DNA of 64,000 nucleotides, taken from contig CM055102.1 of NCBI GenBank assembly GCA_029204225.1, positions 39,507,014 to 39,571,013 on the forward strand. The letters are read 5' to 3'. Under the pieces are notes generated by a model, which was given only the letters and a program-made list of their open reading frames with translations, did not search any database and was not told the DNA's origin. Made by a program: the position numbers and the translations under genes. Shown piece by piece: positions 1-64,000 of this stretch. Source of the stretch: Diphasiastrum complanatum. Its lineage: Eukaryota > Streptophyta > Lycopodiopsida > Lycopodiales > Lycopodiaceae. Every line of letters begins with the position of its first letter. The first letter of the stretch is position 1.

Positions 1-160
1 CGCTAATAGCAAAAATCTAAAAGAACTCTAAAGAACTGAGCTAGAATGCTCAAGAGTATTCAAGCTTGAAAGCTTGAGAGAGCTGCTAAATTTTACTTCA
101 ATACATTGCATGAATGAATGAAATAACAGACGTATGATCAGCTATTTTTAAGCAAATAAT
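1..160 (-). mobile_element. copia LTR fragment
   Basis: The first ~160 bases match, on the opposite strand, the LTR near 62.46-62.64 kb. Shared blocks include GAGCTAGAATGCTC and the following CTTGAAAGCTTGAG-like stretch. It is the cut end of a minus-oriented copy of that copia LTR, running off the window. No coding capacity. Confidence 0.6.
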
Positions 161-689
161 GGGCATCCAGTAGGATAGTAGGACAACTGATTAGGTCGTA
201 GATCATAATGGCTAGTTGGCCATAGTGAGCTGGCATTCGTCTAGTTAGTACTTCCTGGAAGTGGAATCCACCTATGAGCAATTTTCGTGTACTTCTGTAG
301 ACTGTGTAAAACATGCATAAAACTATAGAGCTGGCTAATGTAGTGGATGAAGATTAAAAACGATTAGTCGATCATCAGGAGAATAATCCAGCACCTATCA
401 CATCCTCTATTAGGAATTTGAGGTGGGGAGTGCTTGATTTTCATTGGACCTCTTTTTTTCCTTCTCTAAATACGATTGGTTGAATGACTTATGAGTCCAA
501 ATTGGTGAAAATATTTCTTTTAATTGGTCACTAGATCTCATGCCAACACATAGAGATGAGTCAATTATCCAACCTAATCTTGACACTTGTAGAAAGCCTA
601 AGCTAGCTCAAGCCACATAAAATGCCACTTTTGGCCTAATCATGGAATTATAAGTGTACTTACTCTAGTTGCCTCTGAAGCCAAAATTG
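161..689. other. no recognisable gene
   Basis: AT-rich sequence with stops in all frames. I see nothing conserved. It lies between an LTR fragment and a gag-like remnant and is probably decayed retroelement leader. Confidence 0.4.
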
Positions 690-1400
690 GCCCTATCACC
701 TACTCACACATATATGGACATAGAAAAATTTATTAACTTCCCTAGACTCAACATAGATGACTTTGATCCAGTGACGAATACACGAGCCTCAAGTTAGCTA
801 TGTCTGATGCCATCCAGGAGGAAGATGAAGGATCAGATGTTGATGAATCTATTTGAAGGAAAGCACCTCGTGCTCCTATCTATGAGTCAAAGCAGATCGA
901 GGATATGCGAGATCAGCTTTGGAAATCACAACTAGAGTTGCTTAATCAACAACACCAACTGCAAATGGAGAAACTCACCAATGAGTTTCAAAATACTCTG
1001 AAGTCTATCCAACGCATTATGCCTCCTCAACCACACACTGCCCATGTACCTAATAGACAAAAACCCATATGGTGCCCACACTACTAGGCCACACATCCTA
1101 CAGATTCTTGTCTTTCATATCAACCTATCCAAGCACATGCCATCCAATGATATGAAGACCAATCATCACAATCTGGACATTCCTCACATTATGAATACCC
1201 ACTAGAAAGTCCAAAACCACTAGCAATACAAGATGGTTATGCTGTTATACAAGGGCCCATGAACAATAGATGTTTCATTTTTGGTGGTCGATTGTCTAGT
1301 CAAGACCAAGTACCATGTTGAGTGTCCCGACTGTGTCCAAATACACAGTTTCCAAGACTGTCCAAAACAACCCAACATGATCCTACCTGCCCGACATGTC
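690..1400 (+). pseudogene. decayed gag-like reading frame
   Basis: A plus-strand reading frame broken by several stops. The piece at 905-1087 is a Q/L/E-rich stretch likely to form a coiled coil (about residues 5-45). Downstream near 1290-1320 a Cys-containing segment (CFIFGG...VPC) looks like a damaged CCHC zinc knuckle. Coiled coil followed by a zinc knuckle is the usual order in retrotransposon Gag. No protease or RT follows, so the class of element cannot be assigned. This is inference from composition and motif order. Confidence 0.3.
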
Positions 1401-2900
1401 AGTTATGAATCACGATAGGATCCTCACAACAACACCACACGAGCACCATAGCATCCAACAGTTAAACTTGCTACTCAGTTCCTTAAGAACTTCTACATCA
1501 CCATGACATTTACCAGATCGATAATCAAACATAGATGTTATATGAACTGAGTAATTGCAAGATGAAGAGAAACCTGATATTCCGTCACCTGCTACTAGTC
1601 CCAGAGCACCTTCACAATGGAAATGGACCCTTTCTCTGCAATCCTGCAATCTCAAATCTATATGTCTATACTTTCTGATAAAATTTCCACTAACACAAAA
1701 CAACTCTGAGAAATCAGAAATCTAGACAATGGTCCATTTATGAATCTCATAATCCGAAGGATATAAATGGGAATAGTATCTTCTCCTTCTATGCATTTCA
1801 AGCCATATTTTACAATATCTGCTATCAATGATGGTAGATTTAGTGTCACCAACCCTGCCTTGTTTTCACAAGGGCATATCAGAGTTTTTATCATTACTCT
1901 ACAAGACCAATGGGATATTGCAATTGTCAAGGTGAATTATCAATGTTGATGAATGAAAGTTTTGCCATACAATTCTCACTCTATATACCGTTCGTTTGTT
2001 TCCTTGTTCCTCTTCATCCCTTTTGTGTGATTGATTTTTGCATGAGAAATAGCCATTGTGCACGAGAGTCTTCCATAGAGTATCTCAAGAAACAGTTTCA
2101 TTCATCTATACATTTTCATATCATCTTGTACAGAGTTTAGGATCTTTGAGTATACTGCAACTTTCAGAAATCCAAGTCATTTTTGAGTTGATTCTTGTCT
2201 TTCATAGTGATATTAATCTTCGAGTCAACTACAGCAAGATCGAAACAATTTAGTTAAAATTTGTTCAATCTTTAGTCCAGTCGCATGTTCAACGTGTTTC
2301 AACTACGTGTTCCAAACACCGATCCAACCTTGAGCATGCAAGTTACAGATAACAATATCCCCACCAACAGATTTTTTTTTCTTTTGGAGGGGAGAGAGTG
2401 GATCTGCTTGGATCCACTACAGCAGTTACATTACCAACAACAACATCAGCAAGGTTGACAGCCAAGGTCACAAAACCAAAGACGATAAGGACAAGGCTAA
2501 GAAGCCAAATAGGCAATCCAAAGAGAACAATCCAGTCATGACGAAGATCCTTCAGAAAAGAGAAGCACAAGTATTGAAAAATTAGTCTGCTTCTTCAACT
2601 AGCCCTCTTCTCACGACATCTGCATCCATTCCCGTGCCTATCGCCCACACCATCTACTGTTGTCACCACCGCCACCACCCTTCCTTCCATTTCTCTATTT
2701 TTCATAAAACCACTATTCATCTAAGAAATCCCCAGTTTTTCAAATCCTAAATTTTCTATAGAAGCGGTTGATAGATCATTGCAAGTGTCTTGCGGAGACC
2801 AACTACCACCTACAATAATTGATCAACCAAAAGAAGATCTAAGAAGTAGGCAAAGCAACTAGAAGAAATAAAGAGTAAGATTCAAGAAGCTGAGGAGGAA
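1401..2900. other. unassigned sequence
   Basis: Only short, unconvincing reading frames on both strands, and no motif I recognise. Surrounded by retroelement fragments, so probably old mobile DNA. Confidence 0.35.
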
Positions 2901-2934
2901 AGGACGAAACTTAGGCAACAAATCCGAACAATAA

Positions 2935-3200
2935 GCTTGGAGGTTAAATTTCTAATCTCATAGGGTGCAGCTAATATGTCCCAAGCATCTTTAGCTATTT
3001 GAGCTGCTTAGATATGGCTGATGTGAACATCATTGATGTTGAGAGTGATCATGGAAAAGGCCTTCCCATTAGTTTCCATTTGGTGATTAGTATTGGATCC
3101 TCTGGTTTTGTCTCAGTGCCTTCAAAGATATCCCATAGTTCTTTGGCAAGAAAAATGACCTTCAAGTAGGTCAAAATAGATTTCGACCTAGACTGTCAAA
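2935..3200 (-). pseudogene. copia gag N-terminal remnant
   Basis: On the minus strand, two short frames read LAKELWDIFEGTETKP and then AKDAWDILAAPYE. These are the typical LW-D-ALxGTExKP and AKEAWDxLxxxYE signatures of Ty1/copia Gag (the UBN2/retrotran_gag family). A frameshift separates them and internal stops are present. Gag packages element RNA in cytoplasmic particles; this copy cannot. It is a different insertion from the copia at 4604-8915, which lacks this part of gag. Confidence 0.6.
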
Positions 3201-3699
3201 AAGTGCAGATTGTGTAAAACCTTTAGTATCTTGAATCACAAGGGAATTTCAACTTCAATAGCAATAAGCAAATAAATTTATGGGCCATAAATCTTATGGA
3301 TTTACAAGCCATATCCAAAGCAAGTCGATTAATTTAATAACAACAAAAAAAATATTTATGGGCCATAGACACCATAGAATGCTTCACCCGAAAATTAATT
3401 TCATTTTGGCTCCAAATTTGTAAAGTAACATTATACACAAATAAGATTAACTCTTTTGGGAGTCATTTTGGAATACAAATGGACTTTGGAGTTTGGAATT
3501 TTTAGTTCGAAGGAAAGGGAATTTGAAATTTTGGGATCGATTGATAAAACTTTTGAAACTAGGTCAAACTCCCCATTACCATGTCCTCATTGAATAGGCA
3601 CCCATCGACAGTGCCACTCCTTCCATTTAGCCTTTGGGCCCAACCTAATCAATAATGCCACATGGTAGCCCATGTGGCAGAGGACCAAAGGTCATTTTG

Positions 3700-3945
3700 G
3701 CACAATGATTCTATGTTGAATATGTAAGTATATACATATCTGTAGTGTTATGTGTGAAGTAGGGTTAGGTTTAGGGCTTAAGTAGGAACATTTACCTATT
3801 ATTTTTAGGAGCTCATTCTTGTATATAAGTCTATTTTGCTACAGGTCACTCGTTCTATTCTCCTCTCTTGTTTCATTGTGTGAGCTTGTTTTGCTTTCTC
3901 TCTTCTCCAAAGATCCTAGTTGTGCTATTTTTGGTACCAGAGTGT
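3700..3945 (+). mobile_element. LTR end and tRNA primer-binding site
   Basis: TGGTACCAGAG at 3932-3942 resembles the initiator-tRNA-Met complementary primer-binding site (TGGTATCAGAGC) that follows the 5' LTR of most plant copia elements. The preceding ~230 bases look like an LTR 3' half, with a transcribed pyrimidine-rich stretch. The LTR start and the rest of the element were not found; the following 600 bases hold no pol. The other LTR is missing, so the left boundary is uncertain. Confidence 0.5.
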
Positions 3946-4571
3946 GCATTTAAGTGAGGAGAAAGCTTCAGCCACAAGCCAATACATCTGTAGGAGAAGG
4001 TGCTCTTCTATTCATCGCATTCTACGAGTGAGGTTTTCAGTGTCTAGCTATGTTTGGAGAAGGCAATCTTCTGTTCATCGCATTCTGTGCTAGTTAACTT
4101 ATATCGGTGAAGTTTTTGGTGTATAACAGCGTTTGGAGTTGCAGTCAAGTAGCAAAAGCAGTGCATCTTGTGATAGTGATCTTGGCATTCTTGTGTGGCT
4201 TTTGGGTAGCAAAGAAGTGTTTACTTAGCTTTTGGGAGTAGCAAAGTTCTTGCTTAGGCCATTATCAGTTGTGTCAAGTCTTTGGATCGAATCTGAGTCT
4301 TCATACTTTTCACATTACTAATCTTGGTTTTTTGGAAGATCATACACTTCAAAATCTTTCGCCGTGCCAGAGTGGGGATTCTAGAATGCTCCTTCTAAAA
4401 ACTAAAATATTCCCTTTAGTTTTCATCTTATCCCTACTAATATCAGTTCAACCCGTGAATTTTTATCAAAAAAGAGATTGTCATGTCCAAAGACTTTAGA
4501 GGGAAATGAAAACTTAAAAGAAATAATGAATCATCACAGAAGAATAATGATTCATTACAAAAGATAATGTT
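3946..4571. other. leader-like sequence without gene
   Basis: This contains short internal repeats of the type GCATTCT...GTGTTTGGAG (about 3997-4140) but no conserved reading frame. It ends where homology to the X-transposon transposase begins. Confidence 0.35.
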
Positions 4572-4598
4572 CGATGTTTTATCAAAAGCAGGACTGCA

Positions 4599-4603
4599 TA
4601 AGG
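4599..4603. repeat. target-site duplication TAAGG (left)
   Basis: TAAGG here and at 8916-8920 flank the copia element. Removing the element and one copy restores the frame Leu-His-Lys-Gly-His of the transposase, matching the uninterrupted copy at 39.3 kb. Confidence 0.9.
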
Positions 4604-4879
4604 ACTTAGAATTTGCTTTGCACAGGAACACAGATCATGCTACACAACAACATAGACAAAAAATCACTCTCCTCAGCAAGCTCACATAGCAACTGTATTT
4701 CTCAAAATGAAATTACACTGTACATATAGTTGTTCACTCAGGCAACCCATGCATGATCCAGGTTGCCGTTGGCGGGACTCGTGTCCCGTCGACTTGCCTC
4801 GTGGCGAGGTCAGCTGATCCTTATCCACTGATAGGACCCACAGTACAGTAACACAATGATTCTAACTTTAATTCTAACT
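4604..4879 (-). repeat. 3' LTR of nested copia
   Basis: The complete LTR. The stretch about 4664-4879 is ~90% identical to 8690-8915. Its coding-strand 5' end AGTTAGAATT follows the polypurine tract directly, and its other end abuts the target duplication. Confidence 0.85.
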
Positions 4880-4932
4880 CTCTCCCTTAAAGTAGAGTCA
4901 CTTTTTATACAGTCATATACATAGCTTTAAAG

Positions 4933-5709
4933 TCAACAGACTTTAAATACAGAAAGATTTGATCTAAATTTATCAAACTTTTCTCCAGTAAGTGGCTTAG
5001 TGAAAATATCAGCTAGTTGTTCTTCTGTGCTACAATGAACAACATGAATTTCACGACTCAGCAGCCTCTCACGTATGAAGTGATATTGAATCTCAATGTG
5101 TTTAGTTCTCGCATGGAACACTGGATTCTTTGCTAGCTGAATGCCACTCTGACTGTCACTATGTAAAGTCATGGGATTTTTCTGCCTTATGCCAATTTCT
5201 TCCAAGATTTGTCTCAACCATATAGCTTCTTGTGCAGCACTACACATTGCCTTATACTCTGCTTCTGTGGTGGAAAGAGCAATTGTACTTTGCTTCTTAC
5301 TAGACCAGGAAAAGCAATTACAAAACTGGAATATATATCCTGTGGCGGATCTATGATCATCATAGTCACCTCCCCAGTCCGCATCCACATAGCCACACAA
5401 CTCAGGTAAACCATCATGCTTCCTGTAAATCAAGCCATACTCTGAAGTGCCTTTCACATAACGCAAAATGCGTTTAGCTGCTTTCCAATGCGATTCCGTA
5501 GGTGCTGCCATAAACTGACTTACAATGCCAACAACATAGCATATATCTGGTCTAGTTGTGGTAAGGTAAATCAAGCTCCCTACTAACTGTCTATATAGCG
5601 TAGCATCAAATGACTGTGATTCATCAAGCTTAGAAAGCTTTTTACCTGGTTCAATAGGAGTGTTTACTGGTTGCCTGCAACCTAAACCTGTGCAGCAACT
5701 CTTTGACAT
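4933..5709 (-). pseudogene. copia pol, RT C-terminus and RNase H
   Basis: 258 codons in the frame after a shift. It holds the RT thumb/connection (LVGSLIYLTTTRPDICY), then the copia RNase H: YVDADWGGD with the first catalytic Asp, SATGYIF, STTEAEYKAM with the catalytic Glu, LHSDSQSG, and the tail ARTKHIEIQYHFIRE...LADIFTKPL. It ends as usual just upstream of the polypurine tract. A frameshift near 5651-5709 separates it from the upstream pol, so the polyprotein is not continuous. Confidence 0.9.
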
Positions 5710-8293
5710 ACTTCACCTGTGTTAAACCCACTTCATGTCCTTTTTGCCACAGTTCTACTCCAAGGCAGTAATGCATCAGGCTGAGATCCGTCATCTCAAA
5801 TTGTTCCATGAGGTCTTTCTTGATCATGTCTATCATCTCTTGATTATAACCCGTAATAATCAAGTCATCAACATAAAGAGCAATCAAAGCAACCATACCA
5901 TCAAAGAATAAGACATATAGATTTGGATCAGAATGTGTTCTCACCATCCCCTTTGAACGAAAGTAGGCATCAATCCTGCTATACCACGCACGTGGTGCTT
6001 GTTTAAGACCATAAAGCGCTTTCTTCTAGTGACATACTTTATTTTCCTGTCCTTTCATTACAAAGCCTTCAGGTTGATTCATGAACACTTCTTCTTCTAA
6101 CTCACCATTTAGAAAAGCAGATTTCACATCTATCTGATGCAAAGGCCAACCAAAATGTGAAGCTAAAGCAATAAGTAGACGTAGAATATTCCACTTACAC
6201 ACCGACACAAAGGTCTCCTCATAGTCAATGCCTTTATTTTGTGCGTACCCTTTTGTTACCGATCTTGCTTTGTGTTTTGCTATGCTTCCATCTGCATGGT
6301 ACTTAGTTCTGTATACCCATTTGCAACCAATGGGTTTCTTGCCAACTGGTGGTTCTACTAAGTCCCATGTGTTATGCTTAGCAATTGACTCCATCTCCTC
6401 TCCCATGGCCTTGATCCAAATGTCATCATCCTTTGCTTCACCATAAGTCGAAGGTTCTTTGTTTTGAATAATGCTGGATAACAGAGCATAATTTGCTTCA
6501 TATCTTTCAAGTAGTATCTTCTCTCTTGTTGATCTTCGTAGCTCTCCCTGGTTAGATGATCCTGGAAAGTCATCTATATCGCGGCTCTCCATCAATCTCT
6601 CAAACCACTTAGGGAGCTTTCTGTCAGATGATCGGCTTCCTGGTGAAAATGTATCCCACGGTACATCCTTCTCCTTGCATTTGTCACCTGCAATTTCAAT
6701 CCTTCTTGCACCAAAAGGTTTCTCCCTACCTCTCCAACCTGTTTCATGAGGTTGAGTAGTAGTATCTTGAGATGTATCCTCATGTTCATAACTCGGAAGG
6801 TCAATGAATGGATCATCATCAGGTGGTATCCTCACTATACCATTTTTCCTACTGGATGTGTCTATCTTCTCAGCATCTTCGTTTTCATACATCTTGGATT
6901 CATCAAAGATAACATCTCGGCTTATATGGATTTTGTTTTCGACTGGATCAAAACATCTATAGCCCTTCATGCGATCATCATATCCTAGGAATATGCACTT
7001 GATAGCTTTTACATCAAGTTTACGTCTTTCTTCCTTAGGAATATGTACAAAGGCCTTACATCCAAAGATTCGCAAGTGGTTCACCTTTGGCTTCTTCTTT
7101 GTGAATGCTTCCTCAGGTGTTATTTTTGGTATGGCAATGGTAGGACTTCTATTTTGAAGATAGACTATCATGCTACATGCTTCTGACCAAAAATCTTTTG
7201 GTAATTTCATGTTAGCTAGCATAGATCTAGCACTTTCCACAATCGTACGATTTTTGCGCTCAGCTACACCATTGAGAGCAGGAGTATGAGCTTGCGTAAA
7301 TTGTCTTTTAATCCCACATTGATCACAAAGATCATTTAAGTCATTAGACTTATACTCACCTCCACTATCTGATCTTAGGACTTTGATCCTCTTACCTGTC
7401 TGATTTTTTACCAAGTTTTTGAAGTTCTTGAAGTTATCAAAAGCATCTAATTTCTTCTTCAAGAAGTAGATCCACGTCTTACGTGACATATCATCAATAA
7501 AGATCGTGAAATAGAAGGCTTTTCCTAAGGACATGGTCCTCATGGGCCCGCATAAATCTGTGTGGATTAAATCCAGGATGTTCTTTGCTCTTGCAGCACC
7601 CCCTTTATTGAACTTTTCTCGATGTTGCTTCCCATATATACAAGATTTGCACATCGATTCCAAGTGATCTGTGATAGGCAGTCTTGTTACCATCTCCAAT
7701 TTTCTCATCAAACTGAGGCTTCCCAAGTTCAAGTGACCAAGCCTCTTGTGCCACAACTTAGTTTGCGAAGGAACGGATAATACAAGTCCATGTTGCCCCT
7801 TGATTGTAGCATTCAACCTGTACAATTTTGTATTGGGCTCTCTTACTCCATTTACAATAAGTTTGAACTTTTGGTTCGCATCCTTCACAAAGCAACGATC
7901 ATGGGCGAATTCTACTTTCAACTTTTGATCAGTAATGACTCCAACGGAAAGTAGATTTTTCTTCAAACCTGGTACGTAAAATACCTCCCTGATCATCCTG
8001 CTTTTGTCATCAGGCAGTTGGATTGAAACTGTGCCTATCCCCTTGATCATGCAAACTTCACCATTTGCTTGTGAATTAGATGTCCCATTATCCAATGCCT
8101 TCAAACTACTGAACCAGTTCTTGTTACCTGTCATGTGTCTTGTGGCTCCTGAGTCAATATGCCATGCTTGATCATCTTGATTAGATGACAATGCAGATAT
8201 GAAGATGCTACAGTCTTCAACCTCACCTTCATTGACAAGGTTACCTGTTGTTTTGGTTTCCCCTTGCCTTGTTCCGCCAGGAATTTGCGACAT
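5651..8293 (-). pseudogene. copia pol: protease, integrase, RT
   Basis: One frame from 8293 to 5651, broken by a single TAG at 6026-6028 (between KVCH and KKALYGLKQAPRAWY). The protease signature is WHIDSGATRHMT (about residue 45). The integrase has the zinc motif LWHKRLGHLN...CKSCIYGKQ, the catalytic region HTDLCGPM, the Asp in SDSGGEY, and Glu in NGVAERKNRT. The RT starts KWVYRTKYHADGS, passes DVKSAFLNG, and has the catalytic YVDD near 5870. The encoded enzymes copy element RNA and integrate it. One nonsense codon and one frameshift are the only visible lesions in pol, so the insertion is fairly young. Confidence 0.92.
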
Positions 8294-8560
8294 TCACTCT
8301 TCCCGTGGCCCTTTTTACCACAATGGAAGCACTTGCCTTTCTTTTTTAGTTTTGCTGGAAGATCCCTCATCCTCCTGAGACTTGGCAAATTGCTGCTTGG
8401 TCTTATTTTTGCCCTTGCCCTTGCCTTGTTTTTGGCGTGTTGCAAGTGCCTGATCATCAGTATTTTGACGTCTAGCTTTCACCATTTCTCATCGTTGCTC
8501 TTCCTGCATCAAGATTCCTGTGAGCTCGTCAAAGCTTGGCAATCTTTCTCTTGATGCTAT
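8131..8560 (-). pseudogene. copia gag C-terminal part
   Basis: The zinc knuckle CFHCGKKGHGKSEC (C-x2-C-x4-H-x4-C) is preceded by a basic linker and the SFDELTGILMQEEQR-type helix of copia Gag, spread over two frames. Everything N-terminal is missing: the sequence runs into a 28-bp direct repeat (8612-8639 and 8648-8675) and then the truncated LTR. An internal deletion therefore removed gag's start and the 5' leader. Confidence 0.85.
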
Positions 8561-8680
8561 TCCACTCACAAACATCTAATAGGGTCCTACAATGCCGCAT
8601 AATGCATTATGCACCAGCTCCACATCACGTATGCGCTCTCCAATAGAATGCGGTTCATCACGTATGCGCTCTCCAATAGA

Positions 8681-8915
8681 ATGTAACACAGACAGAAAAT
8701 CATTCTCCTCAGCAAGCTCACATAGCAACTATAATTCTCAAAATGAAATTACACTGTACATATAGTTGTTCACTCAGGCAACCCATGCATGACCCAGGTT
8801 GCCGTTGGCGGGACGCGTGTCCCGTCGACTTGCCTCGTGGCGAGGCCAGCTGATCCTTATCCATTGATAGGACCCACAGTACAGTAACACAATGATTCTA
8901 ACTTTAAGTCTAACT
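8681..8915 (-). repeat. 5' LTR of nested copia (inner end deleted)
   Basis: About 90% identical to 4660-4879. The coding-strand start AGTTAGACTT adjoins the right TAAGG. The part equivalent to 4604-4660 is absent, and gag sequence follows instead. Confidence 0.85.
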
Positions 8916-9530
8916 TAAGGGACATGTCAAAATACAAAAAGATGAAAAGCTTTTTGGAAAATTAGGAAATATGCCAACTAAGCCAAGCATCGGAGGAGCA
9001 AAAGCACGTCGATTCCTATCAAACCATACTGGTAAGGATTCAAAAATTCAACACTCAGTCTGGAAAGAAATAGTTGCTGCCACTGAAGACTTAGGAGTGA
9101 CCGGCAAATCAAGATTATTGAAAGTTGATGTATGGAGAAAGCTTGACAATATGATTAAGATATTAAGAAAAGACAAATTTTCTGATACTGATAAGAGAGA
9201 TTTACAAAAGACTTGCATCGATTTTGTTGATGTAGTATCAAAAGCATGGGGAGAAGATCACATCACTCATTACATGGTTAGTATGCATGATCAGAGCAGC
9301 CATCAATTAAATTATATATTTTGATCCAAACATAAGACTGACATTACGATTTTGACATGTGCAACACATTCTAAGAGATCATACAACATTTTTTGCAAAC
9401 ACATATGGAAGCCTAAGTGTCTGGTCATCACAAGGGATAGAGGAGTCACATTGTCAAGCACGAGTAACATTTCATCAGAATACACAGCATGGAGGAACCA
9501 ATGAAAAATGAAACTATATTTGCCAATTAT
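8916..9530 (+). pseudogene. transposon X1 delta: putative transposase C-terminal part
   Basis: This continues from 4572-4603 across the copia insertion. The protein reads KGHVKIQKDEK...GGAKARRFLSNH...IQHSVWKEI, and matches 38608-39503 (minus) throughout. An intron lies at 9277-9364: donor GTTAGT as in X2, but the acceptor is GCAA where X2 has GCAG. The next exon reads HILRDHTTFFANTYGSLSVW, then SSQGIEESHCQAR, where a Glu plausibly ends a DDE triad; this Gln-Gly-x-Glu context is common to RNase H-fold transposases. Later stops truncate the tail. Assignment to DDE transposases is inference from general layout, not a firm family match. Confidence 0.6.
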
Positions 9531-9700
9531 TTTAGTGGTTCTATCGTAGAGTTCAAATTCGACAGATCACAAAATCTTCAAATTATGACAAATTCAGAAA
9601 AGCTTGCAAATTTATTGAGCAACATAGAAGCTAAAAATTCAGAGATACAAAGTTGCTACAAATGTAAATTATATTCACAATTTTCAATATATACAAATCA

Positions 9701-10217
9701 TCATTCAGAAGTATCTGATTCATCCTCTTGTCCAATTGTTGTGCTATCATGCAGTAATTCTCGACTTGCATATGCATCCAGAAGATGCGCATTGTCCTTG
9801 TTACCACTCAATTCTATATATGTTGCATACAATGAATAATGGGAACTCCTTAATGGTATATTTCCATCTACAAATCCTAATATGTTTAAAACAACACTAA
9901 CGTTTGCCATAGCCCAGTATAAACATTCCCACCAGTCATAATTCCCTCCTCACCATCATAGTCAATGCTCGGCACTAAGTCTTTGATTTCAAAATCAACA
10001 ATGTCAAAGAACTCAGTAATGGTGCTTGACAATAAACAAAGCACCGTATCCTCACGATAATTGAAAAAACACATAAATTTGTCGTTGTAATATACACATC
10101 TTCAATAATATAATATTTTGGCAAATCAAAAAAGCATTTAGAATGTACTCTAGCAATATCTTCCTTAGTATTGGCATTAGAGCCAATGAAAGACGTGTGC
10201 AGCCGTATAGGATGCAT
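9701..10217 (-). pseudogene. transposon X1 gamma remnant, unknown protein
   Basis: Three minus-strand frames match gamma of X2 (36964-38445) in order: SFIGxNxxxxED around 10.19 kb, YREDxVLCLLSxTIxEF around 10.02 kb, and the C-terminus RSSHYSLYATYIELSGNKD at 9701-9910. The N-terminal half and a central ~300 bp are deleted. Function unknown. Its C-terminus is the best-conserved part between copies. Confidence 0.65.
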
Positions 10218-10229
10218 GTGTCACATTCT

Positions 10230-10720
10230 GATTAGTTGTCGCTTGACACGTGTTGTAGGATGATTCGATAAAAATATTCCACGTGTGAATCCGTACAAGA
10301 GTCATGTGTCACATTCTGATTCGTTGCCGTTGACACATGTCGTAAGATGATTCAAAAAAATATACCACATGTGTAAAGCCATGTGTTGCATTTTGATTGG
10401 ATGCATTTGACATGTGTCGATGGCTGATTTGTAACTTTTCAGACACGTGCGGACGGCACGTGTGACCACACACGTGCGACTACACACGTGCAAAAAAATC
10501 GTTTACACATGTTCGTGAGCTCAAAGTCCATTCACTTTTCTTCTTCCGTTTTTCATGCCATATCGCTTCTCTGCGCAAGCTCTTTCCTCCATGATCTCTG
10601 TCTCCTTCTGTGTGCGCACAAGAGCAATATTACTGCCGTACATATTGCTTATGTGTGCGGTTAGCTTTCTGTCTCTTTTTTTTTGTTTTTCACATTCGCA
10701 CAAGAGCGATACGTCCTAGA
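10230..10720. promoter_or_regulatory. divergent gamma/beta intergenic region with CACGTG array
   Basis: CACGTG palindromes at 10247, 10280, 10444, 10457, 10471 and 10485 are mixed with ACATGTG variants. Copies of GCGCACAAGAGCAATA-like sequence follow at 10611-10630 and 10695-10711. The same two motif families occupy the equivalent interval of X2. CACGTG is the core bound by plant bZIP and bHLH factors (established); regulation of this transposon by them is inference. Confidence 0.6.
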
Positions 10721-10728
10721 CTGCCCTC

Positions 10729-12532
10729 ATGTATAGGGTCAAACGAAATCGGAAGGATTTCTTCTCTCCTTGGGATGTATCCACTAGTACCCCTGCTGTT
10801 AAAGGCTCCATGGCAGACCAGGCGTAATAAGAGCAAATGGATCTCTGAGATTAAGAAATATCAGAGATCCACCTTGCTCCTGATACCCAGAGCCCCTTTC
10901 TACAGAACTGTGCGTCTGATTATCCGAGATAATCTACAGAGTGTTGTCAGGTTTGCACTTGGAGCACTGCAGTGTTTGCAGGAGTCCGCAGAGGACTATT
11001 TGCCTCTTTTTTTGAGGATTCTTTTTTGCTTTTCATCCATGCCAAGCGAGTGACTATAATGCCCAAAAATTTTCAAATCCTATATAGAATGAGGGAGAGA
11101 TTTTGTAGACTTCACAAGGGTGAACCTGATGCTCCCCGAGACAAACCCCTTGATAGGACCAACCTACCCACCAAGAGGCCTTGCAAGCAACCTGCCCCCA
11201 GAAGGAGCAAGCCATCCTCTTCTCAGGCTCCCAAAAAGGTCCGACGTATGACCCTCCAAGCTTCCACATTTGGAGATGATGGAATTGTAAATATTGTAGC
11301 TCTTGATACTGTGGTTGATTCAGCCATCAAAATTTTGGACATTCCCTCCATTGTAGATACTCTCTTGCCTCCTCCCGTTAATGTCAAACCTGTAGCATTA
11401 GATTCTGCTGATTATTTAAAGTTTGAGAAAGATATTTCAGATGCGTAGATAGTATAGGCATGCCAATCCTCTTCCAAATAAAAGAGATTGGTTTTACTCT
11501 TAATTTTAGAATTCCAGATTGCTTGCAGATGAAGGATAGAAAGGCCTCTATTAGCGATCCAGTGATTGAGGCTGGTCTCCCCTTACTGCAATATGATATA
11601 GTAGGGGATTCCATGAAAGAAGTGGCACTTCTCAGCAATTTTTCCCTACAAGGCATCAAGGACAACAACGACACTTTGTCGCACTGTATCCTTGGTGCTT
11701 GCTAGCTCGCTATGAAGTTTTTGTTGATGTCATATCATACCAAGTATGTCTATCTCTTTACTTGTCAAATTCATTATTTGTCTACTTCTTTACTTGTAAT
11801 TACTGTATCGTTTATCTAATGAAATCCTTCATGATTTTTTGTAGTGATTACTGGAGCTTAATTGTAATTTCTGTAAAAATCACAGATAATAATATCGTAA
11901 ATCTTTTTTGTGTAAAGATGAATTCTGCCAGCAACACACATAAGGATATTGACTCGCTGCTGCCGGAGATATGTAAATATTTTTCAATAGAGAATCACAC
12001 GGCAGAGAAATGTGAAATTGTGAGCATTGAGGTAATCATTGACCATTTCTGGTGTATTTTTGTTTATCATCATTGTTAAGCATCAGTACCTTCATCCCAT
12101 TATTAATCAATTGAATGTATTGTAGACACCCCAACAAAATGACTCATTTAGCTGTTTGTATGCAAAATCCACAAGGCGCTCTACAGGCTGAAACAGTCAC
12201 TCAGATCTTGGTTCGTATACAATGCAAAGTATTTTTCCAGTGGTAAAATGTTCAAGAGGATGTTGATATTTCAAAGGTGATTTATTAGCCCTTTCTATTT
12301 TATCTTTATGTAAACTATTGTTTGTTATTAATATTCATCTAGTACGACGTTTATTGCAGTTTGCCCTCGGTGACTATACTGCTGGCGAAGTGTACAGATT
12401 TCAATAGGAGATCATTCTTAGTCTATTGGCCAGGTCAACTACTGGACCAAAGACTGATGTTGGCCCGCCTAAGCCAGACGATGTTCAAATTTTAAATGAG
12501 ACTGGGCAATTTGTAAATACCCAAGCTGAATA
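10729..12532 (+). pseudogene. transposon X1 beta: histone H3 core fused to ULP1-type protease
   Basis: Starts at ATG 10729 (MYRVKRNRKDFFSP). After an indel near 10.82 kb comes a full H3 histone fold: SEIKKYQRST, LLIPRAPF, VRF, ALQCLQESAEDYL, then FFEDSF and IHAKRVTIMPKN. A 7-T run (11007-11013) shifts frame inside it. A basic Pro/Lys linker follows, then a C48 (ULP1/SENP) protease: ISDPVIEAGLPLLQ (substrate-groove helix), exon junction 11743/11845, NDYWSL (His replaced by Tyr), exon 2 end 12031, and exon 3 from 12126 reading TPQQNDSFSC with the Gln and catalytic Cys (12153-12155). The tail FALGDYTAGEVYRF is typical of ULP C-termini. Family role: ULP1 enzymes cut SUMO-like modifiers. This copy is broken by stops, at least TGA 12189 and TAG at 12406. 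Confidence 0.8.
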
Positions 12533-12677
12533 GATAGACATATAAACATATAGAAATAGAACTATAGAGATATAGACATACAGAAACAAAATCATTTGAA
12601 CAGATGTACAAAATCCCCAAATTTCGGTGATCTCTTATTGAATACAGATACCAATTTGTATCATTGATTGTATGAAT

Positions 12678-13870
12678 TTTCATTGTTCTTTGGCAATGTT
12701 AATATCTGTTGGAAGATCCTTGCAGGGTGTTGTGTTTGTCTTTTTCGTATTTGCATGAAAGATAAGCAACTTGTTAATTTCTCTATTCTCTAATAAAGTT
12801 ACATATATGATCATTGACTGATTTACAAATCAAATTAATATCTTACGAGCTTTCCATTGATAATGAATCTGAAGTGTTCTAGTAGAATTTCATTGTGCAT
12901 TAAGACCAGCTCTTGTCTGATATAACTCAAGCTCCAATGATCCTCCACTATAATTGTAGTTAGCATATCTTCATCGTTGAAAATGTGGACTTCTTTTTTA
13001 TCTATGTGATCATCCATTTGAAGGTCTTGATCGAGTGGCATCCATGTCTCACTTATTCGTTTCCATCTTTGGTAACTGAATGTAAGACTAAGCATTTGTC
13101 TTGCAATGCGATAACAAAATATCATAGATGATTTCTTAATTCTACATTCAATATCTCCAACTGCCTTGCATTCCCAACCCACATCCATCAGATCTGAAAG
13201 AGTGTCATCTGGCACATCCTTACAAACAAATAATGTTGGTGTTCTACCAACATTTGCATTTGAAAAAAAATCTTCAAATACATATAAGGATAGGAACCAA
13301 CTTAATCTATTGACTTTTGATCCAGTGCTAGCTTTCATTGAGTTTTTCAAATCTTATAGTAATTTCCATCTAAAAGATTCTGACACCATAGGTGCAAGCC
13401 ATTCATCACTTCCAAAATGTGGCAGTGGTACTCAAGCTTTCAGAAACCTCCATGCATATCTGGAATGTACTTGGACTCAGAAAAATATACCACTATCTGC
13501 AAGCTCCTCAGTTGTCTGAATGAATCACATCCAATATACCTGCTAGGGATTGTGCTGGCTCCCATTCGCTTATGTTGGATGGACATAAATCTGCAAGAAT
13601 GCAATACATATATGATAACTGATATGATTTCAACAAGTTTCAAAAGCATGAATGTTATAATATATGAATCTTTGCTTTCCAATATGATTTGAATGTCATC
13701 TTTGCTTTCTTTTTTGGTCTAAACATGCCTTTTAAGGATGGATGCAGTAGAACCCATGAGTTTTTTATATATCCTGTTGGTTTCCAAAATCCGGCATCAT
13801 CCTTCTCATTGTGAAGAATCATTGATTCAATTTTAGATCTTGGTCTCCTGGCCATACCGATTGCTTCCAA
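12678..13870 (-). pseudogene. transposon X1 alpha: unknown protein, ubiquitin-like tail
   Basis: Pieces at 13655-13870 (MARRPRSKIESMILHNEKD...), 13400-13570 and 12835-13350 align with alpha of X2. An intron acceptor TTGCAG lies just before the exon reading LCPSNISEWEPAQS. The C-terminal domain has the beta-strand/helix/FRFIINGK-L pattern of ubiquitin-like folds, interrupted by a GTAAGA donor at the Leu codon as in X2. The final exon near 12.68-12.76 kb has a GCAA instead of a CAG acceptor. Frameshifts separate the pieces. Function unknown. Confidence 0.6.
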
Positions 13871-14321
13871 AGTTTAGTGCCAAATTCTCGAATCTATGAA
13901 ATGCCAAATCGACTCAATGTTATATGACACTTATTCAATGTGAATGGATAACTAGACCACAGTAACAACATGTGGTAACTATGCTCACTGTCTAATTGTG
14001 ATGCATGTCACCAATTCCTATGCATGTGATGACTTACTATTGGCAAACTTGTGTAGTTTGAAATTTATGAACATATTAACCAGTGATTAAATAATTAACT
14101 AGAGACAATGTCGTCGGGCAGATTCACATGTTCAAGACAAACACTATCCACTAATAGCATTTTTCCATCCTGCCCAATGACAAATTCAAAATTTTTAAAA
14201 GTTAATTTTTATAACTTTATTATTTCTATCTACGTTGCATAGATTTCAAATATATGCAATTTCATTGGGCCACATGGCGGACGAAACTAAGAAAAAAAAA
14301 TAAAAAAAACATCTTCAGGAA

Positions 14322-14353
14322 GGGTCTTTTTTTATTTTGAAACTCCTCCAATG
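14322..14353 (-). repeat. right terminal inverted repeat of X1
   Basis: On the minus strand it starts CATTGGAGGAGTTTC and ends with AAAGACCC, closely matching both X2 ends. The subterminal T-rich tract and GGCCCAATGAAA block are also shared with X2. Confidence 0.8.
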
Positions 14354-17929
<3,576 letters not shown>

Positions 17930-18430
17930 GCATGGAAACGTCATCCATTGGGCCACCTCAGCTGACACGTCTGATCGTAGATAGTGACAAGTCCAGACCG
18001 GTCTCCAGGGTCCTGTCACTGTTGAGGGAGGCGCGGGAGGGGCCGGGTGACGGCACTGACAGGTGGCGGTCTCGAGAGGGGCCAGACCCTCGTGTAGAAA
18101 GGAACCCTTGGACGTGGCTGGCTCTCTCGAGATTCGATCCTGGCGGTCGCCGTCGCCTTGTCCCGATTCCCGGCCCACCGGCGAGGACTCGCCGGAGCGT
18201 GAAACCTGCCGGGCCGGCGACCGCCGTGTCTCCCGGTCGGCCGTTTGAATGATGCGGCAATAAGAATCGGGGGCACCTCCCGGCCGGATTCCTTTCTCCG
18301 ATCACGCCATCGGCGTCGGCCCCCCGGGGGACCGTCCTGGCCGGCCGCCGGAAAAGTCTCCGGCGACCTCTGATCGCTGTCGTTTTGAGGGAGAGAAAGT
18401 CGACTCTGTCCGCCCTCGGACTACTCTCGG
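17930..18430. other. GC-rich block upstream of KRP
   Basis: A sharply bounded, strongly GC- and CpG-rich interval in otherwise AT-rich DNA, with runs such as CCGGCCGGATTCC and GGCCCCCCGGGGG. Reading frames of up to 196 codons on the minus strand exist but look like high-GC artefacts (R/P/G-rich, no motif). It could be a distal CpG island of the KRP promoter or an inserted fragment. I recognise no rRNA or tRNA in it. Confidence 0.5.
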
Positions 18431-18473
18431 GAGTTGGCAGCAACGCTAGCTGTAACTTACGTTGGATGCGAGC

Positions 18474-18804
18474 CACGTGTAGAATAGACGTTTTCTCGAG
18501 CATCCAATGGCTAATCTTAACGACTGCTAATTCTCCCTCGATATCCAACGGTGGCGGGGTGTGACAGAGTCGTGCTTCTAAGAACGCGGCGACAGCTGAT
18601 CCTTTAAGCGACTACTGAGTACGCACGCTTGGATGTCTGCCACGTGTCGGCCGCCATTGCAGATAAAAACGTGGCAAGATCTGAATGTTCTTCTGACTAT
18701 CCACGGTGGCGCGCTAAATTTCCCTCAGTGCGATTAAGGGCGACGGAATAAAAACCTTGGAGGAGCACAGGTTTACACGTGGCAACAGGTACATGGCACA
18801 CGTG
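18474..18804 (+). promoter_or_regulatory. KRP promoter: G-box/ABRE cluster
   Basis: CACGTG at 18474-18479, 18641-18646, 18776-18781 and 18799-18804, plus ACGTGGC at 18669-18675. ACACGTGGC (18775-18783) is the classic ABA-response element form. The first two lie in a degenerate ~160-bp duplication (TTGGATG...GCCACGTGT, then TATCCA(A)CGGTGGCG). They sit 1.1-1.5 kb upstream of the KRP start codon and immediately upstream of a GA-rich stretch that looks like 5' UTR. ABA induction of ICK1/KRP genes is known in Arabidopsis; its relevance here is inference. Confidence 0.6.
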
Positions 18805-18839
18805 GACGATATTAATCCCATAAGCAGAGGGTGAAATGT

Positions 18840-18945
18840 GGCTATGGAAGGGCTTCTCTCTATTTCGTTACGCTCAATTCTCTCGTGTAACGCTCAGAAG
18901 AAGAAGAAACAAAGAACAAAGAAGGAAGGAGAGAGAGATGGCGGT

Positions 18946-18976
<31 letters not shown>

Positions 18977-19943
18977 GAAGAGGGTAGGGGAGATCTGAGG
19001 TAGCTATGGCAGTGTAGATCTGTAGGCGAGCTCGCCAAAGCAGCTGATCTGATCTGCTGATCAGAGATTCCTCTTGCCGCTAACCAATTTGTGTAAGCAT
19101 TTGTCAGTGGAGGGGGAGCTGGGCTAGTAGTGGGACGTTCCGGGGAGTGGTTGAAGAGAGGGGGGGATTACTCAGAGCTTTGAAGCCGTTGTTTTGTTGT
19201 TTGTGCTGCTCGTAGAAGATGATGAAGGCAGAGAGCGAGGAAGGTAAGTAGGGACGGTAAAATCTGTGGGTAGATGGTAGAATTTTTAGCGTAGCTTGAT
19301 AAGCAGGCGTGATTTGAACGGAGGGTGATGGTATGGCATATGCCATAGTCGCCTTAAGACTCTATTTCACCTACTTCCTCTGTCCCTTTGGTCTGTCTGT
19401 CTTTCAATTCAAGCACAGCAAAGGATATTGTGTGTGCAAATGCGCTTTAGTATGTAGCTCTTAGCCTCTTACTTCTTCTAGCCTATTCTGTGGTGTGACT
19501 TCAGCTACCAGCATCTGCTGCATCCCTCTCCCCGTCTGATCCACCTAGCTATGGCAGTACGTTTGCTTTGATATTTTTGTTCTTGGTTTTTAAGCCATGG
19601 GAGAGGATGACTTACTGCAGTATATAGATCTGTCAGAACTCAGATAACTGCATCTAAAGCAAGCTGCTGCTGCTTCTTCTGACTGAATTATCAGCTTTGC
19701 TATTCAGATCATCCCGCCTGTTGACGCAATCAAAATCGGGAGCTAAACTGAAATATTTTTTTGAGCGTCAAGCTAGTTGCTAGAAGCATGGAAGGAAGAC
19801 TTTATAAGCAGATAGATTTATTCATTATTTGCTAAATATTTCCAGCAGAAAAAGCTGTAGCTGATTAGCAAATGCAAACAGCCTTATTCTGACAACGCTT
19901 TCTAATACGATCCAGTAGTTTTGTTTTGGGGAAAAGGTAGAAG
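18840..19943 (+). other. probable KRP 5' leader
   Basis: Pyrimidine-rich TCTCTCTATTTCG (about 18855) followed by GA-rich sequence and a (GA)12 run (18947-18970) is typical of plant transcription-start and 5' UTR regions. A short upstream ORF, ATG 18938 to TAG 19003 (21 codons, Arg/Glu repeat), would lie in it if transcription starts before 18.93 kb. The leader may contain an intron; none can be fixed from sequence alone. Confidence 0.4.
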
Positions 19944-21332
19944 ATGGGGAAATACATGAGGAAAGCAAAAAATAGAGGAAAGAAAGGCATGAAACCTTTG
20001 AAATCTAACGTGGGCGTGAAGACTAGAGCGAAAAGGACGACTGTAAAGCATACCAACCAGCGTGCCATGGCAAATTCTCAGGATCTAAAGCAAAAGGAGA
20101 TCAATGTTTGCTATCTGGAGCTCCGTAGCCGAAGGCTAAAGAAGACAGTGGAAGGCATTAAAAGACGATGCAGGAGTGAGATGAAAGCTCAGGAAGTTGA
20201 AGAATCTAACTGCAGTGGCAATTTCGATCATGTAGCTCAGAATTTCTCCCCAGAGAAAGATGAATGTCAAAGGATAGGAAAGAGCTCGACATTAGCCAGA
20301 TTAACTAACGAGGCTCTTCCTAAAGCAGTTTCTACCATGTCTCTATCAAAACTATCCATGGATGGAGCTATCTCCAGGAGTAGCTCATTCTCAGCACTAG
20401 CTCAAGCAAGCCTTAATGCTTGCACGAACCAAGGTGAGGCAAGCTACAGGGAACTGGAGACACAAGATCAGCAGCGGAACCACTTTCTGGATTCTGAGGA
20501 CTTTCTTGTTGTACATTCACGCAGCACAGCGGTGAGTCAAGCCTACCTGTCTATATTTTTGCTTTCTTGAAGTAGAGAAGATCGGAAAAGCATGATCTAG
20601 AAAAGCTTGTCTAAAAAAATGTTCGAGGCTTACTGATCAAATATTTCTTGCATTTCATGGCTCAGATGGAAGTCTCACTCGGAGAAAATAGCAGACAGGT
20701 TGATCAAGACTATCCCTCACTACGGAAAAGGTATGCCATCAGTATTCTGAGATTTTGCTTTTCTGCATTGATCAAAGCTGTCAAGTATCAGTTTATCTTA
20801 TGATCCATGTTTGCTTCTTACATGCAGTCAAATGATCCTCAGACCCAGGCAGAAGAAAGAATCTACTGCTGTTTGCAGTCTAAGCTATGCTGGCACCCAT
20901 GAGAAGATGACAACCCAAGTTTCAAGACCTTCTGGTACTGACTCTGATGAAAGGACAGCAGATGAAAGAGCAGCTCCCATCTCTATTTGCAAAACGTTGT
21001 TTGGTGCACCTTCCGGAGATGAGCTTGAGGAGTTTTTTGCTCACGCTGAACATCAGGAACAGCAGCTTCTAACAGAAAGGTAAAGAATACGTGTGGATCC
21101 ACTCAGCTGTGGTAACAATTGATCATACTTCCCATCAGAGTTTCATAATTTGATGTAGCCGCAAAACCTATGATCTGTGGTTTGTGCCGGGATTTGGGTT
21201 TCTCTGTGTTTTCATAGTTACTTGCCAAATTAATTCTGCTACTTGTGGGTTGTTTGCAGATACAACTTTGACTTCCGGAATGAAGTGCCACTACAAGGTC
21301 GTTATGAATGGATAAGCTTAACTCATTCTTGA
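19944..21332 (+). CDS. KRP: KRP/ICK cyclin-dependent kinase inhibitor, 4 exons
   Basis: Exons 19944-20531, 20666-20730, 20828-21079 and 21260-21332 join in frame with GT-AG introns (donors GTGAGT, GTATGC, GTAAAG) to give 325 residues. The N-terminus MGKYMRKAK and VGVKTRAKR (about 23-31) and the motif YLELRSRRL (57-65) are hallmarks of plant Kip-related proteins. The C-terminus SGDELEEFF...YNFDFRNEVPLQGRYEW (about 280-319) is the CDK/cyclin-D binding domain shared with animal p27Kip1. The protein inhibits CDKA-cyclin D complexes in the nucleus, restrains the G1/S transition and promotes endoreduplication. Basic clusters in the first 50 residues may act as nuclear localisation signal. The start is fixed by the family N-terminus. 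No lesion seen: the only intact host gene in the window. Confidence 0.95.
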
Positions 21333-23660
21333 GAAGACTATGCAGCATGGACACATTTGCCGTTCTTTCGCTAATTGATCTACTTCAGTTTCTTGCAAAT
21401 TAGATTATAACTCATAGCAAGATACATCGGTCCAGCTCTGTTGGCTCGAAGATGGGCCAAAGGGAGAATAGCAACATACATGTGACTGGTTTGCTCTCCC
21501 TGAAGAAGAAATATTACTGCCGAAATATTCTGGTCTGCAAGATAGGCCATGAAGATAATAGCAATTTTTTGCTTAGTATGTTGCCGCCTTTCTGGTAAAT
21601 TACCAGACTGTTTTAGCTATGCTGACTACATCAGCTCGATTGGCGTGCATTGACTTCTGTTGTAAGTAACCTTTTTAGTCAGTTCAAGCAGACATAAAAA
21701 GAATTAGATTACTGATCACCTGGCAGTGTAAGAGGATCTGCTTTAAGCACAATCTATGGTGTCACTTGTTAACTACTCAATGTATATTTGATCATCTTTC
21801 TGTAAACAGCGTGAGCTCTAAATCTTTTATTTGTTTCGAAATTGACATTATTCAGCAACTAAGCGTAGTCCTATGGGTACGGTGTTGCCTGAATGAATGC
21901 ACTTGTGTACTTAAAAAAAATTGAGAAGCAACCATATGAAACCTATTGAGACACTGCAAGGCTACTGTGTGTCCAAGAAATGGTATAGGAGATCTTAAGC
22001 CAGATTTGGATAAAATTTTGAGAAATTTAAAAGTCTGGCTTCTTTGTGCCTCAAGTATACAGTATTTCTAGCTTTGTCAACCCAAACATTGGCAAATCAG
22101 AGCTACACATTGTTTTGCATGCTTTTTTATTCTGTAGGCAGCTATAGAACCTCATTTCGCTTTATAGTTTGAGGTCTTTTTCTTCCCTTTCGTAGGAACT
22201 GTGAAATTTTGTATCATTACTTTTTTCAACAATCGATCCATGCAAGTAATGTTGTACTTGGTGTCCTTATTGTAATTGTATACTTCCGCATCTTGTTATT
22301 AGAGCCCTCTCTCAACGATCAGCTTATCAGCAATATCTATGGGTTTATAAGTTAAGCAGTAAAGAGAGCGTCTGTACAATTATTCACCACTTTGCTAATT
22401 TCAGCTCTAATATCAGAGCGTTCACCAGAAGCTAGGCAAATGTATAAGCAACCTTGAAAATTTTCATGCCTTAAAGTCATTACACTCGATTGTTTCGAAT
22501 AAATTTTCAAAATTTTGAAGTGTGTATGGTCATCCTCTCTTAGCTACTCATCTAGATCTAAAAACAGGGCTGCATGTTCTATGCTTAATTCCCTCGTGAA
22601 GCTAACACTTGGTACTGCTAACTTAATGCATCCTGCCTTTTGTTAACGAATTCAACCAATTTTGCCACCGTCAGATAAAGATTCCACACTCTATAACTTG
22701 TAGTGAGGAACCAACTTTCAAAAATTCCAACTGGAAACAGATTAAAAAATTTGTTGTTCCTGCATAAACTATACAATATCTATATCACAATTGAATGCTA
22801 CTTTTTTGTGCTAAAGGACACCCTGGTCGTAATGGGCATTTGAGGCTTTTTCTTTCTGGTTTAGGTCTGCTTAGAAAGGAGAATGAGCAGAACAATTTCG
22901 TATGATGATTTGGTTTTCTAGATGCTGCAGATTCTGTTTCATGATGGTCTTGTGAAAAAAGCCACATGTGAAAAAAAGCAATGGAATTTAAGACACCCCC
23001 GCCCCCCAACCCCACTCTTTATGGGGCAGAATGTCATCGGCCATCATACATTAAATGCAACCCTTCAAGAATAGCATTACTGAAAGGTTCCTGTTGAGCA
23101 TTATCTATGCTTGTAAAACCTCAATTTATGTAGGGATTAATCTATGTTGCCCAATTGATGACAATAGTACATCTGCTTCAAAGACATGTCATGATCAAAC
23201 TTAGGGGGCTTTCACTAAAAATTTAAAAAGCTGTCACACGTGGAATCATGCCTGAGTTTGTTATTTTTTGGGCATGATTTTAGTTGATGACATGGTACAT
23301 CACACAACCTTCCATACATAAAGTTGTGTACAAAGACAATCATTCACTTTCTCACATTTCCCAACACCACTCTTTTCCAAAAGAAAAAAAAAATTGCCTG
23401 ATTGATTGAAGACTCATTTCCACATTTAAGTTCTTTTGATCTCCCATTATTCTCCTTCTTTTCGGACTTCTGCTTATGTTAGCATAAAGTCTTCCTTTTT
23501 TCCAAAGGAAAAGGTTGTTCTTTGAGGCAGAATCTGGGAATTTGCACGTTTTGGGCACATAGAAGGTGCATGTAAAATTCTTTTATCATTTTCTACAAGT
23601 ACCTGGGAAGCTACATTCAAAAAAGTTATGAAGTAAAAGAAAAACAATAAAAAAAGATTC
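21333..23660 (+). other. KRP 3' flank, no further gene
   Basis: AT-rich, low in repeats and without a conserved frame. The first few hundred bases are presumably 3' UTR; AATAAA occurs near 22498 but is too far off to assign. Nothing else recognisable. Confidence 0.5.
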
Positions 23661-23685
23661 ACATAGGTGAAGGCCCCTTTCTTTG

Positions 23686-23822
23686 GCCCTTCCGCCTATG
23701 GAAGGGCTTCTGGCCTTCCTCGACAAAAGGGCCAATTTTATCCTTCATCATTGGCACTTCTTTTTTCTTCATATTACAAGGTGATACTAACGTATTAGAT
23801 AACGGGCCCTTCAGGCCCGTTA
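23686..23822. repeat. pair of GC-rich foldbacks
   Basis: GCCCTTCC/GGAAGGGC (23686-23693/23700-23707, 6-nt loop) and TAACGGGCC/GGCCCGTTA (23800-23808/23814-23822, 5-nt loop), both perfect, in an AT-rich setting. They may be ends of a small foldback element. Confidence 0.5.
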
Positions 23823-23829
23823 ACTGACA

Positions 23830-24333
23830 TTATTCAGTAGGTGTGGTAGACAGAAATTGAATACGTTGCAAGATGCTTGATAAGAAATTGAATACTCTGC
23901 AAGATGCCTGATCATCCATACTATTATCCCCAAACACAATCGTTTCGTTTCCATCTTTGAAACCTTGCCTTCCTCTGGTGCATCCATTTGCACCCAAATC
24001 CTTACCATCATCACCGCTTCCTTTGGATTGACTCACACCTGTGGGCTTGATCACCGGCCTTCCCAGACACAATTCAAGGCTCAGCTCAGAGTCCCCACGC
24101 TCTTCATTTGTTGGAGCCTGGCAGCATGACTGCAAAGCACCTGCTCTTCTGAAATGCTCTTCGGATTGACTCACACCCGTGGGCTTGATCACCGGCCTTC
24201 CCAGCAGCCTTGCAGTTTGACAGCCGTATTGACCGTCAAGAGCCATTTTGGCCGTAAGATATAGGCGTCTTAAAAATTTGGCCGTCATAGTAGACATGCA
24301 CATACAATTCAAAAACGTCATTTTGAAATTCAC
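23830..24333 (-). other. uncharacterised ORF with internal 138-bp duplication
   Basis: A 167-codon minus-strand frame in which LGRPVIKPTGVSQS occurs twice, 138 bp apart (DNA around 24025 and 24163). A separate 31-bp duplication of AGAAATTGAATAC-type sequence lies at 23850-23910. I recognise no family. The repeats, Cys/Gln-rich composition and lack of neighbours make a functional gene doubtful. Confidence 0.25.
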
Positions 24334-25061
24334 GAATTATTCGAAATCCTCGAAACTAGGAATTGCCTCAGCCTGGAGGAGGAGGAGCGTCTTCAGACCT
24401 TTCTGCAGCAAGAGTTTTCTACTCAAATCGACAACAGAAAAAACATCAACGTGTTGCACGATTTGAGAGAAGGAAAGATAAAACGCGTGAACACTTCTTC
24501 AACATGGAGATTCGATGAAGGGCACTTGAAATGTGCCCTTCACGATATTTGTGTTTTTCCAATGATGACGCATTCCGGATTATTGAGCGTCCTATTTTTA
24601 CACAATAATCGGCCACACCTACTAATAATGTTTGTTTGGAGCAACAAAAGTACTCTTTGTATTGCAACTATATAATGTTTTTGAAATGTGATTTGAAAAA
24701 AATCATAAACCCTAATGAAGTAGATTTCAACTAAGGTCTTCTGAATAAAATTTCCAAGAAACAGTGTTTATAAGAGTAACCAAAAGGACAACATTGAAGC
24801 CCAATAGCCTTCAAACAAACACAAAACAAACTAGTGTTGAAGAACTAGTCAACAATATAGATACCATATTTCATAAAGGCACATAAGAGAGTGAAGTTGC
24901 ATTCCTTTGAGTTAGCCACTTGACTTATATATACGTAATTGGCGTAAGATGTGATATTTCTATCCATACAATGGATTTTGAGGTGCGAAACATTATTTGT
25001 CTCCATCTCCAACTTGTCTTCAAAATTTTATGAATTGTGTCCATGAAAAGATTATGTAGTA
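24334..25061. other. unassigned sequence
   Basis: No conserved frame on either strand and no repeat shared with the rest of the window. Confidence 0.35.
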
Positions 25062-25183
25062 GGTAATGGCCATTGAGAGGGCCATTACCATAAATAATCC
25101 GGGACCCGGCGGCGAGTGGCGGAGGCCACGAGTTGTCCGAGGACTCGATTATTTGTGATAATGGTCCGACCAAGGGACCATTA
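25062..25183. repeat. three-stem foldback structure
   Basis: Perfect stems GGTAATGGCC/GGCCATTACC (25062-25071/25080-25089), AATAATC/GATTATT (25093-25099/25147-25153) and TAATGGTCC/GGACCATTA (25159-25167/25175-25183). The enclosed 47 bp is GC-rich with CGAGT/ACTCG pairing. The two flanking hairpins carry related arm sequences. Confidence 0.6.
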
Positions 25184-25251
25184 CCTCAAGTAATTGCCAT
25201 TTGCCAGATTCTTTTTGCACTCTGACTCTCTCTTTCCTCTCCATGCCAGGA

Positions 25252-25256
<5 letters not shown>

Positions 25257-25321
<65 letters not shown>
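25257..25321. repeat. (CT)n microsatellite, ~65 bp
   Basis: Perfect CT run ending directly at CATGGACTCTTC, the start of hairpin repeat B. Confidence 0.98.
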
Positions 25322-25323
<2 letters not shown>

Positions 25324-26690
25324 GGACTCTTCTTTATCAAAATTTACCACCCTTGCTCATGCTATAAACAAACATATATGATTTGATGGTCCTAAACTTT
25401 GTTGCCTACCCAACCTTTTTTGATACTTTTCAAAATATATTTTCCCACCATTTTTGGCTGAAAGGGAGCTTCCACGACACTTCCTACGAAACCACTATAT
25501 GTAACCTGTTCTCGAATGAGTTTTTTCTACTACATGGTGAGAAGAAGGTTGGAAGAGATGGCGCCCTCCCTAGCTTGAAGTTATCTACTTTAACTCTGCG
25601 GTATGTGGTTCTGCTCGTTTCATGTATTTGCATCCATCTCTTGTATACTTATGAAGGTTATCAAGTGTTCTAGATGGTAAATGTGAAGGTATGAATTTGT
25701 TGTCCAGCGAGGGTTCATACAACTTTTTTGGCATGACATTCCCTTCAAATAGTAGTCGTTGTCCAGCAATGGAGCAGCGATGAGGCTTACTCAAATATGG
25801 AGAAGCTTGTTGAAGATATATGAGTTGTTGTCCAACGATGTATTTTGAGCAAGATACTCAAAAAGTTGATATATATGGTAAGTTGTCCAGCGATGGACCA
25901 GTGATGAATCAATGGTTCCTTCCACATACTTTATAAAGCATGATAATGATAGTTATGCATCACATATGGTAGGTTGAGAAAAGAGCTTCATAATGACCAG
26001 CGATAAAGCACTTCTTATCTCATGAATGGTTGTATGGATTCAAACTCCTTATCATAAATATGAAAGGATGATAGTTTGGTTTGTTAACTACAGTTTACAA
26101 TATACTTTACTATCCTTCAAAGGACAACATGGATGTGTGGTTGTTCCATAAGTAACTAAAGGTTACATACATACTCCAGAGACGAAGCTATTGTAGTATC
26201 ATGATATTATACTAAAGATACAACTCAGACATTGGCACATTATGATTATGATTAGTATACCTCATGTTGTAACTGGTTTCATTATCATGCTTGTGAATGA
26301 CTGCTATTTCAAAGGAAATACTATTGTGTTTAAGCACTAACAAATAAAACTTGCACTCTTTGTAGCATCGAATATTACTACTATCTTCATTTTCGATTAG
26401 GTTCGGTTTCGAACCATAAAGCTATAACTGTTTGCGTAGGTATGCACATTAGACCATTTGCTTCAGATTTGTATAAGCAATGAGTAGTAGGCTCTCCTTA
26501 ATGTACTTACTATCGGTTTCACAATGGCTGACAATAACGTTATGAACGGTTTAAGTCTAAGAAAGGCAAGAGCACTCGAGGGACTAAACATGGCATCCTC
26601 ACAAGAAACCACTGCTACAATCATCCAGGTATGAGTTTTCCCAAGGTTAATAACAATCCTAAACACAGAATTTAGTTGGTTTCTACTCAG
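25321..26690 (+). repeat. hairpin repeat, copy B (longest single copy)
   Basis: Matches 55648-58090 from CATGGACTCTTC to CCTAAACACAGAATTTAGTT. The stem-loop GTCCA-GCGA-TGGAC lies at 25885-25898, with further diverged GTCCA(A/G)CGA units between 25.70 and 25.99 kb. No shared open frame is long enough to suggest a protein. Near the 3' end is an intron-like CAGGTATGAG context around 26.63 kb. Possibly a non-autonomous element or the untranslated tail of a larger one. Confidence 0.65.
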
Positions 26691-29599
<2,909 letters not shown>

Positions 29600-29600
<1 letters not shown>

Positions 29601-30460
29601 TACCTCCCTAATTATGCGGAACGCATTGCTGATGAAGCAAGATTTTGCAATTCTTATATTCGAAAGATTTTTGCCTTTTTGGAAAAAGGTGCTTTGACTA
29701 CTAATATCTCTGCCCCCACTGAACCCCTTGGCTTTACAAAGGTTGTCTAGTCCAGATTTTGCCCCTTTTCCAGATGAAGTTAACAATGTCATGAATGTTA
29801 TTGATGCATGATTTTGCTAATAAAATACTAGAATACCTAAATTTAGAGAAAGAAGAGTTACCTTTTTTACTATGTACCTTTAAAACACACAAAAATTCTT
29901 TCAGATGAATCATCAATGCACATGATTTTTACTTTTGTAAGGTGGCCACATTTCTTACAAGACCTCTTAGTATTCTATCTTTGCTCCTCATGGAGGGTGC
30001 AAGCCTTAAGGCAAACACATACTGTAGTATCCTAAATGTGGATACCAACCTATTTTGGCAATGCAACTCATCCACTGAATTCTACCTTAATGTGCCAAGC
30101 AAAATCACCTCTACGTGCTCCACCGACATCTCCAAGTGTTATGAAAATATTCCTCTCAATGGCCCAGACGGGTTAAAAGCCGTAATACGTAAGATGATTG
30201 TTCATGCATTCAAATATTGTAAAAATGAAAGTCTTGCTTATAAATGAAAACGTAACCCAGGAGAGTTTAAATGGAAATGGTTAAACAAACCAGCTAAGAA
30301 GTGGACTTGCATTGACAAAACACAACTCTGCCAATGGAATGACGCATTGATTGATAACTGCATTGCGAGACTAGAAAACAAGACTTGGAGGCAAGTTTGT
30401 GGTATTCCCATGGGCTTTTCCTATTCTCCTTGTGAAAGTACTGTACTTAGGACCATAAAT
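29600..30460 (+). pseudogene. Penelope-like reverse transcriptase, copy 1 (N-terminal and palm)
   Basis: Frames read LPFLLCTFKTHKNSFRWII (RT motif 1, K-x-HK...R-x-I), ATFLTRPLS, NVDTNLFWQ, then DISKCYENIPL (motif A, catalytic Asp) and VCGIPMGFSYSPC (motif B). The sequence diverges directly after SPC, before the RYxDD motif. This motif set fits the Penelope-like/telomerase-like RT clade better than LINE or LTR RTs; EN-less forms are known from non-flowering plants. No GIY-YIG endonuclease is visible. The assignment to Penelope-like elements is inference. Confidence 0.55.
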
Positions 30461-31187
30461 GGATCTACAAAAGATCCACGAGAGTGATTGGATGCTTGCT
30501 TAACAATGTATCAAAAAACTATCAAAAAATTGTTCTAGATTGGCAATTTGACAAACAACAAGCATTAACAATCAAAAGCATTGGTCAACATTGAAATCGG
30601 AGCCCACATGTGTGTACTACAAGCTTTACTATGGCCTTCAAGCTGAGAAACAAGTAGAAATTGATTTGGTTGCATTTGGATCACAAAAACTCAATGTACA
30701 TAGTGAACTAGCTTGAGATTGCCAATGAGCTCCAAAAATTTTCTATCTTCTTATTATGGGAGCTTGGAATACATAGCAAATTCGACTTTCTTCTTGAAGT
30801 TAGGTGGATTTCCAACATGTAATAAGGAAGTTAACTCACTTTTCTTGCCCTAAAATGAAACCCTAGCCTAGATCCTAGAGTTATGCTTGGTAGGTAGCTA
30901 GTTGGTCAAATTTTCAACTTAAACTTAGGTGTAGGTCCTATAAAGTAGGGATGACCACCAAATAGACATGACCAACTCTCTTGACTTGACCTAACCTAAA
31001 TTAGGAGTGGGTTGCCACGTGGCATTTTGGCCTTACATGTGTGGAACCCAATTATACACAATATTTACAATGTTCTACATGGCTAGATTTGCCAAATTAG
31101 GCTATTTTTCACGCTCCTACTTGGTGTAATTGGTATTTGTCGTCCTATGAATTGCACTTTATGACTTGCCATACTCGGTATGATGGA
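30461..31187. other. unassigned sequence
   Basis: No conserved frame; stops in all frames. Confidence 0.35.
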
Positions 31188-31667
31188 TTATGCCTTATGT
31201 GATGTTGAGTAGCCAATGATAATATACTTACAACTTACTAGTTCTAGTTTCTTCCTCAAATCAGATGGTATTTGTGCATAGTAGAGACATCCAAACACTC
31301 GTAGATGTTTCAGACTTGGTTTGTAGCCGTAATAGGCTTCAAAGCCTTTTGGAGTCGACTGCCTTCGTGCTGGAATAATTTTGCAGACAACGAGCGAAAG
31401 AAATTGCTTCAACCCAAAATTTCTTGGTTAACTGAAAGTTGAACATCATGGATTTCATTCAGTTACTCTGTTCTGTTGTGGAGGGTAGCTTGCTGTAAAT
31501 TGATGGTGCATGCCGCATGAAGATAGATAGTCCGCCATTTTATCATACATGTACTCTCCCCCTGAAGTACACCTTAGGGTCTTGATTTTTTGACCAGTTT
31601 GAGTCTCAACAAACTGTTTGAATTCTCTAAAATAGTTGAATGCCTCAGACTTGCCCAAACATCTCAC
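31188..31667 (-). pseudogene. copia integrase fragment
   Basis: Minus strand, the same family as 27.9-29.6 kb: KSEAFNYFREFKQFVETQTG, GGEYMYDKMADYLSSCG, then HLRVFGCLYYAQIPSDLRKK. It is a second, independently decayed copy with stops and one frameshift. Its right edge abuts a plus-strand copia integrase. Confidence 0.8.
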
Positions 31668-32480
31668 GTTACCACATGCAAAACCTCCAAGGATTCATTA
31701 GATTTGTTATCAAATCTCTATAGAAAATCTTTCTTTTATGAATCATGTGTCTATGGCAAACACTCTAGAAGCAAGTTTCCCAAATCACATTCCATCAAAA
31801 CAAAGCATGTATTGGATCTTGTACATAGTGATCTTTGTGGTCCAATGCCAACTCCGTCCTTAGGAGATGCAATTTATTTTATCACTTTCGTAGATGATTA
31901 CTCTAGATGGTCTACAGTCATGTTCATTAAGTACAAATTTGAAGCCTTTGAATGCTTCAAGAGATTCAAGGCCATGGCTGAGACACAAACGTCTACAAAA
32001 GTGAAAGCACTCCGAACTGATGGTGGCGGCGAATACATCTCTAATGAGATGTTCGACTACATGGCTAAACATGGCATTAGAAGACAGTTCACCACTTCCT
32101 ATTCACCGCAACAATATGGGATTGCCAAAAGGAAGAATCAAACTCTTCTCAACTCAGCCAGATCCATGCTACATCAAGCACACCTACCTGTGAAGTTCTA
32201 AGCAGAAGCTACTGCCACATCCTGTTACATGCAGAACAGATCCAACACCAAAGCTGTCAACAACAAAACTCCTCATGAAGTTTGGCATGGGCACAAGCCT
32301 AGTGTCAGCCATTTTTGGTTGCATATGTTCTTTTCACATTCCTAAATAGCTTAGGAAGAAGCTAGATCATAGGACAAATAAATGTATTTTCATTGGCTAT
32401 CCTGATGAACATAAAGCTTATAAAGTTTATGATCCATCCACCAATATAGTACTTGTCTCTAGGGATGTAATATTTCAAGA
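31668..32480 (+). pseudogene. copia integrase fragment, opposite orientation
   Basis: Integrase from the zinc-binding C-x2-C end (ESCVYGKHSRSKF) through LVHSDLCGPMPTPSLGDA, VDDYSRWST, TDGGGEYISNEMFDY and RKNQTLLNSARSML, then in shifted frames LRKKLDHRTNKCIFIGYP and VSRDVIFQE. Stops at 32199-32201 and beyond. Head-to-head with the minus-strand fragment on its left. Confidence 0.85.
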
Positions 32481-32614
32481 ACTGTTGAAAGTATTTCTAG
32501 TGAGTGCGGTGGCTAGATCGACTTACGGGTGTAGTATAGGGATGTAGAGATTCGTCCACTTTTTAAGTTTCTACAAGAGCTTCAACAGAAATATGAAGGA
32601 ATGAGAGCACTAAG

Positions 32615-32647
32615 GCATTAGAGGAGTTCTCAATATCAAAAAGACCC
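32615..32647 (+). repeat. left terminal inverted repeat of X2
   Basis: GCATTAGAGGAGTTCT through AAAAAGACCC. Identical over 33 bases to the reverse complement of 39825-39857. Confidence 0.95.
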
Positions 32648-33080
32648 CTTGTAAAGATACTTTTATTTTTTTTCTTTAGTTTCGACCGTCACCAGGCCCA
32701 ATGAAAATGCACAGATTTGAAATCTACGTAACGTAGTTCAAATTAACTAAAAAATAAAAATGCAATATAGAAAACTTTGAAATTTGTGTCCGGGCAGCAT
32801 GGACGTATCCCATTGGTCTTTTTCCTGCCCGACACGTGCTAATATGCCGGACGTCAATATCTCAAGTTAAATTTACTTTACTATGCTGGTTAGTATAATG
32901 AATTTTTCTAACTATACTAGTTACAGTTATAGAAATATAGTATGTACAGTTACATAAAATATGGTATACGCAGTAACTGTGACTATGTTGGCATTCACAT
33001 TAGATTAAATGTGATATGAAAAATTTAAAATCAAGTAACATATCAGAGAAATTTTTGGCGCCCAAGCTTTGAAAATAGCA

Positions 33081-34378
33081 ATGGCGAGGAGACCCAGATC
33101 TACAATTGATTCTGTGATTCTTTACAATGAGAAAGATGAAGCTGATAACTGGAAGCCAACAAAATATACAAAGAACTCATGGATATTGCTGCATCCATCA
33201 TCAAAGGGCAATTTTCAAAAAAAGAAAAGAGCAAAAATGACTTACAAATCTTATTGGAAAGCAAAAATTTTGGAGTTTAAGACTACTCCGGGAGATCAAT
33301 CGATATCAGAAGTCTTAGTAGTATATCAAAACATATGCACTCTACAGCAATCATAGGTGATTTCCTTTATTGATGCTCTTCGGATTATGATTTAAATGCT
33401 TCAACATTGTTTTTTTCTTTCAAATTTATATCCATCATGCATAAGTAAATGGGAGCCCGCACAATCACTTGCAAAAATATTAGACGTGACTCACTCTGAT
33501 GTTGGAAAGCTACAATATAGAGGAAGAAGTCCAAAGGAACTTGCAGATTGTGGTATCTATTTTTATGAATCTTTATATACACCACAAACAGATGGAGGTT
33601 TTGGCAAGCTCGAAGCAATTCCATTGCCTAGTTTTCAAAGTGATGAGTGGCCTACTCTTGACAGCATTGTTTCTGAATCCTTGAGATGCAAGCTACTCAT
33701 TGATATTAAAAATGCTATGAAGATAAGCACAGGCTCGAAAATTGTTCACCTAAATTGGTTTATCTCATTGCATACATTTGTTGATTTTTTCTCAAGTGCT
33801 AGTGTTCGTAGGACACCAACTTTATTTGTTTGCAAGGATTTATTAAATGAGACTTTGTCAGATCTCATGGATCAAGGCTGGGATAGTAAAACAAATAATG
33901 ACATAGAATGCAGGATTAAAAAGTCCTCAATGATCTTTCGTTATCATATCGAAAAACAAATGCTCAGTCTCACATTTAGCTACCAGAGATACAAGAAAAT
34001 TGAAGGTACATGGCTACCACTAGATCAAGCTTTGAACTAAATGGTCACACAAACCGAATGGAGATAAGCATTATCTACAATGAGGAATATTTGACTATGG
34101 TTGAGGTGGAAGAGCACTGGAAGCTTGATTTTATCAGAACAGAGCTCATGCTATTACAAACCAATCTACCAACATATTTCAGATTTATCATCAATGGAAG
34201 ACTTGTAAGTACTTTATGTTTATTGCCATTTCAAAATAGAACAAAATAATAGAAAATGTCATCATTTACAATTGCACATTCACTAATATTTGCCATGCCA
34301 CAGATGCGAAAAAGACAGGAGCTGATAACGTGCTGCAAAGATCTACCTACAACAATCACCATTGTGGGAGAACAATAG
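33081..34378 (+). pseudogene. transposon X2 alpha: unknown protein with ubiquitin-like C-terminus
   Basis: ATG 33081 gives MARRPRSTIDSVIL, followed by a basic region (KKKRAKMTYKSYWKAK). An intron follows around 33.35-33.43 kb whose acceptor is CAA, where X1 has CAG. The long middle exon (ISKWEPAQSLAKIL ... IECRIKKSSMIF) runs to 34039. A last domain, in another frame, reads MEISIIYNEEYLTMVEVEEH ... FRFIINGRL. An intron 34205-34303 (GTAAGT/CAG) leads to the final exon 34304-34378 ending TTITIVGEQ. The last ~75 residues have the strand-helix-strand pattern of ubiquitin-like folds but no terminal GlyGly. No enzyme motif seen. A TAA at 34040 and the frame change show decay. Function unknown. Confidence 0.65.
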
Positions 34379-34497
34379 TTTCGAATAAACTTTAGTAAAA
34401 ATCTGTGTGTACACCCTTTCATTCAATAAATGAAAGCCCAAGTTGGGCATCTATACATGTATTTTTGTTCTATGTTATCTATATTTTTTCTGATCTT

Positions 34498-36225
34498 AAT
34501 TTAGTACAACTACATCATCCTTTGCACCATCATCAATAATGGGAGGCTGAAGCCTTGCCCGAGCCAATATACTCAGGATAATTTCTTGTCTAAATCTGTA
34601 CACCTGGCTTGATGTGTACTTAGGAAGTGTAAACTGCAAAATAGAACATTCACGTATTAGTAATGGCCAATAACATCACCAGAATAGAAAACTAATCATG
34701 ATTCCAAAATAAGAATAAATAGAATTTATTACCTTAGAAATATCAACATCTTGTTGAAGGATGAACCACTCAAAAACAGCTTGGCATTGTACAATGTGTA
34801 TCACCCACAGCTGAATGAACCATTTTGTTGGGGTGACTGCAAAATAATTCAACACACAAGAAATCAATTATGAAACAAAATGAATTAGATTGAAAATATT
34901 TCATTAGAATACTGATTTCAAAATGCCATTAAGAAAGAAGAGTTTACCTCCAAGTTGACAATCTGCCAGTCCACGGAATGGGGAATGTCTGTAGGAATAT
35001 AGTTACCTAGATATGGAATGAATATATCTACATCCTTATGCGTATTTCTCGCCGAATTCATCTTGACACAAGAACATTTAATAATATTATTTACAGATCT
35101 CTTAATAGAGATCAGGTTTAAACTCCAATGGTCACTACAAAATAAGATTGAAAGTACTTTAGCGGCAATTCTGAGAACTATTTAAATTGAAAATGTCAAT
35201 GTTAATGCATAAAATAGGAAGAAGCACTTAATATATCTTACTTGGTATGATAAGGAATGACCAGATACTTTGTTGCTGGTGTGAATCCACTTGTCAGACA
35301 CTGTGACAATGTGTCATTATTCTCCTTGAAAGCCTGGAGCAGAAAGTTACTCAGCACCAACAACTCGTTTGATGAATCTCCTGCAATGTCAAATTGCAAG
35401 AGTGTCAGCCCGGACTCTATCACAGGATCACTGATAGAAGCCCGTCTGTCTTTGAGATCCAGACAATCTAGAACTCTAAAATTAATACTAAAATCAAGTT
35501 CTTCTAGTCTAAAACAAAAAGGAGTACCAATTGTATCTATAGCATCCGATATGTCTTTCTCAAATTTAAGATAATCATCCGAATCTATATATGTATAGAA
35601 ATTGGGAGGCGGAGGAGGAGGAGGTGGAAGTGTAGTATCTACAACAATATTAGGAGTATCCAAAATAGAGGTAGCTATATTTACAACATTATCAACAGCA
35701 GCATTATCTACAATGGATTCTGGGATAGGCTTCACTTTCTTAGGAGCACGCTTGGGGGCTGTCTGCTTCCTAGGACGCCTTGTAGGAAGATGAGTCCTAT
35801 CTACAAGAGTTGGTCTAGGAGCAGCAGGCTGAGATACATGTAACCTACAGTACCTATCCCTCATTCTCATCAGAAGCTGAAAATCCTTGGGCATTATGGT
35901 AACCCTCTTGGTATGGATGGCAAACAAAAAAGAATCCTAAAAAAAAAGACTAATATAATCTTCAGCAGCCTCCTGAAGGCACTAAAGAGCACTCGGTGTG
36001 AATCTAACGTGCTGTCCGAGATCATTTCTTGTTATGTTCCGGATAGCACAGTAGAATGGAGCTCTTGGGATCAACAGAGTTGTTGACCTCTGATACTTGC
36101 GTATCTCAGAGAGCCACCTGCTGCGGTTGCGCATTCTAGGTCTAGCAAGGGGTGTGATGGCAACCCCAGGAGATGAGGATGAGTCAGGAGAGAAGAAGTC
36201 TCTCCTTACCGCTATGTACGGACAA
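34498..36225 (-). pseudogene. transposon X2 beta: histone H3 core fused to ULP1-type protease
   Basis: Exon 1 (about 36225-35242) has a short tail, then an H3 fold in one frame: RWLSEIRKYQRST, LLIPRAPF, CLQEAAEDY, IHTKRVTIMPKD, RMRDRYCRL. Two TAG codons replace conserved Gln and Glu. Next comes a basic linker (RRPRKQTAPKRAPKKVK), an acidic/Pro region with eight prolines, and the protease start ASISDPVIESGLTLLQ. Exon 2 (35134-34948) reads NDHWSLNLISI with the catalytic His. Exon 3 from 34836 reads PQQNGSFSCG with oxyanion Gln and catalytic Cys (34809-34807), then TGA. Exon 4 (34633-34498) reads FTLPKYTSSQVYRFRQEI. The usual Asp is not evident (KMNSARN). H3 folds bind DNA with H4; ULP1 proteases remove SUMO-like modifiers. 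The combination is seen in both X copies. Confidence 0.85.
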
Positions 36226-36279
36226 AATGTACGGTATATCAGACCTATGCGAGCCGAATATCAGAGAGAACGATTAGAT

Positions 36280-36950
36280 TTGAGAAAAGATGCACAAGTG
36301 CGATATGGGGTGACACATAGGAAGATGTATCGGACCTGTGTGCATGGAAGGTAGTAGGAGGAATTTTGATCGTGAAAGGTGCGCACAAATGCGATATGCG
36401 GAGCGAAAAAAAAAAAAGTGAAAAAAATTTATCAAAATTTGTGATTTTATATCGGGGATCGCACGTGCGAAAGAACATCATGTCACACGTGTGGGAGTTG
36501 TACGGACAAATGGAGAGCAACACGTGTCACTCTGTCACACTACACGTGTGGGATTTGTACGATCGAATGCGAGAGCGACACATATTTATAAGCACTCGAA
36601 TGAACACACGACACATGTCTAGGTGTCATTTCACACGTGTGCAGGTGTCATCTCACACGTGCCTGCGCCTGTTGTCGAATTGAAAGTAGACATGTGTCAT
36701 AAGGCCGTTGACCACACATGCAAAAATTTAGTATAAATGGCACGAAAACCGAATAATTTTTTACCTTTTGCGTTCTCGAAATTCACGACATATCGCTTTT
36801 GTGCGCGTTCATTTTTGTCCGTTTGCTTGTAAGTATACCTACTCGCGCACAAGTGCAATATTCTGTATCTGTCTGCCATACATATCCATCTTCTGCGCCA
36901 TTTTGATTGTTAGTTTTGGTTCAGTTCTCCCGTGCACACAAGTGCGATAT
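36280..36950. promoter_or_regulatory. divergent beta/gamma promoter with CACGTG array
   Basis: CACGTG at 36462, 36486, 36521, 36543, 36634 and 36656, spaced 22-91 bp. A second motif, GYGCRCAAGWGCGATAT, occurs at 36291, 36381, 36790 (inverted), 36845 and 36932. X1 has six CACGTG and related copies of the second motif in the corresponding interval, although the surrounding sequence differs. Confidence 0.65.
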
Positions 36951-36963
36951 TCACGCTACTGCC

Positions 36964-38445
36964 ATGGCCTCTTCCTCATCATCCTCACAAGAATCAGGCT
37001 TGAGTTCATTTCTGAGTGAATTTGGGATTACTGAAAATCTGGACTAGTTCCACAGTCTATTCAGGCCATATCTGCATGTTTTCAGGACTGCACAACCAAA
37101 TTCTGACGTATTTTATGAACATTATGTCAGATTCAGAGATATATTTAGCAAGCCTATTTTCTCCATAGGTCAACTCCAGTACATGCATTATACTGATCTT
37201 GTTCATTTCTTCCCAGCTTTTAGACATAGACTGGATAGAATGTTCACCAAATTGTTTGATCTTTCCAAAAGTAGTTCTATGTGTCCGTATTGCAATAAGA
37301 AATGTCGATTGGTTGAATATCATAGTGGTTTCGTATTTTTTCTTTTGATTCAGATCCCAGATGATGATGAGTTTCTTGTTGCTGACCCTTCTTTTGCACC
37401 CTCCTCTGTTCAGTTAACCATTAAGGATATCAGTCACTTTCTTATCGACACTCCTGATAAAGAAAGTGACTTCATTGATTTAAATATTGATGTTCTCCGA
37501 GATTCTTTCATTGGCCAAAATACATCTGATGATGAATCCAAATCTATGGAGGATTCGAAATGTCTTTTCAATTTGTCTGTATATTATATTAATGATGATG
37601 TATATTTTACTACTGCTGATTTATGTAAATTTTTTGACTATCGTGAGGACGAGGTTCTATGTTTATTATCCGGCACAATTTCCGAATTCTCTGACTTTGT
37701 AGATTTTAAGACAGATGACCTTGTTGCTGGTATTGATTTTGATGATGAGGAGGGTCTTATGACCGGTGAAGAATGCCTGAATAAGACTTTATCAAATATA
37801 GCTGAGGATGGGCGAGGCAGACCATCCGATGAAGAATGCACGGCATTTCAATCCCAGATGGGCTTCTCTCGTCCATCATTAATGCATTTCACTGATTATT
37901 CCACTTCAGTATGTGGTCATTATATTGATCATCTTGATCTGGTTGTTGTTGATGATGAAGAATGTGTAAGTGTTTAATCTTCCTTGCATTTGAATATTTT
38001 CAATCACTGAATGTGTTTTTGCTAACATATTTCCTATTGTAGGATGCTCTCATAATAGGTGATTTTGCTGCGAGACGAAGTGGTTTTAGACAACACGCAT
38101 TCTCGTTCCAGAGGGACAGTGGACTGGGCCACTATCTTCGGCATTTATTGAAGAGTGAGATCTGTATTGCTCATTCCAAGCTGAGCCCAGTCGGGGAGAG
38201 TCTTATAATGGCAGTTAAAGCTTTATCATTTTATTTAGGAGGACATAAATTTGTTAAGACAAATAAGATCATTTTTGTCAAAATATGTTTTGAACATTTT
38301 AGGCGTTACTGATGGGAATGTTCCTTTAAGGAGCTCTCATTATTCATTGTATTCCACTTATATTGAGCTTAGTGGAAATAAGGATAATGCACATCTATTA
38401 GATGCATACGGTAGCAGAGAATTTTTTCATGACATACTATCATAG
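36964..38445 (+). pseudogene. transposon X2 gamma: unknown CxxC protein
   Basis: ATG 36964 begins MASSSSSSQESGLSSF. An early TAG (about 37045) interrupts, and the frame continues with FRPYLHVFRTA. A CPYCNKKC motif lies near 37290. A long acidic middle (DDEE, DDESKSMED) follows, with YREDEVLCLL and DFDDEEGLMTG. An intron at 37966-38042 (GTAAGT/TAG) joins in frame to DALIIGDFAARRSGF. A frameshift near 38.28 kb leads to the conserved C-terminus RSSHYSLYSTYIELSGNKD. About 450 residues if repaired. The CxxCxxxC motif suggests one zinc site. I do not recognise the family; a role as a second transposition protein is conceivable from its fixed place in the element. Confidence 0.65.
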
Positions 38446-38607
38446 AATCTGATACAAGATCTGATGATGAATAGTTGACACTTTGTATAATACAATCAAT
38501 ACATCTACATTGGGTATTGCTCCTCTCTTGTTCAATGTATTTGCAAATCAATTTTGAACATGTCATGATGATCTTCTACTTAGCAATGATGATCTTCTAC
38601 TCAACAA

Positions 38608-39770
38608 TCATCTCATTTTCTCTTCCTGTATGAACTTGCATGCTTTTCTAAACTTGTTGTATTGTGTGGACTTTGTTATATGTCGAATCTGAACTCTGCA
38701 GTAAAACCACTGAAACAATTGACAAATATAATTTCGTTTTTCATTGGTTCCTCCATGTTGTGTATTTCGATGAAATGTTGCTCGTGCTTGCCAGTGTGAC
38801 TTCTCCATCCCTTGTGATGACCATACACTCAAGCTTCCATATGTATTTGCAAAAAATGATGTATGATCTCTTAGTATGTGCTGCATATGTCAAAATCATA
38901 ATGTTAGTCTTATGTTTAGATCTAAATATATATGAAAATTTGAAAGCATTTTGAAAATTTTATACTAACCATGTAATGAGTGATGTGATATTCTCCCCAT
39001 GCTTTTGATATTGCATTAACAAACTCGACACAAGTCCTTTGGAAAGCTTTCTTATCAATATCAGAGTATTTTTCTTTTCTTAAAATAGCAATCATACTAT
39101 CAAGCTTTTTTCATACATCAACTTTCAGTACTCTGGTTGTGCCGTCTTTCTCGAAGTCCTGAGTGGCAGCAATAATATCTGTCCAGACTGAGTGTTGAAT
39201 ATTAGAAGCCTTGCCAGTATGATTTGATAGAAAACGACGTGCTTTTGCTCCTCCTATGTTTGGCTTAGTTGGCATGTTCCCATTCTTTCCTAAAAGTTTT
39301 TCATCTTTTTGAATTTTGACATGTCCTTTATGGAGTCCTGCTTTTGATAAAACATCTTTTAATCGAGAGATAGCTTCCTTTGCTAATGATGTTGGCTTAG
39401 TATTCCAAGCAAAAACTATATGAAGATGAATGATCTTTTCTATTAATCTAACTTCTGCATGAAGAGTGCAAACATGCACATTTTTTAAGGGGATAGGCAG
39501 CACAGGCTTCCAGTTTGGATCTGCATATTCTCTAGTAATTCATGTGCTCCTAGTTACATCTTTTGCCATTTTCATGCAGTACAAACAAGGGTGTTTTGAT
39601 GTAGCACCGTGAGAGACATTATACATACATTTCAATGTTTTCAAATCACCTGCTAAGTGTCATTCAACATTGAAGTCTCCAACTCCTAGAACATTGAGAA
39701 ATCCTCCATCCATATGGTCCTTGATGATCCTAGGATAAGATGTCCTTGAGAATATCCAAGCAAATAAACA
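38608..39770 (-). pseudogene. transposon X2 delta: putative DDE-type transposase
   Basis: Starting about 39770 (minus): GFLNVLGVGDFNVE, then LAGDLKTLKCMYNVSHG, HPCLYCMKMAKD (CxxC insertion), LPIPLKNVHVCTLHAEVRL, KARRFLSNHTGK and HYM. An intron at 38881-38969 (GTTAGT/CAG) leads to HILRDHTSFFANTYGSLSVW and SSQGMEKSHWQAR, ending EEKMR. GD near the front, an inserted CxxC with a His-Ala-Glu helix, and a late Q-G-x-E are compatible with an RNase H-fold transposase. Similar layouts occur in uncharacterised invertebrate transposon proteins, from memory. The first catalytic Asp region is deleted at the right end of X2. A stop lies at the codon before ITREYADPNWKP. Confidence 0.6.
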
Positions 39771-39824
39771 ATATTATTTTATTTATTTTAATATTTTTGT
39801 ATATCTTACATGGCATTCCTTAAA

Positions 39825-39857
39825 GGGTCTTTTTGATATTGAGAACTCCTCTAATGC
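39825..39857 (-). repeat. right terminal inverted repeat of X2
   Basis: Reverse complement identical to 32615-32647. Confidence 0.95.
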
Positions 39858-40079
39858 TTACCCAACTAGTGCCCGAAACGGAAATAAACTAATTAGTAAT
39901 AACAATGAAAATCCTTGCTAAGGCTTACCTAACTAGCAAGGTGACTAGACTAATCCTAGATTAACACCCGAAGAGTAATAAAATCGCATAGTGTGTTGTC
40001 CCCCTAGGGTGCCGAATATATTGTATTGGAGCTCATTCACCAACCATACCGCTTTTTGGGCTGTAAGGGGTAGCTGCTC
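39858..40079. other. flank of X2, no gene
   Basis: AT-rich. Internal repeat TTACCTAACTAGCAAGG / TTACCCAACTAGTGCC around 39857-39940. No coding sequence. Confidence 0.4.
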
Positions 40080-41120
40080 CCAAGGACCAATGTCAAGGAG
40101 GTTGCATGTTAGTTAGGATACGGCATGGGGTTAAATGGTAGAAAATCAGGAGCAGGGCTAGACGAAGGTGTAGGAAAAGCAGGGAGGGGTGATTTTGGAT
40201 TGAGGGGTGGGGAGAGACTACGTGGCGGAGATTGTGGGATTGGGTTAGTGGTGACAGTGGTTGATGGGAGTGCAGTTAGTAATTGTAAGGCAAAATCATC
40301 TACGTTGACTGTGGAGTCAAGTAGGGTGGAGATTTGTACAGTCGCGGGCTTTTGTGGAAGTGTGGAAGGGAAGCCCGTGTTGAGAGTTAATGAGGGTGTG
40401 GAGGTGACTGTAAATGGTGGGGGTGGTGGTGGGATTGTGAGAGCAAGTGATGGAGAGGAGATTGTCTATGTGGACGGAAGCACGCCCATAGGATTAGAGC
40501 CAAAAGTGCTTGTCGTTCCGGAGCTGTTTGCTGTTGCTGCTACTACTTTTCGGCGTTGTTGGGCCTGGTGATGTAAGGCCGCCTGCTGCTCTAGGACCTC
40601 CTTTGGGACCTGAGATGGTTTAAGGCTCCCTCCGGATTCAGCATATTCTACCCCGATGTCGTTGGATAGAATGTCTTGTGGGACATCTGCTTCGGTACTG
40701 ACTGTCTTCCCTTTCTTCTTCTTAGTAGTTGGGGCTGGTGAGACTGGTTCTGCTATCGGTTGGGGGGTGGCTCATTTTTTTGTGCTTGGGTAAACAGCAT
40801 CCAGCTCCTTGATGGCAGCAGCCGCCTTAGATCCCAATTGCTTGGTGACCAACATGTGGAGGAGATACCCACATTTGGTAGTTGATTTGCGGGCTTTCAG
40901 GGCTCCGCACAGCTTCTCCGCTACCTTCTCAGCCCACTTATAATTTTAGATGTAAGGGCATTTCAGGCAACTCATCAATAGCGGTGGTGATATTGGATTG
41001 GATCTGTTGTTTCCACTGGCCAGCATGCTTCCAGAGGACATGGAAGGGGAGAGTGACATTGGCTTGTAGTAAATCTCCCCAAACTTCGGTACCTTCAAGG
41101 GTTTTGCTTTCCCCTGTGTC
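40080..41120 (-). pseudogene. P/S/T-rich unknown ORF remnant
   Basis: Minus-strand reading frame with few stops. N-terminal part LEGTEVWGDLLQANVTLPFH and WAEKVAEKLCGALKAR (helical), then a TGA. It continues with a basic patch (TTKKKKGKT) and a long Pro/Ser/Thr-rich tail with IPPPPPPFTV, ending at TGA/TAA near 40110. GC content is higher than the neighbours. I recognise no family. Given its place among retroelements, a gag-like or transposon accessory protein is possible but unsupported. Confidence 0.4.
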
Positions 41121-41490
41121 ATTTCATCTTATTTTACATAGCATAGATTCTTCCAACGTTGATGTTGCTTCTACAGAATTTGCAGCTATAGCTATAGAAG
41201 CCGAGCAGCCGACAATACCTGTCATCAGACCAGACCAAGCTAGCTCAAAAAGATCTAGAGAAATTCAAGAAGAAGCATCTTTGCATCCTAGTCAACCAAA
41301 TGTCCACAGATCCTCACGGACTTGGACAGTTCCTGAGAGATATACACCTCAATCATTCTGGACTTCATCAGAAGAACCAGAGAGCCTAGCCGAAGCAGTT
41401 AACTCCAAGGATGCTATGAAGTGGCAGGAAGCTATGAAAAGTGAGTACAACTCACTTTTGACGAATCATGATCAATTCATCAAGGGTTGA
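41121..41490 (+). pseudogene. copia integrase/RT junction fragment
   Basis: RSSRTWTVPERYTPQSFW followed by ESLAEAVNSKDAMKWQEAMK and SEYNSLLTNH is the characteristic linker between copia integrase and RT (the EP..EA...W..AM..E..SL motif). It stops before the RT core. Confidence 0.75.
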
Positions 41491-41930
41491 TGACATCTTA
41501 TGGCAAGATAGAGATGGAGGCACATTCATTGATTTTTCATGGTTTGAAGACATATCAAAGAAGGGCAAAAATGGAGGAGACAAGCAAGCAAGTGGTCATC
41601 ACTTACATTTATTGTTTGGTTTGATAGGGCAAGCGAGCATGAAGAACGCGAACGGAGAAGAGAGCAGGAATATTGTGGAATGACTCTCCCATTACAATTA
41701 GCTGCTAGATGCAAAAAAAATCTGATAGAGAGCTTATGCCAAGTATAATCACAACTTAAAGTGTTCTAGTTATCCAACAGGATCTTAAAAAATTAATTCA
41801 TACTCTCAAAAACAAGAGTACATTGCACCGAAGAGATTAGAGATGGTATGTATGTGTGTGCTATTATTGTAAGTCAGATTTAATACGAAGTATAGTTCTG
41901 AAACAGATTGAAATGGCAGTATGATATCGC
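41491..41930. other. unassigned sequence
   Basis: No conserved frame or repeat recognised. Confidence 0.35.
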
Positions 41931-43039
41931 GAGTCCCTCAGGCGTCAAAGACAACCATCGTCTGATCAGAAACTAAGGAGTCATAGAAGTTCGTGTTTTG
42001 AGCAAAGTGAGTAAACAAGTGCAATCAAACAGGGATAGAGTGCATTCAATCACAACAAGCATTCATATATGTTATACCCAAATGAGAAGGCTACTGTTAT
42101 ATTACACTAAAGCACAACAATGGTTGTTACAAAACAGAATGATCGCATAACTGGGAGGCTCAAAAATACGTCTTATGGATGGAGTGTCTCATGTAATTAG
42201 TACTGGGATGCTCTATTTATAGATTGCATCCATGGATTAACTATGATAAATGATTGTCACCTAATTAGGTAAGTCGTTGTACTTGAAAGTATATGGCTTC
42301 TGTGACAACTGTACATAATGTATACTGTCAACCCATAGGGAATGTTGACGCAGACAAAGGCGTCACAGATTCTCTCAATTCACTTTATAGGGGAAGTGGA
42401 TTTCTCTCACTTCGCAAATTTGGGAAGTGGTTGGGAACTTCCTCGTTCAACGTAGACTACCTTCGGCATTTTTTTCTCTCTTTGAGATTTTGTGAAATAG
42501 GCGAAGGTGTCTTTAAAATAGTTAACTCATGAAAATAGATGACCTTCAGAAATTTTCTCTCTCTTCACGAACATTTTGCGAAAAAGTCAAAGGTGTTAAA
42601 AATATTTGAACTTTTGAACTGTCACGAACATTTCGTGAAAAAGTTAAAAGTGTTAAAAAATGATTGAACTTTTAAACTATCACGAACATTTTGCAAAAAA
42701 GTCGAAGGTGTTAAAAATAGTTGAACTTTTGAACTGTCACAAACATTTCGCGAAGCTGTTTCGAAACTATCTCGAACATAGTTCATTTCTGCAGACTATC
42801 TCGAAAGTAAATGTATTTCTGCAGACTTGTTCTAAATGCAAGTTTGCGGGAGCCCTTGAAGATGGCCAAGTCTTCAATGACTTCAAGTTATTAAACTTAA
42901 CATCTAAACTTAAAATTAAGACAGGATTGGTTACCCTTTGCTGGAGATCAGCCGGAAGCCCGTTGTAGACATTCTTCAAATAAGTTGGCTATCTGAGTTT
43001 GTGATTCCAAGGAGACAACAGTGGGCTTAATTTCCAACA
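41931..43039 (-). mobile_element. 3' LTR of minus-strand copia with minisatellite
   Basis: On the minus strand the LTR begins TGTTGGAAATTAAGCC at 43039, directly after the polypurine stretch AAAGGGGAC. It contains four ~64-bp tandem units (about 42555-42790) with CGAACATTT...GAACTTTTGAACTGTCA. The left end is uncertain because no second LTR is in the window. Confidence 0.6.
42555..42790. repeat. ~64-bp tandem repeat x4
   Basis: Diverged units, each with ACGAACATTT(C/T)G(C/T)G and AAAAAGT(C/T)(A/G)AAGGTGTT. They lie within the copia LTR. Confidence 0.8.
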
Positions 43040-45100
43040 GTCCCCTTTAAGGTCACGGTTGGTGCCTTGATATCTTCGTCAGGTTCAACATGTTGAAGAA
43101 TTTCTGGTGCTTGATCCTGGGAAGCGCTTTGGTGAAGATGTCTGCGACCATTTCTGTTGTGGAGAAGTATTGAAGGATCATTTGCCCTGAGAAGGCTTTC
43201 TTCCCAATGAAATGATACTGGATTTCTATGTGCTTGGATTTGCCAGTGAAATACAGCTCAAGTTTTCACATAGAATGGTGGAAGCATTGAACTGAGTGTG
43301 ACGTAAGTTGTGAAGTAATAACCTGATCCATACAGCTTCTTTTAAAGCTTGACATGCTACGATGTACTCTGCCTCTATCGAAGAAAGTGCAACGGATTTT
43401 TGCTTCTTTGAGTTCCATGAAATTGGCCCCCTTGCCAGATAGAAACAGAACCCGGAAGTAGATTTTCTGGTAGAGACTGTTCCTCCCCAATTTGAGTCGG
43501 AGTAGCCTCGCAGGATGAGTGGGTTGATAGCATTTCCATCATAACATAAAATGTGATCTAAACTTCTCTGAATATATCTCATCACTCACTTTTGGAAAGT
43601 TTTCCTCATTAAAGATGACATCTCTTACAATGATCACTTTTCTAGTTGAAGGAATAAAAACTTTGTAAGCTTTGCTTACCTCACTTTAACAAGAAAAAAC
43701 ACCTTTCTTTGAAGATGGATCCTCCTTGGTTATATCATCAAGAGTTATGTTGATATAGCAATTGCATCCAAAAGTTTTGAAAAACTTGACACTCGGCCTT
43801 CTAGCAAACAACATCTCAAAAGGGGTTTTTTCATCCAATTTTGCACTTGGCCACCTATTTCATAGAAAATTAGCACACAACAAAGCTTGATCCAAAAAGG
43901 ATTTAGGAAGATTTGCACCTAATTTCATGGCTTTGGCTCTTTCACATAAGGTTTTATTCTTCCTCTCAGCCACTCCATTTTGTTATGGTGTCCTTGGGCT
44001 TGTGTACTCCCTCTTCATCCCATTTGCATCACAAAATGCCTTGAACTTGGTAGAATTGTACTCACCACCATTGCCACTCAAGCACTTGATCTTGGTAGAG
44101 AATTGGACTTCCCTTGCAATCTTGAACTTGACAAAGACATCAAACACCTCATCTTTGCTTTTTAGTAGATAGACCCAACAAAATCTACTAAAGTCATCAA
44201 TAAAAGTCACATACATTTTAGCACCTCCATTGCTAATTGTAGTAACACCATGAATATCCAAATGCATAATTTGAAAAGGTTTAGTAGATCTAGATGTAGA
44301 TCTCTTATAAGGTAACCTACGTGACTTTAATAAAGCAATTGCTCACCAACATTAATCAAGCTTGTAAGAGATTTAGGAAGACCAAAAACAACTTCCCTCT
44401 TTGCCATCACCTCCAATGGCTTGTAGTTGAGATGCCCCAATATCTTGTGCCATACCTCTTGCATTGACGTTTGCTCTTTTTCCATACACCAACTTGGTTA
44501 GCACCAACACAAGCATCAAGTTTGAACAATTTATCTTGCTTCTTCCCTTTTGCAATCAATTCATCCTCTTTCTTGATCAAACAAGCATCACCAACAAACT
44601 CCACTTTGAATACCTTGTCAAGCTTTTGACTCACACTAAGAAGATTCTTAATAATAGATGGAATGAACAAAACATCATTCAAATTCACATTCCTATTTGT
44701 AGAGAGAGAGATAGGAATTGTGCCAATCCCTTTCATTGCACACTCACTATCATTGGCCGTGAGATCACCTTCACCTTCAAATGCCATCAAAGATGAGTAA
44801 TACTCATGAAATGTCATATGTGATGTAGCTCCACTATCAATCCACCAATGATCAATATCTCCATCATTAGCCAACAAGCAAGATGACATAACAAAAGCAT
44901 CATTTGACAATTGTTCATCAACACCATCTTCATCAATAGTTAGGTTGGTTTGCTTCTCACCTTGATCTCTCTTCTTTTTGAAGCAATCATTTGCAATATG
45001 CCCTTTGAATCCACAATAGAAGCATTTTAAATTTGACCTATCTTTGTTCTTACCAACAAAAGTAGAAGGCTCACCTTGATCTTGTCCCTTTAACCACTTG
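43040..45100 (-). pseudogene. copia element lacking RT: gag end, protease, integrase, RNase H
   Basis: Minus strand. Zinc knuckle CFYCGFKGHIANDC (about 45.0 kb). Protease WWIDSGATSHMTFHEYYSS (44.85 kb). Integrase VTFIDDFSRFCWVYLL (44.2 kb) with stops around. The next codons after VIFNEENFPKVSDEIYS (about 43.6 kb) are already RNase H: YSDSNWGGTVSTRKS, SSIEAEYIVA, then YHFIGKKAF...ADIFTKALP down to 43.07 kb. About 1 kb of RT, including YVDD, is deleted precisely between the two. The right end is cut by a gypsy LTR at 45101. Confidence 0.85.
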
Positions 45101-45430
45101 TGTCATGCCCATGACTGGTCTCGAGTAGCGTGTCTACGCTAGGGACCAATAGACCGACAACCCATAAGTTAATTGTGACTATAAGGGAATTGGGGCCCTT
45201 ATGTGTACATGGTCATAATTAATCGTTGTAGGCCTAAACACTTGATGGTGGATTTGTATGGGTCTATCAATGAGTCATTGGAAAATTGGATGACATGGCC
45301 CAAAGAGGCTGCAGAGGTGTCCAGTGAGGTGTCACAGGTTCTAAGCTCGTTTAGCCATTGATTTGTGTTCAAGAGAAATCTCAAATTGTGGGGATTTTTC
45401 CATTGTGTGATATGGAATCCTGACACTTTT
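45101..45430 (+). mobile_element. Ty3/gypsy LTR 5' part
   Basis: Starts TGTCATGCCCATGACTGG, matching the start of the LTR at 54392 (minus) for about 310 bases through GAGGTGTCACAG. It interrupts the copia gag. Beyond 45430 the two diverge. Confidence 0.75.
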
Positions 45431-47159
45431 TCGAGAATTCAATGGAGTATGCAATGAAGTGGTAAAAGTGCAAATTATTCTTCCCATGGATTTCCTTGTT
45501 TGAAGTGTAATCGGTTGTGTGGTAAGTGCACTACCACGTATACAATCCGTTCAATTTTTAGACACTTCATATTGGTTTTTAGAAAGTAAAGTTCCGTCTT
45601 CTTGAGTCACTTGTGTTTCTGTTTACTTCATTTAGGAACACTTTTCCATTAGCAACGAGATCTATTAGAGGTAATGATGGTTTTTATTTAACAGTGGTTT
45701 TAGGATTTGTTTGCTGTTTTTTGCTTTTTGTGGAACCGGTTTTGCTTTAAAATCGGGAAGAAAGGCAAGAATAGATGCAAAAACGAACTAACCACTTGCT
45801 GTGAGTGTTGGTGGATTATTTACAGATTTTGCATGGTGATTCTTTACGGAGTTGCAGGGTTTTGTTGCGTTTCTCATCAAACTAACGATGGTTTGCAAGT
45901 TAATGAGCCAGTAAGGCCATTATTGTGATGGGTGAATGGGTTAGCTGAACGTAAAATTTCGGTTTTTCAAGCAAATGGACAGAGATGAAGTTTGGGTGGA
46001 GGTGAACACTGAAATTCAACTGGCATCACTCATTAGTGATGACACCCTCAGTTCTGACATGCTTTTACAAACTTCATGTAAAGCAGTTTTTTGAACTTCA
46101 TCAAGGCAGTAATAGTGTAATAAACAAATGCAAAATCTCTTTTAACCAAGAATAAGCTGTTAACTCTTACAACTTGGGGGGCTAACCGGAAATTTGTTTC
46201 GGTGATAAAAAGTTAAAAGCCTAGGAGTTGTAGAAGATTGGATAAACCGTTGGAGCGAGCTATTTTTAGCTTACTCAGCGTCCCAGAGAAAAAAAAACAA
46301 ATATTGTCAGTTTTATTGTTTCTTGGTGGCGACTTCTTCATGTCAATAGGTTCTACCTGTGAAACCGGTGACTTATGTTGGATTCCTAGTAGAATTTTGT
46401 AAAGCTTTAGTCACAATTCACGATTCTGATTGAAAATTTGTTTTATTAACTGTTTTTTGTGCAACCAGAGATTGGATTCTTATGTCCAAGAATTCTTGGA
46501 TTTTTTGGCCAATGTGTCGTTTTTTCAAAATCATGCACGGCCAGAATTGAAATGGAACGAAAAAGTTGTTTCTTGATCTGCTTGAAGCCGTGGGCGTACC
46601 AACACTGTTTGTTGTTTAGAACAAGAAAAGGTCGGTTCATTCTTTCTCATTTCTAAATTTGTCACTGTGAACCTTACAATGACCGTAAAGATTATGAAAA
46701 GGGGTGAAAGAATGTTTGCTTTAAAGCTGTCTTACTTGAAGTAGGGATTTTTTAATAAATTCCCGAAAACTTCATATACTTGTTTTTTTTCTAACTCTTT
46801 GATCAGGAAGGGGAGGGCCTTCATGGAGGAAGAACCTGTGGTATGGGACGCAGGCAATTCCAAAATGAAGATTTGAAACTAACTGGATCAGTTGACCATA
46901 GTATGGCCGTAAACCTTAGAGATGCCAAATACTGTCGGTGATCAAATAGGTGTTTTGTCGGAAATTTGAGATATTGGTCATGACTTCTTTTTGGATATCT
47001 CAAATTTACAAAATCGGAAACCCGACAAGCTATTTCTTTGTAATATAACCCGGGTTTTTGTGATTCCTTGGATGGTAGGTCTGATAACCCATTGACCTTG
47101 GATTATATCACAAAAATGGTTAATGACAGTTCTTTCTAAACAATTTTTCTTGTTTATAT
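45431..47159. other. unassigned 1.7 kb
   Basis: No conserved frame on either strand. It could be the remainder of a long gypsy LTR or leader; nothing confirms this. Confidence 0.35.
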
Positions 47160-47300
47160 CTTCAAGGAATCATTTTTTGATTTATGAAAAAGTCATCTAT
47201 ACCATTTGAAATGAACTCTTCTCCTCCATCTGTGTGTAGAGCTAATGATGCAACATTTCTTTGGCTTTCAGGATTTTCTCTGAGTCTGATCAATACAGAA
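47160..47300 (-). pseudogene. small copia integrase fragment
   Basis: The minus frame reads LHTDGGEEFISNGIDDFF, the integrase core region around its second catalytic Asp. Isolated and truncated both sides. Confidence 0.5.
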
Positions 47301-47389
47301 TTATCAATAGGAGCAATAAGATCCTTGCACTTGGCAAGAGGTAGAGATACTTATATAGATTGGCACATTGTTATTCTGATACTAGTCAA

Positions 47390-49690
47390 GCCTTGAAAAC
47401 CTCTGTTCTTGTCAATAAAGCATTACTATGACATCATCGCTTAGGACACTTGAATTATATAGTTGTATTGAACTTGTCCAAACAATCCCTAGCACTTGAT
47501 CTCGACTATCCAACCGACAAAGTCGACCTCCCTGTCTGTCATAGCTGTATCTTTGGAAAGCAGACTAGGATTCCTTTTTGATCGAGTCATAAGCATGCAA
47601 CAAAAGGTCTATTAGATGTTGTTCATTCAAATATATATATATGGACCTATGAAAACTCCATCATTGCTAGATGCAAAGTATTTCATTACTTTTGTTGATG
47701 AATTTTCTACAAGAACATGTGTTTACTTCATAAAAATAGGAGGCTTTCAACAAGTTTCGACAATTCAAAGAGCATGCGGAAAATCAAACTGGCAAAAGAA
47801 TCAAAGCATTGAGGTCCAACAACGGAGGAAAATACATCTCCACCGAATTTAAGGAGTACTGCCTTAACAACGACATTGAACAACATTACATTACCTCCTA
47901 TTCACCTCAGTCGAATGGTCTTGTTGAGAGAAAGAATAGAACTTTAGTCGAATCGACAAAGTGTATGCTTGCGCATGCGACACTTCTGAAGTCTGGGCAG
48001 AAGTTGTTTCAATAGAAACCTATATTTAGAACACATGTCCTACTAAAGGTCTCTTAGCCAGAATGCCATACAAAGTTTGGACAAGTACCAAACCTTTTTT
48101 ATTGAGCTTATGAGTAAATGTACAGCTTATGCGCAGATTCCTCATGATCTCAGGAAAAAGCTCAACTTCCAGAGTATCAAATGTATTTTCATCAACTACA
48201 CTACTTCGGACTTAGCTTACAAGCTATTTGAACCTATCGAGTAATGAAAATTATCAACTTTCTCTATCACCCAGAAGATCAACAAGAGTTAGCAGGCCAC
48301 CTATTAGGTATATCGGCGAGTCTACAGCCTACCTTGCTCAAGAGCCGACGACTGTCAAAGAGGCACTCAGTCAGCACGATTCCGATCTCTGGAAAGAAGC
48401 TATGGATAAAGAGTATTCATCTCTTAGCAAGAACTAGACATGGATGATTATCAAATTACCGCTAGCAAAAACGTAATTGATTGCAAATGGATTTTCAAAA
48501 TCAAATACAAGGTAGACAGAAGCATCGGTAGAAGAAAAACTTGACTTGTTGTCAGGGGATTTTCTCATATACACAACATTAATTACAATGAGACCTTCAG
48601 TCCAGTAACTAAGCATTCTTCTATTCAACTTTTGCTACTGCAGCAGATTTGAAAATATATCAAATGGATGTACATGTAGCATATCTCAATGGAATTATCA
48701 AAAGAAGACATTTACATGGTGCAACCCGAAGGTTATATTATCGAAGGTAAACACAATCATGTGTGTAAACTCCATAAAGCACTTTATGGCTTGAAGCAAT
48801 CTGCTTGAGCATGGTTTCAAAGGATCAATACTTTCCTTATTGATCATGGCTACACACCAAGCTCTTCATATTCCAATGTTTACTAGTGTAGCAGTCTTTT
48901 GTAATCATCACTTTGTATGTGGATGACACACTGTTTTTCAGCAACAATATCGATCTGATAAAAGAAGACAAGGCAATGCTATCTTCTGAATTTGACATGA
49001 CCAATCTGGACGAAGCTCATTTTTGCCTTGGTATTCAAGTCCACAGAGACAGAAATCGAAAGTTGATCTATATTACTCAACAGAGCTACATCTACAATAT
49101 GTTAGTCAGATATAATCTGGTTAATTGCAAGTTAACTCCCTCACCAATGGAACCGGGTCTCAAGTTGTCAAAGGACCAGTGCCCTCAAACAATCGAAGAG
49201 AAGGAGCAGATGCGTGAGTATTCTTATCATTCAATAATAGGATCTCTTATATACGCAATGATCTGTATCAGGCCAGACATAGCTTTTGTAGTCAACTCCC
49301 TAAGTCAATTTATGACTAACCCTGGTATAACACATTGGAAGGCTCTTATTAGAGTCATGAGATATCTTCGAGCTACTATGGACTTTTGCATTTATTATGG
49401 AGCAATCGACAACGACATACTCCATTTACTCAATAGTTACAAAAATGCAAGTTGGGCAGGAGAGACACTCGTAAATCCACTTTTGGATTTACATTCTTCC
49501 TCAATAATGGTCCTATTTCATGGAACAGTCCCAAGCAATCATCGATAGCCCTATCTTCCACTAAATTAGAGTATATCGTAGCCTCTCAAGTTATAAAAGA
49601 AGCAATTTGGTTGAGAAACTTACTCTCAGATATCGGTCTGAATCAATATGTTCCGACGATTTTATTTGGTCATAATCAAAGTGCGTGAAT
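47390..49690 (+). pseudogene. copia element (family of 60-62 kb), truncated
   Basis: Integrase zinc region HHRLGHLNY...CHSCIFGKQT, GPMKTPSLLDAKYFITFVDE, NGLVERKNRTLVE. Linker VKEALSQHDSDLWKEAMDKE. RT pieces DCKWIFKIKYKVD, QMDVHVAYLNGI, HKALYGLKQSA and YVDDTLFFSNN (intact YVDD, 48.91 kb), then LIYAMICIRPDIAF. RNase H STKLEYIVASQ and LFGHNQSA, where it stops short. Many frameshifts. The RNase H tail, polypurine tract and LTR start are deleted. Confidence 0.88.
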
Positions 49691-50111
49691 ATTGCAATAA
49701 TTTTCTACATTCTGTCTGGCTTTTTAATTACTTAATCTGAGTGTCTGCTCTTCCCGAATTATTATTAGTCTAGCTGTTCGCGACTAATATTTAGTCTTGT
49801 TTTTCACGACTAATTTGAGACTGATTATTAGTCTAGCTCTTCGCGAATAATTCACGACTAATAATTTGTCTAGCTGTTCACGACAAATTATTTGTCTGAT
49901 GTTTTGATGCTTAATGTTTGGCTATGTAATCAGATCGAACGTGATTTTTATCACTAATGTTTTGTTTGAGATTGATAGGTGTAGTCATGCATGAGGAAAG
50001 AGGGAGATAGCTTATTCCGCTGCGCACGAACATTTTTTTTTTTCATTCGAGTTCATTTATTTTCGTGTTCATTTCTTTCGAATTATCTTTCTTTCACCCC
50101 TCTTTCCAACA
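49691..50111 (+). mobile_element. 3' LTR remainder of this copia
   Basis: From GATTGATAGGTGTAGTCATGCA (about 49973) to GCACGAA it matches the LTR at 62.9 kb; it ends CTTTCCAACA at 50111, the expected counterpart of the TGTTGG start. The inner start of the LTR is missing. Confidence 0.65.
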
Positions 50112-51010
50112 CAAAAGACTAGAGGTTACTGACAACAAAGATAGATTTGCGCAGGCGAATGGTGATGAGTGTCAAATTTATGGAGTTGGCGCAGGCCTAT
50201 TCAATTGTCTAATGGACATGTGAAGGTAATTGAAAACATTTTGTATGTTCCTAGCCTTCATAAAAGTCTATTATCTATTGGTACAATGATGAATCATAAG
50301 TTGAAGGTAGAATTCAACAACAAGAAATGCTAGACCAAGGACATGAAACAGGGTTTCAAGGTGATTGTTGATGGATTTAGAGACAAAACTTGTGGACTAT
50401 ACAAGTTGAATGTTGTTGTTACAAAATGCAATGTCTTGGCATTGACATCTATATCACAAAGTTACATGTGGCATAGATGATTGGGGCATTTGAACTTCAA
50501 GAGCTTGAGACTGGTGCGCAAGCTCAAGATGGTAACAGACCTACCCAATTTGGATGACAAAGAAGAATCCATTTGCAAGGGGTGCATGTTAGGCAAGTTA
50601 CACAAGGAGAAATTCAACAAAAAAGAGGTAACAAGGGCAAAATGGGTGCCTGAGCTGGTGCACTCCAATCTATGTGAGCCAATGAAGGTAATGTCCATTG
50701 GCGGAGCATTTTATTTCTTGACTTTGATTGATTATTACTCACGGAAGACCTAGATCTACAAGATTAAAGGGAAGTATAACACATTTGGATGTTTCAAGAG
50801 CTTCAAAGCATTGTTGGAAAACCAATCAGGTGCTAAGATCAATGTACTTAGATATGATCATGGTGATGAGTATCGATCCACAACTTTTATTGACTTTTGC
50901 AAGGAGCATGACATTAGACAGTAGTTTTCACAAGTTGACACACCTCAACAAAATGGGATAGTTGAGAGAAAGAATCATACCATTATCGAGGCTACTAGGG
51001 CAATGATGAC
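50112..51010 (+). pseudogene. copia protease/integrase fragment (plus)
   Basis: ENILYVPSLHKSLLSIGT, FKVIVDGFRDKTCGLYKLN, HLNFKSLRLVRKLKMVTDL with the zinc motif CKGCMLGKLHKEKF, ELVHSNLCEPMKVMSIGGAF, TPQQNGIVERKNHT. Several stops. The same family lies inverted at 62.99-64.0 kb. Ends abruptly near 51.01 kb; no RT. Confidence 0.85.
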
Positions 51011-54000
51011 AGATATGGACATCACTGATTCTTTTTGTGAGAAATTGTCAAAATTTTGCTACCACATGGCACATGAGGTGGCAGGGGCCCTTTTCCAGGG
51101 GAGAACTCAAGACCATTCCATAGACTTAAGGATGTTGCTATGTCATATTGAGTTGCCGTGGGGCAACTTTAAAGAAATGGACCAATAACAAGACAAGGAT
51201 TCAAATATGCAAATCATGTCCTAGTGTCCAAATTTTGGCTTACCATGCAAGTGTAAAATATGGGTGGTCCTTTTCATGTTATCTCACTTTCCACGGGAGA
51301 AAAGTGGGCGGTAAGAGACATTGGTCACACAACCCTCGTTTCCACTAATCTCAAACTAGTTAAATTGAAGCTTGGAAGAATGGAGAATCAAGAAGGTGTC
51401 ACATGTAATAAGAAACATATGGCTAGTTGGTGACATTGATAAGAGCGGCTTCCTTTTATGCATCCATGAGCGTGCAACAAAGGTTTGCTTCATGGACTCA
51501 AAGACATCTTACATGTCATTTGCAACATCAAAATTTGGGATTGAGTCTCAAACTTTTTTGTTTTGTCTTTTTGCAAATCATAGGTTAAAGAACATTCCAT
51601 CAAAAAAACACCTTTTGAGATGGGTAGGAGTGGTAGCATAATCAGTACGATGTGGACCTTAAAGAGATGGATATGGGTTTTTTTTAATTTTGGGTGTCAC
51701 CAAAGCTTCACTTTGCAATTTGTAGGTTCGCATACCTAGAAACATCGTGTTGTTCATATGTGATCATTTACTTCACAAAGTAAGAGATGACTCTAAGCTC
51801 TTGAGTTGTGGTCACTACTAGAGCTGCAATTTTATTTAGGCTTGTAAAAAGCCATACATCCTATTACTTTGTCCACCACAAATGAGAACCATTTATCACA
51901 TGAGATGTCCAAAAAGTGATCACAAGCCATTTTGCAATAGAAAGGGCTTTGCATAAAGTGCTCACAAGCCATAAATGGCCTGCAAAAAAACCGATTCTGA
52001 ATTAACATCTTGAGTGTGAAAATATTTTCAAAATTGCCATATGTTTGTATCGCGATTGTAATCTCAATTCACTATTTTGCTCAAAATCGAGCATCCTGGC
52101 TTGTTGCCAGAATATATGTTGCTCAAAATGATCTGTGGTTACCTGTACATGTCGGTCTAAAGGAGGCCTGGTTGAGGAAGAAGTTAGTTTTAGTATAATT
52201 CAATAGCCAGGTGGGCTGTAGACCATATCTATGGGCTGTAGCCAGGTGGGCTGTAGACCATAATATCTATGGGAGCTCAATTGGCAGAAAAAATAAACTC
52301 AGGATCTTGTGTAGCAACCACTAGTGGTCTTCTGTCAGAGTCTTCAGTGTAAGGATTTGAACGCAATCAGCATGCCCACATAGTTGCGTGAAGGAGTAGA
52401 TAATTCTGATCATAATTCATATCAGCTGGTACCAGACTATTAGCGTGGACATCAGAAACAAAATCAGACGTGCAGCTCTCTAACGTCAGCATACATGCAG
52501 CATAGATCAGTTGGCAGCTTTCTGACGTCATGCATGCAGAAGTCTAGCATAGATCACTAGGCGTAAAAATATGTAAGGAAGGTAGCAATCACTCAACGTT
52601 TATCACAGAAGGTGTACTCCGGAAAGAGGTACAATGATCTCCTGATGGTCTCAGTGGCAGATACTAGATAGCCGTCAGCTGGCTCAGCGATTACTCTATC
52701 AGCTAAGAATTCTAGAGAAACCATTTACCAAATCAATCATGTTGTTTCTACTATAATTGTCAGGCTTTGAGAAGTTAGAACCTACTGTCAATAAAGATCG
52801 CTGTTGAAAGGAAAACAATAATGATAATAATAAAGTGCCCAGAAGTTTCCTGCAACTGCAATAGAATCTTCTTCGTCAAGGTCCATGCATTGCAATACAA
52901 GAGAAATTTGTCAAGGAAAACTTTCACAAGATCAATGCAATGAAAAGGTACTAGTATGATCAAAATTTCACAAGATCAATGCAATGAAAACTCCACTATA
53001 GGTACTAGTATGATCAACTTTGAGTTTGAAAACATGGTAAATCTTTTAGTGAGTAAGTTATGGTTATTCAATAACCATGGGGTCAGGGCCAACCCAAATG
53101 TGGCCTCACGCCAAAACTTGCCATGTATTCACACTGACTATATAATGAATATAAGTAAGCATCAAACACTCCTTTTTGAAATAAATAGATTATTGTAATA
53201 TCCGTCTTATCTTGCTTAAATCGTCTCACTTTCATTGTGTCTCTAGATTAATACTACTAAATCTTTGAGAACCCACAAAGTTCATGGGCCACGACATCTG
53301 TAACAAGTAGATAAGTGGATGAGGTCAAGTTTGGACTCATTCTAATTGGCTAAATTTGATACGTTGCATCTAGACCAATATTTCTAGGTTTTTAAGTTGC
53401 TGGACTTTTTTAAGAGTGTGTTTCAATCTTAGGTGTTGGCAAAAGTTCATCATATTGTGTTTAGATCTATTGTGATCAACAAATCAAGATTCTATGTGCT
53501 AGGATTTCCTAGAAAGAGAAAAAGGAGAGGCTAGATTGTTTCCATATCTTTGTGATTTCTTCTTGAGTTTCATGTGTTGATTTTTCAAGGAGTGCTAAGT
53601 GCATTGGAACAGGTTCAAAGAGAAGATCATATCAATGCAACATGGCAACCTCAAGTGGCTTCATGTTGGAAGGCAATGATAGGCTTTCATCAATCAAGAA
53701 CTTGTTCAAGTTGTTCTTAATGGCTTGTTGGTCATGCTAATCTTGTTCAAAGTTTTGCTATTTAAAATAATTTGCCAAGTATGGTGGATTTGCAAGAGAT
53801 CTTGGTGAATGAGGAGTTTAGGCTTCTATCAAGAGGAGGTGCATCTGGTACATCTCAAGATGGAGAGGAGGGCATGAGAAAGGCAAGTTCAAGGGCAAAG
53901 TCAAGTTATAATGTCTTCAATCCAAGAATCTTATTCTAAGCATGCCAATCACAAGCAACACAAGGGAACCTGATGGTGAACAAACCAACCCAACCTAACC

Positions 54001-54059
54001 TAGATCAAACGAATCTAGCCCCCAAGCTATGGATCAATCACAAAGAGGAATGAGGCATC
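51011..54059. other. unassigned 3 kb with short duplications
   Basis: No convincing gene. Short tandem duplications: GCCAGGTGGGCTGTAGACC twice (52206-52275), a ~60-bp unit with GCATAGATCA (about 52465-52560), and AAGATCAATGCAATGAAAA twice (52930-52990). A stretch near 53.6-53.95 kb reads like a degraded gag leader but is not assignable. Confidence 0.45.
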
Positions 54060-54410
54060 ACACCAGCAGCATCCTGCCACCGGTCATGCTATCAAGCATA
54101 CACTAGTGAGAGCCCAATAGATACCCTCCAAGGTCCATGCACCACTAGTAGTGCACTGTGACACCTCATTGGACACCTTTGCAGCCTCTTTGGGCCACGT
54201 CATCCAGTTTTCCAATGACTCACTAATAGACCCATACAAATCCATCATCAGGTGTTTAGGCCTACAGCCATTAATTATGACCATGTACACATAAGGGCCC
54301 CAATTCTCTTATAGTCACAATTAACTTACGGGTTGTTGGTCTATTGGTCCCTAGCGTGGACACGCTACTCGAGAACAGTCATGGGCATGACATTATTCCC
54401 CCCTTATTCA
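54060..54410 (-). mobile_element. Ty3/gypsy LTR with polypurine tract
   Basis: On the minus strand the LTR starts TGTCATGCCCATGACTG at 54392, preceded by the polypurine tract AAGGGGGGAATAA and the common gypsy context TTGAGGACAGAACTTGA. It marks a 3' LTR of a minus-strand element whose body is gone. About 90% similar to 45101-45410. Confidence 0.8.
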
Positions 54411-54486
54411 AGTTCTGTCCTCAAAACTTAAAACTGGGAAAGTTTCTCCTTAAGCTTCCTTCCTGCTCCTAGGAATCATCATCGTT

Positions 54487-55525
54487 TGTACACCCCTTCC
54501 ATCGAACCAGATGCTCGGTACTGAACTCGCAAAATTCCTAACAAGAGCTCTTGGTATGCTGTCACCATTCCTCAAGGAAGGTGCAGGCCTTAAGGCAAAA
54601 ACATACAAGTGTATCCTAAATGTGGATACATGCTTATTTTGGCAGTGCGAGTCCTAGATTGACTTTTATCTCAATTTACCATCAAAGATTACTAATGTAT
54701 GCGATGCAGATATCTCTAAGTGCTATAAAAACATACCTTTAGATGGCACTGATGGGCTGAAAACTATCATGAATAAATCCATTACATATGCGTTCAAACA
54801 TTTTAATAAGTTGTTTCTAAGTTTCAAATGGGAACAAGAAAGGGATGTCTTTATATGGTCATGGAATAATAAAAAATTGGAAGGGTGGTACACTATCGAT
54901 AAAAATCGCTCAACTACTTGGTGTAACTGGTACCTTGCGTTCTTTGAAGCTCAATTTATTAAAAGACTAGCCAAATAAGGTCTCGGAAAGGATATGAATG
55001 TTTTCTGTCACTTGTTTAGATATATTCATGACATTTGCTTCATAAATAATCCCATTATTGATGTGTTTATGGACAAAAATCAGATTAGAGTACCAAATAA
55101 CCCTTTCTGGATTTATCCTCTAAAGTTTCTTGAAATCGAAAAAAAAGTCTTGTGAAGCAAACACCACCAGTTTTTTCAACATTCTGATTACTTTTATCCT
55201 GGCACCGGTGTTTATCAGCTTTCAAAGTTTGATAAAAGAAGAGACTTAACTTTTCAATACTTACAGTACATACATCTGGCTTCCAATAGGCCAGTCTACA
55301 ACTCGTATAAAGTGATTATTTCCCAGGTTATTTCTGCTACGTATTGCTACAACGATCACAATACTTTTATGAAAGAGGTAGCTATCTTACTAGACGCTTT
55401 TCAGAAAAATGGTTTTATGAGGAAAAAGCTATGCCTTATCATTAACAAACTGCTTTTGACTAGTACTTTTCCTTGTTTGTCCTATGATCTACCACAGTGT
55501 ATTAAAGGTCAAATGGTGGGCAGTT
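54487..55525 (+). pseudogene. Penelope-like reverse transcriptase, copy 2
   Basis: LAKFLTRALGMLSPFLKEGA, NVDTCLFWQCES, DADISKCYKNIPLDG (motif A), then TTWCNWYLAFFEAQFIKRL. The motif B segment GIPMG is deleted between CNW and YLA. Motif C reads FRYIHDICFINNP with His in place of the first catalytic Asp. PNNPFWIYPLKFLEIE, DKRRDLTFQYLQYIHLASNR and a C-terminal thumb follow, ending GQMVGS. It complements copy 1, which retains motif B but lacks everything after. Stops near 54656, 54976 and 55155. Confidence 0.6.
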
Positions 55526-55587
55526 AGCTATCCCTTATGGGGAGCTAACTGCCCCCTAAGGGATTCATTATCTGCGGGTCAATTGGT

Positions 55588-55592
<5 letters not shown>
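55526..55592. repeat. short inverted repeat next to RT end
   Basis: GCAGTTAGCT/AGCTAACTGC separated by 13 bases (about 55519-55551), followed by CCCCTAAGGG. It sits between the RT stop and the CT tract. Confidence 0.5.

Positions 55593-55647
<55 letters not shown>
55593..55647. repeat. (CT)n microsatellite, ~55 bp
   Basis: Perfect CT run again ending at CATGGACTCTTC, the edge of the hairpin repeat. Confidence 0.98.
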
Positions 55648-55649
<2 letters not shown>

Positions 55650-58090
55650 GGACTCTTCTTTATCAAAAATTACTACCCTTGATCACGCTATAATCAAACA
55701 ATTATGATATGAGGGTCCTAAACTTTTTGCCAACACTTGTTTTGATACTTTTTTAAAAAGAATTTTCCCATCATTTTTGGTTGAAGGGGAGCTTCCATGA
55801 TACTTCCTACGAAACCACTATATGTAGTCTGTTCTCAAAGGAGTTTCTTCTACTTTACGGTGAGAAGAAGTTTGGAAGAGATGGCGCCCTCCCTGGCTTG
55901 AAGTTATCTGCTTTAAACTCTACGGTATGTGGTTTTGCTCGTATCATGTATTTGCATTCATCTCTTGTATACTTATGAATGTTATCAGATGTGGTTGATG
56001 ATAAATAGGAAGGTATGAATCCGCTGTCCAACGATGGATCAGTGAGGGTTCATATTACCGTTTTTGGCATGATTTTTACTCCATATTCTATCCGCTATCC
56101 AGCGACGGACCAGCGATAAAACTCACTCAGTAATGGAGAGTCTTCCTGAGGATGGATAGATTGTTGTCCAGCGATGGACCTGCAGCGATCTATCTAGAGC
56201 AAGATAGTCAAAATATTAATACTTATGGGTAGTTGTCCAGCGATGGACCAGTGATGAACCAAGATTTCCTTCTGCATACTTCAAAAAGCATGATAATGAT
56301 ACCTATACATCGTGTGTGATAGATTGAGGCAAGTGCTTCATTATGACCAGCGATGAAGCATTTCCTATCTCATAAATGGTTATATGAATTCAAACTCCAT
56401 ATCATAGATATGAATGGATGATAATGTGGTTTGTTAACTATAGTTTACAATATGCTTTACTATCCTTCAAAGAACAGCATGAATATGTGGTTGTTCCATA
56501 AGTAACTAAGGTTTACATACATACTCTAGAAACGAAGCTACTATAGTATCATACTATTATTAAAAGATACAACTCAGATGCTGGCACATGCTAATTATGA
56601 TTAGTATACCTCATGCTGTAACCAGTTTTCTTATTATACTTGTGATTGATTGCTTCTTCACAGAGAAGACTACTATGTGTAAGCACTAACAAATTAAAGT
56701 TGCACTCTTTGTAGCATCGAATATTACTACTATCTTCTTTTTCAATTAGGTTCGGTTCCGAACCATAAAGCGATAAGCGTTTGCACAGGTATGCACATGA
56801 AACCAATCGCTTCCATGATACTTCCTACGAAACCACTATATGTAGTCTGTTCTCAAAGGAGTTTCTTCTACTTTACGGTGAGAAGAAGTTTGGAAGAGAT
56901 GGCGCCCTCCCTGGCTTGAAGTTATCTGCTTTAAACTCTACGGTATGTGGTTTTGCTCGTATCATGTATTTGCATTCATCTCTTGTATACTTATGAATGT
57001 TATCAGATGTGGTTGATGATAAATAGGAAGGTATGAATCCGCTGTCCAACGATGGATCAGTGAGGGTTCATATTACCGTTTTTGGCATGATTTTTACTCC
57101 ATATTCTATCCGCTATCCAGCGACGGACCAGCGATAAAACTCACTCAGTAATGGAGAGTCTTCCTGAGGATGGATAGATTGTTGTCCAGCGATGGACCTG
57201 CAGCGATCTATCTAGAGCAAGATAGTCAAAATATTAATACTTATGGGTAGTTGTCCAGCGATGGACCAGTGATGAACCAAGATTTCCTTCTGCATACTTC
57301 AAAAAGCATGATAATGATACCTATACATCGTGTGTGATAGATTGAGGCAAGTGCTTCATTATGACCAGCGATGAAGCATTTCCTATCTCATAAATGGTTA
57401 TATGAATTCAAACTCCATATCATAGATATGAATGGATGATAATGTGGTTTGTTAACTATAGTTTACAGTATGCTTTACTATCCTTCAAAGAACAGCATGA
57501 ATATGTGGTTGTTCCATAAGTAACTAAGGTTTACATACATACTCTAGAAACGAAGCTACTATAGTATCATACTATTATTAAAAGATACAACTCAGATGCT
57601 GGCACATGCTAATTATGATTAGTATACCTCATGCTGTAACCAGTTTTCTTATTATACTTGTGATTGATTGCTTCTTCACAGAGAAGACTACTATGTGTAA
57701 GCACTAACAAATTAAAGTTGCACTCTTTGTAGCATCGAATATTACTACTATCTTCTTTTTCAATTAGGTTCGGTTCCGAACCATAAAGCGATAAGCGTTT
57801 GCACAGGTATGCACATGAAACCAATCGCTTCAGATTTGTATAAGTTATGAATGATAGGCCCTCCTTAGAGTACTTATTATCGCTTTCGCAATGGCTAACA
57901 ATAACGGTATGAACGTTTTAAGACTAAACATGGCATCCTCACAAGAGACCACTGCTACAATCATCCGGGTAAGGGTTTTCCGAACAATTTTCAGATTTTG
58001 CAAACATCACCTATGCTCAAAAGGTAAGGTATCTCTTCACGGATATATTCCATTCTAGGTGACTAATAAAGATCCTAAACACAGAATTTA
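55648..58090 (+). repeat. hairpin repeat, copies C and D (tandem)
   Basis: Homologous to 25321-26690 and, inverted, to 14354-15283. Bases 55791-56808 and 56809-57826 are a 1018-bp direct duplication; I found one difference (AATATGC/AGTATGC). The junction uses the shared pentamer GCTTC. Stem-loops GTCCA-GCGA-TGGAC lie at 56166, 56235, 57184 and 57253. It adjoins the Penelope-like RT across the CT tract, so it might be that element's 3' part; other copies have no RT beside them. Confidence 0.8.
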
Positions 58091-59519
58091 GTTACAGATC
58101 AGGAGTTATCTATAGAGATATGCTATGTAGTGAATCTTTGTGGGATCATTAAACCTTTTGTACAAACTTTTAATCCTGTGGATCTACAAAGTATTCCATG
58201 AACCTTAGTTATTCGCATGCATAAACTAGTTGTTGGTACATAGGCATATTCATGAGAATTGTGTTTGAAACAATTTCTCGATAGGTTATAGTAATTTCTT
58301 ATTGAGAATTGCTTATTGACCTAGAAGTGATTTAGAATCAGATTAAATGTGGCATTTTGGTACCACACCTAGACATTTAAGATATTTTCTAAATCTGATA
58401 CATCTAACCAAGTTAGAAAGCGTTACTTCTGAGTTAGTTGTGGAAAATCAACAATATAATCTTACTTATAGATATTATTGTTGAAATGTATTGCTTATAA
58501 GTCACAACATTTATGAGTCATTTTGGATTCGTTTACAGATGTGTGTGCATAGAATACACGAGAACTTTTTGGCCTTATATTTTTCCATTTGGAATTGATG
58601 AAATGCTATCTCAGAAGACTCAGAAGAGTTGGATAATTGGGGGTTGCCAAAAGTTAGAACTTCATGTAATGAGGTTCCAATAAATCTTAAGTCATTCTAG
58701 ATTAGAACTTAAGAGGAAAATCTAGAGGTATTCTAGATTAGGACCCTAACTTTGGAATGACAATTTGTGCCATGTCTAAAGTAAGGGCGTTCTTGGAATT
58801 ACAATCCTTTTATAGACACCGTATGTAAGTTGGGACAGTCTGGAACTTTCCAAATGGAAAGGACTTTTAGGAACAACTTATGTGTCTTTTAAGAATTGTA
58901 ATGCACTCTAATGATTGGTATGGTCTTGGTAATATGGAGGGTTGGGATTGGTAAATCATAACTTGGATTCTGAGAAATACCTAATCCATAGGAGAGGATA
59001 ATATTCATACCTCGGATGAATAAACAGGTTAGTGAAATTTTGGTACGACTGATCACCTTACCAAATCGACTATGTTTATTCGGGTATTGACCAAGTAGTT
59101 ATAGAGTGTCTGTTTAGGCTTTGAGGTACCAAAGTGACATTATGAACATTCGCGATTCGAAGTTCACTTTTGGTCGGCCGTATTTGCTAAACTAGCGATG
59201 ACTCTAAGTTAAAAAGTTTTTCTGATCATTGGTTGTTGCCTATGTGAGGGTATCACATTCTTTTATTGAGTATAGGACAAGAATCCGATGAATTATGATT
59301 GACGAATCATAGTTCAGATTCTAGTTATACTTGATCGGTTAAAAGAAAGAATCATCAAAAGATCTAGTTAAAATATATATTCATATTTTCGTAGCAATCT
59401 CCTCGGAGAGGTAGTCACCTTGATGGAGATTGAGTTATAGTAAGCATTTGGCTATCGGTTATAACCCGTGCATACTTACGTATAATTTTAATCCTATATC
59501 ACCCATTGCGGTAGAGATT
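58091..59519. other. unassigned sequence before gypsy fragment
   Basis: AT-rich with stops in all frames. Possibly leader or LTR of the gypsy element whose integrase tail follows; no motif to prove it. Confidence 0.35.
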
Positions 59520-59840
59520 CAGGCGTTCAAGTTTCAAGAAGTAGCGGATTTCTTACATAATATGTGGGAAATGCTACGGATTGCACGTGAGAATGTCTAA
59601 TGTACCCAGGATGGGGGCCGACATTATGCAAGCTTGAAAAAATCACCGAGAGACTTCCAAGTGGGGGATTGGATATTTTTTGAGAATCTCGATGGATTCA
59701 AAGTGGAATGCATACCGACTTGCATTACTAATCATCCCCTAGATATAGAGGACTGTTTAAGATCTTGAAAAATGTCGGATTCTTAGCTTACCAATCAGAA
59801 CTCCCAAATGGATCTCATGTGCATCCCGTATTTCACGTAA
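59520..59840 (+). pseudogene. Ty3/gypsy integrase C-terminal fragment
   Basis: Frames read KFQEVADFLHNMWEMLRIAR, KSPRDFQVGDWIFFENLDGF and PRYRGLFKILKNVGFLAY...PNGSHVHPVFHVSRL. These are the standard end of gypsy integrase (ADxxRRxxxFxVGDxV, RFxGPFxIL, HPVFHVSxL, the GPY/F region). One frameshift and one stop. Truncated directly into a copia integrase at about 59.88 kb. Confidence 0.85.
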
Positions 59841-59879
59841 GTCGTCTCTGAAAGAGTCTATGTGAAGGAGAGCATAGGA

Positions 59880-61903
59880 CACGTGAATCATGCATCTATT
59901 TTGAACATGACCAAACAATCCATGGTCCTTGATCTCGACTATCCTTCTGGTAAGATCGATCTCCTTGTCTATCATAACTGCATTTTTGGAAAGTAGGCTA
60001 GGTTTCCATTTAGATCAAACCATATGCATGCAGCAAAAGATCTGTTAGATGTTGTTCATACAGATATATGTGGACCTATGCAAACTCCTTCATTGCTAGA
60101 TGCAAAGTACTTCATTACCTTTATTGACGAATTCTCCAGAAGAACAGTTGTTTATTTCATAAACAGAAATCAGAGGCTTTCATCAAATTCAGACAATTCA
60201 AAGAGCATGCTGAGAATCAAACTGGCAAATGAATCAAAGCACTGAGGTCAAATAACAGGGGAGAATACATCTCCAACAAATTCAAAGACTACTGCCTTAA
60301 CAATGACATTGAGCGACAATACATCACTTTCTATTCGCCTCAGTCAAATGGTGTTGCTGAGAGAAAGAACAGAACCTTAGTTGAATCGGCAAAGTATATC
60401 TTATCACATGATGCGACACTTCTGAAGTCCTTCTGGGCTAAAGTTGTTTCAACAACAACCTATATTCAGAACTAAAGGCCTCTCAGACAAAACACCATTC
60501 AAAGTTTGGACAAGTACCAAACTTTCTTTATCAAACATACAAGTTTTTGGATGTACTACTTTTGCGCAGATACCTCGTGATCTCAGGAAGAAGCTCGACT
60601 TCCAAAGTATCAAGTGTGTTTTCATCAACTACACTACTTCAGCCGCTGCATCAGATTTGGAAATACATCAAATAGATGTACATACAGCATATCTCAATGG
60701 AGTTATCGAAGAAGACATTTACATGGTGCAACCCGAAGGTTATATTATCGAGGGTAAGCACGATCATGTTTGTAAACTCCATAAGGCACTTTATGGCTTA
60801 AAGCAATTTGCTCGAGCATGGTTTCAAAGGATCAATGCTTTCCTCATTGATCATGACTATACACCTAGCTCTTCATATTCAAACATTTACTTCAAAGCAG
60901 TGCAGTAGTCTTTTATCATTATCACATTATATGTGGATGATACATTGCTTTTCAACAACAGTACCGATCTGATAAAAGAGGAGAAGACAATGTTATCTTC
61001 TGAAGGGCAAAGCTCATTTCTGCCTTGGTATACAAATCCACAAAGACTAAAAACAAAAGTTGATCTACATTACACACCAGAAGTACATCTACAACATTTT
61101 AGTTAGATATAATCTGATCAATTGCAAGTTAGCTCTCTCACCAATGGAACTAGGACTCAAATTGTCAAAGGACCAGTGTCTCCAAACAATTCATGAGAAG
61201 CAGTAGATGCGTGAGTATCCTTACCATTCCATTATAGGATCTCTTATTTACGCCATGATCTGTACCAGGCCAGACATAGCTTTTGCAGTCAGCTCTCTCA
61301 GTCAGTTTATGACTAATCCTGATATAACACATTGGAAGGCTCTTATCAGAGTCATGAGATATCTTCGAGCTACTATGGACTTTTGCATTTGCTATGGAGC
61401 AGCCGACAACGACAAACTCAATTTCCTCAGTGGTTACACAGATGCGAGTCGGGCAGAAGATGTAGACGCTCGTAAATCTACTTCCGGATTTACATTCTTC
61501 CTCAACAATGGTCCAATTTCCTGGAACAGTCGCAAGCAATCTTTGATAGCTCTATCTTCCACTGAATCAGAGTATATTGCAGTCTCTCAAGCTACAAAGG
61601 AAGCAATTCGGTCGAGGAACTTACTCTCAGATATCGGTCTGAATCAATATACTCCGACGACATTATTTTGTGATAATCAAAGTGTCAGCTTTATAAGCCA
61701 ACCCTAGATTGCATTCCAGGAGTAAGCACATTGAACTGAAGTATCATTTCGTTAGAAGCAAAGTTCTCAACGAAGAGGTCAGATTGCAATACTGTAGAAC
61801 GCAAGATATGACAATAGATGTTTTTACTAAAGCATTAAGTTTGGAGTCACATAGAAGATTTTGTGTAGAACTAAGCCATTCAAGGATTCAGATTAAGAGA
61901 GAA
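59880..61903 (+). pseudogene. copia element (integrase, RT, RNase H)
   Basis: Starts inside integrase (MTKQSMVLDLDYPSG, HTDICGPMQTPSLLDAKYF, NGVAERKNRTLVE). An internal deletion fuses CVFINYTTSA to ASDLEIHQIDVHTAYLNG, removing the linker and RT N-terminus. HKALYGLKQFARAW, LYVDDTLLFNN (YVDD), TRPDIAFAVSSLSQFM, RNase H SGYTDASRAED, STESEYIAVSQ, LFCDNQSV, then in a new frame RSKHIELKYHFVRSK and VFTKALSLESHRRF. The polypurine tract AAGAGAGAA (61895-61903) follows. Same family as 47.4-49.7 kb. Confidence 0.9.
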
Positions 61904-62985
61904 TGTTGGATTATTCTCTTTCTTACCAATCGTCTGATCGATTTTTAATCTTCATCCATTGTTTATCTAGTTCTGCGGATTTTCCCATGTGTTTACACAG
62001 TCTGCAGAATTACGAGTGTTTTTCACAATCTGCAGAATTACATAGAGTTTACAACAGTGTCGCATTTTTCGCCTGACAGAAATCTCGTGTAAAAATCAGT
62101 GTCGTCTTTTTTGCATTTTTCGCCTGTCAAGAATCTCGTGCAAATATGCAGAGTCGCATTTTTCGCTTTTTTCAAAGAGCCTCAAATGTTAAGGAAATGA
62201 CTCTGGCAAAGTTTGGAGCAACCCTAAATGAGATTTAAAGGCACCTTCGCCTTTTTCACCTTTTTGCAAAAAACCCGACAGTGTCACCCATGTGGCTGCT
62301 TTAGTTCATTTCTGCAGAGCTACAATTTTGGTTCATTTATGCAGACAGAACGTTCACGGCCAATTTCATCGCTTATCAGCAATCAATGACAAGGACCGGA
62401 TGGATGCCAGCGGTTCACCAGCCAACTGCCGATCGCAAGTGACGACCTAATTTCTTAGTATAAATAGTTGTTCATATTCATACATATTAATTCATCGAAA
62501 ATCATAATTATCAGAAGCATTTGAATAGTTAGCCCTCTCTCTCGAGCCTGCGAGCTTGAACACTCGAGCATTCTAGCTCACTTCTTAGAGTTGTTTTAGA
62601 GATTGTTATTGCGCTACTGCTCGTCAGCATTGCGCAATAATTCAGACTTTCATTTTCAGAGATCGCATAGAGTACACAGCTTCAATCCGCAACTTATTGT
62701 ACTCATTTACTTATGTTTCATTTTGAATCAATACTATTCTTTATTGCGTTCAGTTTCGTCTCAGAATATATGCGTTTCTGTATTTCTTTGAGACTAATTA
62801 TTTGTCTGATAATCTTCAATGCTTAATTGTTTAGCTACGTAATCACTATAGTATTGACGATTTCAAAGTTAGTTACTATAAGTTCAAACGTGATTTCTAT
62901 CACTATTGTCTTGTTTGAAATTGATAGGTGTAGTCATGCATTGAAAGATGAAGATAGTTTATTCCGCCATGCACGAAAGGTTTTC
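61904..62985 (+). mobile_element. 3' LTR of this copia
   Basis: Begins TGTTGGATTATTCTC immediately after the polypurine tract. Parts match 49.69-50.03 kb (GATAGGTGTAGTCATGCA, TTATTCCGC) and, inverted, bases 1-160. The outer end CCAACA is missing; the LTR runs straight into a minus-strand copia at about 62985, so it was truncated. Confidence 0.7.
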
Positions 62986-64000
62986 TTTTTGAGCTAGACC
63001 TATCTTCTGCATACCACTTTCCGACACATACACAAGGCATCCGAATACTCGCAACTCATCCATCCTAGGCTTCTTACCACTGAATGCCTCTTCGGGTGTG
63101 CGATTAAGTACAACAACTGTTGGGACTTCTACTTTGCAAGAACACAACATTTATAACAGCTTCACCCCAGAAAGAATCAGTAACTCTCATATGTGTCATT
63201 ATTTCCCTAGCAGCCTTGACAATGGTGCGATTCTTCCTCTCAGCTATCTCATTTTGTTGAGGTGTATCAACTTGTGAAAACTCATGTTTAATGTCCTGCT
63301 CCATGCAAAAATCAATAAAAGTTGTGGATCAATACTGACCACCACGATCAAATCTAAGTATTTTCATCTTGGCACCTAACTAGTTTTCCACCAATGATTT
63401 GAAGTTATTGAAACATCCAAATGTGTTAAAAACTTGTATTTAATCCTGTAGATCCAGGTCTTTTGTGAGTAATCATCAATGAAGGTCAAGAAATAAAATG
63501 CTTCACCAATAGACGTTACCTTCATTGGTCCACATAGATTAGAGTGCACCAATTCAAGCACTCGTTTTGCCCTTGTTGCCCCTTCTTTATTGAACTTCTC
63601 CTTATGTAACTTGCCTAGCATGCAACCCTTACTTTGGACTCTTTTTTGTCTTCCAAACTTGGTAGCCATGTTACCATCTTGAGCTTGTGAAGTAGCCTCA
63701 AGCTTTTGAAGTTCAAATGCTCCAATCGTTTATGCCATAAATCACTTTGTGATATTGATGCTAATGCATTGCACTTTGTAACAATAGCATTCAACTTCTA
63801 TACACCACAAGTTTTATTCCTAAAGCCATAGGCAATCACTTTCAAACCCTGTTTCATGTCCTTGATCTAGCATTTCTTGTTATTGAACTCTACCTTCAAC
63901 TTATTATCCGTCATTGTACCAACAGATAATAGTCCAAGAACATATGACACATTTTCAATTACCTTCACATGTCCATCAGGAAATTGAATGGACACTACGC
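62986..64000 (-). pseudogene. copia protease/integrase fragment (minus)
   Basis: Minus strand, continuing beyond the window: FKVIVDGFRDKTCG-like region, CMLGKLHKEKFNKEGATRAK, ELVHSNLCGPMKVTSIGEAF, TPQQNEIAERKNRTIVKAA, LRVFGCLVYVSESG. It is the inverted counterpart of 50112-51010 and also stops at the integrase, next to the same LTR family. Multiple frameshifts. Confidence 0.85.

Follow-up and report, generated by a model that had tools for sequence, protein, structure and literature searches.

A DNA transposon with a histone gene of its own raises the question of what such a gene does for the element, mobile elements being restrained largely through histone and DNA marks. The window, i.e., the whole stretch of 64,000 nucleotides from Diphasiastrum complanatum analysed here, contains two copies, X2 and X1, of a gene in which an earlier note had recognized a histone H3 core followed by a ULP1/SENP-like protease inside a transposon. 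Our analysis confirmed this observation, and its interpretation, that a transposon protein able to enter nucleosomes and strip SUMO might open or target chromatin, was partly supported.

The H3-ULP gene in the window

The two window copies comprise the following features.

About 36206-34496, minus strand: X2 H3-ULP gene overall, the window gene under study
35242..36206, minus strand: X2 exon 1, with H3 core, basic/proline linker and start of the protease region (from PF00125, reading frame and exon end)
34948..35134, minus strand: X2 exon 2, 187 bp, with DHWSL and VKMNS
34733..34836, minus strand: X2 exon 3, with SPQQNGSFSCG, one stop and a 1-base gap
34496..34633, minus strand: X2 exon 4, with stop
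10729..12532, plus strand: X1 H3-ULP copy (ends as given in the earlier note; exon 2 at 11845-12031; tblastn)

The H3 pieces of both copies exceeded the 26.4-bit cut-off of the Pfam Histone profile (PF00125), that of X2 at 35982-36260 on the minus strand with 1.4e-8 and that of X1 at 10685-11053 with 5.8e-10, which bears out the H3 fold first read from the letters and excludes an H3 region below threshold. The pieces containing the last helix scored slightly under this cut-off (21.6 and 25.7 bits). Exon 2 measures 187 bp in both copies (11845-12031 in X1, 35134-34948 in X2), as had been reported, which supports a fusion older than the split between X1 and X2. When the window protease exons were scored singly, no match to Peptidase_C48 (PF02902) was obtained. 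The two protease motifs named at the outset, HWSL and PQQNGSFSCG, are both legible in X2, although exon 3 is interrupted by its stop and gap; X1 has DYWSL replacing DHWSL, a change of the catalytic His to Tyr, together with a frameshift. X2 is broken by two in-frame TAG codons in the H3 frame and lacks the start-codon region of exon 1, with a gap at 36206/36208. A frameshift within the H3 part of X2 was considered and rejected, since a single frame carries both TAG stops. X2 and X1 are dead gene copies.

The element and its ends

The claim that the gene lies inside a transposon was upheld, as an element with terminal inverted repeats encloses X2 H3-ULP.

32616..39856, no strand assigned: X2 family-A element, 7241 bp, internally deleted, with identical 32-bp inverted ends
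32616..32647, plus strand: X2 left terminal inverted repeat (exact 32-mer genome count)
39825..39856, minus strand: X2 right terminal inverted repeat (identical to the left end at all 32 bp)
33084..34207, plus strand: ORF1, exons, partly broken (tblastn)
37009..38433, plus strand: gene 3 (tblastn)
38683..39767, minus strand: transposase-like gene, 3' remnant (tblastn)
8916..14353, no strand assigned: X1 element, terminus at 14353, with an extra matching piece at 4460-4543
About 4649-8915: Copia-like insertion interrupting X1

Terminal inverted repeats are present at dispersed copies, as expected of a DNA transposon. Genome-wide, 1147 exact copies of the 32-bp end were counted (582 + 565 on the two strands, with 0 + 0 for the reversed control), a number that is partly inflated because some ends have been multiplied by segmental duplication. 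The internal deletion in X2 removed the 5' part of the transposase-like gene. A fuller relative, the C2 copy, measures 9305 bp from end to end, and its genes are arranged as ORF1 (+), H3-ULP (-), gene 3 (+) and the transposase-like gene (-). Pieces of the latter from L014, L012 and the C2 copy, which do not cover the whole protein, had no Pfam match above cut-off, and the one piece searched had no PDB match. These pieces thus show no recognisable transposase domain of the hAT, MULE, KDZ or CACTA kind, and the element is for this reason not placed in a known superfamily. Comparison of the flanks at seven end pairs, made to look for a target site duplication, gave a 3-bp match (TCA) at one of them. 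An insertion target preference, considered in view of end clusters on C1 (64.9-66.7 and 95-100.6 Mb), was rejected: 20 flanks were fetched, and the 19 readable ones formed three groups of 12, 2 and 5 members with 92-100% identity inside each group, which identifies these clusters as segmental duplications.

The Copia-like element has 231-bp end repeats at 4649-4879 and 8685-8915 that are 96% alike. Elsewhere in the window, repeats at 25253-26644 and 55591-57984 match 14348-15352, which adjoins X1, and a direct repeat pair at 55791-56813 and 56809-57831 is 99.9% alike.

Copies in the genome and the joined gene

The genome searched comprises 1.74 Gb in 5176 contigs, and the PF00125 profile search gave at least 153 matches (150 scored among 6325 first-look candidates), from which 20 loci were chosen for long open frames, seven of family A (the window type) and 13 of family B. 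One family-A locus, L017, encodes an uninterrupted 470-aa conceptual product across four predicted exons. Its spliced product matches Histone (1e-27) at residues 27-123 and Peptidase_C48 (1.1e-10) at residues 316-442, the latter with 42.2 bits against a cut-off of 20.7, or 44 bits when the protease part was scored alone. The earlier note's reading of H3 and C48 in one frame thus holds in L017, above both Pfam cut-offs, while in the window both copies are interrupted.

The C48 match falls mostly in exons 2 and 3 of L017, and because exon 1 holds only residues 316-327 of it, the fusion depends on the exon 1-2 junction. This junction is bordered by GT..AG, preserves the reading frame and lies between the same motifs in families A, C and D. 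The H3 core, the linker and the stretch preceding the first protease intron constitute one open frame in 24 stop-free family-A copies. PF00125 scores were 97-105 bits in family A and B copies and 84 and 87 bits in C and D, the best PDB matches of the histone part were H3 chains in the three families queried (A, B and D), and the best PDB match of the ULP part was an Ulp1-like SUMO protease (E 0.001). Families A, C and D have a joined H3-C48 gene, with a junction that is predicted.

The exon 1 query from L017 (327 aa) revealed at least 122 family-A matches (122 scored of 9916 candidates), almost all of them spanning the whole query, a number far above chance; 24 of the 122 scored are free of stops, including the query's own copy. 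With a family-D query at least 120 match rows were obtained (112 scored of 9491 candidates), eight of them full-length and stop-free, again with the query's own copy included. The stops in family-A exon 1 copies are TAG in 162 cases, TAA in 16 and TGA in 14. Decay by CHG methylation was considered as the cause of this TAG excess and rejected, and no context bias can be claimed from it because the exon has 11 CAG codons to one CAA. A genome-wide PF02902 search, read exon by exon, gave at least three matches (150 scored of 520 candidates). Scanning viral contigs once with the family-D exon produced five pattern matches, none of which was confirmed as a relative.

The active site is H-N-Q-C in family A, and likewise in the single copy read from each of families C and D. 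Instead of the His-Asp-Gln-Cys of C48 proteases, families A, C and D have Asn at the catalytic Asp position of Ulp1, with His, Gln and Cys kept, and judging from this replacement protease activity may be altered or absent. Single copies have lost further catalytic residues, namely L016 (Cys to Tyr) and, as noted above, X1 (His to Tyr).

Four families of histone-carrying elements

Sequence comparison distinguishes at least four histone-carrying element families (A-D), each with the same neighbouring transposase-like gene. Families A and B have all four element genes in common (tblastn), with the block of the H3 gene and gene 3 inverted in B relative to A and the orientation of ORF1 and the transposase-like gene unchanged (C2 element and L012). 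At the four of 13 family-B loci that were tested, the fusion query matched the H3 core only (tblastn). Families C and D surfaced through a search with a CENH3 core, and L051 is a further C copy; the transposase-like gene adjoins the histone gene in L051 and in the D copy L048. In both families the H3 core, linker and stretch preceding the protease intron share one frame. Exon 1 of family A aligned over its length with C (30% identity, E 1e-38) and with D (29% identity, E 3e-36), and exons 2 and 3 of A match the DNA downstream of exon 1 in both, where the protease motifs read KHWSV and QQDDAFNCG in C and KHWSM and QQEDGHSCG in D. A separate locus, L049:714-1886, has a 391-aa open frame in which an unrelated upstream part precedes a family-B H3 core.

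The histone tail

The host H3 tail contains eight lysines, at positions 4, 9, 14, 18, 23, 27, 36 and 37. K4 is the sole tail lysine in L016, L017, L026 and L027 (A), L046 and L047 (C) and L048 (D). One lysine besides K4 occurs in the A copy L028 and the C copy L051, and the D copy L050, with a shortened start, has one lysine. Left out of our tail table were the A tails of L014 and of two L022 copies (stop after K4), one L022 tail having a further lysine; among the 13 A, C and D tails seen, extra lysines are thus confined to L028, L051 and one L022 copy. In family B, L009 has K4 as the only lysine in its first 60 residues and several other copies have at least one more. When the hand-chosen copies L017, L047 and L048 were pooled, their tails contained no lysine beside K4 and 23 arginines, compared with 18 lysines and 24 arginines in their linkers (Fisher p 7e-5 pooled; 0.013, 0.044 and 0.14 singly).

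The exact H3 start ARTKQTAR was found in six of the 13 family-B loci, the other seven differing by one or two letters (the search tolerated two), and also in L051 (C) and L048 (D); family A starts with DRRKQTRR. An upstream in-frame ATG in family B may bury the H3 start. Taken together, the predicted tails mostly begin as in H3 and retain K4, and most of the remaining lysines, among them K9 and K27, are missing. Drift may account for the lysine loss.

Selection on the H3 core

Comparison of two family-A subfamilies (4 + 3 copies) put dN/dS lowest in the H3 core, at 0.12 (bootstrap 0.05-0.23), followed by the tail at 0.21 (0.07-0.67); the linker reached 0.54 (0.27-1.15) and the ULP start, where selection is not clear, 0.47 (0.23-1.12). 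All values are biased down by the choice of copies for H3 score and open frame. The sample included L014 in shortened form (frameshift) and excluded X2. Within the subfamilies the values were 0.52 for the core (0.24-1.46) and 1.59 for the linker (0.80-4.23), as expected of decaying copies, and eight family-B copies compared with one another gave 0.36 (0.18-0.72) for the core. Synonymous divergence was uneven across regions, with a dS of 0.53 in the core and 0.11 in the ULP start, for which we offer no explanation. X1, which had not been chosen by score or open frame, differs from L017 over the H3 core with pS 0.73 and pN 0.23. The alignment further revealed that R83, H113, K115, R116, T118, D123 and L126, which we take to be interface positions, are kept in all four families. 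Purifying selection seems to act on the H3 core.

Origin of the histone

The CENH3 rows of our alignment and tree are provisional, and comparisons with them are to be read accordingly. Residues in common with the plant CENH3 rows are P63 (A, B, D), A65 (A-D), T75 (A, C, D), T85 (A, B), L89 (A, C, D) and W84 (C, D); a longer loop 1 is clear in C only, and RW is found in C and D only. Columns that are CENH3-like and not H3-like number 10 in A, 11 in B, 11 in C and 12 in D, against 3, 4, 5 and 2 columns that are H3-like and match no CENH3, a count that tilts to CENH3 because a match to any of the three CENH3 rows suffices. The best tree joined the transposon rows with the provisional plant CENH3 rows, with weak support (72/66), and a single clade of transposon and H3 rows was disfavoured (p-AU 0.036), likewise with provisional CENH3 rows. 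On the other side, identity to H3 is 53.6% for A and 55.1% for B, compared with 46.4% each to the provisional Arabidopsis CENH3 row; H3-like letters occur at P121 (A, C, D), at R131 (A, B, D) and in the end of B; and the 60 listed PDB matches of A, B and D include no CENP-A chain. We place a CENH3-type origin of the element histone somewhat above even odds.

Host CENH3 itself was not found in our genome searches. Its candidates were rejected as H3.3-like (L043, L044, L052, L053) or as members of family C (L051) and family A (L054). The H3.3-like host genes L052 and L053 (C20), L043 (C22) and L044 (C7) bear introns, and the two on C20 have altered letters in the tail or core.

Possible functions of the gene

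Based on these results, we give a probability of about 0.4 to the explanation that H3-ULP is an anti-silencing device encoded by the transposon, captured and kept by DNA transposons of families A-D. An anti-silencing role was our first guess because in Arabidopsis the VANC proteins encoded by transposons make related elements lose DNA methylation (PMC5735166) and the KIU genes of Kaonashi elements combine VANC with Ulp1 (PMC13317346). In the proposed sequence of events, a group of DNA transposons would have acquired a gene of H3 type, perhaps one related to CENH3, and retained it as a gene of their own, and in families A, C and D the acquired histone would have been joined to a ULP1/C48 cysteine protease. 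The histone fold would pair with host H4 and enter chromatin with a tail that could not be methylated at K9 or K27 but could still be methylated at K4, and for this reason the patch of chromatin would resist silencing. The tethered protease would strip SUMO from local silencing proteins, and the element would be expressed and able to move. The fully specified version, in which a CENH3-derived histone with K4 and without K9 and K27 acts with a deSUMOylase so that chromatin cannot be silenced in the usual way, we regard as doubtful. The odds of the mechanism were reduced a little, since the joined gene depends on a splice site prediction and some results oppose a CENH3 origin. Counted against the anti-silencing explanation as a whole were the Asn at the catalytic Asp position, the catalytic residues lost in L016 and X1, the absence of a protease match in family B, the few matches of the genome-wide PF02902 search, the choice of copies and uneven dS behind the dN/dS values, the unclear selection on the ULP start, the possible drift of tail lysines, the DRRKQTRR start of family A and the upstream ATG of family B.

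A role as an accessory of transposition, unconnected with silencing, in which the histone fold would wrap the element termini or bridge them while the protease processed or released members of the transposition complex, seems unlikely. It would suit a gene that sits among the other element genes, all four of which A and B have in common, and Ulp1 domains recur in other plant transposons according to the available text of PMC13317346; however, the kept H3 N-terminus and H3-H3' positions have no obvious need in such a role, and B shows no protease.

Less probable again is a histone mimic or decoy acting off chromatin, with the ARTKQTAR tail occupying H3K4 readers, writers or H3 chaperones. The first eight residues are those of host H3 in the B, C and D copies listed above while the cores differ, and B retains tail and core on either side of a long insert, yet selection on the core points to a folded, H4-paired histone and family A starts with DRRKQTRR.

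We consider it improbable that the protein mimics CENH3, placed in centromeric chromatin or its loading pathway for insertion targeting or passage through cell division. The shared residues (P63, A65, T75, L89, W84), the longer loop 1 of family C and the tree with its p-AU test speak for such a mimic, whereas the provisional CENH3 rows with weak support, the higher identity to H3, the PDB matches without CENP-A, the failure to find host CENH3, the H3-like P121, R131 and B end, and the origin of the C1 end clusters in segmental duplication speak against it. Passenger capture (transduplication), in which an H3 piece is carried and multiplied with no function for the element, has a documented precedent in the capture and later decay of H3 in fungal hAT elements (PMC6710886, in the part available) and agrees with stops in 98 of 122 exon 1 copies, but is less probable still given the core dN/dS of 0.12, the pS of 0.73 against pN of 0.23 in X1, the histone kept next to the same transposase-like gene in four divergent families, and the intron that A, C and D have in common behind one and the same protease motif.

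Should the anti-silencing explanation be true, the element's own histone, without sites for the marks, would attack the substrate of silencing and not the silencing enzymes. Such elements would be a natural experiment on whether tail lysines themselves silence a transposon, and a histone-guided protease might be usable as a tool.

Comparison with known systems

The nearest published precedents, as far as their accessible text describes them, are hAT elements of Pseudocercospora fijiensis and relatives that carry histone H3; in P. fijiensis they have an 8-bp target site duplication and a full length of about 9.5 kb, and the H3 gene was carried, multiplied and inactivated by RIP (PMC6710886). 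The lycophyte elements resemble them in terminal inverted repeats and in an H3 gene that is carried and multiplied, and differ in the protease fusion, which the published hAT-H3 descriptions do not include, in showing neither a hAT transposase nor the 8-bp duplication, and in an H3 core with apparent purifying selection across divergent families in place of RIP-inactivated copies. H3L of Pyrenophora tritici-repentis, a further fungal case of H3 carried by hAT elements, has tail insertions and, in the text available, completely matches neither H3 nor CenH3 (PMC3538342).

Kaonashi/KIU genes are described as Ulp1-bearing VANC genes of VANDAL elements (non-TIR MULEs), the role of Ulp1 in KIU being unknown (PMC13317346, in the portion available). 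As in that description, a gene of a plant transposon couples a ULP1/C48 domain to a second module; the partner here is a histone and not VANC, and, unlike the non-TIR MULEs, the elements end in inverted repeats, and they gave no match to a recognised transposase. P63, A65, W84 (C, D), the diverged tails and the longer loop 1 of C are shared with CENH3/CENP-A, in contrast to the many-copy transposon gene, the joined protease (A, C, D), P121, the higher H3 identity and the ARTKQTAR with which copies of B, C and D begin. With Ulp1/SENP (C48) proteases the gene shares a PF02902 score above cut-off, HWS[LVM] and QQxxxxxCG, and it departs from them in the Asn for catalytic Asp and the N-terminal H3.

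No H3-protease fusion in a transposon was found in the open-licence full text searched. The remark that no transposon with this gene had been described therefore stands for the fusion within that literature, and does not extend to its parts, as fungal hAT elements with H3 and transposons with Ulp1 are in print. What is new here, relative to the text of these sources available, is the H3-protease fusion and the reduced tail.

The end of the neighbouring ORF1 (33396-34207 in the window; L012:2674-3309) gave a PB1 match below cut-off in the family-B homologue (E=0.14), and a structural model of 172 aa, too poor to be relied on (mean pLDDT 44), has a strand-strand-helix-strand-strand pattern. The end of ORF1 is perhaps a ubiquitin-like fold (PB1/beta-grasp) neighbouring a ULP protease.
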